Assembly: GCA_903832665.1 (NCBI GenBank)
Contig: CAILCG010000014.1
Location: 62,001 to 126,000, forward strand
Length of the DNA stretch: 64,000 bases
Source: an uncultured Methanomicrobiales archaeon
GTDB taxonomy: Archaea; Halobacteriota; Methanomicrobia; Methanomicrobiales; Methanospirillaceae
Reading direction: 5' to 3'
A program made the position numbers and the translations under genes. The notes beneath the pieces were generated by a model, which had not been told where the DNA came from, ran no database searches, and saw only the letters and a program-made list of their open reading frames with translations. Shown in pieces: positions 1-64,000 of the stretch (position 1 is its first letter; every line of letters begins with the position of its first letter).

Positions 1-2
1 CC

Positions 3-848
3 TGGTCAAATAACGGGGAATTTTACGGGCGTAACCAGACGGACCTGGTAAAACAGATCGCCATATCACCCACAAATGAGCTGGTTGTTGCCACAACCGA
101 AAACGGGCTCAAATTTTTCACGCCGGCGCTGGATCCTATCTGGTCAGATACAAAAAATGGCAGCATTGACACCAGCATCATCATCACAAGCGATGGCTCC
201 ACAGTGATCACTTCCGGGGGAAAAAGGGTCTCTTCCCATACGAATTCCGGAAAGATCAACTGGATGAACGATGTCACCAGCGATACCATCACCAGCATGG
301 CCAGCTCGGATGACGGTTCTGTGATTGTACTGGGCAGCCAGGATGGCAAGGTAACGGCCATGGACCGGTATGGTAAGGTCCACTGGGCGTATCCCGCGGG
401 CCAATGGGTAAATTCGGTAGCGGTCTCCCGGTACGCCAGCGTTATTGCAGCCGCAGGAATTGACCAGAACCTGTATGTCCTTGATCACGGGGGAAAACTC
501 CTGGTAAAGAAGCAGATGATCTCCATCATTCATCCCCGGGCAATCGCGATAAGCGCTGACGGCACACGCATTGCAGTTGCCGATGAATATGCACTCAATG
601 GGTTATCTCTCTCGCTTGAAGAGATGACAGAACAGGTAACCCTGATCCCGAGAACAACAACACGCACCACCGTAGCCGTAACCACGGTGCCCACGATCGA
701 GACAACCATCATGGCAACACCTCCCACCCAGGTACCGGTATCACCCGGGCCGGCAACCACGACTGCCAAATCTCCCCTTGACCCGCTGATGGCAATCCTT
801 GCTGTGGGTGCAGGATTGTCGATAGTGCTGGTGAGAGGAAAATCCTGA
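3..848 (+). CDS. Beta-propeller surface protein, 5' end outside window
   Basis: The frame is open from the window edge (first full codon at base 3), so the N-terminus is missing; 281 codons remain. The visible part has repeated WD40/PQQ-like blades with motifs such as SDDGSVIVLGSQDGKV and SADGTRIAVADE. A Thr/Pro-rich stalk follows (about 190 residues in), then one hydrophobic C-terminal segment (LDPLMAILAVGAGLSIVLV) ending in a short basic tail. This build is typical of methanogen cell-surface proteins anchored by the C-terminus. The ligand is unknown. An internal ATG at 204 is not the real start because the coding pattern continues upstream. Confidence 0.8.
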   Translation, partial: WSNNGEFYGRNQTDLVKQIAISPTNELVVATTENGLKFFTPALDPIWSDTKNGSIDTSIIITSDGSTVITSGGKRVSSHTNSGKINWMNDVTSDTITSMASSDDGSVIVLGSQDGKVTAMDRYGKVHWAYPAGQWVNSVAVSRYASVIAAAGIDQNLYVLDHGGKLLVKKQMISIIHPRAIAISADGTRIAVADEYALNGLSLSLEEMTEQVTLIPRTTTRTTVAVTTVPTIETTIMATPPTQVPVSPGPATTTAKSPLDPLMAILAVGAGLSIVLVRGKS

Positions 849-873
849 TTTTTAAAAAAAGAAGAAAGCCCGT

Positions 874-2288
874 TCAGAACAGTTTGATCCGTGCCCCGCC
901 GACCCTGAAGTACCCAAACGGCATATGCACTTTCTCGCCATACGCAGTCTTGAGAATCGTAACAAACCGATCATCCTCACCTATGTGGAACTCGAACTTC
1001 CCCTCGGGGGACTTGACAGTCATGATAAATTCATGATATTCCATTGAATCCTGGTGAGTAGGTTTGTCCTTCATATCGACTGCGGTGATCTGCACATTCT
1101 CGATCCCCCGGTTCCCTTTTGTCTCCGCAAGGGCAAATTCCGGGGAGAGGGTCTCATATCTCTGGCAGTACTGGAATGCTACTGACATCTGGTGAGCCCC
1201 CTGCCCCAAAAAGCCCATACCCTCTGCCTTTGCACGCTCCGCCGCTTCCTTGTAAGCAGCATTGAGCATGTCAGCAGTAATCTGGGCCATAATGAGGCGG
1301 CGATCGGTCACCACGAGCGCATAGGTATCCCAGGAAGCACCCATCATCTTCATTTTACGGGCATTGCCTATCACCCCGATTACCTGTTCTCCGCCAGGCG
1401 CTGCTACGGGGGCTGCACCGGCAACGGAGCGGTTGGTGTTACCGGGGCGGCGCGAAAGGAAACGCCAACAGGCGCTCCACACCCCCCGCAGAATTTTGTG
1501 GTGTCACTGACGGGAGCTCCGCAGGCATTGCAGGTTTTCTGTACCGGTTGGGGGGGCACGGATGCAGGAACCCGGGAAGCCACGACCGGCGCACCGCAGA
1601 TTCCGCAGAATTTTTCCGTGCCGGTAACCGGACTGCCGCACGAGGAGCAGACATAGGAGCCGGGTGCCGCTGCGGGGGAAGGTTGCTCGGGAGCCGGGGC
1701 AGGCACCGCGAACTGAGGGGAAGCTGCCTGGGGCGGGTTATCCCGCACAATGGCCAAGCACTTGCTGCAATACTTATCGCCCGGCTTGATCGCGTTCCCG
1801 CAGGAATTGCAGGTCCGTGCACCGGAGGGTTGGCTCATAACCGGCGCTGGCACCGGGACCGGCGGGGGAATGGGGACCGCTGCGGGGGTTGGTATCGGAG
1901 AATATACTGGTGTGGAAGGAGCTGGGGGTATTAGCGCAGCGGCCGCAACCTGCCCGGCGCGGGCACCACAGACACCACAGAACTTCTCTGAAAGGGAGAG
2001 TGGACTTCCGCACGCACCGCAGAGAGAGGTGGTGACTGGCGGGGCAGCAACCGGTGGAGCTGCAGCCTGCAGAGGAACAACCGGCGCCCGGGGAGGCTGA
2101 ACGGGGATTGCCGGTGCGGGGGCGGGTGACGGGAGCGGTGCTCGTACCGGTGCTGCCACCGGTGCTGCTACCGGCGCATCGACAGGGACGGCACCGGCAA
2201 GGGCATCATCCAGCTGAGACGCGCCACAGTTCCGGCAGAATTTTGCTTTCGGGGCTACGGGTTTTCCACATTCAGGGCAGAAGGTCAT
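874..2288 (-). pseudogene. Five-zinc-ribbon protein with C-terminal PH-like domain, frameshifted
   Basis: The first frame (2288 down to a TAG at 1404) encodes five zinc ribbons of the form CxxC-x10-11-CxxC, separated by long Pro/Ala linkers. A second frame (open from 1482 down to 874) encodes a PH-like domain (ALVVTDRRLIMAQ core). The join falls at a run of five G (plus strand 1408-1412). One extra C on the coding strand would read ..PVQPPVAAPGGEQVIGV.. and give one protein of about 470 residues. Zinc-ribbon plus PH-like proteins are common in Methanomicrobiales; their role is unknown. A 202-residue product starting at 1482 is less likely because it would begin inside the linker. Confidence 0.7.
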
Positions 2289-2377
2289 AGTGATCAGTAA
2301 TGAGTGGTTGAACGCGGTACATTAAGAGCATTTCATTTCGTACGGGAACAATCCGTAACCGGATAAAAAAGAAAAGA

Positions 2378-3070
2378 TCAGAGATTGGCCGTTGCAATGG
2401 CAGGGGCAAATTTCCTGACCATAGCAAGGATTTGAGGGAAATTTTCATCGGTACAGTACAGAACAACGGGGCTGATGAGATCTTTCGACCGGAATACAAT
2501 ACTCCGCACGCTGCGGTACACCGAAACGTACCGCACTTCTTCCCACGCAAGTACATTGTTCTCCTGCGACATCGCAAGAAGCCCCGCTCCTGTTCCGGAC
2601 ATCGAGCCGAGCACTGCCGAACCACCGGTTGATACCCGGTCAAGGGTTCGGGGGGTTCTCCCGGCCTTGTGGGCTACTCCCTCGTCACTGATAAAAAATT
2701 CAGTCTCAAGCCCGCCGCCCGTAATCACTTGGAGCACGAGCATGATGATGAGCATCAGCACCCCAAGCCCGGCACCTATGATGAGCATAAGGATGAGCAG
2801 ATCCCATTCACCTCCCAGAATAAAGGACAGAAAACCCCCCAGAACTGCCCCGCAACCCAGCGGTATGAAAATGCATTGCAGAACAAGCCAGGGATTGGTG
2901 ATCAGCGGGATCTTCCGGCTCCATGAAATCACGCCTTCCGGTTTTCCCGTGATCTGTTCAGAGTTCACGGGTTCCGAATGAGAAATCGGGGGGGTGAGAA
3001 CTGCCCCACAGGATGTACAAAATGAATTACCTGAAGGTACATCCTTACCACACGCTTCACAGGTTACCAT
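2378..3070 (-). CDS. Zinc-ribbon membrane protein
   Basis: 230 residues. The N-terminal zinc ribbon uses Cys4, Cys7, Cys18 and Cys21. Two hydrophobic segments follow (about 61-85 and 90-115), then a soluble C-terminal domain of about 110 residues with a PH-like strand pattern (ETEFFISDEGVAHK, EEVRYVSVYRSVRSIVFRS). It lies head to tail with the other zinc-ribbon/PH protein, and the two may act in the same envelope-linked process. Start: ATG at 3070, just downstream of the DUF5611 stop. Function not known. Confidence 0.75.
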   Translation of the reverse strand: MVTCEACGKDVPSGNSFCTSCGAVLTPPISHSEPVNSEQITGKPEGVISWSRKIPLITNPWLVLQCIFIPLGCGAVLGGFLSFILGGEWDLLILMLIIGAGLGVLMLIIMLVLQVITGGGLETEFFISDEGVAHKAGRTPRTLDRVSTGGSAVLGSMSGTGAGLLAMSQENNVLAWEEVRYVSVYRSVRSIVFRSKDLISPVVLYCTDENFPQILAMVRKFAPAIATANL

Positions 3071-3077
3071 AAGAATA

Positions 3078-3398
3078 CTATTCCTCTGCCACGGAACTCT
3101 TTGCCCTCTTTATTCGCTCCTTGGAAGAGAAACCGGTGATGATATCAAGATATTTCCGGAATCGCTTGTTGGTATCAATGATCACCTCATCGCTCACGTT
3201 CACATCCGACTCGGTATCGATGATGACAGACTTTCCGTCAGCGCTCAGCGTTACATCAAGTCTCTTGAGGGCTCCGAACTTAATCCGGTATCCCTTGGCA
3301 TTCTTTTCCGGCTCAAGATCGAAACAGGCCTTAAGCTCGGTAGCAATACGGGTTTCGAGATCTTTGGTCATCCCGCGTTTGACTGGGTACTCCTGCAT
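3078..3398 (-). CDS. DUF5611 family protein
   Basis: 106 residues starting MQEYPVKRGMTKDLETRIA. The frame is open 75 codons further upstream, but that part overlaps the divergent PAC2 gene and is not protein-like, so ATG 3398 is chosen. It is a small soluble alpha/beta protein with many Lys and Asp. It resembles the methanogen-restricted family DUF5611, which has no assigned function. The divergent spacing (34 bp) from the PAC2 gene suggests a shared promoter region. Confidence 0.75.
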   Translation of the reverse strand: MQEYPVKRGMTKDLETRIATELKACFDLEPEKNAKGYRIKFGALKRLDVTLSADGKSVIIDTESDVNVSDEVIIDTNKRFRKYLDIITGFSSKERIKRAKSSVAEE

Positions 3399-3432
3399 AC
3401 TATTTTTTAGGTAGTATGTATATGTTAATCTA

Positions 3433-4230
3433 ATGACGGAAAACGCTCCAGAGTCTGAAACTGAGATGCTTTTGCGGCTCGATACCATCCATAATGACCT
3501 TGTCGAGATAAAGCCAAAAAAAGACATCAATGTCATCTCTAAACCGCTTCCCATGGACAACACATCGGTGCTGATCGGCTTTCCGGGGAGCGGGCTTGTC
3601 GGTACGATTGCCCTGCAGTACATGGTCGATCAGCTGGGTTTCGAGCAGATCGGCACCATGACTTCGAAATTTTTCCCTCCACTGGCAATGATGAACAAGG
3701 GCGTGATCAATGATCCGGTCAGGATCTATATAAAAAACGATATCGCCGCCATTGTTGCAGATATTCCCATCCACCCCATGATCTGCTACGAGACCTCGCG
3801 CGATATTATTGACTGGATCGAGCAGTTCAAACCAAAAGAGGTACTCACCATTGCCGGGATCATCACAAACGAACCCGAGAAACGTGTTTTTGGCGTTGCG
3901 ACTACGACCGAGGCGCTCAAACGGATCGAAGAACACACCCTGTTGCTGCCAATAGGAAGTATTTCCGGCATCGCATCCAGCCTGCTGACAGAATGCAAAG
4001 CCCGGGGGATCACCGCGTACGGCCTGTTGGGAGAGACCGTGAATGCCCCGGATCCGCGATCGTCGGCCGCCACTATCGAAGTGCTCAATAAACTGTATAA
4101 TCTCAGCCTCGATATGCAACCGCTGATCGACCAGGCGGTTGAGATCGAACAGAGCATGGGTAAACTCGCCGAGGAAGTGCAGCAGTCTTCTGAACAGTCA
4201 CCGAAAAAAGATCTTATCATGTACGGGTGA
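3433..4230 (+). CDS. PAC2-family proteasome assembly chaperone homologue
   Basis: 265 residues. The PAC2 core begins near residue 45 with VLIGFPGSGLVGTIALQYMVDQLG and continues through KEVLTIAGI and AYGLLGETVNAPDPRSSA. These are family hallmarks of archaeal PbaA/PAC2-like proteins, which act in proteasome assembly or related chaperoning. The C-terminus is helical, ending KKDLIMYG; such a tail could dock into a proteasome ring (inference). DUF473 follows with overlapping ends (GTG 4227 or ATG 4236). A second PAC2 gene lies at 46426-47178. Confidence 0.85.
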   Translation: MTENAPESETEMLLRLDTIHNDLVEIKPKKDINVISKPLPMDNTSVLIGFPGSGLVGTIALQYMVDQLGFEQIGTMTSKFFPPLAMMNKGVINDPVRIYIKNDIAAIVADIPIHPMICYETSRDIIDWIEQFKPKEVLTIAGIITNEPEKRVFGVATTTEALKRIEEHTLLLPIGSISGIASSLLTECKARGITAYGLLGETVNAPDPRSSAATIEVLNKLYNLSLDMQPLIDQAVEIEQSMGKLAEEVQQSSEQSPKKDLIMYG

Positions 4231-4235
4231 TCCTG

Positions 4236-4634
4236 ATGAGATGTCCCGCACTAACCGGAATTTCACCGGAGATTATCAAAGATCTCAAGGGGGGAAGACC
4301 CCGCACCATCGAGCTGCAGAGTGCCCATAATATTGTGACCATCGCCGAACTGGAACCAGGTCCGGAAGCCCATATGTTCATGACCTCGGTCGATCTCGCG
4401 GACTTAAGCCCCGGTGATACCGGGATCTGTGTCTATGTCCTCTCGACAGCGATCTCGATGAAGCGGATCGTAGAATTCAACCATGGCTCGTATTACGAAG
4501 AACGGGAACGCATGTCTGCCCGGGTGCAGGTCAAATATTGTGCATCATCCGTCATCAAGGAAGTATTCCATGAAGGACTCATGCTGCCCACGGAAGTGGA
4601 AGTGCTCAAGTCATCCTGCTATCATGCGGGCTGA
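4236..4634 (+). CDS. DUF473 family protein
   Basis: About 132 residues from ATG 4236 (MRCPALTGISPEIIKDL); a GTG at 4227 would add three residues and overlap the previous stop. The sequence fits DUF473, a methanogen-associated family with the ..GRPRTIELQSAHNIVTI.. and ..DLSPGDTGICVYVLS.. blocks. It looks like a compact beta-rich domain and has no membrane segment. Translational coupling to the upstream PAC2 gene is likely. Function unknown. Confidence 0.8.
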   Translation: MRCPALTGISPEIIKDLKGGRPRTIELQSAHNIVTIAELEPGPEAHMFMTSVDLADLSPGDTGICVYVLSTAISMKRIVEFNHGSYYEERERMSARVQVKYCASSVIKEVFHEGLMLPTEVEVLKSSCYHAG

Positions 4635-4961
4635 ACAACCAGAGTTTTTGACCCTTCCCTCAGTCTTTTTTTTTCGAACGGAACGTCCATTTGAGTAAGT
4701 TTTGGGTTTTGCCTGAATATCCTCAACCTTCAGTTCCGTTATTGTATTATGCTCTGCCCGGGGTAATTCATCCAATCTCCTTCCTGCGATGCCAGCAACC
4801 GGAACCAGGAAAAATGTAACGCGGTAAGTCCCAGATTGCGCCATACCAATATCGGAAGAAAAAGAATTTTTTGGTAGGTTCGGCATCATTAACTTGAATA
4901 ACGGCAAGTACCGGATAAATGGTACCTGCAGGACGGGTTGTGTGATGGTTAGGATAATGCT

Positions 4962-5917
4962 ATGAACGCGATTGAGGTCTCGCACCTCACCAAGCACTTC
5001 GGGAAGCTGGTTGCTCTAGAGGATGTTACCTTCTCGGTTACTCAGGGAGAGACCTTCGGGTTCCTCGGCCCCAATGGTGCGGGGAAAACAACCACAATTC
5101 GTATCCTGACCGGCATCACGGTCCCCACCGGGGGAGAGGCGAAAATTTTCGGAAAAGATATTGTCAAAGAGACGATTGCTGCGCGAAAACAGATGGGTAT
5201 CGTTCACGAGACGTCGAACATCTATACCGATCTCACCGCATGGCAGAACCTGATGTTCACGGCGGAACTCTATGATATCCGGAGGAGGGCTGAGCGGGAG
5301 AAGCGGGGCCGGGAACTCCTCGAGCTCTTCAGCCTGTGGGAGCGGAAGGATGACCGGACGAACGGGTTTTCCAAGGGAATGAAACGGAGGCTTACGCTCG
5401 CGATGGGACTCATAAACGATCCCCGCCTCGTCTTTCTCGATGAGCCAACCTCAGGTCTCGATGTCCAGAGCAACCTGATCATCCGTGACGTGATCCGTGA
5501 CCTGAATGAGAGGGGCGTGACGGTCTTTCTGACGACCCATAATATTGAGGAGGCAGACCTTACCTGCGACCGGGTCGCGATCATCAACCGGGGCAAAGTC
5601 GCCGCGATAGACTCTCCCGAGAAACTGAAAAAAACGATACTGAGTGTCCAGTCGGTCGAGATCGCACTCGACCCGGTCCCCCACCAGTGGGAAGAAGGCC
5701 TTGGGGATATTCCAACAGTGAGTGAAGTGCAGAAACTCGGGGACAAGTTCAGGCTGCCGAAGACCCCCCGACCGTTATCGCCGGCGTTATGGCATATGCT
5801 GAGAGGGAACATACAAGGGTGATCAGCGTGAACACGTTCGGCCCGAGCCTTGAAGACGTGTTCATAAAACTGACGGGCCTTGAGATCCGGCACCACGGGG
5901 TGAAGACCGTTGACTGA
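4962..5917 (+). pseudogene. ABC-2 type transporter ATP-binding protein, frameshifted near C-terminus
   Basis: Walker A GPNGAGKTT is at residues 36-44, a signature-like FSKGMKRRL replaces LSGGQ, Walker B is RLVFLDEPTSGLD, and the H-loop is TTHN. The first frame ends at 5822 after a non-homologous tail. The other frame continues the family C-terminus (VIAGVMAYAEREHTRVISV, then FGPSLEDVFIKLTG) to a TGA at 5915-5917, overlapping the permease start. The switch is at a run of six C (5764-5769); a seventh C restores ..LPKTPPTVIAGV... The ATPase core is intact, so even the short product could fold. Confidence 0.85.
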
Positions 5918-6671
5918 ACAGGGAGCATGGTTCCGACAGTTCCGGGCCGAGTTGATCGCGGCATGGGCGATTGCCAAGAAAGACAGCATTATCTATTACC
6001 TCAAGCCCAACATCATCGTCTCGGGTATGCTCTTCCCGCTCTTCATGTTCCTAGCATTTGCAGTCAGGAGACCCGGCGAATCCTCGGTCATGATACCGGG
6101 CCTGATCGCGATCACGATCCTCTTCTCTGCCTCTTCCATCGAGCCGGTCTCTATCCCCATTGAGCGGCGGATGAAGACATTTGACCGCCTCATCTCGGCA
6201 CCGGTCTCCCTGCATGCGATTGTCCTTGGAGAGAGCCTGAGCGGATTCCTGTACAGTCTCGGGATTGCGTTCGTCCCGTTCATCGCAGGAATCATCATCT
6301 TCGGGACCCCGGTCCTCAATGCTGCCCCGCTCATCATCGGGGTCCTGCTGACATCGTTCTGTTTTGCCACTATGGGGACCCTCTTTGCTTCGTACCCGAC
6401 CGAGAGCCCTGGTGACATCATGTCGATGCTCAACGTAGTCCGGCTCCCGCTGATCTTCATCTCGGGAATTTTCATTCCCCTTGAGTCGATTCCTTCGTAT
6501 GGGCATTTCCTGGTATACCTTTCGCCACTCACGTATGGAAACGACCTCATCCACGCAGCCTATTCCGGCACCACGTACTTCAACCCCTTCGTTGACATCG
6601 CGATGCTGATCGTGTTCATTCTCATCTTCCAGTTCGCGGCAAACCGGTTATACAAAAAGTTCAATGAATAG
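5910..6671 (+). CDS. ABC-2 type transporter permease
   Basis: 253 residues with six predicted membrane segments, in the ABC-2 permease layout (SIIYYLKPNIIVSGMLFPLFMFLAF, then PLIFISGIFIPLESIPSYG). It starts with TTG at 5910, overlapping the end of the restored ATPase frame by 8 bp, so the two are translationally coupled and form one exporter. The substrate cannot be read from sequence; related pairs export drugs, lipids or polysaccharide. The overlap is independent evidence that the ATPase originally ended at 5917. Confidence 0.85.
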   Translation: MTEQGAWFRQFRAELIAAWAIAKKDSIIYYLKPNIIVSGMLFPLFMFLAFAVRRPGESSVMIPGLIAITILFSASSIEPVSIPIERRMKTFDRLISAPVSLHAIVLGESLSGFLYSLGIAFVPFIAGIIIFGTPVLNAAPLIIGVLLTSFCFATMGTLFASYPTESPGDIMSMLNVVRLPLIFISGIFIPLESIPSYGHFLVYLSPLTYGNDLIHAAYSGTTYFNPFVDIAMLIVFILIFQFAANRLYKKFNE

Positions 6672-7260
6672 CGCCAAGGGTTAAGTTCAGGCACACCTGT
6701 GCTCAGACAAGTGTAATGTCGGCTGCTGGAAACCGGAAGTTATGCGAGCCCGACTTTCCGGTCCGCGCCATCCAATATTTTTTTTCGTGGGTTAATTGCG
6801 ATACCGGATTTTTTTTAGATACGAAAAATAATTCGTTTTTTGCATCAGACTCCGGATCGAGATTTTCAATCGCGATCCAGAGGTGTCAGTTACGTAACCG
6901 TGGCACGGATAATTATCCGCGGCGCGGATGTACAACTGAGACCATATTTTTTTCTACGGTGTGGCCATTTTGAGCGGATCGCGTTTTCTCCGGAAAAATC
7001 GCAGCTCGTGCAGAATCGAAAAATTTTCAATCGCGATCGCGGTACCGGTTTTTTATTTTCAACCGATCCTTGGATACTCATCACGATTTCCGGAAAGCCG
7101 GATAACGGATCAACAATACCTGTGCAAAATCCTACCGGCTTTTTGCATTCCGGACAAAATCCCGATCCCGGGCCTCAAACAACCGGGTCAACATGAAGCG
7201 ACCAGGCAATCCGATATCAGGGGAAATTATTCCCGAATCTGATTAAATGAAAAAAAGTGT
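6672..7260. other. Non-coding region with repeats
   Basis: No convincing gene in 589 bp; short open frames here have no protein-like composition. It contains two copies of a 16-bp direct repeat, attttcaatcgcgatc (6862-6877 and 7024-7039), and a nested inverted-repeat element (6856-6975) that recurs near 54.3 kb. T-rich tracts follow the permease stop and may act as terminators. Confidence 0.7.
6856..6975. repeat. Dispersed nested-palindrome element, copy 1
   Basis: An outer inverted repeat (tgtcagtt at 6884-6891, aactgaga at 6934-6941) encloses a perfect 14-bp palindrome, cggataattatccg, at 6906-6919. The same layout, with 22 bp between left arm and centre, is seen at 54330-54388. Sequence similarity runs further on both sides. 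It could be a MITE, a protein-binding site or a folded RNA. Confidence 0.65.
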
Positions 7261-8514
7261 TTACGGTTCCCGCAATACGATAAACCCTACACCAACAGCA
7301 CCAAGAATTGCAAAGACACTTACCGGTGATGTCGGGGTCGCACTCGGCCACGGTTTTGGGACATTTTTCGTGGACTTTACGGTAGTTTTCACCGTTGACA
7401 CAGTTGTCCGGGGAGCCGTGGTCGTAATGGTAGTCACGTCCGGAGTAAGAACAAGAGAGGCTATTACCGAGGAAGTTTTTCCGGCAGTGACCGTAACGCT
7501 CTCCGAATAGTCATTGTATCCCGCACTTCGAATAAGGACCGTGTAGGTGGTGGGGGTAAGATTATCGAGCGTCATGGGGGTATACCCCTGGAAAACGCTG
7601 TTCAGGAATATCTTTGAGGTTGAGGGGGATGCTTTGACGCAGATGCTGCCATTGGCTGCGGCGGCCGAAGTGACAGTGAAACTTAATCCGCAGACCGCTT
7701 CCGTGCTGGGATTTATCACGCAAACTTGGTAATCACCAGGAAATTGGTTAGTCAAATCGAACGTCCCTGAAATTGTTGTTGATGACAAGGAACTTACTGT
7801 GCCGTATATATCATTATAACCGGCTCGTTTCAAGCGAATTGTTGCAGAAGTCAGGAAGTTGGTACCGCTAAGACTGGTAATCGAAGCGGTCGTATTGGTA
7901 ACGGCACTGGTTGGGAGGACTGATGATAAAGTGACTGTACTTGAAGAGGATCGTATCTCAAAACCACTTGACAGGCTACCCGATTGGCCATCCGCATTCG
8001 TGACAATAACATCCCAATAGCCGGCAGGTTTTCCCGCGATAGGAAATGAACAGGTCAGTTGAGTTGCTGATGCAGAACTGATGGTTCCGGTGATATTAGT
8101 TTGCCCAGATTTCGCCAATACCACCGTTGCACCGGAAGTTGAGAAACCGGAGCCGTAGATTATAACGTTATTGACACTGGTGGTGTTGTAGCCATATGTG
8201 GGAGAGCTGCTGGAGACAACTGGAGCCACGATAACTGCCGTCATAGTCAGGGACACTATACTGGTTGAATTATCTGATACCACCACATTTGACTGAGTTA
8301 TGTCCTGATACCCACTTTTCTGCAACAATATCGTATGCGATCCCGCCGGTACATTTTCAATAGTAGACTGGGTCACACTGCCTGTGCTTGAACTATCGAG
8401 TATTATCACTGCTCCGGAGGGGATGGAACTGACAGATATATTTCCTACCGCCGATACTGCTGCCGGAAGAAGCAGGAGAACCAAGATACATATTACCAGA
8501 GTAAATTTTTTCAT
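7261..8514 (-). CDS. Secreted PEGA/IPT-domain surface protein with C-terminal anchor
   Basis: 417 residues. An N-terminal signal peptide (MKKFTLVICILVLLLLPAAVSA) is followed by a PEGA domain (about 25-93: SSIPSGAVIILD, KSGYQD). Two IPT/TIG-like Ig folds come next (GSGFSTSGATVVL, GTNFLTSATIRLKRAGYNDI), then a second PEGA domain (about 292-358), a Thr-rich stalk and a C-terminal membrane helix (FAILGAVGVGFIVL). Acts outside the cell, probably as a structural or adhesion component. It is a single transcription unit with about 250 bp of AT-rich upstream DNA. The partner is unknown. Confidence 0.85.
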   Translation of the reverse strand: MKKFTLVICILVLLLLPAAVSAVGNISVSSIPSGAVIILDSSSTGSVTQSTIENVPAGSHTILLQKSGYQDITQSNVVVSDNSTSIVSLTMTAVIVAPVVSSSSPTYGYNTTSVNNVIIYGSGFSTSGATVVLAKSGQTNITGTISSASATQLTCSFPIAGKPAGYWDVIVTNADGQSGSLSSGFEIRSSSSTVTLSSVLPTSAVTNTTASITSLSGTNFLTSATIRLKRAGYNDIYGTVSSLSSTTISGTFDLTNQFPGDYQVCVINPSTEAVCGLSFTVTSAAAANGSICVKASPSTSKIFLNSVFQGYTPMTLDNLTPTTYTVLIRSAGYNDYSESVTVTAGKTSSVIASLVLTPDVTTITTTAPRTTVSTVKTTVKSTKNVPKPWPSATPTSPVSVFAILGAVGVGFIVLREP

Positions 8515-8769
8515 ATCAAACTTCCCGATCGTTCTAATGAATTGAAGTATTTCACCGCATCATTTGATAAATTTTATTAAATCATTTTTTGGCGAATAAA
8601 TATAATTACCCCGTTATCTCAAACCATTTTTCCCTGGATTGTAAAAGCAAATCATAACATTTTTTCGTGGACAATGCCTCAGCTCCAAACCCGTTAGTTC
8701 GTCATGAGATCAGGTATTATATACCCCCGGATTAAATGTGACTGTACCCGGAACTAACAGGACATTCGC

Positions 8770-9051
8770 ATGCTTGAACAATGTAAAAAATACGGACCAA
8801 AGGAATGGGCACAGATTGTTTTTATGATCCTGATCCTCTGTGCCGGGGGTTACCTGATCATCTACAGCGTCTACATGATGACCGCGTTCAATAATCCCAG
8901 CCTGTTCATGTTCGCCATCGCCATGTTTGGCGTGGGGTGCACTGCGATCTGGTTTGGGATCAGCCACGTGGAAATAGTCTCTACAGAAGAACAGCTCGTG
9001 AGGATCACCGAACGGCTGGACAGGATCATCGAGAAAATTGAGAAAGAATAA
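8770..9051 (+). CDS. Small two-helix membrane protein
   Basis: 93 residues. Two hydrophobic segments (about 14-36 and 43-64) are followed by an amphipathic, charged tail (EEQLVRITERLDRIIEKIEKE) likely to form a coiled coil. No recognised family. It stands alone between the PEGA/IPT protein and tRNA-Arg. The composition and codon use are protein-like and match its neighbours. Confidence 0.65.
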   Translation: MLEQCKKYGPKEWAQIVFMILILCAGGYLIIYSVYMMTAFNNPSLFMFAIAMFGVGCTAIWFGISHVEIVSTEEQLVRITERLDRIIEKIEKE

Positions 9052-9130
9052 TCCTTTTTGTTTCCCGGTTTTTCAGCAGATCATGAATCATATTAATTAT
9101 CCTGTAGCACGTAGTTATCAGGCATCAAGT

Positions 9131-9205
9131 GGGCTTGTGGCTTAGCTTGGACATAGCGCCGGGCTTCTAACCCGGATGTCGGGGGTTCAAATCCCTCCAA
9201 GCCCG
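9131..9205 (+). tRNA. tRNA-Arg (UCU)
   Basis: Acceptor stem gggcttg/caagccc pairs fully, with discriminator G at 9205. Anticodon stem ccggg/cccgg encloses loop cttctaa, giving anticodon TCT. The T arm contains ggttcaaatcc. No intron. CCA is not encoded. Confidence 0.95.
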
Positions 9206-9602
9206 TTTACCTTTTCTCATTGTATGAGATACATAATGCAATTGCTTTCTTAAAAAGCCAGAAATTTTTTCATTATCCAAAATATGGACGCACCTATAGA
9301 GATCATTTTGGTCCACAAAAAAATGGGTATTTTCGCCGAAATTTCCCAATTGTTTCACACATATGGTCACAATAAATTTTAGACCGATGTAACAGAAAAC
9401 AAAATATCAAAGATGTAAGATACGGAAATCCCCATACAAAATCTTTCCCGGTGTAAATTGAAATGGCCTACTACGACACAAGCCTCTGTCCAAGGTCCAT
9501 TGAGAGCACGTCAACAAGTCATCGCAGGTTCTAGAACCTAAGGATACCGGTTGAAATACAAGAGAAATAAATTATTCCGCTAAAAACAACGAAAAAAGAA
9601 AA
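9206..9602. other. Intergenic region with no gene
   Basis: 397 bp between tRNA-Arg and the end of the RNA polymerase operon. The only open frame (reverse, 9167-9370) is a translation of the tRNA and its flank. A perfect 14-bp palindrome, aggttctagaacct, lies at 9526-9539, about 65 bp downstream of the nusA stop. The usual downstream genes rps12 and rps7 are absent here. Confidence 0.6.
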
Positions 9603-10085
9603 TTATAGGTGAGACTGTTCGTCAGCCGGCTGATCGTCCATCTCTTTCTGGAGGATCTGCACATCAGCGATATCGTACTGACGCTGGGCGAGCTTCTTTG
9701 CTTTGAAGATGTTTTTTCCATCTTTTCCAATGGCAATACCCCGGTCTTCGTCCCTGACTTCGACCTGAACGGTCTGCTCTCCGGATCCGGCTTCACCTTC
9801 AAAGACAAGGGAAGTGACCTGGGCTGGCAGGAAACAGTTCTTTAAGAACTGCTCCACGTTGCTGTTGTACTCGACAACTTCGATCTTCTTGCCCATCACT
9901 TCGGAAGCCTTCTTAATGGAGGCTCCCTTCTTACCGATCGCAAGCCCCATATCGCCGGGGTTGATCACAAAGATGAGACGGGCATTCCGGTCATCCATCA
10001 CACAATCGCGGCTTCCCGCCCCGGTCAGACTCTCGAATTGAGAGATCAGACGCATACAGTCTTCAGTAAGTTTAACTTCGACCAT
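9603..10085 (-). CDS. nusA: NusA-like transcription elongation/termination factor
   Basis: 160 residues holding two KH domains: NPGDMGLAIGKKGASIKKASEVMGKKIEVVEY and VRDEDRGIAIGKDGKNIFKAKKLA. Both retain the GxxG loop (GKKG, GKDG). This is the short archaeal NusA, lacking the bacterial N-terminal and S1 domains. It is the last gene of the rpo operon, 1 bp after rpl30e, and likely binds nascent RNA together with RNA polymerase. Ends in an acidic tail. Confidence 0.93.
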   Translation of the reverse strand: MVEVKLTEDCMRLISQFESLTGAGSRDCVMDDRNARLIFVINPGDMGLAIGKKGASIKKASEVMGKKIEVVEYNSNVEQFLKNCFLPAQVTSLVFEGEAGSGEQTVQVEVRDEDRGIAIGKDGKNIFKAKKLAQRQYDIADVQILQKEMDDQPADEQSHL

Positions 10086-10086
10086 A

Positions 10087-10377
10087 TCATGCCCTCTTCA
10101 GGGACAGGATATCTGATTCGCCGGCACTGATGATGGCAAGCGTGCTGACCATGAACGGCTTTCCGCAGGCTTTTCCGAGTGCCATGCTGGAACCCTCAAA
10201 GGTGTGAATGAACAGGTTTTCTGTGGCAGCAATTTTTTCCTTGAAACTTGCCGGGCAGTTACCTGCAATAACGATCATCTGGGCTTTGCCCTCTTTGACA
10301 CACTTTTCCGTATTGTTCTGGCCAAGAATTACATTACCGGTTTTTATGGCTCTTCTGAGTGATGCATTAAAATCCAT
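10087..10377 (-). CDS. rpl30e: Large ribosomal subunit protein L30e
   Basis: 96 residues from ATG 10377 (MDFNASLRRAIKTGNVILG), with gaggaa about six bases upstream; a TTG two codons earlier is less likely. The L7Ae/L30e fold is shown by NVILGQNNTEKCVKEGKAQMIVIAGNCP. It sits between rpoA2 and nusA, as in most archaeal rpo operons. A structural RNA-binding protein of the 50S subunit. Confidence 0.94.
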   Translation of the reverse strand: MDFNASLRRAIKTGNVILGQNNTEKCVKEGKAQMIVIAGNCPASFKEKIAATENLFIHTFEGSSMALGKACGKPFMVSTLAIISAGESDILSLKRA

Positions 10378-10402
10378 ATACAATTCCTCGTGTTTTTAAA
10401 GT

Positions 10403-14217
<3,815 letters not shown>

Positions 14218-14218
14218 A

Positions 14219-16033
14219 TTATACCACGTCCTGTAATTTCAGTCTGGGGGCTATACCCATACTCTTCATCTCATCCAGGAGGAGCTTGAACGCGTAACTC
14301 ATCTCGACCGAGTAGATATCGGTCTCATTACCGCAGGCAAGACAGCGGGTCATGTTGCGCTTGCGGTCGAGCATTGCAACCATACCGCAGTGTGCACACA
14401 CGTATTCCTGCACCTTGTCAGACTCATCAAGCAGACGCTCTTTCAACGCCATTGCAGCGCCATGTCCGATCATGACATCACGTTCCATCTCACCGAAACG
14501 GAGACCACCTTCACGGGCACGACCTTCAGTCGGCTGGCGGGTGAGCACCTGCACAGGTCCGCGGGACCGTGCGTGCATCTTGGACGATACCATGTGGTAG
14601 AGTTTCTGGTAGTAGATCACACCGATGTACACATCAGCCTTGAACATCTTGCCGGTGATACCGTCATACATGACCTCGCGGCCATTGTGGGAGAAACCGA
14701 GCGCCTTTAAGGATGCACGGATATCTGCTTCACTCTCGCCACCAAACGCGGTACCGTTAATTCGGCGTCCTTCCAGCGAACCGACTTTCCCACCAATCAT
14801 CTCAAGCATATGACCGACAGTCATACGACTCGGGATTGCATGGGGGTTGATCACAAGGTCAGGGGTAAGACCGCTTTCGGTGAACGGCATATCTTCCTGC
14901 GGCGTGATCAGACCGATAACTCCTTTCTGACCGTGCCGGGATGCAAACTTGTCACCGACTTCGGGTATACGGAGATCACGGGTCCGGACTTTGACAAGAC
15001 GGGAACTGTTCTCACCTTCGGTGATGATGACAGTGTCGACAATCCCATGCTCGTTGCTGCGCATGGTAACTGAAGTATCACGGCGCTTCTCAACAGCAAT
15101 CAATTCGCCGGTGGGTTCTTCAAGGAACCGGGGCGGGGAAGTCTTGCCAATCAGTACATCCTTCTCAGCAACGACGGTTTCAGGGTTGATAACCCCGTCT
15201 TCATCGAGATTCTTGTACGAGTCTGCACCGTGGGCACCGCTGACTTCCTCTTCAGGAACTTCAATGCGATCAATCTGACCGCCCGGATACCGGCGTTCTT
15301 CACCTTCGTAGGTACGGTAGAAGTGGGAACGTCCCAGTCCACGCTCAATAGATGCCTTGTTGAAGATGAGCGCATCTTCAATATTGTAGCCTTCATAGGA
15401 GATGATGGCAACCACAAAGTTCTGTCCAGCGGGGCGATCATCCGAACCGATCAGTTCAGAGGTCTGGGTGTGGGTGAGAGGTTTCTGGACATAATGGAGC
15501 TGATGTCCACGGGTGTCGGGGCGCAGCTTCATATTGGCGCATCCAAAACCGAGCGCCTGCTTAACCATTCCTGCACCCATTGTTACACGGGGACTTGCAT
15601 TGTGTTCCGGGAACGGGACGTGTGCCGCACCGATACCCAGGATCAGGGAGGGGTCGATCTCAAGGTGGGTATGATTTGGCGTGATCTTCTCAAAGTTCAT
15701 TGCGATGAGGAGGTCTTCTTCCTCTTCAGCATCAACAAACTCTATCATCCCGCGCTGGACGAACCAGGACATATCGATCTCTTTCCGGGCCAGTTTCTGG
15801 AGATCTGCATCGGTTATGAGCGGTTCCCCATTCTTCAAGACGATGAGCGGGCGACGGGCACGGCCGCGGTCGGTAAGAACTACCACATCCCCGTTGTATT
15901 CCTTGTGCGAAACATTGACTTCAGAAGCGATCGCGCCCTGGCGGCGCATGGCCCGGATACCCGTGACCAGGGCTTTTGGATCGTCAACGAGTCCGATAAG
16001 TGCACCATCTACAAATACGCGTGATTTCTTCAT
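14219..16033 (-). CDS. rpoB1: DNA-directed RNA polymerase subunit B'
   Basis: 604 residues, the C-terminal half of a split B subunit. Typical blocks are [33 protein letters not shown] and the C-terminal zinc site ([24 protein letters not shown]). The start overlaps the rpoB2 stop by four bases (ATGA), and the stop is followed one base later by rpoA1. Contributes to the catalytic cleft and hybrid binding. Intact. Confidence 0.97.
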
Positions 16034-17589
16034 CGTGACTCACCCTTGATCTGTTCTACACCAAGGTTGTGCAGGATCTGCAGGATCTCTTCTTCGTTAT
16101 CCACACCTTTACTGATCTCGACCATCTGGGCGAAGTTCTTGACAAGCCCACAATTCGGTCCTTCAGGAGTTTCGCTCGGGCAGATCCGACCCCACTGGGT
16201 CGGGTGCAGGTCACGGGCCTCGAAGTGAGGCTGTGAACGCGAGAGCGGGGAGATCACGCGGCGCAGGTGCGAGAGCACGGCCATGTGGTCGATACGGTCA
16301 AGCAGCTGGGAGACACCAGTCCTTCCGCCCACCCAGTTACCGGTTGCGAGCGGGTGGAGCAGACGCTCGGTCAGCACATCCGCACGCACAGCAGTCCCTA
16401 TCGAGAGATCACGGTGACGCATGCTGGCGCGTTCGAGCTGGTACTTGATATCCCGGGTAAGACGGTTTAATGAGATACGGAAGAGATCTTCCATTAAATC
16501 TCCGGCAAGTTTGAGCCGCTTGTTCGAGTAGTGATCCTTGTCATCGATCCTGCGCTTGTTGAGCACGAGATCGAAACAGGCCTCTGCCATTCTTCCGAGG
16601 AAGTGGGCCTTTGCAAGCCGGACTGAGAGGACTGCTTCCTGGTAACCCTCGTCGCCTTCCTTTAGTGTGGCAGGCATTGAGTAGTTCAGGTGGGGCAAAA
16701 GATAGTTGTCGAGAACGAATTCGGAGCGTTTCCGCTGGTAATCCCGGGTCTGGTTGGGTGCCAGTTTCTTACCGACATACATCACACCACCCTCAACGGA
16801 ATCACATTCACTCTCTTCAAGGTTCTGCATCATGAACGTCAGGATATCTTCGTCGGTCGAAACCGCGTTGACAACTTCCTGGTCATTGGTCATCCCGAGC
16901 GCCCGCATCAGGTCAACAAATTTGAGGTGACCGGCAACAGAGGGGAACGAGACTTCGAGCAGGTTCTTCTTATTGCGCTCGACTACCACTAATGCACGAT
17001 ATCCGCGGAACTGGGAGAATACCTTTGCAACATAGATGCGTTCACTGTAGCGCTCGGTAAACTCGGTCATGATCTTGTTGGACGCAAGGTCTTCCAAGGT
17101 CATGAGCACGCGCTCGGTTCCGTTTACAATAAAATATCCACCGGGATCGAATGCATCTTCACCATGAGAGACTCGCTGTGCATCATCCATGCCATAAAGA
17201 TTGCAGGATGTAGACCCAATCATAACCGGAAGTTGTCCGATTGTCGTGACAATCGCTTCCTGCCGGTCCTCGCCATGTACGAGAGTCAGGCCCAGCTGAA
17301 TAGGTGCAGCATACGTAAGGTTGCGCAGCCGAGCCTCGCAGGGGTACAGTTCACTCTGAGAACCGTCCGCTTCCCGCACGAGGGGCTTTTTGACGGTTAT
17401 TTCGCCAAGTTCGACCCAGACTGCTTCGTTGTTCTTGCCGCGGTTTTCTATATCGGTCTCTATAATCCGCTGTTCGTTTACCACTTTCTGAAGATTGTGC
17501 TTTAGGAAATAATTATAGGAGTCAAGCTGGTGGCGCGCAACATGCTCCCGTGAAAAATACGCCCTCGATAAAATACTTCTGTCAATCAG
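16030..17589 (-). CDS. rpoB2: DNA-directed RNA polymerase subunit B''
   Basis: The first standard start (GTG 17484) gives 484 residues but omits the conserved N-terminus. In the same frame 35 codons lie upstream, reading (L)[18 protein letters not shown] and onward to FLKHNLQK, a clear match to B'' N-termini. The frame is closed further up by the rpoH TAA, and the only plausible initiator in between is CTG 17589 (or ATT 17586), preceded by a G-rich ggggggatta ribosome site. I therefore extend to 17589. The body includes [27 protein letters not shown]. Forms the lobe/protrusion of the polymerase. Confidence 0.88.
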
Positions 17590-17607
17590 ACTTAATCCCC
17601 CCCGGAA

Positions 17608-17859
17608 TTATTTCTTGGGTCTCTTAACCACGAGACGGTACGATTCTGCCCTACCGGCTGTATGGCTAACACGAATAATTCGAATCACATTATCGGCTTC
17701 TGCGCCGATCGTTTTAACCGCAGGATCGTCGTGGAATACTTTTGGTAATTGTTCGGTAGTGATGTTGTAAGTGGTGAGAAGCGCAGAAACCTCCTCGTCA
17801 CTCATAATTTGATGGTCAGGCACCATGTCATGGTCCAACACATTAAGTTTAGCGCTCAA
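17608..17859 (-). CDS. rpoH: DNA-directed RNA polymerase subunit H
   Basis: 83 residues, matching archaeal RpoH/eukaryotic Rpb5 C-terminal domain: [19 protein letters not shown], then [37 protein letters not shown]. First gene of the polymerase operon. Its TAA lies 18 bases before the proposed rpoB2 start, so a short leader with a ribosome site separates them. Assembles at the jaw of RNA polymerase. Confidence 0.95.
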
Positions 17860-17935
17860 TGAAAAACCCCTTCCCGGATAAACAGATTTCCTCTCAGATG
17901 CATCACCGCAAAAAACCCACGATTGCTCGTGGCAA

Positions 17936-18009
17936 CGGGCCCGAAGGGATTTGAACCCTTGACCACCTGGTTAAAAGCCAGGCGCTCTACCGAACTGAGC
18001 TACGAACCC
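17936..18009 (-). tRNA. tRNA-Lys (UUU)
   Basis: Read on the minus strand: acceptor gggttcg pairs with cgggccc including two G-U pairs. Anticodon loop cttttaa gives TTT, and the T loop reads ggttcaaatcc. No intron, and CCA is not encoded. It sits in the gap between rpoH and the response regulators. Confidence 0.95.
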
Positions 18010-18092
18010 CCTTTTGAATAAGATGTACAGCATTATAACAATGCGATACTGACATATAAATTTACCCTCGATTCCTTTCGCCTGAAAGAAGA

Positions 18093-18722
18093 TCAGAACC
18101 CTTTTGCAAAAGTTCCATTGATCTCTTTTAACCGAAGTTTGTCTCCCTTAATCTTCTCATCGAGCTGGGTAATTGCCTGAAGTACATCCTCAGGAACAAC
18201 GCGCCCGGGTATGTTCAGCCCGCATGAATTTTTCAAAACGGCGAGAAGATTTTTGTCCACGTCAATACTTTTCCGGAGCGCGGAGTATTCTCCTATGACA
18301 CTCACATCCAGTCCGGCATCTTTTGCAATCCCTGCTTCAATTTTCACGTTGCTGCGGCGTTCGAATATACGCTTTATCGAATCGAGAAGCTGTGCCGGGT
18401 TAACTGGCTTGGACACAAAATCCTCGATATTGAGGCTGTGTTCCTGGGCCTCTTCCGGACTGATCTTTTTTGCCGAGAACATAAGTACCGGTAAATTATG
18501 GGTTTCAGGATTGGCCTTGATCTTCTCTAAGGTCTCCCATCCATCCATCGGTTCCATCATGATATCGAGCAGTATCAGATCAGGTTTAACGGTGCGGAGA
18601 ATGGATATGGCTTCATCCCCACCGTGGGAGGCAATGGGCTTGAAACCTTTCCGTTTCAAAAGCGCCATAAGTCCATCTACGATATAAGGGCTGTCATCAA
18701 CAATCAGAATTGAATCATCCAC
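18093..18722 (-). CDS. Response regulator with extra C-terminal helical region
   Basis: 209 residues. The receiver domain (1-125) has the acidic pair in LIVDDSP, phospho-acceptor Asp53 in DLILLDIMMEP, and Lys in FVSKPV. The remaining ~80 residues are helical and contain no DNA-binding motif. It is a close paralogue of the next gene: both share DLILLDIMMEPMDGWETLEKIK. With the roadblock protein upstream on the same strand it likely forms a small signalling unit. No histidine kinase is in the window. Confidence 0.85.
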   Translation of the reverse strand: MDDSILIVDDSPYIVDGLMALLKRKGFKPIASHGGDEAISILRTVKPDLILLDIMMEPMDGWETLEKIKANPETHNLPVLMFSAKKISPEEAQEHSLNIEDFVSKPVNPAQLLDSIKRIFERRSNVKIEAGIAKDAGLDVSVIGEYSALRKSIDVDKNLLAVLKNSCGLNIPGRVVPEDVLQAITQLDEKIKGDKLRLKEINGTFAKGF

Positions 18723-18817
18723 GATATTAGACCCTCATATTCTCGAATGGAACCGGCTGGGAATACCAATGCAGGATACCATCCCTACCATCGTATTCAT
18801 TGATTTATGTGAATTAT

Positions 18818-19465
18818 TCAGGAGGTGAGTTTCGTTTCAGCAGACGTTCCCGATAGTTCGCCTTTTATCTGCTGGAGCCGGTTCTCCTGGAATTTTATAT
18901 TCATCTCCATGCTCTTGATCGCACGGGAGATTTCGTCACTCACCCGGACTTTTGAATCATTGAAATTATAGGTGGTTTCGAGGATTGTCATCAGGCGTTT
19001 GTTTACATCGATGCTTTTGCTGAGTCGTGCATATTCGGTGATAATCTCGGCATCGAAACCCGACTCTTTTGCAAGATCCATATCAGATTTTATCGACTGC
19101 CGGCGGTTAAGAACATGCTCGATCGCATCATAGAGTTCGCGGTGGGTGATGGGTTTTAAGACATAATCTTCAATGTAAATCCCGTATTCCTGTGCCTCAG
19201 CAGGCGTAAGCTGTTTGGCGGTGAGCATGAGGACCGGGATCTCTTTTGTCGAAGGATTCTCCTTGATCTTTTCTAACGTCTCCCATCCATCCATCGGTTC
19301 CATCATGATGTCAAGAAGGATGAGATCCGGAGTTACGGTCTTTAAAATTTCAAGACACTCCTCACCTCCGTACGCTGCGACAGTGCGATATCTGCCGCGC
19401 TCCAGCATTGTGACAAAGACGTCGACGATAAAAGGGCTGTCATCGACTACAAGTATTGTAAACAT
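18818..19465 (-). CDS. Response regulator, paralogue of preceding gene
   Basis: 215 residues from ATG 19465 (MFTILVVDDSPFIVDVF), chosen because a strong ggggaggt ribosome site precedes it; the open frame extends 20 codons further without support. The receiver has Asp52 (LILLDIMMEP) and Lys in YVLKPI. A helical C-terminal region carries RLSKSIDVNKRLM, matching RKSIDVDKNLL in the paralogue. The start overlaps the roadblock gene by 26 bp, so the two are co-translated. Confidence 0.87.
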   Translation of the reverse strand: MFTILVVDDSPFIVDVFVTMLERGRYRTVAAYGGEECLEILKTVTPDLILLDIMMEPMDGWETLEKIKENPSTKEIPVLMLTAKQLTPAEAQEYGIYIEDYVLKPITHRELYDAIEHVLNRRQSIKSDMDLAKESGFDAEIITEYARLSKSIDVNKRLMTILETTYNFNDSKVRVSDEISRAIKSMEMNIKFQENRLQQIKGELSGTSAETKLTS

Positions 19466-19823
19466 ACATAACCTCCCCGATATTTTTTGCAACTGCAAAG
19501 AGTTCTGTATGCACTTTGTCAGCATCTGTTTTATGTCTCACTATTGCGGTAATTAAGAAATTTTCCCCGGCTCCCATTACGATCACTGAGGTATCCTGCG
19601 TTCGGATCGTGACCGACTCCATGGACTTCATTTTGATGATACTTCCTACAGATTCCGCCGATGCGAGTATGGTTGCAGACAGCGCACCAAACCACGGTTC
19701 ATTCACATCCTGATCAAAAAATTTTCCTGCGATGATCCCATCTCGAGACACGAGGGCACAGGCTGAAACCCCATCAATCGCCTGAATCTTATCGATAAAT
19801 GCAGAGATCTTCTCTTTCAACAT
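19440..19823 (-). CDS. Roadblock/LC7 domain protein
   Basis: 127 residues covering one roadblock fold: IDGVSACALVSRDGIIAGKFF, then a helix rich in Ala/Ser (FGALSATILASAESVGSIIKM), then GENFLITAIVRHKTD. Archaeal roadblock proteins usually work with small GTPases or MglA-like switches. Here it is joined to two response regulators, suggesting a regulatory scaffold (inference). AT-rich DNA upstream (19850-20040) is shared with the divergent minD. Confidence 0.85.
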   Translation of the reverse strand: MLKEKISAFIDKIQAIDGVSACALVSRDGIIAGKFFDQDVNEPWFGALSATILASAESVGSIIKMKSMESVTIRTQDTSVIVMGAGENFLITAIVRHKTDADKVHTELFAVAKNIGEVMYVYNTCSR

Positions 19824-20013
19824 GGCCCGGCTCCTGTTCCATTACCCTATATTATTGATAATACCAGATAGAAGCATATATACATATTGCTTTTCCTTTT
19901 GCATCTATTCATCATTTACTGGCAAAGTTATCTGCATTCCGTGACCATGACCGGATTCTTTCTTCGGGAAATCCCGGTAGTGCCCGGTCAAACCAAGCCA
20001 GTCGCAATCAACA

Positions 20014-20023
20014 ATATATAAAT
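20014..20023 (+). promoter_or_regulatory. TATA box upstream of minD
   Basis: The AT-rich box atatataaat lies 26-35 bp before the upstream ATG of minD and about 36-45 bp before the preferred start at 20059. With usual archaeal spacing the transcript would begin near 20044, which favours the 20059 start with a very short leader. Confidence 0.5.
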
Positions 20024-20058
20024 ACAATTTCCCCCAACCAATGCAAATAAGAGTTCCG

Positions 20059-20838
20059 ATGATCCGTGCATATACCATTACTTCAGGAAAAGGCGGTGTG
20101 GGAAAGACCACTCTCACAGTGAATCTTGGGGTATCACTTGCTCTTTTAGGCCGTAAAACGGTCATTCTTGATGCCGATATCGGAATGGCAAACATGGCAT
20201 TGATTCTCGGCATGGATGACATACCCGTCACCCTGCATGAGGTGCTTGCCGGAAAAGGCGATATTGAAGATGCAATTTACGATGGACCCGGCGGGGTGAA
20301 AGTGGTCCCCAGCGGTATCTCGCTCCAGGGATTCCAGCAGGCAGATCCTGACAAACTCCGGGATGTGATGCACAAGCTTGTTGATAAGTGTGAATATCTT
20401 CTGATTGATGCCCCGAGCGGAATATCCAAAGAAGGTGTCGTTCCCCTCTCGGTAGCAGATGAAGTCATTCTCGTAGTCAATCCGGAACTTGCCTCAATGG
20501 CAGATGCCCTGAAAACCAAGATTCTCTGCGAAGTGATGGGGGGGCGGGTCTATGGGGCCATCCTGAACCGGGCCGGGCTCGAACATACGGAGATCCGTTC
20601 CCAGAGTGTTGAAGATGTTCTCGGTGTCCGCGTGATCGATGTGGTGCCGGAAGATGCAAATGTCCGAAGGGCAGCAGCGTACAAAAGTCCCTGCGTCCTG
20701 AAATATCCCCAGACCGACGCTTCCCGGGTGTTCAAACGGATAGCCGCGCAGATCTCAGGCATCGAGTACAGGGACACCGGAAGCGAACAAAAAACAGAAA
20801 GCTTTGTTGACCGACTCGCACGATCCGTCTTCAGGTGA
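20059..20838 (+). CDS. minD: MinD/ParA-family cell-division ATPase
   Basis: 259 residues from ATG 20059 (MIRAYTITSGKGGVGKTTLT); an ATG six codons earlier is also open but falls at the predicted transcription start. The deviant Walker A is GKGGVGKTT, the A' region is VILDADIGMANM, and Walker B is YLLIDAPSG. The C-terminal part is charged and could serve as a membrane-targeting helix (FVDRLARSVFR, amphipathic). Archaeal MinD homologues position cell-surface or division machinery. A small membrane protein follows closely. Confidence 0.85.
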   Translation: MIRAYTITSGKGGVGKTTLTVNLGVSLALLGRKTVILDADIGMANMALILGMDDIPVTLHEVLAGKGDIEDAIYDGPGGVKVVPSGISLQGFQQADPDKLRDVMHKLVDKCEYLLIDAPSGISKEGVVPLSVADEVILVVNPELASMADALKTKILCEVMGGRVYGAILNRAGLEHTEIRSQSVEDVLGVRVIDVVPEDANVRRAAAYKSPCVLKYPQTDASRVFKRIAAQISGIEYRDTGSEQKTESFVDRLARSVFR

Positions 20839-20875
20839 TATTATTCTAGGGGCGATAATAGCTTACGAAGGATAC

Positions 20876-21055
20876 ATGCTGGTATTGTTTGGCGGCGTTA
20901 TTGTTATCCAGCAGTTCATTATTTACCTGATGTACGTTCGGATCAGGCAACTGTTGAATGAGATTGATTCCATCGAAGGCAAGATCAAGATCACAGACAC
21001 CGAACTTGAAAACCTCATCACGAGAGTCGAGGAGTTCAAGCGGGGCAAAATCTGA
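20876..21055 (+). CDS. Small membrane protein downstream of MinD
   Basis: 59 residues from ATG 20876 (MLVLFGGVIVIQQFIIYLMY), preceded by gaagga. The frame is open back to 20804, but that would overlap minD by 35 bp. One membrane helix is followed by a charged coiled-coil-like tail (LLNEIDSIEGKIKITDTELENLITRVEEF). No known family. Its place next to minD raises the possibility of a membrane partner for it. Confidence 0.6.
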   Translation: MLVLFGGVIVIQQFIIYLMYVRIRQLLNEIDSIEGKIKITDTELENLITRVEEFKRGKI

Positions 21056-21126
21056 CAATCCATTGCACCTTTTCTGCGTTCATTACAACAAGATACATAT
21101 GTAATATCGTCATACATTATGAGAAC

Positions 21127-21200
21127 GGGGCCATAGGGTAGCCTGGCCATCCTAGGAGACTGGGGGTCTTCTGACCTGAGTTCAAATCTCAGTGGCCCCA
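21127..21200 (+). tRNA. tRNA-Pro (GGG)
   Basis: Acceptor ggggcca/tggcccc with discriminator A. Anticodon stem ggaga/tcttc encloses loop ctggggg, so the anticodon is GGG. T arm gagttcaaatctc. No intron; CCA is not encoded. Confidence 0.94.
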
Positions 21201-21227
21201 TTCATTTGTTGTTTTTCTGGCGTTGTT

Positions 21228-22091
21228 ATGAAAATCACCGGCACCTGTACAGATTGTCTGATATCCCGCGTTCGCATGGAATGCACGTTGTGCAATGCTT
21301 CAGAAGCAAAGACTGATGAAGCGATTTCTGAATGTTCTGCCCTCTTAAACGAGATCCGTAATGATCCGTTAAGCCACCCGCAGATTGCAAGCCGTATTCA
21401 CCGCAGGGCCTATGAAATTCTGGGCACAAAGGACCCGTTCTCCCGGCTCAAAAGGCAGGGCAACAATCAGGCAATTGAAGTCTGCAAAAAAGTGCAGGGC
21501 GATCTCGTGACATTCCGGGATCATGTGCTTGCAGCGGTCATTGGCAATACATTTGATTATGGCGTCAAAGGACACATTGTCGAGGATAACTTTTCAGCGT
21601 TTTTTGCGCGTGAATTTGAAAAAGGATTAACCATCGATGACACGGAAGCGATCCTTCCCCTGTGTACCAGAGTCGTATACTTAAGCGATAACTGCGGTGA
21701 GATTGTATTCGACCGGCTTCTCATCAAGTACCTGAAATCACAGGGCGCACACGTGACACTTGCAGTCAAGGATGCACCGGCCCTCAACGATGCGACACTG
21801 GGGGATGCCTGGGATCTTCACCTTGATTTCATTGTGGACTGCCTCACCACCACCGGGGGTGGGGCTGAGATTGGCATCTGTATGGAAAACATTCCCGAGG
21901 ATCTGAAGAGCGCAATCAAGCACTGCACCATTATCATCGCAAAAGGTATGGCCAACTTTGAATCCCTTTCGGAAATGCAGAACCTGCCTCCGGTTGCCTA
22001 CCTGATGGCAGCGAAGTGCGGGCCGGTAGCGGAGGAAGCCGGTGGCGTGCCAGTTGGTTCAAAGTTAGCAATGTTGCGGGTATCAAAATAG
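21228..22091 (+). CDS. DUF89/ARMT1-like metal-dependent phosphatase
   Basis: 287 residues from ATG 21228 (MKITGTCTDCLISRVRMECTL); the open frame runs back into tRNA-Pro and is not used. Cys-rich N-terminus (C7, C10, C18, C21) and the DUF89 core VVYLSDNCGEIVFDRLLIKYL with the Asp/Asn metal site, followed by the GMANFESL motif. Family members are metal-dependent damage-control phosphatases acting on phosphometabolites. The N-terminal Cys set is typical of archaeal members and may bind metal or Fe-S (inference). Confidence 0.82.
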   Translation: MKITGTCTDCLISRVRMECTLCNASEAKTDEAISECSALLNEIRNDPLSHPQIASRIHRRAYEILGTKDPFSRLKRQGNNQAIEVCKKVQGDLVTFRDHVLAAVIGNTFDYGVKGHIVEDNFSAFFAREFEKGLTIDDTEAILPLCTRVVYLSDNCGEIVFDRLLIKYLKSQGAHVTLAVKDAPALNDATLGDAWDLHLDFIVDCLTTTGGGAEIGICMENIPEDLKSAIKHCTIIIAKGMANFESLSEMQNLPPVAYLMAAKCGPVAEEAGGVPVGSKLAMLRVSK

Positions 22092-22159
22092 AATAAAACA
22101 GGAGAGATCACTCCACATTCTTCCTGCTCAAAAGGATTTTTTTCATCGGGTAAGCGGTT

Positions 22160-22260
22160 TTCAGTTACGTGCACCACGCCCTTGCTAAAACGAATAAGAG
22201 TCTGCGCTTTGTCGAAAAACCTTCATCCTGTGGAGACATTTTTCGTTTGCCGTAACTGAA
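22160..22260. repeat. 101-bp segment bounded by a perfect 10-bp inverted repeat
   Basis: ttcagttacg at 22160-22169 is exactly inverted as cgtaactgaa at 22251-22260. The interior has no gene. It ends about 40 bp before the nfeD start. It may be a small insertion of MITE type or an RNA hairpin in the leader; sequence alone does not decide. Confidence 0.5.
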
Positions 22261-22301
22261 GTGCCCATACAATTTTATCTTGCACCCTCCGATCACTGAT
22301 C

Positions 22302-22763
22302 ATGGTACTTCCTGATCTGGGGTTATCCTTTGGATGGCTGCTCATTGTTGCCGGGGCCCTTTTGCTCCTTGTCGAAGTGTCCAGCCCGGGTTTTTTCGCA
22401 ACGGTACCAGCTACCGTGCTGATTTTTTTGGGAATCCTGCAACTCATGGGAGTCGATATATCGAACCCGTGGGCGGGAGGCCTCATTGGGATAGTGACTG
22501 CTCTTTGTGCAGCCGGATTCACCGTCTGGATGTACTCGCGGATAACACCAAATGAAACCCCCACAACAATCAGCCGGGACTCATTAGTCGGCATGGAAGG
22601 GCAGGTGCAGAAATCCATTGATCCAACTACCATCTCCGGCAAAGTCGTGATCGGCAGCACGGAATGGAGTGCACGCTCCACCGGTGCCATAATCCCTGCT
22701 GGAAAGCGGGTCAAAGTAGTGAGTTCCCAAGGCGTACATATCGTAGTCGAAGAGGTTGTATAA
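22302..22763 (+). CDS. nfeD: NfeD-like membrane protein
   Basis: 153 residues. Membrane segments at about 8-35 and 40-75 are followed by a soluble OB-fold domain (GMEGQVQKSIDPTTISGKVVIGSTEWSARS, then IPAGKRVKVVSSQGVHIVVEE), the usual short NfeD build. It is placed directly before an SPFH gene, the standard NfeD-stomatin partnership in membrane microdomain quality control. The stop and the next start are separated by one base. Confidence 0.9.
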   Translation: MVLPDLGLSFGWLLIVAGALLLLVEVSSPGFFATVPATVLIFLGILQLMGVDISNPWAGGLIGIVTALCAAGFTVWMYSRITPNETPTTISRDSLVGMEGQVQKSIDPTTISGKVVIGSTEWSARSTGAIIPAGKRVKVVSSQGVHIVVEEVV

Positions 22764-22764
22764 G

Positions 22765-23865
22765 ATGGATTTTGTTGGAACGCTCGTCGTTGTATTTCTG
22801 ATTTTTGTTATTGTCTACATTTTTTCAAAAGGTGTAGTTATTGTCCAGCCGTATGAACAGGGTCTCCAGGTCCGCCTCGGCCAGTACGTTGGCCGGATGA
22901 ATCCGGGTTTCCGCTGGATTGTACCATTTGTCAGCGATGTGATCAAACTCGATCTTCGTACCCAGGTGATGGAGGTCCCCAGCCAGGAAGTTATCACCAA
23001 GGATAACTCCCCGACCAACGTGGATGCAATCGTGTACGTACGGGTAATCGACCCGGAGAAAGCGTTCTTCGAAGTTGCGAATTACAAGATGGCAACCGTC
23101 GTCCTCGCCCAGACCAGCTTGAGGGGCATCATTGGTGATATGGAACTCGACGAGGTACTCTACAACCGGGACATCATCAACACAAAACTCCGCGACATCC
23201 TCGACCGTGAGACCGACCAGTGGGGTGTCAAGGTTGAGCGGGTTGAGATAAAAGAAGTCGATCCGGTCGCAGCAGTCAAGAATGCCATGACCGAACAGAC
23301 GGCAGCAGAACGTGCCCGCCGTGCAGCAATTTTACGGGCTGATGGCGAGAAACGTTCAGCAATCCTTAAGGCGGAGGGTCTCCGTCAGTCCATGATCCTT
23401 GAAGCGGAAGGGGAACGCCAGAGCAAGGTGCTGAGAGCAGAGGGGGAGCGCCTCTCAAGAATCCTCCAGGCACAGGGAGAAGCACAGGGGCTGCGCATTC
23501 TTTCCGTGGGTGCTGCGCCGCTCGATAACCGTGCAATGACCGTGCTCACATTAAATGCACTCAAGAACATGGCCGATGGCCAGGCCACCAAGATCATCTT
23601 CCCCTTCGAGCTCTCGCAGCTGATCCGCCAGGGTGCAAAATTCCTTGGGGCAACGGATGAAACTGCCGAAGTTGTTGCGGGGCGCCCGGTCATGGATGAG
23701 ACCATCCTTGGCGATATGCCGCAGCGCGAAGAAGTGAATGCAATCTTAAAAGAGATCAAGGATGCTGTCCCGAAAGTCTCCGTCGACGAACTCAAGGATA
23801 CCAGCAAACGTAAACTCGCAATCGATGCAGAAGCAGATGCCGCCACCATCCCACCGGTAGCATAA
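22765..23865 (+). CDS. SPFH/Band 7 (stomatin-like) protein
   Basis: 366 residues from ATG 22765 (MDFVGTLVVVFLIFVIVY). One N-terminal membrane helix, then the SPFH domain (VVIVQPYEQGLQVRLGQYVGRMNPGFRWIVPFV, SQEVITKDNSPTNVDAIVYVRV). A long Ala/Glu/Arg-rich helix of repeated ILxAEGxRQS-like units follows (about 190-245), typical of stomatin oligomerisation. Operon with nfeD. Likely organises membrane proteins or regulates a protease. Confidence 0.92.
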   Translation: MDFVGTLVVVFLIFVIVYIFSKGVVIVQPYEQGLQVRLGQYVGRMNPGFRWIVPFVSDVIKLDLRTQVMEVPSQEVITKDNSPTNVDAIVYVRVIDPEKAFFEVANYKMATVVLAQTSLRGIIGDMELDEVLYNRDIINTKLRDILDRETDQWGVKVERVEIKEVDPVAAVKNAMTEQTAAERARRAAILRADGEKRSAILKAEGLRQSMILEAEGERQSKVLRAEGERLSRILQAQGEAQGLRILSVGAAPLDNRAMTVLTLNALKNMADGQATKIIFPFELSQLIRQGAKFLGATDETAEVVAGRPVMDETILGDMPQREEVNAILKEIKDAVPKVSVDELKDTSKRKLAIDAEADAATIPPVA

Positions 23866-23989
23866 CCACATTCCTTTTTTATTTTATTTCCCTGGTCACT
23901 ATCGAAACATGGCGGGGAGGCAGTAAAGTACTCAGCAGCCTACGAGGTCTCCAACCAGCACCATAGCGTCATCAAAATCATTCCTTCTT

Positions 23990-24835
23990 CAGGATCTGGA
24001 AAAATCGAGATTTCAGATCAACCCCGTACCTTCTTTTCATGATAGAGAATTTGGTTTCTACCAGGACCGTTTACGATACCGGACAAAATTAAAATTGTCG
24101 GTCATCTTCTTTCGACATTTTCCCTAGACATTCGTGGTACCTTAATGGATCCGAGCTGGAATAATCGAATCCGCGTTGAGTGTTTCACGAGTATACTTGT
24201 GCACATTCTCGGAATCATAACTCCGGTCCATGACATAGCACTGAGAGTTTTGGCGATTACGAAGTATCTTCAGAAGTATAAATGCATGTTTTGAGTCGTG
24301 AACCCGGCTTTTTGAAATCGAGAATCCGGTAATTACCTGCATATCGGTATCAATAGAAATCGATGTTTTCAGGAAATGTTTTCGGATTTTTCCGGTTGAT
24401 GGCAGTTTTTAAGAGGAGATTGAAGTACAGGGATTTGATACGACAGAGAAATTTTTGAAGGGTTTGAAATGAGGGATCGTTGTGAGGCACAGTACTGCCC
24501 GGAGACGATCCATCTCTTCGAGGTTCCAGATGACGGTACGATAGTCTTCATTCCGATATTCTTTGAAAAGAATTAGTGTCAACAGCTAATGTTGAGTGTA
24601 ATCTTTTCTCGAATATTTACAGGGATACGGGTGAGTCGTGTGGACTGAACCAGGGAATATGCGTGTTTGATAAAACGGATAAACCGGCCGACAATTTCTT
24701 ATTTGTCTCCTTATTCGTTACTAGCATAACATTGTAAGGAGACACTGCACCTTAGAACTTTCGGTCGTTTCCCTCGAGTTTCTTTGTTAGGAAATCATTT
24801 CTAAAGAGCAGAAAATTTCAATCATGATCCGGTTG
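23990..24835 (-). pseudogene. Degenerate IS4/IS5-type transposase element, copy 1
   Basis: Fragments of a DDE transposase read in broken frames on the minus strand: EDYRTVIWNLEEMD, then [17 protein letters not shown], then [30 protein letters not shown]. Nonsense and frame breaks are spread throughout. Compared with the copy at 53.4-54.3 kb, about 110 bp are missing near 24400, including the region for the first catalytic Asp. The flank on the N-terminal side (24580-24830) is conserved between the copies, so the element includes non-coding DNA. No clear terminal repeats. Confidence 0.8.
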
Positions 24836-25237
24836 AAATGATTCTGTCAGTACACGATCCACTATTCGATCCAAAATATTTTTTGAACGTTCCGGATACA
24901 CAAACCCACAAAACAATATTCTCACAACCATTCATAAACGCCATCATAAACCCCCTATTTCTTCGACGTGAACTCAACAACGGGCAACCACTGGCATTTG
25001 CAGGTCGTTTCTGCCAAAAAACCTCCTGAATATGTGTCAGAATATGATGCCCGTAAAAGCCCGCTAAAGATCAGGGAAAAATCTCGATTAAACAGGTTAT
25101 TTTCGGAAAATAATCGATTTAAACCATATTTTTCAGAGCGGTGGACACTTCTCCGGCTAAACCCGAAACCGGGATAAGGAAATTGACAATCGGAGACCTT
25201 ACTGCACCCGGAATACCTCATCCCCTGGGCACCCTGT
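24836..25237. other. Intergenic region with no recognised gene
   Basis: About 400 bp after the IS remnant. Short open frames on both strands lack protein-like character. The sequence around 25090-25115 (ttattttcggaaaataa) forms a short inverted repeat that may be a hairpin. No other feature seen. Confidence 0.5.
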
Positions 25238-26596
25238 TTACCTAGTCTGCACAACCGTATGAACATCCACCAGACCCAACGGGGCCGATGTATAACTCTG
25301 CGATACCAGTCCCCCATCCTTATACACTTCAATGATCAGGTTCTTCACGGAACCATCCTGCTTCTCAACGGACCCTTCAATCATCCCGTTCACAATGGGG
25401 AACTGGTAAAACTGGTCGCCCGTACTGTTAACCTCTCGCATCTGCCCGTTTGCACCCAGGGATCCCACAAAATTCCCCGGGTAGAATACCCGCACCCAGA
25501 CCCCGGAAGGGGGAATGGATACCCGGGGGAGGGATGCATACGGCGAGACCTGGATATCCGAAGGCGGAGTTGGTACGACGATCCCCCCGCTTGCAGGCCC
25601 CACAGGTATATGAATGTCAATGAGACCCCACGGTTTTCGTGTCTCGCTCTTCGATACCAGGACTCCTCCGTTATAGATCCCAACTTCAAGTTTATCGGCC
25701 GATCCATCCTGTTTATCGATTGTACCCTCGATCATCGCATCATCGACCGGCAACTGGTAGAGCCGGGTCCCGGAACTGTTGATCTCAATCTGCCTTCCCC
25801 GTGCTCCGATATATTCCGTGAAATTTCCCGGGTAGGACACCTTTACCCAGATCCCGTTTGTGGGAATCGTGATGGGGGGGACGTACGACCCTGTGTCGGG
25901 ATTCACCACAGGTTCAGGGGTTTGCGTAGGGGAGATGGATGGAACAACCGGACTGTTGGCGTCGGTGGTCGTTATGTCCTGGTCAACCGTGACATTTTTC
26001 ACATTCATCACCTTTCCCGCAATAAATGTTCCTCCGGCTAGCAGGGCAATAATGAGCACTATCGCTGCAATAGTGATCAGGGGCGAGCGTTCTGGGGCAT
26101 CCTCATCGGGAGTTTTTTTCACCTTGGATAATGTACTGGTAAAAGACCATTCCGGCACTGCGGGGCGACTGACCTTTTCACCAGCCATAAGCTCATCGGT
26201 ATCGGACTTGGCGCCCCGGTCCAGGCGAACCTCTTCAGCCAACAGGGTTTTGCCCTCAACGGGGATATTGTGCTGCCTGATAATTACCAGGCATCTCTCG
26301 ACCTCCTTGATATTCTGGCCCTCCACCAGACGGATAAAAATAAGTTCAAGCGTTCGTTTTCCCCCATCGGGAGCATTGAAACAGATGGTTATGACCGGTT
26401 CACGTAATTTGTTTACTCCCGATGTTGCCCCGCTGATATCTGCAAGGGGGATATCTTCATGGATGCGACCCGTTTCACTCTCAACAAGGATGAGGCGCCT
26501 GCCGGTAAGGACCGCTTCGTATCTCACGCCATCGATAATGATCGTCTGTGTCTTTTGAATGACTGCTTCATCGCTCTTCAGGTTAAGGTTATCCAT
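25238..26596 (-). CDS. Membrane protein with N-terminal PH-like domain and tandem external repeats
   Basis: 452 residues. An N-terminal PH-like domain (about 10-120: GVRYEAVLTGRRLILVESETGRIHEDIPLADISGATSG) is followed by a linker, one membrane helix (about 178-198) and a Thr/Pro stalk. Two tandem extracellular repeats of about 90 residues follow. Each repeat carries (G)(I/V)WV(K/R)VxYPGNF, then (M)IEG(T/S)(I/V)(D/E)KQDGS and GL(I/V)D(I/V)H. A cytoplasmic lipid- or protein-binding domain coupled to external sensors or binders is a reasonable reading. Family function unknown. Confidence 0.75.
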   Translation of the reverse strand: MDNLNLKSDEAVIQKTQTIIIDGVRYEAVLTGRRLILVESETGRIHEDIPLADISGATSGVNKLREPVITICFNAPDGGKRTLELIFIRLVEGQNIKEVERCLVIIRQHNIPVEGKTLLAEEVRLDRGAKSDTDELMAGEKVSRPAVPEWSFTSTLSKVKKTPDEDAPERSPLITIAAIVLIIALLAGGTFIAGKVMNVKNVTVDQDITTTDANSPVVPSISPTQTPEPVVNPDTGSYVPPITIPTNGIWVKVSYPGNFTEYIGARGRQIEINSSGTRLYQLPVDDAMIEGTIDKQDGSADKLEVGIYNGGVLVSKSETRKPWGLIDIHIPVGPASGGIVVPTPPSDIQVSPYASLPRVSIPPSGVWVRVFYPGNFVGSLGANGQMREVNSTGDQFYQFPIVNGMIEGSVEKQDGSVKNLIIEVYKDGGLVSQSYTSAPLGLVDVHTVVQTR

Positions 26597-26870
26597 GGCA
26601 CTACATCTAACTATAAATCTGAACTATAAAAATCAATTCGGAATCTGACTGCAATCGGGATTGATCTGCTTTCCTCGTTGCGGCAGATTCGGTTCCGGGG
26701 TTTTCATGGTAATGTAATCCGGTACCCGGAGTAACCTATCCCCCATGGAAAACCGAAATTCCCGGGATACCAGTGAGGGCGATTGAAAAAGTATTTCCGG
26801 CGGGGGGGCAGGTCCGCAGGAAATTTTCAAAACAGTATCAGGATATTCCCATTTTCGTAACGCCCGGACT

Positions 26871-28373
26871 CTACTCGCTCGTTGTGCCAGGTTTGCGGAT
26901 TGCGGTATTCCTGCTCACCAGCACGTTATATGCATCGTGCTTTGGGTTGTGCCGGACGAGCACACTCTCGATCTCGAGGATTGTCCCGTATGGTGCCGAC
27001 ACAATCGCCTCATTCTCCGGAGTTACGTGATAGGCCGGCACCACCGCATATACCGGTGTATCTGCTGTACCATCGCAGAGCTTGAAGACCATCGTCTTGG
27101 CGTCACCCAGATTTCCTGACATCTTGGCGGTTATGAGATTGATCCGTTTCTCGACATGACGGCGGATCTGGGATACCCTTAGGACACGCGAGCCGTTGGG
27201 CACCCGGTACGAGTCCCGGACTTTCCCGTCCTTCCTGATCACGACGTACGTGTACTTGATGTCGATGTTGAGATACCGGAACGGCTCCTCTCCGGATGCC
27301 AGTATCCCCATCAGCCGGGTGGGCTGGATATTCCGGTTGGTGGCAAAACTCCAGCACCGGTCCGGTGTGCAGTTGGTTCCCCAGATAAACGAGCACGGGC
27401 TGTGAATCGTGAGCCCTCGTTTCTTTAACGCAAGCGAGAGCAGCCTCAGCTGGGCGGAGTTGGTCTCTTCGGCCGGCTCTATGATCAGGATCGTGCCATC
27501 CGGTGCAAGCCGTTCTGCCAGTTTCATGACAAGATCCGCCCGCTGGTCGAGCGAGACATCGCTTATTTCATTGAGCACATTGGAGAAGATCATCAGGTCG
27601 ATCTTCTGCGAGATCTTTGCGGGGTCAAGGGTGGTGAGATCCGCCTTTATCGGGGGCTTGATACTGACTTTGTCTCCTTTCTGCGTGCACTGCTCCCGCA
27701 GGTACATAAATGCCTCGATATGCTCTTCCGAGCGCTCCACCGAGTACACAGTTGCTGTTGCGCCATCCAGCCGGGAATAAAAGTCTGCAATCGCCAGGGG
27801 CACGACCCCCGGCCCGGTACCGGCATCGAGTATGGTCATTGAGTTTTTCAGCAACCCGTCGCGGGCGAGCATGGCGAGCAGGTACTGGGTCTGCACATAG
27901 TAGACCGGGAAATGGTACGCAAGATAACCAAGCACATGGTACGCCTTGGTGTACTGCAGCGAGCGCTGGTGGGTCGGCTTCCAGTAATCCGACTTCTGGG
28001 CTACAATCGCCCCGCGGAGCCGCTCGAGTATGGTCGCATCGGTCAGTTCTTTTCCCACTTTTTTTGGGATGTACTGTTCGATTGCAGTTTCCAGTGCCGG
28101 GGGCAGCCGGCGGGTTGCAAAAAATGCATCCTGCCTCTCTTGCTCTGCCGGATTTATTGTATACTCCGCTGCCGCGAGCCTCTTTGAGATCTCATAGTCC
28201 GCGCCGACGTTCTTTGCAGCAAGGTTCAGGTCATCCAACAGGGGACTGATAAGGGTGTACAGTTTTTCAACCGGATGCTTTTTTTCAAGATATGGCACAA
28301 TCTCCGAGAGAAGAAAGGACGGTTTTGTACCGGCCACGTATTTTATGGTGGAGATGAGCTGCTTATCGGTCAT
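26871..28373 (-). CDS. Rsm22-like SAM-dependent methyltransferase
   Basis: 500 residues. The N-terminal helical region is followed by a Rossmann methyltransferase core with motif I ILDAGTGPGVVPLAIADFYS and motif IV-like MIFSNVLNEISD, then PDGTILIIEPAEETNS. Cys residues in CSFIWGTNCTPDRCWSF match the metal/Fe-S cluster region of the Rsm22/METTL17 family, which aids small-ribosomal-subunit assembly. The C-terminal ~110 residues are beta-rich. It follows the polymerase-derivative gene on the same strand with a 43-bp gap. Confidence 0.78.
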   Translation of the reverse strand: MTDKQLISTIKYVAGTKPSFLLSEIVPYLEKKHPVEKLYTLISPLLDDLNLAAKNVGADYEISKRLAAAEYTINPAEQERQDAFFATRRLPPALETAIEQYIPKKVGKELTDATILERLRGAIVAQKSDYWKPTHQRSLQYTKAYHVLGYLAYHFPVYYVQTQYLLAMLARDGLLKNSMTILDAGTGPGVVPLAIADFYSRLDGATATVYSVERSEEHIEAFMYLREQCTQKGDKVSIKPPIKADLTTLDPAKISQKIDLMIFSNVLNEISDVSLDQRADLVMKLAERLAPDGTILIIEPAEETNSAQLRLLSLALKKRGLTIHSPCSFIWGTNCTPDRCWSFATNRNIQPTRLMGILASGEEPFRYLNIDIKYTYVVIRKDGKVRDSYRVPNGSRVLRVSQIRRHVEKRINLITAKMSGNLGDAKTMVFKLCDGTADTPVYAVVPAYHVTPENEAIVSAPYGTILEIESVLVRHNPKHDAYNVLVSRNTAIRKPGTTSE

Positions 28374-28416
28374 AGTTGCCGGTTACTTGGCGATAGACCC
28401 TATTACATCTTTTGTG

Positions 28417-29924
28417 TCACCGGTCATATCTCCTGACTGGCACCGATCGACCGCTGCTCCTGACCCGCAGGAATTCCCTGCTGATCTTTACCTCCCCCTC
28501 CTCCCGGTACGCGTCCACCGCAGCGCCTTCAATGCAGCGGTGGGCGTACGTGAGCCGGCTGATCCGCCGGCTGATGGTCATCTCCTGTGCGGGGGCACAG
28601 GGCAGCTGCTCCACCGCGTTCCGGTATATCGCGTTCACCTGACCCCACAGCCCATTGAGTTCCGCGATCGTTGCGGCCTTGCCCATCACTTCGAGCATTG
28701 TGCCCTGCATCGTGCGGATATATTCCGGGGTGTCATGCCGGCGTGCGGCAATGGCCGGGTCGGTCTTTTTCAGCTGCTTTGTCCGGATGCGCAGGGCCAG
28801 CAGGGGTTCCAGGGCCGTGGGAAGAAAACCCCGGGGCTCCTGTTCCGGGTGTGCGAACGTCTCGGGCGACAGGTTCGCCATCACGATGATGGAGGGGTAC
28901 ATGGAAGTGAAATCGATCTCGTCCACATCAGCAAAGATGCCGGGCTCCGGCTGGAACATCATCCCGCCCCGGTCTGCGGTCCTAATGGCAGAAAATTTCC
29001 GCAGGGCCTCGGCATCGCTCTTCCGGAACGGCACCATGATTCCCCTCCGCACCGCTTCATACGTCTCGTAACTCGAGATGAGCGTGCCCGGGGTGAACCG
29101 GGACGCGAGGCTGGGAGAGAGTCCCAAGAGCCGGGATGCCATGAGCACACCGGCAAGCCCGCCCTCCCGGTACACGAATGACTGTTCGTTATCGATCAGA
29201 ATCCTCCCGTCAGGGATGAGTGCCGCTTCCTTGTGCTCAACCCTGCCATAACTCCAGTAGGAGCGCGAGTCCATGGTGCGGTACTTCCCGGTCCGGGAAA
29301 ATGGCATCGTGAGGCCCAGTGCCCCGGCCCGTACCTGGAGTTTTCCCATCCAGCGATCGGCATCTGTCATCAGGATCAGGTCCGGGTCAGATGCAGAAAC
29401 GAGCCCGAAGAGAGCAGCGAGCACGTCCCGCTCCTGACCGTGCAGCTGCTCGGTGCGTTCGCCGCAGACGATTTCGATAGCGGAGCAGGTCTGGTTTCGG
29501 GCCGGGTCATCACGGATCCGGATCTCCATGCAGTCCAGGCCGTGGTTGAAGTCCGGGGAGAACCGGTCCGCCGGGGGTCAGCACAGCAGGGGACGACTCC
29601 CTGCTCTGCCATGAACCGCTGGTCGCGCCGCACATCCACGTTGAAGAGCTGTGCAGCAAACTGCGTCTGCTGTTCGATGGCTTCTGCCACGGGCCTGCCG
29701 GCAAACACTGCGTATCCTTCATGTTCGCCAAATATGGTGGTGAACGTGCAGGGCTCCGCACGGTACTGCTCCTCCAGTGCTTCGATCATCCCGTGATGTA
29801 AGTCCGGGTCCGGCAGGTGAAGATAAAACGGGGGATCGTATTCGTGGTGAATCCTCTGCACCGTCCCATCCTTATGCCACAGGTCCATCCCCCCGCCCCG
29901 GAAGGCCGAGTCAAGGATCCACAT
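28417..29924 (-). pseudogene. Inactivated B-family DNA polymerase homologue, frameshifted
   Basis: The N-terminal frame (29924 down) and the C-terminal frame (to 28417) join at a run of five G on the plus strand (29573-29577); one more C on the coding strand gives ..CCADPPADRFSPDFNHGLD... The restored ~500-residue protein has an exonuclease-like region and polymerase motif A (EIDFTSMYPSII), with ALEPLLALRIRTKQLKKTDP after it. Motif B (KxxxNSxYG) and motif C (DTD) cannot be found, so it fits the described family of inactivated archaeal PolB proteins. The RecA-like partner lies immediately upstream. Confidence 0.75.
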
Positions 29925-30567
29925 CGCGTTCCTCTCCCTCCCCGGACTCCTTCCGGGGATCTTTTTGTACCTGCATCACCAGTGCCTCCTGTTGCTTGAG
30001 TATTCCGATGAGAACGGACGCTCTCGAAGCTCCTGCCCATTGCTACACCTCCAGGGTCTTCTGGGCTCTCGGCACCACACCACCCTTCCTGCAGGTGCGC
30101 TGGCTGGCAAAATCAAAGCGACCCGTAGGTGGTCCCTCCGGGATAATCTCAATAATCCGGTCGGCCTGCCGGATCAGTGCAGCAAAGGCCCGGTCACTGG
30201 CCGGCGCCCACAGGATCACCATAGCTTCCCTGCCGGCCTGTTTTAGCGCGGATGCAAGCGGGACAAACATGCGCTCGGTCCCGTCAAAGAGCGTGGGATC
30301 ATGCTCGATAAAGACGATCGTGTGGCTCGCCTCGTGGATGACGGTTAAGAGCTGGTCTGCGGTAAATGGCCGGCGGACCTCGAAATTGTTCGATGTACGG
30401 CCGATACCCGAGAGGATGCGCGAGTAGTTGCCACAGACATAGAGAAAGAGGAACCGCTGGAGATCCGCATTGCTGTTGAGCGCTGCAAGGATCTTTTTTT
30501 CCGGGGCTATCACCGCAGTAAAACTACCCGGATGCAGGGTGATCCCTTTTGAGAGCTCGATCAGCAT
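29911..30567 (-). CDS. RecA-like fold protein paired with the polymerase derivative, in-frame TAG
   Basis: The frame from ATG 30567 reaches a TAG at 30043-30045 (174 residues). It then stays open for 43 more codons to a TGA at 29911-29913, overlapping the polymerase-derivative start. The added part (SVLIGILKQQEALVMQVQKD and an acidic tail) looks coded, so the full gene is probably 217 residues plus the TAG position. A Walker B-like strand (HTIVFIEHDPTLFDG) is present, but no Walker A. It may be a RecA-superfamily protein without ATPase activity. A duplicate of its first 11 codons and leader lies at 54512-54609. Confidence 0.6.
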
Positions 30568-30632
30568 AGCCCGGATCCCTGCTGCACCGGGCGGGATAAG
30601 GCTCAGGCTGGCGGGGGGCGAAAGTGCCGGAC
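30535..30632. repeat. 98-bp duplicated segment, copy A
   Basis: Covers the first 11 codons of the RecA-like gene and about 65 bp upstream of it. It matches 54512-54609 with about five differences in 98 positions. This copy is attached to a full gene and is likely the source. Confidence 0.85.
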
Positions 30633-30652
30633 CGATCCTGTTATTAATCCAA

Positions 30653-31948
30653 TTACAAGTGAAGAAGATACGGCAGTGCGACCAGCGACACGAGAACGAC
30701 CAGCATCAGGGAAGAAACAATGCTGGTGACATACCCTGAATATTTTAAGAGTCCGCGCCTATCAAGAAGCCGGTCAACACCTTCCTTAAAGATGTAACCA
30801 CCATCGAGCGGAACCATCGGGATTGCATTGAATATCCCCACGTTGAGATTGATCCAAGCGCACCAGAAGAGCAGGTGGATGAGATCCCAGAACCCGTAAA
30901 AAGGTACCTGGTAATAGGACGTTTCGGCGTTATCAAACGCTAATATGCGGAGGGGCTGGATAATAGGGTTATTTGTGAAGAAGGGGATGATGAGGAAGTT
31001 GACAAAACCGCCTGGTGAAAGCATGCCCCCGATTTCCGTTTTGATCGTGTTCCCGTCATAATACTCGATACCCATGAATCCGCTCGCTGGACCGGCAATC
31101 TCCGCGGGCCAAGCGGCAAGCGTAAGGGGATAAGCCTTAACGAGCTTATCTTTCTCAATCGTTAGAGTGAGTGTGTCTCCGGGTTTTGTCGCATTCAACA
31201 GGCTCGATATATCTCCCCGGCTTGTAATCGGTTCGCCATTGATCGCAGTTACCAGAGAACCGGGTAATACCCCTGCCTTTGCTGCAGGGTAATCCTGGTA
31301 AACACCATAAATTGCCGGTGAAGCCAGCGGGGTGACAAAACCCATGCAGATGATGAGCAGCATAAAACAGGCAAAACCGACAACCAGATTGTTGGTGATG
31401 CCGGCCCCGAACATGCGCACCTTGGGCATGCCCTTCATCTGTTCCAATTCCTCTTCGTCCGGCTCGACAAAAAAACCGACAGGAATGACCGCAACGAGCG
31501 CACCCATCGTCTTGACTTTGATATTCTCTACCCGGCAGAGGATCGCATGGCCGAATTCATGGACTGCGATGGTGATGATGAACGCAAACCAGACCGCAAA
31601 AGTAGAGGGGACATACTCGTTGAGGCCAGGGATAAGCAGGAGATTCTGCGGTTTATAGATCCCGGTCGGTTCCGGCTGGATCATCAGCGTGAAGTAGACC
31701 GAGTAAATCAGCATCGCTGTGATGACTACCGAAACAATAATGACGGCAATAACTCCGACAGTCCCGTAGAGCCTGAAAAATGTGCGGAATGCGGTGAATT
31801 TGTCAAAGAACCCGACCCGGTTTGTCCGTATCGCCATGATGGGGCCATAAAAGACAATATGCTCTTCCCAGAGTTTATTCCGGTGGATAACAAAGGCTAT
31901 CGCGGCATACACGGCAACCAGAATAATGAGAATGAGGAGCGCGTCCAT
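30653..31948 (-). CDS. M50-family site-2 protease with PDZ domain
   Basis: 431 residues from ATG 31948 (MDALLILIILVAVYAAIAF); the open frame extends 13 codons upstream with little support. The zinc protease motif HEFGH lies in a membrane helix (ITIAVHEFGHAILC). A PDZ domain follows (DYPAAKAGVLPGSLVTAINGEPITSRGDI), and the second metal site is in NAIPMVPLDGGYIF. At least six membrane helices. Cleaves membrane-bound regulators or clears signal peptides. The substrate is not evident from neighbours. Confidence 0.9.
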   Translation of the reverse strand: MDALLILIILVAVYAAIAFVIHRNKLWEEHIVFYGPIMAIRTNRVGFFDKFTAFRTFFRLYGTVGVIAVIIVSVVITAMLIYSVYFTLMIQPEPTGIYKPQNLLLIPGLNEYVPSTFAVWFAFIITIAVHEFGHAILCRVENIKVKTMGALVAVIPVGFFVEPDEEELEQMKGMPKVRMFGAGITNNLVVGFACFMLLIICMGFVTPLASPAIYGVYQDYPAAKAGVLPGSLVTAINGEPITSRGDISSLLNATKPGDTLTLTIEKDKLVKAYPLTLAAWPAEIAGPASGFMGIEYYDGNTIKTEIGGMLSPGGFVNFLIIPFFTNNPIIQPLRILAFDNAETSYYQVPFYGFWDLIHLLFWCAWINLNVGIFNAIPMVPLDGGYIFKEGVDRLLDRRGLLKYSGYVTSIVSSLMLVVLVSLVALPYLLHL

Positions 31949-32017
31949 TCCAGTACTATGGCATGGGTGGGGTGATAAAGTATTCACCCGGGGCAGATAC
32001 GGCTTTACTTAAAAGGG

Positions 32018-32659
32018 TTAAAAAAAATCACCGAGAGAACTCTGGGCCTTTTTGGCCAGAATCGCGCTGACGGTCTTCCAACTCTTTCGGGCGATCAAGG
32101 GGGGAATGCGGTGCTCATCAATATAGGAATTCAACCACCGGATAGTGATGGCATCTGAAGGATAACCACTGCCGATCTCGCCAAATTTCTTTGCGTGCAG
32201 GGTGATTGCCCGGTCACGGGTCACCTTCGCGATGATACTTGCAGCAGATACTACCGGGAATTTCTCATCCGCGTGGTGTTCGGACACAATCTCGCACGGA
32301 AAGTCAAGATGGTTCTTTACCATCTCGGCATAACGGAAGGTATTCACATCACAGGCATCGACGTAGGCACAGGCCGGTGACAGTTTTGTAATCACCTGGG
32401 CATGCGCCCGCGCAACTGCCGCATTCAGGGTCATATCCTGCCTTACCGCATCAATATCCTGCGCATCGAGTTTGACGATCGCAATCCGGCAGGTTTTTTT
32501 AATAATCGTATACAGGCGCTCACGCTCTTTTGCCGAGAGCATTTTCGAGTCTTTTACGCCAAGGTCTGCGAGAACATCTTCAGAAGAGATTCCTACCGCC
32601 GCAACCACCATAGGTCCCAGTACCGAACCTTTTCCTGCCTCATCGACCCCGCATATCAC
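32018..32659 (-). CDS. rnhB: Ribonuclease HII
   Basis: 213 residues from GTG 32659 (MICGVDEAGKGSVLGPMVVA), which matches the usual archaeal N-terminus; the frame is open to 32839 but would run into the divergent trkA gene. A TTG at 32689 is an alternative. Active-site acidic residues are in GVDEAGKG, YVDACD and the DSK motif (VKDSKMLSAKERERL). Removes RNA from RNA-DNA hybrids and single ribonucleotides from DNA. Confidence 0.93.
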   Translation of the reverse strand: MICGVDEAGKGSVLGPMVVAAVGISSEDVLADLGVKDSKMLSAKERERLYTIIKKTCRIAIVKLDAQDIDAVRQDMTLNAAVARAHAQVITKLSPACAYVDACDVNTFRYAEMVKNHLDFPCEIVSEHHADEKFPVVSAASIIAKVTRDRAITLHAKKFGEIGSGYPSDAITIRWLNSYIDEHRIPPLIARKSWKTVSAILAKKAQSSLGDFF

Positions 32660-32713
32660 AGGAATGCGTTGATGCGCAAAATATTTCAATGCTGATGATG
32701 GTAACCGGTAATC

Positions 32714-33382
32714 ATGTACATCATCATCGTAGGGCTCGGGGGGATCGGGAGAAATCTTGCTAAGCTGGCGATCGAGCACGCCCATAACGTTGTCGTGATC
32801 GATCAGGATGAATCCCGGTGCAGCGAAATTCTCGAGCATTACGATGTACTTGCCGTTACCGGGAATGCCACCGATAAGACCATTCTTGAAGAATCAGGCA
32901 TCGACCGGGCAGACGCGATGATCGCTACCACCAGCGATGACTCGGTCAACCTGATGACCTGCTGGCTGGCAAAGAAATTCCGGGTCCCGAATGTGGTTGC
33001 GATTGTCAACCAGCCATCGCATTCGGACTTTTTCAAGGAAGTCGGTGTCCGTATCAGCGAGAACCCGGATGAACTCGTTGCCTCCCGCCTGTATTACTGG
33101 ACCCAGAATCCCCAGCTCCAGCAGCTCGCTTCCATCCCGGGCGGCACCATCTTCGAGATCGTTGCTGAACAGGGTGCCCCTATCGTGGATCACGAGATCC
33201 GGGAACTCAAGGTCAAGGACTTTGTCTTTATTGCAATCCGCAGAGCGGGAGGCGTGCTCATCATCCCGAGCGGCAATGTGAAGATCCAGTCCGGGGATAT
33301 CTTTACTGTATTTACAAAAAAGGAAGCGGAGGACGACTGCCTGCGTTTACTCAACAAACAATTGAAAAAATCAACGGAGTGA
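32714..33382 (+). CDS. trkA: TrkA-type potassium uptake regulatory subunit
   Basis: 222 residues. RCK-N Rossmann domain ([19 protein letters not shown], then DQDESRC) binds NAD; the C-terminal RCK-C domain covers about 137-215. The membrane-spanning Trk partner is not in the window. It is divergent from rnhB with about 54 bp between starts, and convergent with the geranylgeranyl reductase, whose 3' end it overlaps by 12 bp. Confidence 0.92.
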
Positions 33383-34567
33383 TGCTGCGAGCGCGCCCAG
33401 CTCGAGCACCAGTTTCGGGTTAACCCGGATAATCTCTTTTATCAGGCTGATGGTGGAGAACTCTTTTAAGTTCATTTTTGAGACCGAGTGGATGATCTCG
33501 TTGAGTTTTGCATCGGGTTGCTTGATTAAGTATTCCTTGATGTGGTAATTGCGCTCGATCGCTTTGCCCATCTTGGATGCACGCCAGGTTTTGTCATAGA
33601 CCATGAGTGCTGATTTGGACGTGTCTCCCTTCTTGATGCAATCCGCAGCAACTTCTGCGGCAAGCTTGCCGGTATACATGGCATTGTAGATACCGCCACC
33701 GGTCAGGGGATCAACGACCCGGGCTGCATCGCCGGCGATGAGAAGATTGTCAGCAACTGTGCAGGCGAGCGGACGGCAGACAGAGACTCCGCCGGGAATG
33801 TATTCGATGGTCTTTCCGTTCGGGAACGTCTTTTTCACAAACTTGTCCAGGTAATCCTTTGCCCGGTGTCCTTCTCCGCTCTTCTTACCCGAGATCCCGA
33901 TACCGACATTTGCGGTGCGGTGACCCTTCGGGAAGATCCAGAGATAACCCTCCGGTGCAACATCATTCCCAAGGTAAAAGATCGTAGCGTGTTCATCGAT
34001 ATCGATATCCGCCATCACGTACTGGACCGAGCTCATGATCTCCCGGACCGGAACGGTGGTATCGATACCGCACCATTTCGAGAACTTGGATTCAACGCCG
34101 TCGGCTGCGATCACCACATCGGCTTTTACATCAGTAACTTTTCCGCAGAAATCGATCTTTGCCCCTTTCAGTACCCCGTTTTCCCAAATCGGGGCAGCTG
34201 CACGGGACTTGACCGCGATATCCGCACCGGCCTCTGCCGCCTTCCAGACCAGCTCACGGTCAAAGAACTTGCGGTCAAGGACATAGCCGACCTTGCTGCC
34301 AGCCATCTCGGATTCCAGTTTCATGAAAAACCCGTCAGGAGCTACGATACCGGCTCCATGCATCTCGGCAGAGATCCAGCGCGGGTCGGGTTCGATGAAC
34401 TCAAGGAGCGCTTCCTGCCCGATACCCTCGGCACACCGTACCGGGGCACCGATTGCGGGGCGTTTCTCCACGATTAAAGCGGATAATCCCTTCTCAGCCG
34501 CAGTCTTTCCGGCAAGAGCGCCGGCCGGACCGCCACCGATGACCAGGACATCATACTTATTTTTCAT
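33371..34567 (-). CDS. Geranylgeranyl reductase (digeranylgeranylglycerophospholipid reductase)
   Basis: 398 residues. FAD-binding GxGxxG at the N-terminus ([22 protein letters not shown]), a second FAD motif ([24 protein letters not shown]), and the archaeal family pattern [21 protein letters not shown]. Hydrogenates isoprenoid chains of archaeal lipids. The ferredoxin gene just upstream overlaps its start by 167 bp in span (11 bp past the start codon side is shared coding) and probably supplies electrons, a common pairing. Confidence 0.93.
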
Positions 34568-34733
34568 TGATTACCTCCAGGGCACCCAGGGGGCAGACTT
34601 TCGCACAGATTCCACAACTCGTGCAATTTGACTCTACAGAAAGGTACGCATCGATCAGTTCAAGGGCGCCTTCGGGGCAGACTGATACGCAGCATCCACA
34701 GTATCCACAAATATCCCGATGTACTTTGAGCAT
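34557..34733 (-). CDS. 2[4Fe-4S] ferredoxin
   Basis: 58 residues from ATG 34733 ([20 protein letters not shown]). Two CxxCxxCxxxCP clusters: [12 protein letters not shown] and [12 protein letters not shown]. The open frame continues far upstream but is not protein-like there. Its last 11 bases overlap the start of the geranylgeranyl reductase gene, so the two are translated together, and it is the likely electron donor for lipid saturation. Confidence 0.93.
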
Positions 34734-34852
34734 TGAGTGATTATGTTGGTTTTTTCCTTCATTAATAGTTACGATTGGAAAATTCTTGTACGGCAAACGC
34801 GGGCAGTAAAAAAATGGAAAAATGCAGGGTAACAGGTTGGGGAAACCGCAAA

Positions 34853-36037
34853 TCAGGGCTGTTGTACAAAACAAAACGGATCTTCCCCTAAGAGATCCCC
34901 CTTTACCGCGTGTGCACGGACCCGGCATCCTCCCCCGCAGAGTACGCGATAATTGCAGGCCTCGCACCTGCCACCAAACCGTGCTTCCTTTTGCCGGAAC
35001 CGGGAAAGAACGGGATTTGCGGTATTTGACCAGATTTCGCTGAATGGCTGATCGCGGACATTTCCGGCAAGGAATTCTAGCGAGCGGGCAAACTGGCAGG
35101 GATAGACATTCCCGTGTGCATCGATATTTGCCACGCGGGTGCCGGCACTGCACCCGCCCTTCAAGGATTCCAGCAGCTCGCGGGCATCCGCAAGATCCTC
35201 CGAACCATCCTCTTCCATGGATGCGAGCAGGTGGATGCAATCCTGGGGTGCATCGACAGTGAGGAACTCCATGGACGAGCCATCGGTCTCCTTTGCCTTT
35301 CGGTAGAGAAGGCTGAGGGCTTCAATCACCTCGTTCTTGTCGAGCTGCAACCGGTCATAGGAACCGATTCCCCGTCCAGTGGGAACGAGCCAGTAGAGGC
35401 AGAACCGTGAAGCGCCAAGCCCCTTGGCCAGATCCACGAGTGCTTCGAGCTCATGGCAGTTCTCCGTTGTGAGAGTGACCCGCACCCCGCACCGGACCCC
35501 GGCCTCCTTACAGGCAGCAAACGCTGCCAGGGTCTGTTCGAAGGCCCCGGGTGAATTCCGGAACCGGTCATGGGTTTCTGCTCGTGCACCGTCCAGCGAG
35601 ATCCCCGCATATTCAATCCCGCTTTCCTTGATCCTGCGCACGATATCGGCAGTGATCAGGGTCCCGTTCGTGCTGAGTGCCATTTTAAGGCCGGAGTTCC
35701 GGGCATGGTGTGCCAGTTCCCAGATATCTGCCCTCATCAGGGGTTCCCCCCCGGTGAAAAGGATGAGCGGGACACCCATCTGGGCCAGGTCATCGATCAC
35801 CTTCAGCGCTTCTGCAGTAGTGAACTCTCCATCTGTCGGGCTTTTCGGACCGGACTGGTTGTAACAGTGGGTACAGCTCAGGTTGCACCGATCCGTCAAA
35901 TTCCAGAAGACCACCGGACGGTACTTTTCCGAAAAAGCAAGATAATTGCTCGGTACATCGGTCAGTGGTTTGTGGCGGTGCCGCATGACATCACTCACGG
36001 TTCCCCGGCCGTGGAGGCACTGGGTGATCCGGTTCAT
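34853..36037 (-). CDS. ahbC: AhbC-type radical SAM/SPASM protein (Fe-coproporphyrin III synthase)
   Basis: 394 residues. Radical SAM cluster Cys51, Cys55, Cys58 (CNLSCTHC) and the GGEP motif, followed by a SPASM-type C-terminal cysteine set (CEACNYRVLCGGGCRVRAH). The N-terminus with RPVVFWNLTDRCNLSC and the stretch RFCLYWLVPTGRG match AhbC, which converts 12,18-didecarboxysiroheme to Fe-coproporphyrin III. Start overlaps the ahbB stop (ATGA). Last gene of the katG-ahb operon. AhbC and AhbD assignments rest on motif recall, not on a search. Confidence 0.82.
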   Translation of the reverse strand: MNRITQCLHGRGTVSDVMRHRHKPLTDVPSNYLAFSEKYRPVVFWNLTDRCNLSCTHCYNQSGPKSPTDGEFTTAEALKVIDDLAQMGVPLILFTGGEPLMRADIWELAHHARNSGLKMALSTNGTLITADIVRRIKESGIEYAGISLDGARAETHDRFRNSPGAFEQTLAAFAACKEAGVRCGVRVTLTTENCHELEALVDLAKGLGASRFCLYWLVPTGRGIGSYDRLQLDKNEVIEALSLLYRKAKETDGSSMEFLTVDAPQDCIHLLASMEEDGSEDLADARELLESLKGGCSAGTRVANIDAHGNVYPCQFARSLEFLAGNVRDQPFSEIWSNTANPVLSRFRQKEARFGGRCEACNYRVLCGGGCRVRAHAVKGDLLGEDPFCFVQQP

Positions 36038-36522
36038 GCTGCAACGCTCCGGTCTTCTTCCATTCTGGCCGCGGGAACCCGCTTGAATTCCTCAGTGCTG
36101 AAGAGCACGATATAATTTTTGGCACCGGTCATATCTGCAAGTTTTCTGACCTGGAGGAGAACACCTTCACGGCTGCGGCCATGATGGACCGTATAGAGCG
36201 TATAATCCCATCTCCCCGGCACCGATTGTCGCAGGTAACAGTGGGAGACACCGGGGAAGGATGCGAAACGGGCATAGTGTTCCGGGACTGTCGTATCCGG
36301 TACCTCCCACGCTACCACTGCATTTGCCGTAATTCCGATCTGCCTCTGGTTGATCCGTGCCCGTATTTTCCGGATGATACCGGTCTCTTTAAGCCTCTGA
36401 ATTCGCTGCAGGATTTCCGTGCCGCTGATATGGAGTCGCTTCCCCACGTCATCAAACGGTTCGCTGACAAGCGGGAGGCCTTTCTCCAGTTCCGTCAGCA
36501 GGGAACGATCAATCGCATCCAT
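36034..36522 (-). CDS. ahbB: Siroheme decarboxylase subunit AhbB
   Basis: 162 residues from ATG 36522 (MDAIDRSLLTELEKGLPLV). An AsnC/Lrp-like fold with an N-terminal winged helix (VGKRLHISGTEILQRIQRLKETGIIRKI), followed by the ligand-binding fold (TANAVVAWEVPD, HCYLRQSVPGRWDYTLYTVHHG). In the archaeal haem route, AhbA and AhbB remove two carboxylates from siroheme. It overlaps ahbA by 14 bp and ahbC by 4 bp. It could be mistaken for a transcription regulator, but the context settles it. Confidence 0.85.
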   Translation of the reverse strand: MDAIDRSLLTELEKGLPLVSEPFDDVGKRLHISGTEILQRIQRLKETGIIRKIRARINQRQIGITANAVVAWEVPDTTVPEHYARFASFPGVSHCYLRQSVPGRWDYTLYTVHHGRSREGVLLQVRKLADMTGAKNYIVLFSTEEFKRVPAARMEEDRSVAA

Positions 36523-37032
36523 GGGTACCCTCCTTCCCATCATCCGGGCAACAGGAGAATCGTACATCGATCTTATAGCGCTGGCGTGTTGGCAGGTCAA
36601 GCAGATCGGTCTCCGGGATACCCGTTCTCTCCAGTATCTCGTTCAGTACTTCACCCATCCGATCCCCGCTTGCTGCCGCAAGAGTAAACCAGATGGAGTA
36701 AGCATGATCCCTCCGGTAATTGTGGGATACTTCCGGATACCCATTGATGATCCGGGCTACCTCATGAATCCTTGAATCAGGAACCCTGAGTGCAACAAGC
36801 GTTGCGGCCGTGATTCCCAGGTGCCGGGATTCCAGAACCGGGGATACTCCCCGCAGAATACCGGTATCCTGTAAACGCTGCATTCGCTGCAGGACTTCCG
36901 CCTCGGAAATTCCCTGCCGGGCGGCAATCTCTTGCCAGGGCCGGGAAACAAGGGGGATATCATCCTGGAGTGCATCGAGTAGTTCCAGATCGATCCGGTC
37001 GTAGTTGGTAACTGGAGGTAGTGTTTCAGGTA

Positions 37033-37036
<4 letters not shown>
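36509..37036 (-). CDS. ahbA: Siroheme decarboxylase subunit AhbA, non-standard start
   Basis: The first standard ATG (36883) would cut off the helix-turn-helix region. In-frame codons run upstream through NYDRIDLELLDALQDDIPLV and on to an ATA at 37036 that overlaps the ahbD stop as ATAA. No ATG, GTG or TTG lies between 36883 and the upstream TGA. Restored length is 175 residues, as expected for AhbA. Motifs match AhbB (IPLVSRPWQEIAARQGISEAEVLQRMQRLQDTGILRG; SHNYRRDHAYSIWFT). Initiation at ATA is inferred; GTT 37012 also resembles a mutated start. Confidence 0.75.
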
Positions 37037-40765
<3,729 letters not shown>

Positions 40766-41887
40766 TTACCCGAGCGAGAATGTCCCATATTTCCCGCCGC
40801 CACCCGGGTGCAGGGTGACCGTTCCGCTCCGGAGGGCCGAGATCGCTTCGGCAACCTTCGGGTGGATCGCCCGGATCTCAGCAACCGGCACATCAAGAAG
40901 CACCGCAATCTCGTTGCCGAACGCAGCGATGAACGAGGTATAGATCGCCTTGCATTTCTTCGTATTCGGGGATGATGCTCCCTCCATCGTCTGGATGATC
41001 AGAGCCAGCGGAAGAACATGGACATAAGGCGGGCGGGGGCGGGATTCACCCCCTCCTGACAACTCCTTTGCCCGGTCGGCTACCCCCTTCTTTATGATCC
41101 CGCCATCGGCCGGGCACCGCCATGAATGTCCGGCCGCCTCCTCGAGGGAATACTGCGTGTAACACCGGGTGCAGGCCGTGCGGTTGTACTTCCCCTCATC
41201 CGGGAAGAACCCGGCATTCATCTCAATGGTGCCTTTCCTGATGCACGCCAGCACGTCTTTTGCGGTCCGGGCCCGGAGCTTCAGGCGATTGAACTCACGT
41301 CCCAGCTTGTCCGGGTAGGGGCTGTGGGCATCGGAGTTGGTGAGGAACGGGACGCCATACAGGTCAGGGATTGCCGCCCCATAGGAACTGTCTGCGGAGA
41401 GTCCAATCTCAAGAAAGTCGATCTTCTCATTCCCATAGCAGGCCGGGACGCTGTCAAAGTAGGCATACATCGCGGTCCACGGGGTAAAGGCATGGGCAGG
41501 ACCCACCAGGGCCCCGACCTCATGGGCAAGCACAGCGATCTCCTCCCCGCTCAGGTACACATGAGGGCGGCCGCTCATCTCAAAACACTTACATTTCCCT
41601 TCCAGCAGGTCGCGGAGCTGGCTGAACTGGGCGAGATCTTCTGCCAGGATCACGTGATGGACACGTTTTATATCCTCGATCTCGCACTGCGGAACGATGA
41701 CAATGCCGGCCTCATTTTCGAGATATGGTTCCCAACCCCTCTGCCATACCGGCTGGAGAGCATCCCCGGTGCCGAGCACCTGGATACCCTTTGTCCTGCA
41801 CCCCGCCAGCAGCTGTTCCGGCTGCATGAAACGCGATACCGCTATTGAGTAGGGGGAATGAATATGAAGGTCGGCATTGGCGAGCAT
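40766..41887 (-). CDS. PHP-domain protein, endonuclease Q-like
   Basis: 373 residues. The PHP metal sites are ADLHIHSPYS (His8, His10), HEVGALVGPAHAF and LTNSDAHSPYP. A Cys4-type zinc finger (CTRCYTQYSLEEAAGHSWRC) and a helical C-terminus follow. This build matches the archaeal endonuclease Q family, which cuts DNA 5' to deaminated bases such as hypoxanthine and uracil. It is a single gene. The family assignment is by architecture. Confidence 0.75.
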   Translation of the reverse strand: MLANADLHIHSPYSIAVSRFMQPEQLLAGCRTKGIQVLGTGDALQPVWQRGWEPYLENEAGIVIVPQCEIEDIKRVHHVILAEDLAQFSQLRDLLEGKCKCFEMSGRPHVYLSGEEIAVLAHEVGALVGPAHAFTPWTAMYAYFDSVPACYGNEKIDFLEIGLSADSSYGAAIPDLYGVPFLTNSDAHSPYPDKLGREFNRLKLRARTAKDVLACIRKGTIEMNAGFFPDEGKYNRTACTRCYTQYSLEEAAGHSWRCPADGGIIKKGVADRAKELSGGGESRPRPPYVHVLPLALIIQTMEGASSPNTKKCKAIYTSFIAAFGNEIAVLLDVPVAEIRAIHPKVAEAISALRSGTVTLHPGGGGKYGTFSLG

Positions 41888-42128
41888 GAGTACGTGTATG
41901 GTTGCCCTTCACGGTATATAATATTCATGAAGGTACGCGGGTAATCCTGACGTGGTCCTGAACCACGGTCAGGGAGAAAAACGGGGGGTTAAACGGTGAG
42001 CCCGAAAGGAGAACTCGCTGTGGCGGGAAAGAGGCAACCGGCAGAAAGACGGGAGAGTAAATTCTGCCGATCCGCAATCTCCTTAACCTTGCCCGCCAAA
42101 AGCCGCATATACGGGATAAAGGAAGCGT

Positions 42129-42404
42129 ATGTCAATGAATAGGCAGGTCCTCAAATGGTTCGTAAATCTCGCAATGGGTATTGTATTCGTGTCCAGTTTT
42201 GTGACCGGGCTCTTCAAGTTCACGATCCTGACGAGAGCATTTGGTCTCACCGATATCATACTCCCTGCGGCACTGATGAGTAACATCCATGACTGGTCCG
42301 GACTTACCCTCTCCCTTCTCGTGATGGTCCACCTCTTCCTGAACCGTGCATGGATACTCTTAATGACCCGAAAGATACTTGCCGGCACGGTCAACACCGC
42401 ATAA
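42129..42404 (+). CDS. DUF4405-type small membrane protein
   Basis: 91 residues. Two or three membrane segments, with histidines in SNIHDWSGLTLSLLVMVHLFLNRAW that are the expected haem ligands of DUF4405/cytochrome b-like domains. Convergent with the molybdopterin oxidoreductase at 42438, 33 bp apart. It may accept or supply electrons for that enzyme, like MsrQ for MsrP (inference). Confidence 0.65.
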   Translation: MSMNRQVLKWFVNLAMGIVFVSSFVTGLFKFTILTRAFGLTDIILPAALMSNIHDWSGLTLSLLVMVHLFLNRAWILLMTRKILAGTVNTA

Positions 42405-42437
42405 AATAAAAAAAAGTAAAACTAAAACCGGCCGCGA

Positions 42438-43130
42438 TTAGGCAGAGTAACTCTTGTCCAGATCGCCGGAATTGGAATACCCCCGCTGCTCCCAGTATCC
42501 CCGGTATGTGGGATCGCTGGTCAGCTCGATCTTCTCGATCCACTTCACCCACTTGTATCCCCATTTGTCTTCGGCCACCAGCTCGAAGGGATAGCCGCGT
42601 TCCGCGGGTAGCGTGACATTGTTCATATTGTAGGCCATGATGATATCCCGGTTCATCAGGTACTCGAGCGGGAACGAGGTCGTATAGCCATCGTGAGCGG
42701 TGAAGACCACGGTATTTGCCCGGGGATCCGGCCCGGCTTTCCGTATCAGGTCCCGCACCAGTACGCCCTTCCAGAGAATGGTTGCATCCCAACCCTCCAC
42801 ACAATGGAGCGTGACGACTTTTGTATAATGCGGGTATTTCGCCAGCACTTCTCCATAGGAGTAGACATCGGTCTTGTAGGTCAGTCCGGTGACGGTGAGG
42901 CGGTAATCCACTTCATTGATGTGCTGGGGGCCCCGTATGGAATTTTCATGGAAATCATTGATTGACGAGAGATCTTTTCCTTCGTAGGACCTGACTTCAA
43001 CGGGTGACAGTTGGGTTGATCCTTCGGGATGCAGGCCGGATTCAAGTTCGGGAGTGCCGAGAACAACAAAAGCCACCGCAGCCACAATAATGATTGCAAT
43101 GACAAGAACCAGCTTTGAATTCATCAGCAC
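42438..43130 (-). CDS. Molybdopterin-dependent oxidoreductase, sulfite-oxidase fold
   Basis: 230 residues. An N-terminal membrane/signal helix (LVLVIAIIIVAAVAFVVLG) places it outside the membrane. The Moco-binding domain includes the Cys ligand in VTLHCVEGWDATILWKGVLVRDL and the ending YPFELVAEDKWGYKWVKWIEKIEL, typical of the YedY/MsrP-like group. Start could be ATG 43130 or 43124. Moco supply may be linked to moaE at 62660. Substrate unknown. Confidence 0.83.
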   Translation of the reverse strand: MLMNSKLVLVIAIIIVAAVAFVVLGTPELESGLHPEGSTQLSPVEVRSYEGKDLSSINDFHENSIRGPQHINEVDYRLTVTGLTYKTDVYSYGEVLAKYPHYTKVVTLHCVEGWDATILWKGVLVRDLIRKAGPDPRANTVVFTAHDGYTTSFPLEYLMNRDIIMAYNMNNVTLPAERGYPFELVAEDKWGYKWVKWIEKIELTSDPTYRGYWEQRGYSNSGDLDKSYSA

Positions 43131-43249
43131 TGAACTGATCGCTGGATCTTATCAACATTGGGATGGTGACACGGTTGTCAGAAGACGATAGAAAATGCTG
43201 AAAAAGCGGAGTAGTAATGGAGAAACAAACTCCATTGCCCGTTTGTTCC

Positions 43250-43867
43250 TTACTCCATATTGGTGAGACGCCCTTTGAGTTCCCCGGGATCCTCTTTCTT
43301 GGCTTCCATCAGGGCCGAGATGACAGCATCGGAAAAGATCAGCGCAAGGGTCTCAAAAAGGGTTCCGAGGGGGGCAAATGCTGAGGAGGTTGACCGGTAT
43401 TTTCCGGTCATCTGCCGGATCTCGTACGAAGTCTGGTCCCCATGGTAATACCCGGTGAGATCGCCTAAGTTGACCACGCAGTCCGCGATTTTACTGATCT
43501 TCGATTCCGGGGAGGCGGTGATGAGGCAGATCGTGCCCCCGAGTCCCTTGACCGTGGCACAGATGGTTGCCATGGATACCGTCTCGCCAGATCCCGAGAA
43601 GACCACCATGGTATCTCCCGGCGCCAGGGCCGGGGTGACGGTTTCGCCGACAACGTACACGTCATAGCCAAGGTGAAGCAGCCGCATGGCAAACGCCCGG
43701 GCAATGAGTCCCGAACGACCCGCGCCGGCAACATATATCCGCTTGGCCTTGAGCAGGTAAAGGAAGAATGCGGAAGTCTCAAGGTTATCCAGCATGGCGG
43801 CGGTCTTTTTTATCGACTCTGCCATCTGCTCCATAAATAACGGGATATCAGAAAATTCGTCTGTCAT
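43250..43867 (-). CDS. hxlB: 6-phospho-3-hexuloisomerase
   Basis: 205 residues from ATG 43867 (MTDEFSDIPLFMEQMAESI); the frame is open 21 codons further up. SIS domain: KRIYVAGAGRSGLIARAFAMRLLHLGY, VVFSGSGETVSM, and the family C-terminus with SAFAPLGTLFETLALIFSDAV. In methanogens this enzyme works in reversed ribulose monophosphate metabolism to make pentose phosphates. The hexulose-phosphate synthase partner is not in the window. Confidence 0.87.
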   Translation of the reverse strand: MTDEFSDIPLFMEQMAESIKKTAAMLDNLETSAFFLYLLKAKRIYVAGAGRSGLIARAFAMRLLHLGYDVYVVGETVTPALAPGDTMVVFSGSGETVSMATICATVKGLGGTICLITASPESKISKIADCVVNLGDLTGYYHGDQTSYEIRQMTGKYRSTSSAFAPLGTLFETLALIFSDAVISALMEAKKEDPGELKGRLTNME

Positions 43868-43960
43868 TATGCTACAGGCATATTTTGTACCTGCCGTTAT
43901 GAGCATATCGGTCCAGGCCGGAAAGGGCACGGTTTATGACCCGGTATCGCCATCATCTGG

Positions 43961-44239
43961 ATGATGATGCGGATCACCGCTGTTGCCCGAGGCGAGGTGC
44001 AGGGAGTCGGGTACCGGTATTTTGTCACAGGTTGTGCACGGGCAGCGGGCGTGACCGGGTATGTGCGAAACCAGCCTGACGGTTCGGTGGTGATGGTGGC
44101 GGAGGGGGAGCAGGCAGCACTGGATGTGTTTGTTAAGATGGTGAAGGCAGAGGGGGATGCGGTGATCCGCGTGGATTCCCTCTCAGTGACAACCGGAGAT
44201 GCAAGTGGTGAGTTTTCCGGCTTTGGGGTGAAGTGGTGA
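43961..44239 (+). CDS. acyP: Acylphosphatase
   Basis: 92 residues. The catalytic loop GEVQGVGYRYF (with its conserved Arg) and GYVRNQPDGSVVMVAEG (conserved Asn) are the acylphosphatase signatures. Hydrolyses carboxyl-phosphate bonds. It is divergent from hxlB, with the starts about 90 bp apart. First methionines at 43961, 43964 and 43967 are all possible starts. Confidence 0.92.
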   Translation: MMMRITAVARGEVQGVGYRYFVTGCARAAGVTGYVRNQPDGSVVMVAEGEQAALDVFVKMVKAEGDAVIRVDSLSVTTGDASGEFSGFGVKW

Positions 44240-44772
44240 AAGACCCGGGGATTTTTCGGGAGATATGGGGGGTCGGGCGGTGTACTTAGTGGCACGGTAC
44301 CCGCTCCGCGGTTTCCTCATACTACCACTGCTTTGTGGAGAACTACTGACGGCAAAAGGCAGGCATTTGAATGAATAAAGTCCTAGTTATTCAGGGTCGC
44401 GGGGAACGCATGGCCGGGTTAGTACACCGCCAGACCCCCTCCGGTCCCGGGCCGGGTTATTCCGTATAGGGTACATTTTATAGATATACATCTTATGCAT
44501 TTGATGTGCCGAGCGGGTCACTTGGGGTAGGGGGGTCGGGCGGTGTACTTTAAGAGAAGTAGGTATGGGGCGTCCGGACTTTCCAGAACGCATGCCCGTT
44601 CTTGTCCATATAACACACTATCCTCATAGTCGCTGTTAGGCCCATCACCGTCCATCTCAGCAAGTGTCGCATCGGACGTTGTCGTATCATGCTGGAGAAG
44701 GCTGGATTAATTTCGTACCTATCCAAAACCTCATACTCTCCCACTACCAGAACATCCACCCATGGTGATCTG
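44240..44772. other. Non-coding region with inverted repeats
   Basis: About 530 bp before the peroxiredoxin with no supported gene. Three copies of a 19-20 bp motif occur: ggggggtcgggcggtgtact at 44267-44286, its inverse at 44421-44439, and a direct copy at 44531-44549. The last two bound a 129-bp AT-rich segment. Confidence 0.6.
44421..44549. repeat. 129-bp segment with 19-bp terminal inverted repeats
   Basis: Left arm agtacaccgccagaccccc and right arm gggggtcgggcggtgtact match at 18 of 19 positions when inverted. The interior carries a TATA-like stretch (attttatagatatacat). It could be a MITE or a structured regulatory region. A third copy of the arm lies at 44267-44286. Confidence 0.55.
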
Positions 44773-45234
44773 ATGACCCCGTCAGGAATGGCGCAGGTGG
44801 GCGAGACTGCACGGAATTTCTCGCTCAAAGACCAGAACGACAAGACCTTCGATCTCTATGAACAGGCAGGAAAGCGGGTACTCCTCTCATTCCACCCGCT
44901 CGCCTGGACCGAGTACTGTGCAGCCCAGATGAAATCGCTCGAAGAGAACCGGGCAGCACTCCTGGCAAAAAACTGTGTACCGGTCGGCATCAGTGTTGAT
45001 TCGATTCCCTGCAAAAAGGCATGGGCAAAGGATCTGAAGATAAAAGAGACACCGCTTCTCTGCGACTTCTGGCCGCATGGCGCGGTTGCCATGGAATTCG
45101 GGCTCTTCCGGGACCAGAACGGTTTTTCCGAGCGGGCCAATGTGATCGTGGATGAGAAACAGAAGATTGTTTTTGTCAAAGTCTACCCGATACATTCCGT
45201 GCCGGACATCCAGGAGATCCTATCTTTTCTCTAA
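44773..45234 (+). CDS. Peroxiredoxin (AhpC/TSA family)
   Basis: 153 residues from ATG 44773 (MTPSGMAQVGETARNFSLKD); the frame is open 28 codons upstream without support. The peroxidatic Cys is in HPLAWTEYCAAQM, and additional Cys residues occur downstream (KNCVPVG, SIPCKKAW, LLCDFW), any of which could resolve the disulfide. Reduces peroxides. Functionally linked to katG 4.5 kb away, although it has its own promoter. Confidence 0.9.
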   Translation: MTPSGMAQVGETARNFSLKDQNDKTFDLYEQAGKRVLLSFHPLAWTEYCAAQMKSLEENRAALLAKNCVPVGISVDSIPCKKAWAKDLKIKETPLLCDFWPHGAVAMEFGLFRDQNGFSERANVIVDEKQKIVFVKVYPIHSVPDIQEILSFL

Positions 45235-45426
45235 ACCCGTAAACTAATTTTTTTAAAATAGTGGGAATCCCGTTGCCCTATGCAAAAGACCTTCTTCTAA
45301 GCACCGATCGGTATTTTTCGGGATTGATCCCCCCTCATCCGGGCGGTTTTTTCACTTGGTGAAGAAACGCCCGGCCGGGAAAATTTGTCACGGAGATCCC
45401 GACCGGAGCCGGGAGTTCTGTACATA

Positions 45427-46243
45427 TTAGTTCCTGATCAGGAGAACCTGTCTCACGTCATCCAGGCTCATGCCCTTGGTGATCTTGTTCCCGTACAGCA
45501 GCTGCAGCGCCTTGATATCAACCGGATTCAGGTCGGTCACGCCATTATCCACTGCATAGAAGATGCTGTCAGGATAGGTCCCGGTCTCCCCGGGAAGGCC
45601 CAGCTCGTACAGGAGTCCTCGGAGAAGCCAGTGGGTCCGCTCGTCACCGGTAAGATCGGAATTGATATAGATCATCTCGGTCGGGAAGGACTGGTAGCTC
45701 GTAGTCCTGAACATGTAATAGATGGTCCCGGTGGAGGGGTTCCGGTATACTTTCCACGTATTATCGGAGTTCACTGCTTCCAGGCCATTTGAAGGGATAA
45801 AGCGGATGACAATATTGCCCTGCTCACCCTGCTTCACTTCCGAAGGGAGCCGGGTATTGAAGGAATTGTTGTTAAAGACCAGGAAGAACCGGTTCAGGGC
45901 AACAACATCGGAATCCTTGTAAGACCCGGTGATGGCAACGGTGAGGAGCTGGTTGCTGAAGCGGCGGATATTGCTGTTGTCGGCACTGAACGCCACGTCA
46001 ATAAAATGCCGGTTGATCTCGTCACTGGAGTACACGAGCCTGGCTGTGGGAGCCGGGGACGGAACATTCACCGGGGAGACCGGGGCAACGGAAGGTGCAA
46101 CTGAGGGGGGTGGGAATCACCGGTGTCTCAGCAGATGTAGGAACAGGAGTTGCAGGATCCGCCGGGGAGGACGGGGCCGTGCATCCCGCGAAAATGATTG
46201 CGATTCCAACGACCAGGACAAGGAGTATTGTTGCGTATTTCAT
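45427..46243 (-). pseudogene. DUF2927-like secreted lipoprotein, frameshifted
   Basis: The upstream frame gives a signal peptide with a lipobox (MKYATILLVLVVGIAIIFAGC) and a Pro-rich linker. The downstream frame (from 46071 to 45427) gives the body (EINRHFIDVAFSAD, HWLLRGLLYELGLPGETGTYPDSIF). The switch is at a run of six G (plus 46105-46110); five would restore ..PTPSVAPSVAPVSPVNVPS... The body resembles DUF2927, a metalloprotease-like family, but no HExxH is retained. Anchored outside the membrane. Confidence 0.7.
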
Positions 46244-46425
46244 GGGAATTTTTCACCGATGAAGGGTTATATGGAGTGTATCCATTTAAAATTTGATATC
46301 AACGCAAAACGACGGAAGGAATCCGGAAGTTCGTATGAATGGCGACCAATGACGGTCAAACAAGGATGGGGAATATCACACAAAAAAGAATGTTACGAAA
46401 GAATGTTGAGAAGAATGGGACTCAG

Positions 46426-47178
46426 TCACCCGATATAACTGAGCTCTTCGTCTTTCTTCTCGCCCTCGACCAGACCTTCGATGACCTTCTCCATCTCTGA
46501 AGCCCGGTCATTGAGTTTCGTGGGATCGACAGGCACATCGATCAGTTTCGAGAGTACGCACAGGACATTTGCCGCACTCATCGGGTCAACAAGATACCCG
46601 CTCGTCTCGCCCATCAGGCAGGCTGCATCAATCCCGCGCTGTGCCGACAGGCCCAGCATAAGACCGGCAGCCCCGATGATGCCGCCACCGGGTTCATCAC
46701 GGTTGAACGTAACGCCGGCCTCTTCGAGTTCCGGGCGGAGTTCCGCACGGTTCACGGCACCCAGCACCCGGGGCTGATCCACCAGGTGCCCGACACCAAA
46801 CCCGCCGAGCGTATAGATGCGCTTAACCTTGAGTTCCTGGGCGATCTCGCAGTACTGGTCGGCCAGGATATAGTGGCCTTCATTCGACGTGCTCTGGTGA
46901 TCGCCGACCAGGAAGATGATATCATGACCTTCCGAAGAGTACAGGAAGAGCTCGTTTCTCGCCAGCCGGGCAAGACCCGTCTCATCGAGCAGCACCTGGG
47001 GAGGAAAATAGATCGAATGAATCTCGCCAATCTTCTCGGCCTTGAGCATGTGAATCATGTACTCGGCCACGAGTTTGCCGACCTGGCCGATACCGGGCAG
47101 GCCTTCGATGAGAATCGGCTCAACCGGGTGCTTGTCCTTGAAACACTCGAGGTAGCTGATCGTGATATCTTCAATCAT
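46426..47178 (-). CDS. PAC2-family protein (second copy)
   Basis: 250 residues from ATG 47178 ([22 protein letters not shown]), which overlaps the nop10 stop. PAC2 core [22 protein letters not shown], then [20 protein letters not shown] and [20 protein letters not shown]. Shares the GxPGxGxVG turn with the gene at 3433. The cluster aIF2-alpha/nop10/PAC2 is common in archaea and suggests a role near ribosome or proteasome assembly. Confidence 0.88.
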
Positions 47179-47326
47179 GCAGGGCCATTCTCCGGTACTT
47201 ACCGTACTTGTCTTCAGGTGAATAGCGGGCCGGGTGGGCCACGACTGTGGGCTTACCACAGGCAGGACAGGTTAAAGAAAGAGTATAGATCCGGTCCTCG
47301 GGACACCGCCGGATTCGGCCACTCAT
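47171..47326 (-). CDS. nop10: Nop10 ribosome biogenesis protein
   Basis: 51 residues, read by eye: [40 protein letters not shown], then [11 protein letters not shown]. The CxxC zinc ribbon and [13 protein letters not shown] are the Nop10 signature. A component of H/ACA RNP for pseudouridylation. It overlaps the aIF2-alpha stop by 4 bp and the PAC2 start by 8 bp, so all three are coupled. Confidence 0.95.
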
Positions 47327-48111
47327 TGACTCTTCCCGGATTTCGGTTTCTTGATGAGCTTGCCTTCGCCGCCAGCTTTCTCAACAACCGCGATCGCGGC
47401 ATTGGCTGCCTTCTCGATCGCTTTCTCCGCCTTCTTGTAGTCCGGGGCGGTCACTTTGATCCGGTACAGCGGTGCACCGAGATACAGCAGCTCAATTGCT
47501 ACACCGGCAATCTTGGGCTCGGCACTCTTGAGTGCCTTCTTGATCACCGAGATGCCATCAGGGGCTGAACTGGTAAGTTGCAGGTGTCCCGTGACTTCAA
47601 CACTGGGGACCTTGACATTCTCCTGGGCTACATGGAGAAGAGCATCGGAGACCTTTTTGGAAAAACCGAGCTTCTTGACCGTGCTTTCCGGTTCAATGAC
47701 AAGGTCTTCAAAGACCGGGTAGAATGAGCCGTATTTGTTGAAGATCTCATCTTCAATGATCTTGGCATCTTCCCCCGACTGTTCCGCAGCAAAGCCGAGC
47801 CACTTCTGCGCTTTGGACTCGTTCTTCCACTCGCGGATCTTCTCTCGCCGCTGGTGCTCGTTGACATCCTTTAACGAGAGATCAATGTGACCGCGGTTCC
47901 GGTCAACATTGAGCACCTTGCAGACGATCTTCTGGCCTTCACGGACATGGTCACGGATATGCTTGATCCAGCCGGTTGCAATTTCAGAGATGGGGATGAG
48001 CCCCGGGCGGCCACCATACTCATCCAGCGATACAAACGCTACGAAGTCCTTGACGTTTACCACTGTGCTTACGACAAGTTCTGATTCCTGTGGCCACTCT
48101 CTGTCCTGCAT
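47323..48111 (-). CDS. eif2a: Translation initiation factor aIF2 alpha subunit
   Basis: 262 residues from ATG 48111 ([20 protein letters not shown]). An N-terminal S1 domain ([31 protein letters not shown]), a helical middle domain, and the C-terminal domain that binds the gamma subunit ([23 protein letters not shown]). The frame extends four codons up. The S51-type loop of eukaryotes cannot be judged. Lies between rps27e and nop10 in a standard archaeal translation cluster. Confidence 0.95.
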
Positions 48112-48119
48112 GGGTAGTA

Positions 48120-48308
48120 TCACTTGAGCTCTGAGATTATCTCAGCCTTGAAGCTTGCCTTGCCCCCGGCGGGGGTGGAAAGATCATGTCCGCAGACTAC
48201 GCACTTTACTACGGTGCTTGCCTTCTCAAAGACGGTCTGCTCGTTCTCACAGTCTGGACACTTTACCTTGTAAAATTTACTCCGGTTATCCCGAATTACG
48301 CTTACCAT
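48120..48308 (-). CDS. rps27e: Small ribosomal subunit protein S27e
   Basis: 62 residues. Zinc ribbon CPDCENEQTVFEKASTVVKCVVCG, the hallmark of S27e, with the FYKVKCPDC start. Sits 8 bp upstream of the aIF2-alpha start and 6 bp after rpl44e. Same operon. Confidence 0.95.
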   Translation of the reverse strand: MVSVIRDNRSKFYKVKCPDCENEQTVFEKASTVVKCVVCGHDLSTPAGGKASFKAEIISELK

Positions 48309-48314
48309 TATCGC

Positions 48315-48593
48315 TCACTCCGTAAGTTCAAACTTCGCGACACGGTATCCCTTGCGCAGGTGTGCCTTTCCACAGGTGACACAGCGGTACCGGACGTTGA
48401 TCTTCTTCGTCGGCTTGTCGCCGCCGGGCACCTTGGAGAATTTACCCATGTTGCCTACTTTTCCCCTGCGTGCCTTCTGACGGTCGATCCAGTGGAGGCC
48501 GGTTGTTTTGCCTTTCTTTACCTTCTCAACCTCGTGAATCTGGTGATTCCGGCAGAAAGGGCAATAGGTGTTGAATTTCGCTGGCATTTTCAT
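48315..48593 (-). CDS. rpl44e: Large ribosomal subunit protein L44e
   Basis: 92 residues from ATG 48593 ([20 protein letters not shown]), preceded by cggtga seven bases upstream; the frame is open much further but not protein-like. Zinc finger CPFC/CVTCG; basic middle region ([17 protein letters not shown]). It starts the L44e-S27e-aIF2alpha-Nop10-PAC2 run. Confidence 0.95.
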
Positions 48594-48631
48594 AAAATTT
48601 TCACCGATAAGTTGGATATAGAATACCAATA

Positions 48632-49294
48632 TTATTTGCAAAGATTGATATTTAAGACTATGTTGCGTTCCGTTAAGACCGCAGCATTCCGCTCGGGAAG
48701 CGTCACTATATCTCCTTTTGAAAGAGTATAAATCCTCCCATCCACTCCCATGAACGAGTCCATATTTTCGAGTGCGCGTACGAGAACACAGGGGTGCGTA
48801 TGGGGTAAGTGGGCCCGGGGTTGCGCAGGAACGGGACTTGCGGCTGCGCATTCGTCATCAGAAAAGGGTTCAGGCTCACCGAATTCGTCAACCTCTGCCA
48901 CTTTTGCAACCGACACATGGGGAGCATTGTACAGGAGTATGCGCTGGCACTGCTCGATGGCAGCCGTGATCTGGTCAAACATCTCCCGTTCAGCGGGAAT
49001 GGTCCGTTTCACTTCCTCACGATCGTAATAATTGCCCTCGGCATGCATGATGGTGAGAGCCAGAATCTTGCGCGACCGGATGGCAAAGAGATCGTGAAGG
49101 GTCTCCTTGATAGCCAGGGTCTCTTCAATCAGGGACCGGGCTTCATCGGAGAGGGGATCGTCAAGCTCGTACACCTTTGCCATCAGCGACGCCAGCTCTT
49201 CGTGCCCGCGCTCAAAAATATCCGGGTCGGTTGCTGTCAGCCTTCCCGTCTCCCGCTCCGATAGCAGGATACTGCGCAGATCGTCAAGCTTCAT
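48632..49294 (-). CDS. GINS complex subunit (Gins15/Gins51 type)
   Basis: 220 residues from ATG 49294 ([20 protein letters not shown]). The helical A domain comes first ([37 protein letters not shown]) and the small beta B domain is at the C-terminus ([30 protein letters not shown]). This A-B order identifies the Sld5/Psf1-type archaeal GINS. Works with MCM and Cdc45/RecJ at the replication fork. It lies next to priS, and the Pro/His-rich linker (about 145-175) is unusually long. Confidence 0.85.
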
Positions 49295-49303
49295 CAAGGT
49301 ACC

Positions 49304-50437
49304 TCAGGCAATCTCTGCCATACCGCGACAGCAGAGGAATACGGCGACTGCTTCCGGTACTGTAATGATGCCTTTTTGGAGCTCATAAGTACTTCCGAGC
49401 ATCGGCATCTTCAGGGCCATCCGGCAGTCCACCCTGACATCCCGCGTGCCAAAGACCACCGCATCGGTGAGCGGATCGAATTCGTGCAGGCTACGTAGCT
49501 CGAGCGGCTGTACCCGCATGCCGCTCCCGCCATGCAGGGACGTGGGCAGGCGGATCAGTCGCTTGGTATCGGTTGTCACCGGTTCATCGGCAAGGGCCGC
49601 CCGGGCGAGCAGGCGTTTCCTGAACTCGCCTTCCTGCTGGGCCGTGACGACCGACAGGACACGACTTGTTTTGAGGATTGCGGGGGAAGGGTGGCGTTCA
49701 ATGCCCGTAAGAATCTCTTCCCGGTTTTTCAGGAACGTGACCGCCGACTCTTTCCCGATGCCTTCCAGGCCGGTGAGATGGGCCATTGCCTCAGGTTCGG
49801 GCAGGGAACCCACCCAGCGAACGTACTCCAGGAGGGCGTCCCGGTACCGGCTCGGCCAACCGGGCGTTTTGATATTCTTTCCGGTCAGCATCACCGCAGG
49901 GTCGATTCCGATCCCGCAGATATAGTCGATCAGTTCCCGGCGCTCCGCACTGCCCCAGCCGCGAAAGGCCAGGTCCCGGACATGCACATGGTATCCCCGG
50001 CCCCCCGAGAAGACCAGCTCGATGGTTTTGGGATCCATGCCAAATTCGTCGAGCAGGATAGCGAGGAGCTTCTCCGTCTCTTCCTTCACGCGGGCCAGCA
50101 TCAGGTCATAGGCCCCCCGCACGATATGATCGGCATCAAGGTCAAAGATCAGGTCGGCCCCGCACCAGCCCTTCTCGCCCATGGTGCCGGCATCCGGTTT
50201 CTCGTAGTACGCGGTCGAGTAATAGGTGTGCTGTGGTACCACGTTTTTCAGATACTCGAAGAGTTCGTCCCGTCCCAGAAACCCGACATGGCGCCGCATG
50301 CGCATCTCGGTTGCACCGGGATTGAAGAGCACAAACCCCCATTCACGCTGTTCGAGGGCAGGCGGGGCTACAAGCACGGTTTTTTTGAAGTACTCGGTAA
50401 ATCGCTGCCGGACGAATGCCGTTGTTGCCGGGTTCAT
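49304..50437 (-). CDS. priS: DNA primase small (catalytic) subunit PriS
   Basis: 377 residues. Catalytic Asp motif in ADLIFDLDADHI, followed by the primase fold blocks VFSGGRGYHVHVRD and RLIRLPTSLHGGSGMRV. Synthesises RNA/DNA primers together with PriL, which is not in the window. Ends six bases before the GINS gene start and overlaps the Elp3 stop by 4 bp, forming one operon. Confidence 0.95.
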   Translation of the reverse strand: MNPATTAFVRQRFTEYFKKTVLVAPPALEQREWGFVLFNPGATEMRMRRHVGFLGRDELFEYLKNVVPQHTYYSTAYYEKPDAGTMGEKGWCGADLIFDLDADHIVRGAYDLMLARVKEETEKLLAILLDEFGMDPKTIELVFSGGRGYHVHVRDLAFRGWGSAERRELIDYICGIGIDPAVMLTGKNIKTPGWPSRYRDALLEYVRWVGSLPEPEAMAHLTGLEGIGKESAVTFLKNREEILTGIERHPSPAILKTSRVLSVVTAQQEGEFRKRLLARAALADEPVTTDTKRLIRLPTSLHGGSGMRVQPLELRSLHEFDPLTDAVVFGTRDVRVDCRMALKMPMLGSTYELQKGIITVPEAVAVFLCCRGMAEIA

Positions 50438-52026
50438 GACCGTTCCCTGACCATAAGTTCCTTGACCATATATGGCCCTGCACGCTCATAGCCCTGTCTC
50501 CGGTAATAGGGCCGTACCCCCATCCCGCTCATGATGGCGAGGCGGGAGAACCCGGCCGCAGTCGCGGTCTCTTCCGCAAGGGCCAGCAGGGCCCGCCCGT
50601 AATTCCGGTGCTGGTACTCTTCCGGATCCGCATCGCTGCCCACCGGCACGATCCCCCCGTAGACATGCAGTTCCCGCATCAGGGCGGCATCCTCCAGTTC
50701 GGGCCGATAGACCATGGAGGGGAACCGGAGACGGGTAAAGCCGATCAGGGAATCATCGGAAACTGCCGAGATGAAGTGCTCAGTCCCGCCACAGCACTCG
50801 TACTTCTTCAGGCGCATCTCGGATTTTGCCACCGAGGGGAGGCGGCCGATCTCCCTGCACCGGATACACCGGCAGGCCCGACCCGTCAGTTTCATCCGGT
50901 TCTGGGCCAGCTGGCGGAAGTTGGAATGCCGGGAACCGGCAACGATCAGCTTGGCCGGGATGTCCCGCTGGATGCGCTGGAGGCGCATGAACTCGGGGAT
51001 CCGGGTTTTGGCATACGCGATGAGTTCAACGAGTTCGTCCTCCAGGTACGGGGCATAGATCCCCCGGTTCCAGTGGTCCTCGATCTCGGAGCCGGGCGTG
51101 ACCAGCGTAGGATAGATCTTGAGGAAGTCCGGCATGAACCGGGGATCGGTAAAGATCGTGTCGAACATCTGCCGGTCCGACTCCTGCGTGGAGGTGGGGA
51201 GGTTGGGCATCATGTGGAACCCGACCTTGAGGCCGGCATCGCGGAGCAGGGTATTGGCGGCAACGGTATCCTCAACCGTGCATCCCCGCCGGTTATACGC
51301 AAGGATTGCATCATCCACGTGCTGGACGCCGAGTTCAACTTTTGTGACCCCCAGGCCCAGCATCCGGTCGATATGCTCGCGCCGGCACCAGTCGGGCCGT
51401 GTCTCGAACGTGATCGCAATACAGCGGATTGCAGACAGTTCGTTGGCATCCTCAACGGACGCGACAACAGGAGGTTCCTGTGCTGGAATCCCCCCGGGGT
51501 ACGTGTTCATCGACTCGATGCATCGCGAGACAAACTGCTCCTGGTACTCGGGAGTGCGGGCAGTCATGGTCCCGCCCATCACGATCAGCTCCACCTTGTC
51601 CACCCGGTGACCCAGCGCCTCGAACTGTTCGAGCCGGGCCTGGACCTGCATGAAGGGATCATAGTTATGTTCCCGGGCCCGGAGGGCCGCCGGTTCTTCC
51701 CCCGTGTAACTCTGGGGGGACTGGAAGATGTGTTCAGGTCCCCCGGGGCAGGGGAGGCATTTGCCATGCGGGCAGGGGGCAGGCGAGGTCATCACGGCGA
51801 CCGGTGCAACGCCGGAAAGGGTGCGGGTCGGCTTGACCAGCAGGATCTTCCGGAGGACTTTCTTATCCTCCGGTAACGCTGCAGCAAGAATCGCAGAATT
51901 TTTCGGTACCGCAGAAAGCCGGTACTTCTTGCAGATATCGATCTTGATCGCTACGATCGCATCATCGCCGGGCGGTAACGTGAGGATGCGGGAGATCATC
52001 TCCCGGAATGCCAGCACCTCATCCAT
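50434..52026 (-). CDS. Elp3-type tRNA U34 modification radical SAM/acetyltransferase
   Basis: 530 residues. Radical SAM Cys motif CPHGKCLPCPGG, Elp3 blocks FETRPDWCRREHIDRMLGLG and GVQHVDDAILAYNRRGC, and a C-terminal GNAT domain (RNYGRALLALAEETATAAGFSRLAIMSGMGVRPYYRRQGY). Makes carboxymethyl uridine at tRNA position 34. Archaeal Elp3 acts without other Elongator subunits. It is first in the operon before priS and GINS. Confidence 0.94.
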   Translation of the reverse strand: MDEVLAFREMISRILTLPPGDDAIVAIKIDICKKYRLSAVPKNSAILAAALPEDKKVLRKILLVKPTRTLSGVAPVAVMTSPAPCPHGKCLPCPGGPEHIFQSPQSYTGEEPAALRAREHNYDPFMQVQARLEQFEALGHRVDKVELIVMGGTMTARTPEYQEQFVSRCIESMNTYPGGIPAQEPPVVASVEDANELSAIRCIAITFETRPDWCRREHIDRMLGLGVTKVELGVQHVDDAILAYNRRGCTVEDTVAANTLLRDAGLKVGFHMMPNLPTSTQESDRQMFDTIFTDPRFMPDFLKIYPTLVTPGSEIEDHWNRGIYAPYLEDELVELIAYAKTRIPEFMRLQRIQRDIPAKLIVAGSRHSNFRQLAQNRMKLTGRACRCIRCREIGRLPSVAKSEMRLKKYECCGGTEHFISAVSDDSLIGFTRLRFPSMVYRPELEDAALMRELHVYGGIVPVGSDADPEEYQHRNYGRALLALAEETATAAGFSRLAIMSGMGVRPYYRRQGYERAGPYMVKELMVRERS

Positions 52027-52031
52027 AAAAT

Positions 52032-52298
52032 TTAATGTTCTGCTGCAACCGTCTGGGTGGCAGTCTCTGAAGAATAGTTCACCACCGGCACAGGTTTGCC
52101 GTGGATATGGGTAACAATCTCATCCCCAAGCGTGAGGAGAGCGTCTTTGTGGGCTTTTTTGTCCTTATGAATATGAACCGGAGATATTTCCAGCGAGGCG
52201 TAGCGTTCCGTCCCGATCTCCTCGTTGGTGATGCCTTCGTAATACTTCTTGATGTGAATCATCAGCATATGTAAATGTAGCAACTCTTCTTTTTGCAC
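52032..52298 (-). CDS. UPF0058 family protein
   Basis: 88 residues beginning MQKEELLHLHMLMIHIKKYYEG, the UPF0058 pattern, with HKDKKAHKDALLTLGDEIVTHI. His-rich N-terminus. The family is archaeal and has no assigned function; it is often found near replication or translation genes, as here beside Elp3-priS. Confidence 0.85.
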   Translation of the reverse strand: MQKEELLHLHMLMIHIKKYYEGITNEEIGTERYASLEISPVHIHKDKKAHKDALLTLGDEIVTHIHGKPVPVVNYSSETATQTVAAEH

Positions 52299-52374
52299 AC
52301 TATCACCTTCTCCAGAGGAATACTATTTTTTGATCAGCACATATAGTTTTTTGATGATGTTTATATCTGGCACA

Positions 52375-53238
52375 ATGCGACACGTAGGATCACTGGTTGC
52401 GCTCGCAGTTGGGGATGCAATGGGCGCGCCTTTGGAAGGATCTCTGCAATCTGAAGCTTGGGTGATAGATATGCGTCCCGGTGGGCGCCATTTCCGAAAA
52501 AAGGGTGCGATCACCGACGACACTTTGCAGGCCATGGCTGTTGCAGAATCGCTCGCAGCCGGTAAGGGATTCAACCAAAAAGACCTTATATCTCGTTTAT
52601 TTTTCGGGTACATAAAAAGCCCGGAATGGTACGGTCCCACATCAACAGTATTTTTCGATCTGGTCAAATCCGGGACCCTGCCGCACCATGCCGCTTACCT
52701 CGTGCACCGGCGCAATGGCAGCAGCCGGACGAATGGGAGCGTGATGCGGGGGTTCCCGCTCGGGATCTTCTATCCCGCCCCGGAAGTCTATGCTGTCAGC
52801 ATGGCCTGCTCGCGGCTCACGCACTATGATCCGGTTGCGGGTCACTGCTCCGGGTTCCTGAACGTGATGGTGAGCGATATGATCCGGGGAGCCCCCCGGT
52901 CGCGGGCATTCCGGCATGCTCTCTCGCTCTGTCCTGACCCGGAGGTGCATGCTATGCTTGGCAGCTATGATGAGCATGAACCTATTCCCTCGCTGGACAG
53001 CGTGCTGTGTTCGCATGCGACCCTGCATTGTTTCATGCATGCCCGGACACTTGAGGGGGCTATCCTGTCAGCGATCAATCTGGGGGGGGATGCCGATACG
53101 GTTGGTGCTTGTTGTGGAGCTCTGGCGGGAGCATACTGGGGAGTGGGGGCGATTCCAAAACGATGGTGTGCTGATCTGGAGGGATATGGGGAGCTGGTGC
53201 AGCTGGCTGCGCGGGTGTGGGAGAGGACTGAACGGTAG
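52375..53238 (+). CDS. ADP-ribosylglycohydrolase family protein
   Basis: 287 residues from ATG 52375 (MRHVGSLVALAVGDAMGAPL); in-frame methionines extend to 52330. The metal site is formed by the GDAMGAPLEG turn, ITDDTLQAMAV and LGGDADTVGACCGALAGAYWG, the DraG family signature. Removes ADP-ribose from proteins or small molecules. No DraT-type partner is seen. The DUF4405, pilin and nif genes are unrelated by position. Confidence 0.88.
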   Translation: MRHVGSLVALAVGDAMGAPLEGSLQSEAWVIDMRPGGRHFRKKGAITDDTLQAMAVAESLAAGKGFNQKDLISRLFFGYIKSPEWYGPTSTVFFDLVKSGTLPHHAAYLVHRRNGSSRTNGSVMRGFPLGIFYPAPEVYAVSMACSRLTHYDPVAGHCSGFLNVMVSDMIRGAPRSRAFRHALSLCPDPEVHAMLGSYDEHEPIPSLDSVLCSHATLHCFMHARTLEGAILSAINLGGDADTVGACCGALAGAYWGVGAIPKRWCADLEGYGELVQLAARVWERTER

Positions 53239-53394
53239 CAGCCGGAAATGGCTGGTATCAAGGCTGCTGAAGAAATTTTAAAATGGGTTCTGGTTGAGAT
53301 TTTATGCTCTGTAGAAACCTCAATCCAAACAAATTGTATGAACGTGTCAAGGTTCGCGATAATGATCTTACATGAGATCCTTCTTATTAATCGG

Positions 53395-54325
53395 GAAAAT
53401 ACGGGATTTCAGGTCAGCCCCGAACCTTCTTTTCAGGACAGAAAATTTGGTTTCGACCAGGAACCGGTTACGATACCGGACAAAGTCAAAATTGTCGGTC
53501 ATCTCCTTTCGATATTTCCCCCAGATATTCGTGGTACCTTTGATGGATCCGAGCTGGAATAATCGAATCCGCGTTGAGAGTTTCACGAATATACCGATGC
53601 ATTTTCTCGGAATCATAACCCAGGTCCAAAATGACATAGCACTGACATTTTTGGCGTTTAAGAAATTTCTTCAGAAGTATGATGCACGTTTTGAGTCATG
53701 AACCCGGCTTTTTGAAATCGTGAATCCAATATGCATATCAGTATCAATAGAAATCGATGTTTTCAGGAAATGTTTTCGGATATTTCCGGTTCTTTCAGAG
53801 TAATAATGACTACAGTACCCGCTGGTAAATCCGGATGAATCAATGGCGGTCATGGAGATCACATCGTCTTCAGAATAGAATAATTTCAGCGTGTTTTTTA
53901 AAAGGAGATTGAAGTATAGGGGTTTGATACGACAGAGAAATTTTTGATGGGTTGTGAAATGAGGAATCGGTTGAGACCAGTACTGCCGGATACTATCCAT
54001 CTCTTCGAGGTTCCAGATGACGGTACGATAGTCTTCTTTTCCGATAGTCTTTGAAAAGAATTAGTATCAACAGCTGATGTTGAGTGTAATCTTTTCTCGA
54101 ATATTGCAGGAATAGGGCGTGAGTCGAGTGGACTGGATTAGGGAAGATGCTTGTTTGATAAAACTGATAAACCGGCCAGACAATTTCTTATTTGTCTCCT
54201 GACCTGTTAGTAGCATAACATTGTATGGAGACACCGTACCTTAGATCTTTCGGTCGTTTTTCCCTCGATTTTTCTTTGTGACGAAAATTATTTCTACAAA
54301 GCAAATTTTTTTTAATCGCGATCAT
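53395..54325 (-). pseudogene. Degenerate IS4/IS5-type transposase element, copy 2
   Basis: Homologous to 23990-24835, same orientation. The catalytic Asp region is present ([34 protein letters not shown]) and the C-terminal Glu region (YRNRFLVETKFSVLKRRFGADLKSRIF), but the frame is broken between them and upstream. It retains about 110 bp that copy 1 has lost. The shared flanking DNA (54080-54325) includes ttagtagcataacattgtatggagacac. Neither copy can move on its own. Confidence 0.8.
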
Positions 54326-54420
54326 GAGGTGTCAGTTGATGAGACGATTATCGGATAATTATCCGACAAAATGTATATAGAACTGACAAAAAAGTTCTTT
54401 CTCCGGCGTGATGGTTCCGA
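54305..54420. repeat. Dispersed nested-palindrome element, copy 2
   Basis: Outer arms tgtcagtt (54330-54337) and aactgaca (54381-54388) enclose the perfect palindrome cggataattatccg at 54352-54365. Arm spacing equals that of the copy at 6884-6941. It abuts the end of the IS remnant. Confidence 0.65.
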
Positions 54421-54511
54421 GATTTACAGCAGGGTTTGCCAGAAAAAAATGAGGGTGGGGCGAAGGGTCGATTGAAATTTTTTTGCCGGAGATCGATGTG
54501 CGATTTTTTTC

Positions 54512-54609
54512 CAGGGTGATCCCTTTTGAGAGCTCGATCAGCATAGCCCGGATCCCTGCTGCACCGGGTAGGATAAGGCTCAGGATGGCGGGGGGTGAAA
54601 GTGCCGGGC
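54512..54609. repeat. 98-bp duplicated segment, copy B
   Basis: Matches 30535-30632 almost exactly and includes ATG 54544 with 11 codons of the RecA-like gene (MLIELSKGITL), after which the frame diverges. It lies between the IS remnant and the SRAP gene. A gene-start fragment without its gene. Confidence 0.85.
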
Positions 54610-54654
54610 CGGTAGCGTAAGATTGATGTGTGGGGGGATGAGAACCGGATATGC

Positions 54655-55343
54655 ATGTGCGGCCGGTACTCCCTCATCTGCATCGATGATCTCGGCAACC
54701 GCTTCCGCATCTTCAACCCGATGCTCGGGGCCCGCTCGAAGTTCAATATTGCTCCCGGTACCCGGCAACCGGTGATCGTGCGGGGGGCATCCGGCAGGGA
54801 ACTCGTGCAGATGCAGTGGGGGCTTATTCCCCGCGGGACACGGTGCCTAGGGCTGCACACCCGGTCATCAATGCCCGGGCAGAGGCCCTGGCGGAAAAAC
54901 CCTTGTTCGCTTCACTGCTGAAAACGAGACGCTGTCTTGTACCGGCAAGCGGATTTTTTGAATGGAAGCAGGAGGGCACGCGGAAGCATCCTTTTTACCT
55001 GTCGGTACGCGACCAGCCGCTCTTTGCCTTTGCCGGCCTGTACGATGAGGGGCACGATCCCGCAGGAACCCTGGTTGCACAGTATACGATCATAACGACC
55101 GGGCCCAATGCCCTGGCAGCAACGGTGCACAACCGGATGCCCGTGATCCTTTCTCCGGAATCAGAAGAGACCTGGCTTTCCGGCGAACAACCGGACGCTG
55201 CGCAACTGAAGAAAATGTTTGTACCGTTTCCTGCGGAAAAGATGGCGATGCACCCGGTCTCCCTGCTGGTGAATGGGCTCCCGGCTGATGACGAACGGGT
55301 GGTACGACCTGTAGTTTCTTTAGACGATGAGTACCTACAGTAA
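54655..55343 (+). pseudogene. SRAP (HMCES/YedK) DNA-protein crosslink protein, frameshifted
   Basis: Starts MCGRYSLIC at 54655, with Cys2 being the catalytic residue. The first frame carries WGLIPRG; the second (to 55343) carries NARAEALAEKPLF, CLVPASGFFEWKQ and VHNRMPVIL, all family motifs. One base is missing between 54838 and 54852, giving a shift without a long homopolymer. If read through, the protein would have about 230 residues. It shields abasic sites in single-stranded DNA. Confidence 0.85.
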
Positions 55344-55355
55344 ACGAGGTACCTG

Positions 55356-55604
55356 ATGCTCGATCACTGTCCCGGAGCCGCAAATATCCGCACCCCCACG
55401 CTCGCGATAAAAAAGTGTCCGCAATGCGGGGAAGAGGTGGAACTCTTCTCCAATGATGTCTCGGTAAAATGCAGCTGCGGTTTTGAGGTCTACAACGATA
55501 TTGCATCCTGCGTCCAGTGGTGCAAGTACGCAAAGGAATGCGTTGGGGAGGAGATGTACAACAAATTCATGGCACAGAAGAACGTACCTGCGGAGAAAAA
55601 ATAA
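55356..55604 (+). CDS. Small zinc-ribbon protein
   Basis: 82 residues. Cys residues in KKCPQCGEEVELFSNDVSVKCSCGFEVY form a zinc ribbon, with another Cys set further on (ASCVQWCKYAKECVGEEMY). The start at 55356 is the first ATG in the frame. Follows the SRAP gene by 12 bp. Related small proteins occur in other methanogens as far as I recall; function unknown. Confidence 0.7.
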   Translation: MLDHCPGAANIRTPTLAIKKCPQCGEEVELFSNDVSVKCSCGFEVYNDIASCVQWCKYAKECVGEEMYNKFMAQKNVPAEKK

Positions 55605-55610
55605 GACCGT

Positions 55611-56546
55611 TTACGGGAGTGCCAGCATCCGCTCGATCGCCCCGCGTGCCCGGTCCGCAATCTCTTCCGGTACGGTAATGCGGAGGCGAAGTGTCTGTAA
55701 TGCGTCCCGCACTTTGGTGAGATCGGTCTTTTTCATATTCCGGCAGACAGACTCCTGTGAGAGCGGGTAACACTGCTTTGCCGGACACTCTTTTTCCAGC
55801 CGGTGCAGGATCCCGACCTCGGTACCGATAATAAACTCCCTCTTTGGCGATGAACAGACCCGCTGGATGATGCCGGAGGTGCTTGCCACGTGATCGGCGA
55901 GATCGATTATTTCCGGGCGGCACTCCGGGTGGACAAGCAGCTCCGCACCCGGGTGGGCCCTACGGGCAGCCGTGACCTGAGCGGAGGTAATCTGGTCGTG
56001 CACAATGCAGAATCCTTCCCACGGCAGCACCGTTTTCTTCGTGAACCTGGCTGCATAACGCCCGAGGTTCCGGTCGGGCACAAAGATCACGCGATCCTGC
56101 TGTACCGAATTAACGACTTTAATGGCATTGGACGAGGTGCAGCAGATATCACTCTCCGCCTTGACTTCTGCGGTGGTATTGACGTAGCAGACAACTGCCG
56201 CATCCGGGTTGCGGGCTTTGGCAAACCGGAGTTCTTCTGCCGAGATCATCTGGGCCATCGGGCAACAGGCATCCGGAGCAGGAAGCAGGACGGTCTTCTC
56301 AGGGGAGAGGATTGCAGCGGTCTCGGCCATGAAATCCACGCCACAGAAGACGATCACTTCGCCATCCATGGTGGCTGCAGCCCGCGAGAGTTCGAGCGAA
56401 TCCCCGCAGAGATCGGCAATGTCCTGCACTTCCGGCAGCTGGTAGTTATGGACAAGGATGATCGCATCGCGCTCTTGTTTCAGCGCAAGAATCTCGTCTT
56501 TGAGTGAAGTGCCGGGCACGTGTTGCTGCTCCTGTTTTGTATACAT
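55611..56546 (-). CDS. nadA: Quinolinate synthase
   Basis: 311 residues. Substrate and cluster motifs include VHNYQLPEVQDIADLCGDSLELSR, FCGVDFMAETAAILSP, and Cys ligands in PDACCPM, HPECRPE and PAKQCYPLS. A [4Fe-4S] enzyme that makes quinolinate from iminoaspartate in NAD synthesis. The nadB/nadX and nadC partners are not in the window. Depends on the Fe-S assembly genes located downstream. Confidence 0.95.
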   Translation of the reverse strand: MYTKQEQQHVPGTSLKDEILALKQERDAIILVHNYQLPEVQDIADLCGDSLELSRAAATMDGEVIVFCGVDFMAETAAILSPEKTVLLPAPDACCPMAQMISAEELRFAKARNPDAAVVCYVNTTAEVKAESDICCTSSNAIKVVNSVQQDRVIFVPDRNLGRYAARFTKKTVLPWEGFCIVHDQITSAQVTAARRAHPGAELLVHPECRPEIIDLADHVASTSGIIQRVCSSPKREFIIGTEVGILHRLEKECPAKQCYPLSQESVCRNMKKTDLTKVRDALQTLRLRITVPEEIADRARGAIERMLALP

Positions 56547-56622
56547 GCGATCCCGGGTCTCAAAAAGCTGGTGTGTGGGGAAATTTATGAACGGGCACGC
56601 CCAACTATTCCCTACTCACACC

Positions 56623-56817
56623 ATGAAAATTATTCTTCCCGATGCTACGATACAGGAGGTACCCGGAGACCCGGCCAGTCTCCTTGTGATCCTTGACCGG
56701 CTGGGCATCAATCCGGCCGAAGTGATCGTGTCCCGGAACGGGAAGCTGGTGCCGGAGGATGCGGTTGCCCGTGGTGACGATGAGATCCGGATCATCCGCA
56801 TCGCGCACGGGGGATAA
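56623..56817 (+). CDS. ThiS/Urm1-like sulfur carrier protein
   Basis: 64 residues from ATG 56623 (MKIILPDATIQEVPGDPASL). Beta-grasp fold ending in HGG, the terminal Gly-Gly for activation and thiocarboxylation. It overlaps the NcsA-like gene's start by none (TAA then ATG). The pair suggests sulfur delivery for tRNA 2-thiolation. Confidence 0.85.
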   Translation: MKIILPDATIQEVPGDPASLLVILDRLGINPAEVIVSRNGKLVPEDAVARGDDEIRIIRIAHGG

Positions 56818-57756
56818 ATGAAGCCGGGAGAGGACGCACCGGCCGGAGCGGAACGGTGTTCCCTCTGCGGGGAACTTCCGGTCATTCGGATGAGTGGACC
56901 GGACCGGCATCTCTGCGCCGCCCATCTTATCGCTGACCTTGAAGAGCGTGCAGCCCGGACCATCCGGGAACGTGAACTTGTCCGGCCTCATGACCGGATC
57001 GCGGTTGCATTCAGTGGCGGCAAGGATAGCACCGCACTTCTTATCATCCTCTCCCGGCTCCTGCCCGCTTGGGATGATGTAAGCCTCGTGGCGATCACGG
57101 TGGACGAAGGGATTGCAGGCTACCGGGATGACACCATCCGGGCTGCAGAGGCGGTCACCAAAAAACTCGATATCGATCATGTCTGCGTCTCGTTTACGGA
57201 TCTGGTGGGCGATGATCTCGACACCCTGCTGGTCGGGCGGGAGACGCAGGCCTGTTCGGTCTGCGGGATCCTGCGCCGCAAAGCACTGTCGCAGGCAGCA
57301 CACAACGCAGGTGCGACAAAGATCGCTACCGGCCACAATCTCGATGACGAGGCACAATCCGTTCTCATGAACACGCTAAGGGGGGACCTGCCCCGCCTGG
57401 TCCGCACCAGCGATGCAGATTCCCACGACTGTTTTATCCCCCGGATCAAGCCGCTTGCCGATATCGCTGAAAAGGAGATTGCCGCGTACCTGTTCGTGCA
57501 GGACCTTTTTCCATTTCTCCCGGAGTGCCCGTATACCCGGCATGCCCTGCGGGCAGAAGTACGGTCCATGCTCTCTTCCCTGGAGCAGAAACATCCCGGT
57601 ACGATGCGCAACCTAATCCGGAGCAAACGTACGATAGAAAAACAGGTAGACCGGAGTGCAATCTCCGAACCGCTGCGCTGCTGTCTCCAGTGCGGGGATC
57701 CCTGCAGCGGGGAATTCTGCCAAGTGTGTATGCTCAGGAAATCACTGGGAAAATGA
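56818..57756 (+). CDS. ncsA: NcsA/TtuA-type tRNA 2-thiolation ATPase
   Basis: 312 residues. N-terminal zinc finger CSLCGELPVIRMSGPDRHLC, PP-loop FSGGKDSTALLI (about residues 63-71), conserved Cys in QACSVCGILRR, GHNLDDEAQS, and a C-terminal zinc ribbon (CCLQCGDPCSGEFCQVC). The architecture is that of TtuA/Ctu1-family enzymes, which use a Fe-S cluster. Follows a ThiS-like carrier directly. Predicted to thiolate U34 or U54 of tRNA. Confidence 0.87.
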   Translation: MKPGEDAPAGAERCSLCGELPVIRMSGPDRHLCAAHLIADLEERAARTIRERELVRPHDRIAVAFSGGKDSTALLIILSRLLPAWDDVSLVAITVDEGIAGYRDDTIRAAEAVTKKLDIDHVCVSFTDLVGDDLDTLLVGRETQACSVCGILRRKALSQAAHNAGATKIATGHNLDDEAQSVLMNTLRGDLPRLVRTSDADSHDCFIPRIKPLADIAEKEIAAYLFVQDLFPFLPECPYTRHALRAEVRSMLSSLEQKHPGTMRNLIRSKRTIEKQVDRSAISEPLRCCLQCGDPCSGEFCQVCMLRKSLGK

Positions 57757-58545
57757 CGGCATTCCCTGCACGCGTTCGGGATGGGTATAGATATTCATCT
57801 TTGAACTGCGGACGAATCCGATGACGCAGAGGCCGGTCTTTGCGGCGATCTCGATCGCAAGAGTTGTTGTCGCACCGCGGGAGATCACAATCGGGATATT
57901 TGCAACCAGGCATTTACGGACCATCTCGGATGAGATACGTCCCGAGCAGATCGCATAGGTGCGGGAAAGGTCCACGTTGTTGCGCAGGGCATACCCGATA
58001 ACCCGGTCGAGCGCATTGTGCCGCCCGATATCTTCCGATCGTGCGATCACGCCATCGGTGGATGCAAGTCCCACCACATGGATACCCCCCGTTTTGTCGT
58101 GGAGTTCTGAGTCGAGAATCCCCCGGATCGTGCCGCTGATAAGAGCGGACGGGATGGTGAATGCGGATTTGACTGAGGGCAGTTTTGCGGTATCGATGAA
58201 CGATGCGCTTCCCCCGCACCCGGAAAGGATCGTCTTCTTGGGTCCCAGCACTTTAAAGAGATTCTTCGTGATCACACTGAGGCGGTTCTTCTCGATCCTG
58301 ATCGATTCGATCTCATCAATGCTCTTGATGATCTGTTCCGTATAGAGATAGCCGGTGACGAAATCCTCCAGCTGCACGGGACTCATCATGGCAGTCATCG
58401 CATGCCTCCCGTTGATGAAGAGGGCATAGGGAATCTCTTCGATCACTTCATGGGTGGCAACTTCAGCTCTTTCGCCGTCAACCCGTATGCAGGGTACATG
58501 CCTGAACATTGCCTCTGTTCTTCCATCTTCTTCAGGTGCGGTCAT
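57742..58545 (-). CDS. fdhD: FdhD sulfurtransferase for formate dehydrogenase
   Basis: 267 residues. FdhD core with LVTGYLYTEQI-like segment, Cys in ILSGCGGSASF, and the IHVVGLAS-x-GVIARSEDIGRHNALDRVIG and ISSEMVRKCLVANIPIVISRGATT blocks. Transfers sulfur to the molybdenum/tungsten cofactor of formate dehydrogenase, used by hydrogenotrophic methanogens on formate. It overlaps the NcsA-like gene at the 3' end (15 bp) and the larE stop (ATGA). Confidence 0.93.
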   Translation of the reverse strand: MTAPEEDGRTEAMFRHVPCIRVDGERAEVATHEVIEEIPYALFINGRHAMTAMMSPVQLEDFVTGYLYTEQIIKSIDEIESIRIEKNRLSVITKNLFKVLGPKKTILSGCGGSASFIDTAKLPSVKSAFTIPSALISGTIRGILDSELHDKTGGIHVVGLASTDGVIARSEDIGRHNALDRVIGYALRNNVDLSRTYAICSGRISSEMVRKCLVANIPIVISRGATTTLAIEIAAKTGLCVIGFVRSSKMNIYTHPERVQGMPSFSQ

Positions 58546-59360
58546 TGCGGTTGCTCTTCCTTTGCTAATACTTCATCCATACTGCCGGAGCGGTAGCCTT
58601 CGAGATCGAGCGTGACATAGGAAAACCCGATCGCTTTGAAGGTTTTCAGCAACAGCTCCTGTATGGCCAGCAGTTTCAAGACATCCTCTGGAACAATTTC
58701 GATACGGGCAATGGTCCCGTGCAACCGGACCCGGCACTGGGCAAACCCGCTGGTGTGCAGGAATGCTTCGGCCTCTTCGATCATGGCCAGTTTTTTATAA
58801 CTGATCTCATCTCCGTACGGGATGCGGGATGAGAGGCAGGCGGCCGAAGGCTTGTTCCAGAAGTTTAAACCCCTGGCCTGTGCAATCTCCCGGATGTCTG
58901 CCTTAGTTATACCCGCCTCTAAAAACGGGTGACAGACCCCATCTTCGGTGCTTGCCTGGAGCCCGGGCCGGTGTTCTCCGGTGTCTGAGACATTGATACC
59001 ATCAGCAATACAGGCAAAGTGCAATGCATCCATTCGCCATTTCAGCACCTTGGCTGATTTTTTCTTGCACCAGTAGCATCGATCTGCCGGATTTTTTGTG
59101 AAACGTTCATCATCCATGATGCGAACGGGCATGTTCTCCAGCTGCAGGCCATATTCCCCGGCAATCTGCCGGGCCTCATCAACCGCTGCACGCGGAACAA
59201 CCGGGCTGTCAAGAAGTATGCAGCGGGTTTTGTCCTCAAGCACTTCGGTTGCGAGGACCGCCAGCAGGGCGCTGTCTACGCCGCCGGAGTAGGATATGAG
59301 CATCGAGCCTTTCGATGCAATGAAATCTTTGAGCGCCAGGGTCTTTTCTTCGAGATTCAT
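58542..59360 (-). CDS. larE: LarE-type ATP-dependent sacrificial sulfur transferase
   Basis: 272 residues from ATG 59360 (MNLEEKTLALKDFIASKGSM); the open frame extends 46 codons upstream without support. PP-loop SYSGGVDSALLAVLA, Cys set CYWCKKKSAKVLKW, and the ACLSSRIPYGDEIS block. In other species LarE provides sulfur for a nickel-pincer cofactor. No larA/B/C is visible here. The operon with fdhD implies a sulfur-donor role in cofactor work. Confidence 0.87.
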   Translation of the reverse strand: MNLEEKTLALKDFIASKGSMLISYSGGVDSALLAVLATEVLEDKTRCILLDSPVVPRAAVDEARQIAGEYGLQLENMPVRIMDDERFTKNPADRCYWCKKKSAKVLKWRMDALHFACIADGINVSDTGEHRPGLQASTEDGVCHPFLEAGITKADIREIAQARGLNFWNKPSAACLSSRIPYGDEISYKKLAMIEEAEAFLHTSGFAQCRVRLHGTIARIEIVPEDVLKLLAIQELLLKTFKAIGFSYVTLDLEGYRSGSMDEVLAKEEQPQ

Positions 59361-59412
59361 GGGAGTACCAAAACAATTGGTTATAGTTCTATAGTGAGAT
59401 TTGGGCAAAAAA

Positions 59413-59745
59413 TTATGAACCACATCGTTCAGGAGCCGGGCCGGCACAGCCCCCTTCCCCTTCACGGAGCTGGCGGCAGATCCCGCAGATCCGTTCAATT
59501 ACCTTGACCTCTTTTTTGTCAATCAGGTCCTGTGCCAGCAGGGCAATGGATTTTTTCACGTCGTCTTCAAATTCGATCCGGTACCCGCGTTTGCCGGAAA
59601 GATACTGGGAGACTGCGGATGGCGCAATCTCCAGCATTCGTGCAGCCTCGACCTGGGAGACCCCGCACTTGACAAGTTCCACGGCAATGGCAGCCCGGAT
59701 TGCCGGCAGGACATCCCACACTATTTTCTGACAGGGTGCTTCCAT
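59413..59745 (-). CDS. HTH regulator with C-terminal cysteines
   Basis: 110 residues. An XRE-type helix-turn-helix (CGVSQVEAARMLEIAPSAVSQYLSGKRG, about 28-55). A C-terminal Cys group (ERICGICRQLREGEGGCAGP, plus a penultimate CGS) could hold a Fe-S cluster or metal. It is divergent from nifS-nifU; a perfect palindrome lies between them. A sensor that controls Fe-S assembly, like IscR, is an attractive inference. Confidence 0.75.
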   Translation of the reverse strand: MEAPCQKIVWDVLPAIRAAIAVELVKCGVSQVEAARMLEIAPSAVSQYLSGKRGYRIEFEDDVKKSIALLAQDLIDKKEVKVIERICGICRQLREGEGGCAGPAPERCGS

Positions 59746-59780
59746 GGTATCACAACGTTTAAGTTATCCCAGTTGTCACA

Positions 59781-59789
59781 TAATATATT
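59781..59789. promoter_or_regulatory. TATA-like box in HTH/nifS intergenic region
   Basis: taatatatt lies about 36-44 bp upstream of the HTH gene start, suitably placed for its minus-strand promoter. It is 3 bp from the operator palindrome. Confidence 0.4.
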
Positions 59790-59791
59790 GT

Positions 59792-59807
59792 ATTCACAAT
59801 TGTGAAT
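59792..59807. promoter_or_regulatory. Operator-like 16-bp palindrome
   Basis: attcacaattgtgaat is a perfect inverted repeat next to the TATA-like box. A related half site, gttgtcaca, is at 59773-59781. Likely bound by the adjacent HTH regulator (inference). Confidence 0.6.
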
Positions 59808-59947
59808 TAGGCCGGGAATCCAGAAAAATCTTTGTATCTCATGGACCTGCCCAAGGTACGCAGGAACAAGGATGATGATTGGATGGCATGCACGGGTGGG
59901 AAAGAATAATCCACCATCCGCGAACATATTCAGGTACGAGAGGAGCC

Positions 59948-61144
59948 ATGGGAGCACAACGCATAATCTACATGGATCATTCTGCCACCACGTTCGTAAA
60001 ACCGGAGGTGGTAACGGCAATGATCCCGTACTTTACGGAACATTTCGGCAATCCGTCATCCATCTACAGTATTGCCCGTGAATCAAAGAATGCGATCGAT
60101 GCCGCACGGGTGCAGACCGCAAAGGCACTGGGTGCTGACCCGGACGAGATCTATTTTACCTCGGGTGGAAGCGAGTCGGACAACTGGGCGATCAAGGGGG
60201 TAGCCTATGCCAACCGGAAGCGGGGCAACCACATTATCACCAGTGCAATTGAGCACCATGCCGTGCTTCACACCTGCCAGTTCCTTGAGAAGGAAGGGTT
60301 CGAAGTTACGTATCTCCCCGTTGATCAGTACGGGCTTGTTGACCCGGCAGTCTTAGAGAAGGCGATCACGGACAAGACGATCCTGATCACGATCATGTAC
60401 GCGAACAACGAGATCGGGACGATCGAACCGATCGCCGAGCTCGGTGCCATCGCCCGGAAGCACAAGATATACTTCCATACGGACGCGGTGCAGGCAATCG
60501 GCAGTGTTCCCATCGACGTGAAGGCCCAGAACATTGACCTGCTCTCCCTCTCGGCTCACAAGTTCTACGGGCCCAAGGGGACCGGAGCGCTCTACATCAA
60601 AAAAGGTGTACGGATCGAGAACCTGATTCACGGTGGCGGACAGGAGCGAAGAAAACGTGCCGGTACCGAAAATATCTCAGGCATCGTTGGCCTGGGCAAG
60701 GCAATCGAGATGGTAACGGCAGATATCCCGGGACACTCCGCAAAAATTCGTGCAATGCGGGACCGGCTCGTCAAGGGCGTGCTTGCCGCCATCCCCAATG
60801 CCCGACTGAACGGAAACCCCGAAAAACGGCTCGCGGGGAATTTCAACGTGAGTTTCGAATTTATTGAAGGCGAGTCCATGCTCCTCTGGCTGGATGATGA
60901 AGGCATCTGTGCCTCCACCGGGAGTGCCTGCACCTCGGGATCGCTGGAACCCTCGCATGTACTGCTTGCCACCGGCCTGCCGGTGGAGATATCGCATGGT
61001 TCGCTCAGGCTCACGCTTGGCGATGCAAATACGGACAAGGATGTGGATGTTGTGCTCGAAGTGCTCCCGAAAGTGGTAGCAAAGCTGCGGGATATGTCCC
61101 CGCTGTACCAGAAGAGCGGAAAGGAAGGAGGCTGCAATGTATAG
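59948..61144 (+). CDS. nifS: Cysteine desulfurase
   Basis: 398 residues from ATG 59948 (MGAQRIIYMDHSATTFVKPE), just after an aggag ribosome site; the frame is open 23 codons upstream. PLP lysine in SLSAHKFYGPKGTGALYIKKG, and the active Cys loop GICASTGSACTSGSLEPSHVL. Supplies sulfur for Fe-S clusters and probably thio-modifications. Overlaps nifU by 8 bp. Confidence 0.95.
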   Translation: MGAQRIIYMDHSATTFVKPEVVTAMIPYFTEHFGNPSSIYSIARESKNAIDAARVQTAKALGADPDEIYFTSGGSESDNWAIKGVAYANRKRGNHIITSAIEHHAVLHTCQFLEKEGFEVTYLPVDQYGLVDPAVLEKAITDKTILITIMYANNEIGTIEPIAELGAIARKHKIYFHTDAVQAIGSVPIDVKAQNIDLLSLSAHKFYGPKGTGALYIKKGVRIENLIHGGGQERRKRAGTENISGIVGLGKAIEMVTADIPGHSAKIRAMRDRLVKGVLAAIPNARLNGNPEKRLAGNFNVSFEFIEGESMLLWLDDEGICASTGSACTSGSLEPSHVLLATGLPVEISHGSLRLTLGDANTDKDVDVVLEVLPKVVAKLRDMSPLYQKSGKEGGCNV

Positions 61145-61568
61145 TGACAAGGTCATGGACCATTTCAAGAACCCCCGGAACGTTGGCGAGATTGAGAATG
61201 CCGATGGAATCGGGGAAGTAGGGAACCCCGTCTGCGGGGACATCATGAAGATCTTCTTAAAGATCGAGAACAACATCGTCACGGACGCGAAGTTCAAGAC
61301 GTTCGGTTGCGGGGCTGCGATCGCATCCAGCAGCATGGCAACGGAACTGGTCCGGGGAAAGACGCTCGAAGAGGCGTGGGAGGTCTCGAACCAGGCCGTG
61401 GCAGAGGCGCTCGAAGGTCTGCCCCCAATCAAGATGCACTGCTCGGTGCTGGCGGAAGAAGGAATTCACAAGGCGATCAACGATTACCGAGTGAAAAAGG
61501 GACTTGAACCTTGGGTGGAGAAGAACCCCCACTCGCACGAACACGATGAGATGACCTGCGAACACTAG
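61137..61568 (+). CDS. nifU: NifU/IscU Fe-S scaffold protein
   Basis: 143 residues. IscU-type cluster cysteines: NPVCGDIMKIFLK, FKTFGCGAAIASSS and IKMHCSVLAEE. His/Asp-rich C-terminal tail (HSHEHDEMTCEH) is an addition that may bind metal. Overlaps nifS and ends 45 bp before the ThiF gene. Receives sulfur from NifS. Confidence 0.95.
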   Translation: MYSDKVMDHFKNPRNVGEIENADGIGEVGNPVCGDIMKIFLKIENNIVTDAKFKTFGCGAAIASSSMATELVRGKTLEEAWEVSNQAVAEALEGLPPIKMHCSVLAEEGIHKAINDYRVKKGLEPWVEKNPHSHEHDEMTCEH

Positions 61569-61613
61569 GCACTCGCACATCCACCCACGCAAACACGTTG
61601 TCAAAGGTGAGCA

Positions 61614-62372
61614 ATGTTTTCACAACGGGAACTCGATCGATACAAGCGGCAGATGATGCTCTTTGGCGGGGAAGGCCAGGAGCGGCTGAAGAAAGCGCAT
61701 ATCTTCATCGCCGGTGCGGGAGGACTGGGTTCTCCCATCTCCATCTATCTCGCGGTAGCGGGCGTGGGAACAATCACCATTGTCGATATGGACGTGGTGG
61801 ACCAGACAAACTTAAACCGCCAGATTCTCCATTTCGACCGGGACGTTGGGAAGAAGAAGACCGCATCTGCCGAAGAGAAGTTACAGGCACTCAATCCGGA
61901 TATCACGGTCAATGCGATCGATGTGAAGATCGAGGAATCAAACGCTGTGAAACTGATCGGAAAGGCCAATGGGATCGTAGATGCGATGGACAACTATCCC
62001 ACGCGCTACCTGCTCAATGATGTTGCGATCGCAAAGAAGATCCCGCTCTTCCATGGCGGCATCCGGGGATTCTATGGCCAGGCAACCACGATCCTTCCCG
62101 GGACAACCCCGTGCCTCAAATGCATCTTCCCCAAGGCCCCGCCAAAGGAAGTATTCCCGGTTGTGGGCGTGACCCCGGGTATCATTGGGACGATCCAGGC
62201 CAACGAAGTGATCAAGTACCTGCTGGGCAGCGGAGACCTTCTCGCGGGCCGCCTCTTCATCTGGGATGGGAGGGAGGCGCATGCAGAGGAGATCTGCGTA
62301 GAGCGTAACCCCGCGTGCGAAGCGTGTGGTAGCTTGCGAACAACAAAAAAACCTGCGAGGGAAGAGAAATGA
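61614..62372 (+). CDS. ThiF/MoeB/HesA-family adenylyltransferase
   Basis: 252 residues. ATP-binding AHIFIAGAGGLGSPISIYLAVAGVGTITIVD and the zinc site CLKCIFP / CVERNPACEAC. Adenylates the Gly-Gly C-terminus of ubiquitin-like sulfur carriers. The next gene is such a carrier, with a 4-bp overlap (ATGA), and MoaE follows. A MoeB role in molybdopterin synthesis fits best; other carriers, like the ThiS-like protein at 56623, may share it. Confidence 0.92.
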   Translation: MFSQRELDRYKRQMMLFGGEGQERLKKAHIFIAGAGGLGSPISIYLAVAGVGTITIVDMDVVDQTNLNRQILHFDRDVGKKKTASAEEKLQALNPDITVNAIDVKIEESNAVKLIGKANGIVDAMDNYPTRYLLNDVAIAKKIPLFHGGIRGFYGQATTILPGTTPCLKCIFPKAPPKEVFPVVGVTPGIIGTIQANEVIKYLLGSGDLLAGRLFIWDGREAHAEEICVERNPACEACGSLRTTKKPAREEK

Positions 62373-62647
62373 CCGTTAAGATCCGGTTTTTTGCACGGTT
62401 CCGGGAACTGCTCGGAACAGATATCCTGACCGATGTTACGGCCGGGACTACGCTTCGATCATTGATCACCACAATCTCCCAAAGAAATCCTGAGGGACAT
62501 GCTGCCATCTTTGATGAGAACGGCACGTTTCACGAGTTTGTCATCTTAATGAAGAACGGCAAACGGATCGAACTCGGGGATGCGGCCGACACGTCGGTTG
62601 CAGATGGCGATGAGATCGCGGTCTTCCCGCCGGTTGCCGGGGGATAA
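62369..62647 (+). CDS. MoaD/SAMP-like ubiquitin-fold sulfur carrier
   Basis: 92 residues ending VFPPVAGG, with the C-terminal Gly-Gly. Beta-grasp fold: VKIRFFARFRELLGTDILTDV, DGDEIAVFP. It lies between the E1-like enzyme and MoaE, so a MoaD function in molybdopterin synthase is likely. It could also serve as an archaeal protein modifier (SAMP). Confidence 0.9.
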   Translation: MTVKIRFFARFRELLGTDILTDVTAGTTLRSLITTISQRNPEGHAAIFDENGTFHEFVILMKNGKRIELGDAADTSVADGDEIAVFPPVAGG

Positions 62648-62659
62648 TCCGGTAGCATC

Positions 62660-63082
62660 ATGATCGCAATCCAGACGGGCGATGTCGACATCGGGGCTCT
62701 CATAACTGCGGCAAAGAAGCCCGGTACCGGAGCTATCGTAGTCTTTGACGGGGTAGTCCGGGATGACGGGATCACCGAAATGGAACTCGAAGCCTACGAG
62801 GAAGTGGCGGTAAAAGAGTTAGAGAAGATCGCTAAGGAAGCGACCCGGCAGTTCCGGCTCCTGCATGTCGATATCATTCACCGTGTCGGCAACCTGGGGG
62901 TTGGCGAAAATATCCTGATCATTGTGGTGAGTGCCGGACACCGGCCCGAAGCCTATGCCGGTTCCCGCTATATCATCGAAGAGATCAAGAAAGGGGTCCC
63001 GATCTGGAAGAAAGAACTCACCCGGGATGGCGGGCGGTGGGTGCCGGGTGAACACGGGCACGGGGGCGGGAAGCCCACATAA
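62660..63082 (+). CDS. moaE: Molybdopterin synthase large subunit MoaE
   Basis: 140 residues. MoaE blocks GAIVVFDGVVRDDG, HRVGNLGVGENILIIVVSAGHRPEAYAGSRYIIEEIKKGVPIWKKEL. The catalytic Lys is in VPIWKKE. The Gly/His-rich C-terminus (GEHGHGGGKPT) is not usual. With the MoaD-like protein it builds the dithiolene of the cofactor that FdhD later sulfurates. Confidence 0.94.
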   Translation: MIAIQTGDVDIGALITAAKKPGTGAIVVFDGVVRDDGITEMELEAYEEVAVKELEKIAKEATRQFRLLHVDIIHRVGNLGVGENILIIVVSAGHRPEAYAGSRYIIEEIKKGVPIWKKELTRDGGRWVPGEHGHGGGKPT

Positions 63083-63286
63083 CCGGCTTCATCATTCACT
63101 CACTATCCGTCATATCCGCCCCGGAATATTTTTTGAGGGGGGGGGCGATGCATATACGCTTATTTTTCTTAAATCTGATTCTGGAGTATTTTTCCTTTAA
63201 ACCGGGAGTCCGGTTCTTGTACATCAGTTCAGGGTCTTCCGGCTCCGGGCAATCCTTAATGTCTCACCACGGCGTATGATTGTTAA

Positions 63287-63838
63287 ATGAAATCTCGCCA
63301 GGACTCCGCTGTTTCCGAAACGATCGGTACGATCCTGATCATCCTTCTCGTTGTGGTGCTGGCCGCTATTGTGCTCACTCTCGCTATGGGGATCACTATC
63401 CTTCCCAAGAAACCCGTCCTTGCGGGTTTTTCTGTTGATGTGGTAAAAGGGGCCGATGCAAATCCCCCCCATGCACTGACCGTTCCTGTCATCCGCTTCA
63501 GCGAGATTGCCGGCGATAACCTTACCCAGGAATATTCTCCCAATACACATTCGGGAATTAACGGGACAAAGATCAAACTCATCGACCCCAATGGTAAGAT
63601 GTACACGGTCGTCCAGGCAATTTCCCTGACCGGAAAAGAGCTCAACAAAGGAGAGTCTTTTTACATCTTCCATTACCTTGTTGGCGAACCGAATGAATAC
63701 TGGCTGACCAATGATCCCACCCGGGTCTTTGCGTCTTCCGGCGTAATACCATTTACCCCTCACGGTAACTGGCGCCTCCTGATTACGGACGAGAAAGATA
63801 CGAATATGGTCATTCTTGACAAGACGCTGGCGATGTAA
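63287..63838 (+). CDS. Type IV pilin-like protein (archaeal N-terminal domain)
   Basis: 183 residues. Short basic leader (MKSRQDSAVSETIGTILIIL) followed by the hydrophobic pilin helix to about residue 36, the archaeal type IV pilin N-terminal domain (DUF1628-like). The processing site is probably near SAVSETIG. The C-terminal domain is beta-rich. Secreted or surface-displayed. Alone in the window, without assembly genes. AT-rich DNA upstream contains a possible TATA (tatacgcttattttt). Confidence 0.82.
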   Translation: MKSRQDSAVSETIGTILIILLVVVLAAIVLTLAMGITILPKKPVLAGFSVDVVKGADANPPHALTVPVIRFSEIAGDNLTQEYSPNTHSGINGTKIKLIDPNGKMYTVVQAISLTGKELNKGESFYIFHYLVGEPNEYWLTNDPTRVFASSGVIPFTPHGNWRLLITDEKDTNMVILDKTLAM

Positions 63839-64000
63839 GGATCAAATATCCATTAGAGATATCAATGCGCCCGTGTGTTATCGGTGTTTTGGGCCGGTGA
63901 ACTTCGGGAAACCCTGTAGGTTTTCATTTTTTTTAGGTACCAGGTAAATATCCGGCAATATTTCATTTAAACCCGAGATGGGAATATTCAGGTTCGATCA

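Follow-up and report, generated by a model that had tools for sequence, protein, structure and literature searches.

The promoter and first 11 codons of a RecA-like gene occur twice, 24 kb apart, in the 64,000-nucleotide stretch of DNA analyzed here (the window), which raises the question of how the second copy arose and what the duplicated segment might control.

The duplicated segment and the order of the blocks around it

The first copy (P1, 30535..30634, minus strand) carries the promoter and first 11 codons of the gene identified below as iRadA; the second (P2, 54512..54611, minus strand) carries a cut iRadA end and the ancestral region between iRadA and a SRAP gene. The two are in direct orientation and identical at 95 of 100 positions without gaps. 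Because the iRadA ATG lies at 30567 on the minus strand, P2 contains exactly 11 iRadA codons together with the leader, so that the original prediction of a repeat across the gene start and leader, with promoter and 11 codons duplicated, was borne out, although the length it gave (98 bp with about 93 matches) was 2 bp too short. A search of the whole 2.88-Mb genome, a draft assembly of 28 contigs, recovered the pair (E 1.4e-39) without any third copy; the remaining matches were the neighboring dispersed repeat or short. With just two copies in the genome, the earlier suggestion of a mobile control segment is not supported, and a larger repeat family without a link to the gene, named beforehand as the competing outcome, was not found in this search. 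A mobile repeat family was rejected, since only two copies are present; further genomic copies, as a mobile element or attachment site would have, were absent.

P2 was described as lying beside an IS remnant. The remnant (53378..54303), which has a weak DDE_Tnp_1 match, is indeed nearby but not in direct contact, since a dispersed 0.2-kb repeat (54310..54511) intervenes and abuts P2. This repeat, of which 13 copies were aligned, is found at 54310-54511 and at 12 other places in the genome and contains an inner GGATAATTATCC palindrome; one of its ends touches the cut iRadA remnant. The proposal that P2 is the remainder of another gene copy, cut by the IS, holds insofar as P2 is a leftover iRadA 5' end; it fails in that the intact copy is the one that moved and that the dispersed repeat, not the IS, abuts the remnant.

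Comparison with relatives located the region either between iRadA and SRAP or ahead of iRadA alone. In related Methanoregula genomes, iRadA and SRAP are transcribed away from each other on either side of a single copy of the region. Of the 19 relatives' loci compared (L010-L028), 11 have SRAP next to iRadA in this divergent arrangement (at one of the 11, in G013, the contig ends and the match is weak), which supports the reading of P2 as the ancestral site beside SRAP. When both copies were aligned with the 19 relatives, P2 resembled them right up to the SRAP start; the similarity of P1 ended at 30634, where the 3' flank of an S2P protease gene follows at a clean joint. These flanks indicate that P2 has kept the ancestral place beside SRAP and that P1 travelled with iRadA. 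The copies resemble each other more closely than either resembles any of the 19 relatives (at most 90 of 100 positions), and the duplication is therefore younger than the split from these relatives. In one relative (L096, G001), SRAP and its zinc-ribbon neighbor were lost independently from between iRadA and NadA, and the promoter box of iRadA described below is kept; in another (L046:5274-11983, G004), approximately 7 kb of additional DNA lies between the zinc-ribbon gene and NadA.

When the 69 window ORFs were compared with the relatives' loci, the present order was found to be C-IS-A-P1-D-IS-repeat-P2-SRAP. Block A (24812..30567, minus strand; 25241-26596, 26874-28373, PolB2, PPB2, and iRadA) lies beside SRAP in relatives, and block C (3121-23862) adjoins S2P there, joined straight to block D (30656..53235), which runs from the S2P protease to an ADP-ribosylglycohydrolase gene. 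In all 10 relatives examined at that place (G001, G010, G014, G015, G017, G020, G021, G029, G033, and G034), C adjoins S2P without any block A; block D is whole in 7 of them, and in G017, G020, and G029 it is interrupted after the geranylgeranyl reductase gene, with block A next. The comparison shows two ancestral adjacencies, and three new joints in the window, and the conserved block now between iRadA and SRAP measures approximately 23 kb.

Of the three new joints, two have an IS copy, and there is none at P1. The copy at the C/A joint (23982..24810) is oriented like the copy at 53378 and is 86-88% identical to it in two aligned pieces, and these are the genome's only two long copies of the IS. 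Their divergence of 12-14% exceeds the 5% between P1 and P2, so that the IS copies may predate the duplication and not belong to one single event.

We consider it likely that an ancestral divergent control region was duplicated by rearrangement, leaving one copy with each gene, and that its box marks repair genes. The starting point would have been one control region between SRAP and a divergent iRadA leading an iRadA-PPB2-PolB2 operon. Most likely, a segment with A and P was then duplicated beside D, and the original A was deleted back to iRadA codon 11; this order of steps is the one that we infer. The operon would thereby have come to lie upstream from D and SRAP downstream from it, with one promoter copy each, and the IS may have had a role in the rearrangement.

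Three other origins were weighed. Staggered inversions can duplicate break regions, and two or more of them, rather than duplication and deletion, might have produced the P copies; block D is in fact inverted in G034, approximately 60 kb from SRAP. A single simple inversion is ruled out, as it would give inverted P copies, and the direct orientation found here calls for a second inversion, so that we regard this route as rather unlikely. An assembly artefact, in the form of chimeras joined at P or at the IS copies, is conceivable in a draft genome of 28 contigs. It is very unlikely in view of the divergence of both the IS and P, which assemblers usually resolve, and of the P1/D joint, which has no repeat besides P; there are two P copies either way. 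Finally, a 24-kb mobile element might have entered between iRadA and SRAP, with P as its target-site duplication or attachment repeat; direct repeats flank exactly 24 kb, and relatives have one P copy at that place. We find this highly improbable: the 24 kb consists of conserved housekeeping genes (S2P, RNase HII, primase, and Elp3), a block that adjoins C in each of the 10 relatives examined, no IS is present at P1, and there is no third P copy. Duplication followed by deletion remains our preferred history; the duplication itself is an ordinary rearrangement, whose interest lies in the promoter box that it exposes.

A decaying PolB2 mutasome module

The RecA-like gene (30043..30567, minus strand) is intact and encodes a protein of 174 amino acids with orthologues that are 46-93% identical. 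The protein had no match in Pfam, and its profile retrieved nothing credible from PDB sequences; an AF2 model built from 13 sequences (mean pLDDT of 68.6) found DMC1 and RecA as its best PDB structures (E 5e-5 to 2e-4). Its 174 residues begin at the core, with the N-terminal domain missing, and no Walker A motif was seen by eye in the 13 aligned sequences. In relatives, the gene is followed by one for a small PPB2 protein (start MGRSFESVR) and then by PolB2. Given the DMC1/RecA fold, the lack of Walker A, and the adjoining PPB2 and PolB2 of relatives, the gene is iRadA, the inactive RadA paralogue of the PolB2 mutasome. In one relative (L037:17442-19697, G033), iRadA and PolB2 are apparently fused in one 752-aa frame.

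iRadA is whole in the window, and PPB2, PolB2, and SRAP are broken. The PPB2 remnant (29986..30040, minus strand) keeps the start MGRSFESVR and then the C-terminal end alone, in another frame, the middle having been lost. PolB2 (28417..29924, minus strand) is frameshifted near 29550 and lacks approximately 119 residues; it is a single ORF of 666-752 aa in relatives (11 loci examined), and the missing residues lie between both flanking parts in the 10 loci that show both. SRAP (54655..55343, plus strand) is frameshifted between 54843 and 54861, with Pfam PF02586 matched by both pieces, and is a single ORF of 215-252 aa in relatives (8 loci with a match). The locus is thus a mutasome operon caught in decay, in which iRadA survives and the promoter persists in two copies.

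PMC11791011 describes the PolB2 mutasome operon as iRadA-PPB2-PolB2, gives PPB2 an MGRT start, and notes an enrichment of SRAP and orc1/cdc6 in the neighborhood of PolB2; the word "promoter" is absent from its main text. The gene order, the inactive RadA-like fold, and the MGR-type PPB2 start in relatives agree with that description, as does a SRAP gene nearby, whereas in the window PPB2, PolB2, and SRAP are broken and SRAP is separated from the operon.

A promoter box ahead of repair-type genes

The best-conserved part of the duplicated region reads CACTTTC(A/G)CCCCCCG, followed by TTATCC and by the ATG approximately 45 nt past the box. The box stands at 30613..30626 in the first copy (CACTTTCGCCCCCC) and at 54590..54603 in the second (CACTTTCACCCCCC), and the TATA-like TTATCC, recognized by its sequence and by the AT peak, at 30594..30599 and 54571..54576, all on the minus strand. 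Among the 19 relatives, 18 retain the core of the box (GYGAAAGT when read on the opposite strand), also where SRAP is lacking. In SRAP's own direction the box was found in none of 21 aligned rows, and co-regulation of SRAP is what position alone would suggest.

As counted from the match listings, GGGGGGNGAAAGTG matched 62 times in 60 relatives plus this genome, compared with 4 times for its reversed control, and CACTTTCNCCCCCCG had 112 in 232 genomes of the order against 1 for the control; the full 15-mer was present in only 74 of these 232 genomes. Over 122 distinct sites, drawn from these matches and from other loci, AT content peaked at 0.71 at +25 to +29 from the box start, the peak as a whole covering +25 to +34, with no comparable peak upstream from the box. 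Within the own genome, the box was no commoner than the control when up to 3 mismatches were allowed (159 versus 159); sites with a TATA-like sequence gave 12 rows versus 4 for the control, 2 of the 12 being second spacings of the same site.

An ORF of at least 50 aa starting 10-160 nt downstream was present at 113 of the 122 sites, and the 9 sites without one were dropped. Families are more safely counted here than sites, since genes are shared among relatives through common ancestry. The largest clusters were iRadA (20), a 130-aa family (19), RadA (10), PPB2-like proteins (8), and radical-SAM repair proteins (8, of which 7 match TIGR03916), followed by RPA (6), RNase_H_2 (4), YhgA-like proteins (4), Orc1/Cdc6 (2), HNH (2), and other small clusters or singles. 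Counting iRadA, RadA, PPB2-like, radical-SAM, RPA, RNase_H_2, Orc1/Cdc6, and HNH, 60 of the 113 ORFs belong to repair-type or repair-associated clusters, a bias also seen when the ORFs were tallied by Pfam and NCBIfam. Within the own genome, RadA, HNH, RNase_H_2, and NreA genes follow the box, and a weaker core, CACCTTC, precedes a relative of Holliday-junction endonucleases; 10 candidates there, taken from the closest matches (the looser search having no excess over control), comprised 5 that match repair families, 4 without a match, and 1 that matches DUF4440.

The position of the box, just ahead of TATA like an extension of the BRE, would also suit a general strong-promoter element, for instance a Methanomicrobiales BRE or GC-rich upstream element, and the other 53 of the 113 ORFs, which are unknown, non-repair, or probably false, fall outside the repair-type clusters. 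Against this, ACTTTCRC occurred within 160 nt upstream of all 30 RadA genes examined (drawn from the 54 of 60 genomes with a match) and of none of 30 thermosome genes (drawn from 60 of 60 genomes with a match). CACTTTC was present at 26 of the 30 RadA loci. Together with the strong skew of the downstream families to repair and the identity of the core with a published Halobacterium UV-B motif (PMC2556686, available text), this makes a general element improbable. The box CACTTTC(A/G)CCCCCC, approximately 25 nt before TATA, is most likely the site for a DNA-damage-responsive activator.

Several genes behind the box are observations in their own right. A second, unlinked PPB2-like family (68-89 aa) has its own box (L275:1248-1451 in the own genome, L208, L159, L129, and others), and in G052 and G057 (L173 and L172) such a gene is divergent to SRAP across the box, like iRadA here. 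A 130-136-aa protein without a Pfam match is the second commonest gene behind the box (19 sites, most of them in a single other genus, and L282:1031-1438 in the own genome). YhgA-like (Transposase_31) genes behind it are found in one genus (G045 and G066; L137, L163, L210, and L211), and Orc1/Cdc6 paralogues stand directly behind it at L167:852-1997 (G058) and L227:203-1324 (G146).

The box predicts, from sequence alone, a repair regulon across the methanogen order Methanomicrobiales, and it marks unknown genes as candidate repair proteins.

Relation to archaeal damage motifs

In the available text of PMC2556686, the UV-B motif TTTCACTTTCA of Halobacterium NRC-1 lies upstream from the TATA box at the UV-B-induced radA1, top6B, vng17, and vng280, and a similar motif is noted in the Methanospirillum hungatei radA. 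The methanogen box has the core CACTTTCA in common with it, as well as the position upstream from TATA and before radA. The exact 11-mer TTTCACTTTCA is not preserved at the methanogen boxes: CACTTTC is kept, whereas the 5' TTT is not conserved and a C-tract follows the core. The methanogen gene set is also much larger than the one given there for Halobacterium, adding iRadA, RPA, radical-SAM, RNase_H_2, HNH, and NreA. The motif core was therefore already known; the C-tract, the connection with the PolB2 mutasome, and the set of genes across the order appear to be new, as they were not found in the literature searched, of which coverage is incomplete, and a text search for the 11- and 13-mer box strings returned no archaeal paper. 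Phylum-wide, ACTTTC occurred within 200 nt before RadA at 15 of 30 loci drawn from 60 genomes with a match.

The Sulfolobus damage element, A(N)TTTC at -44 to -39, reads 5'-ACTTTC-3' at upsE (PMC5817253, available text) and is bound by Orc1-2 (PMC9738581, available text). As far as these texts describe it, it resembles the methanogen box in having ACTTTC in the same direction, in being non-palindromic, and in lying upstream from BRE/TATA, and it precedes damage genes including orc1-2, as the box precedes two Orc1/Cdc6 genes in methanogens. The methanogen box differs in probably lying 8-10 nt further upstream, at about -50 as judged from its distance to TATA. The boxed Orc1/Cdc6 genes at L167 and L227 resemble the autoregulated Sulfolobus Orc1-2, and these two genes are only a hint that binding might be Orc1-2-like.

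With a core that matches the Halobacterium UV-B motif and resembles the Sulfolobus damage element, the box looks like the methanogen branch of an archaeal DNA-damage regulon, its induction by damage being presumed. It suggests that the Halobacterium and Sulfolobus motifs are one element, and whether archaea beyond Sulfolobales have a common damage regulon is now a directly testable question. Going further, we propose tentatively, as a possibility more doubtful than probable, that CACTTTC(A/G)C is the methanogen form of an ancient damage element common to Halobacterium and Sulfolobus, read by an activator of the Orc1/Cdc6 family that would control its own gene, the PolB2 mutasome, RadA, RPA, and several uncharacterized small proteins; if true, this would be an archaeal counterpart of the SOS regulon.
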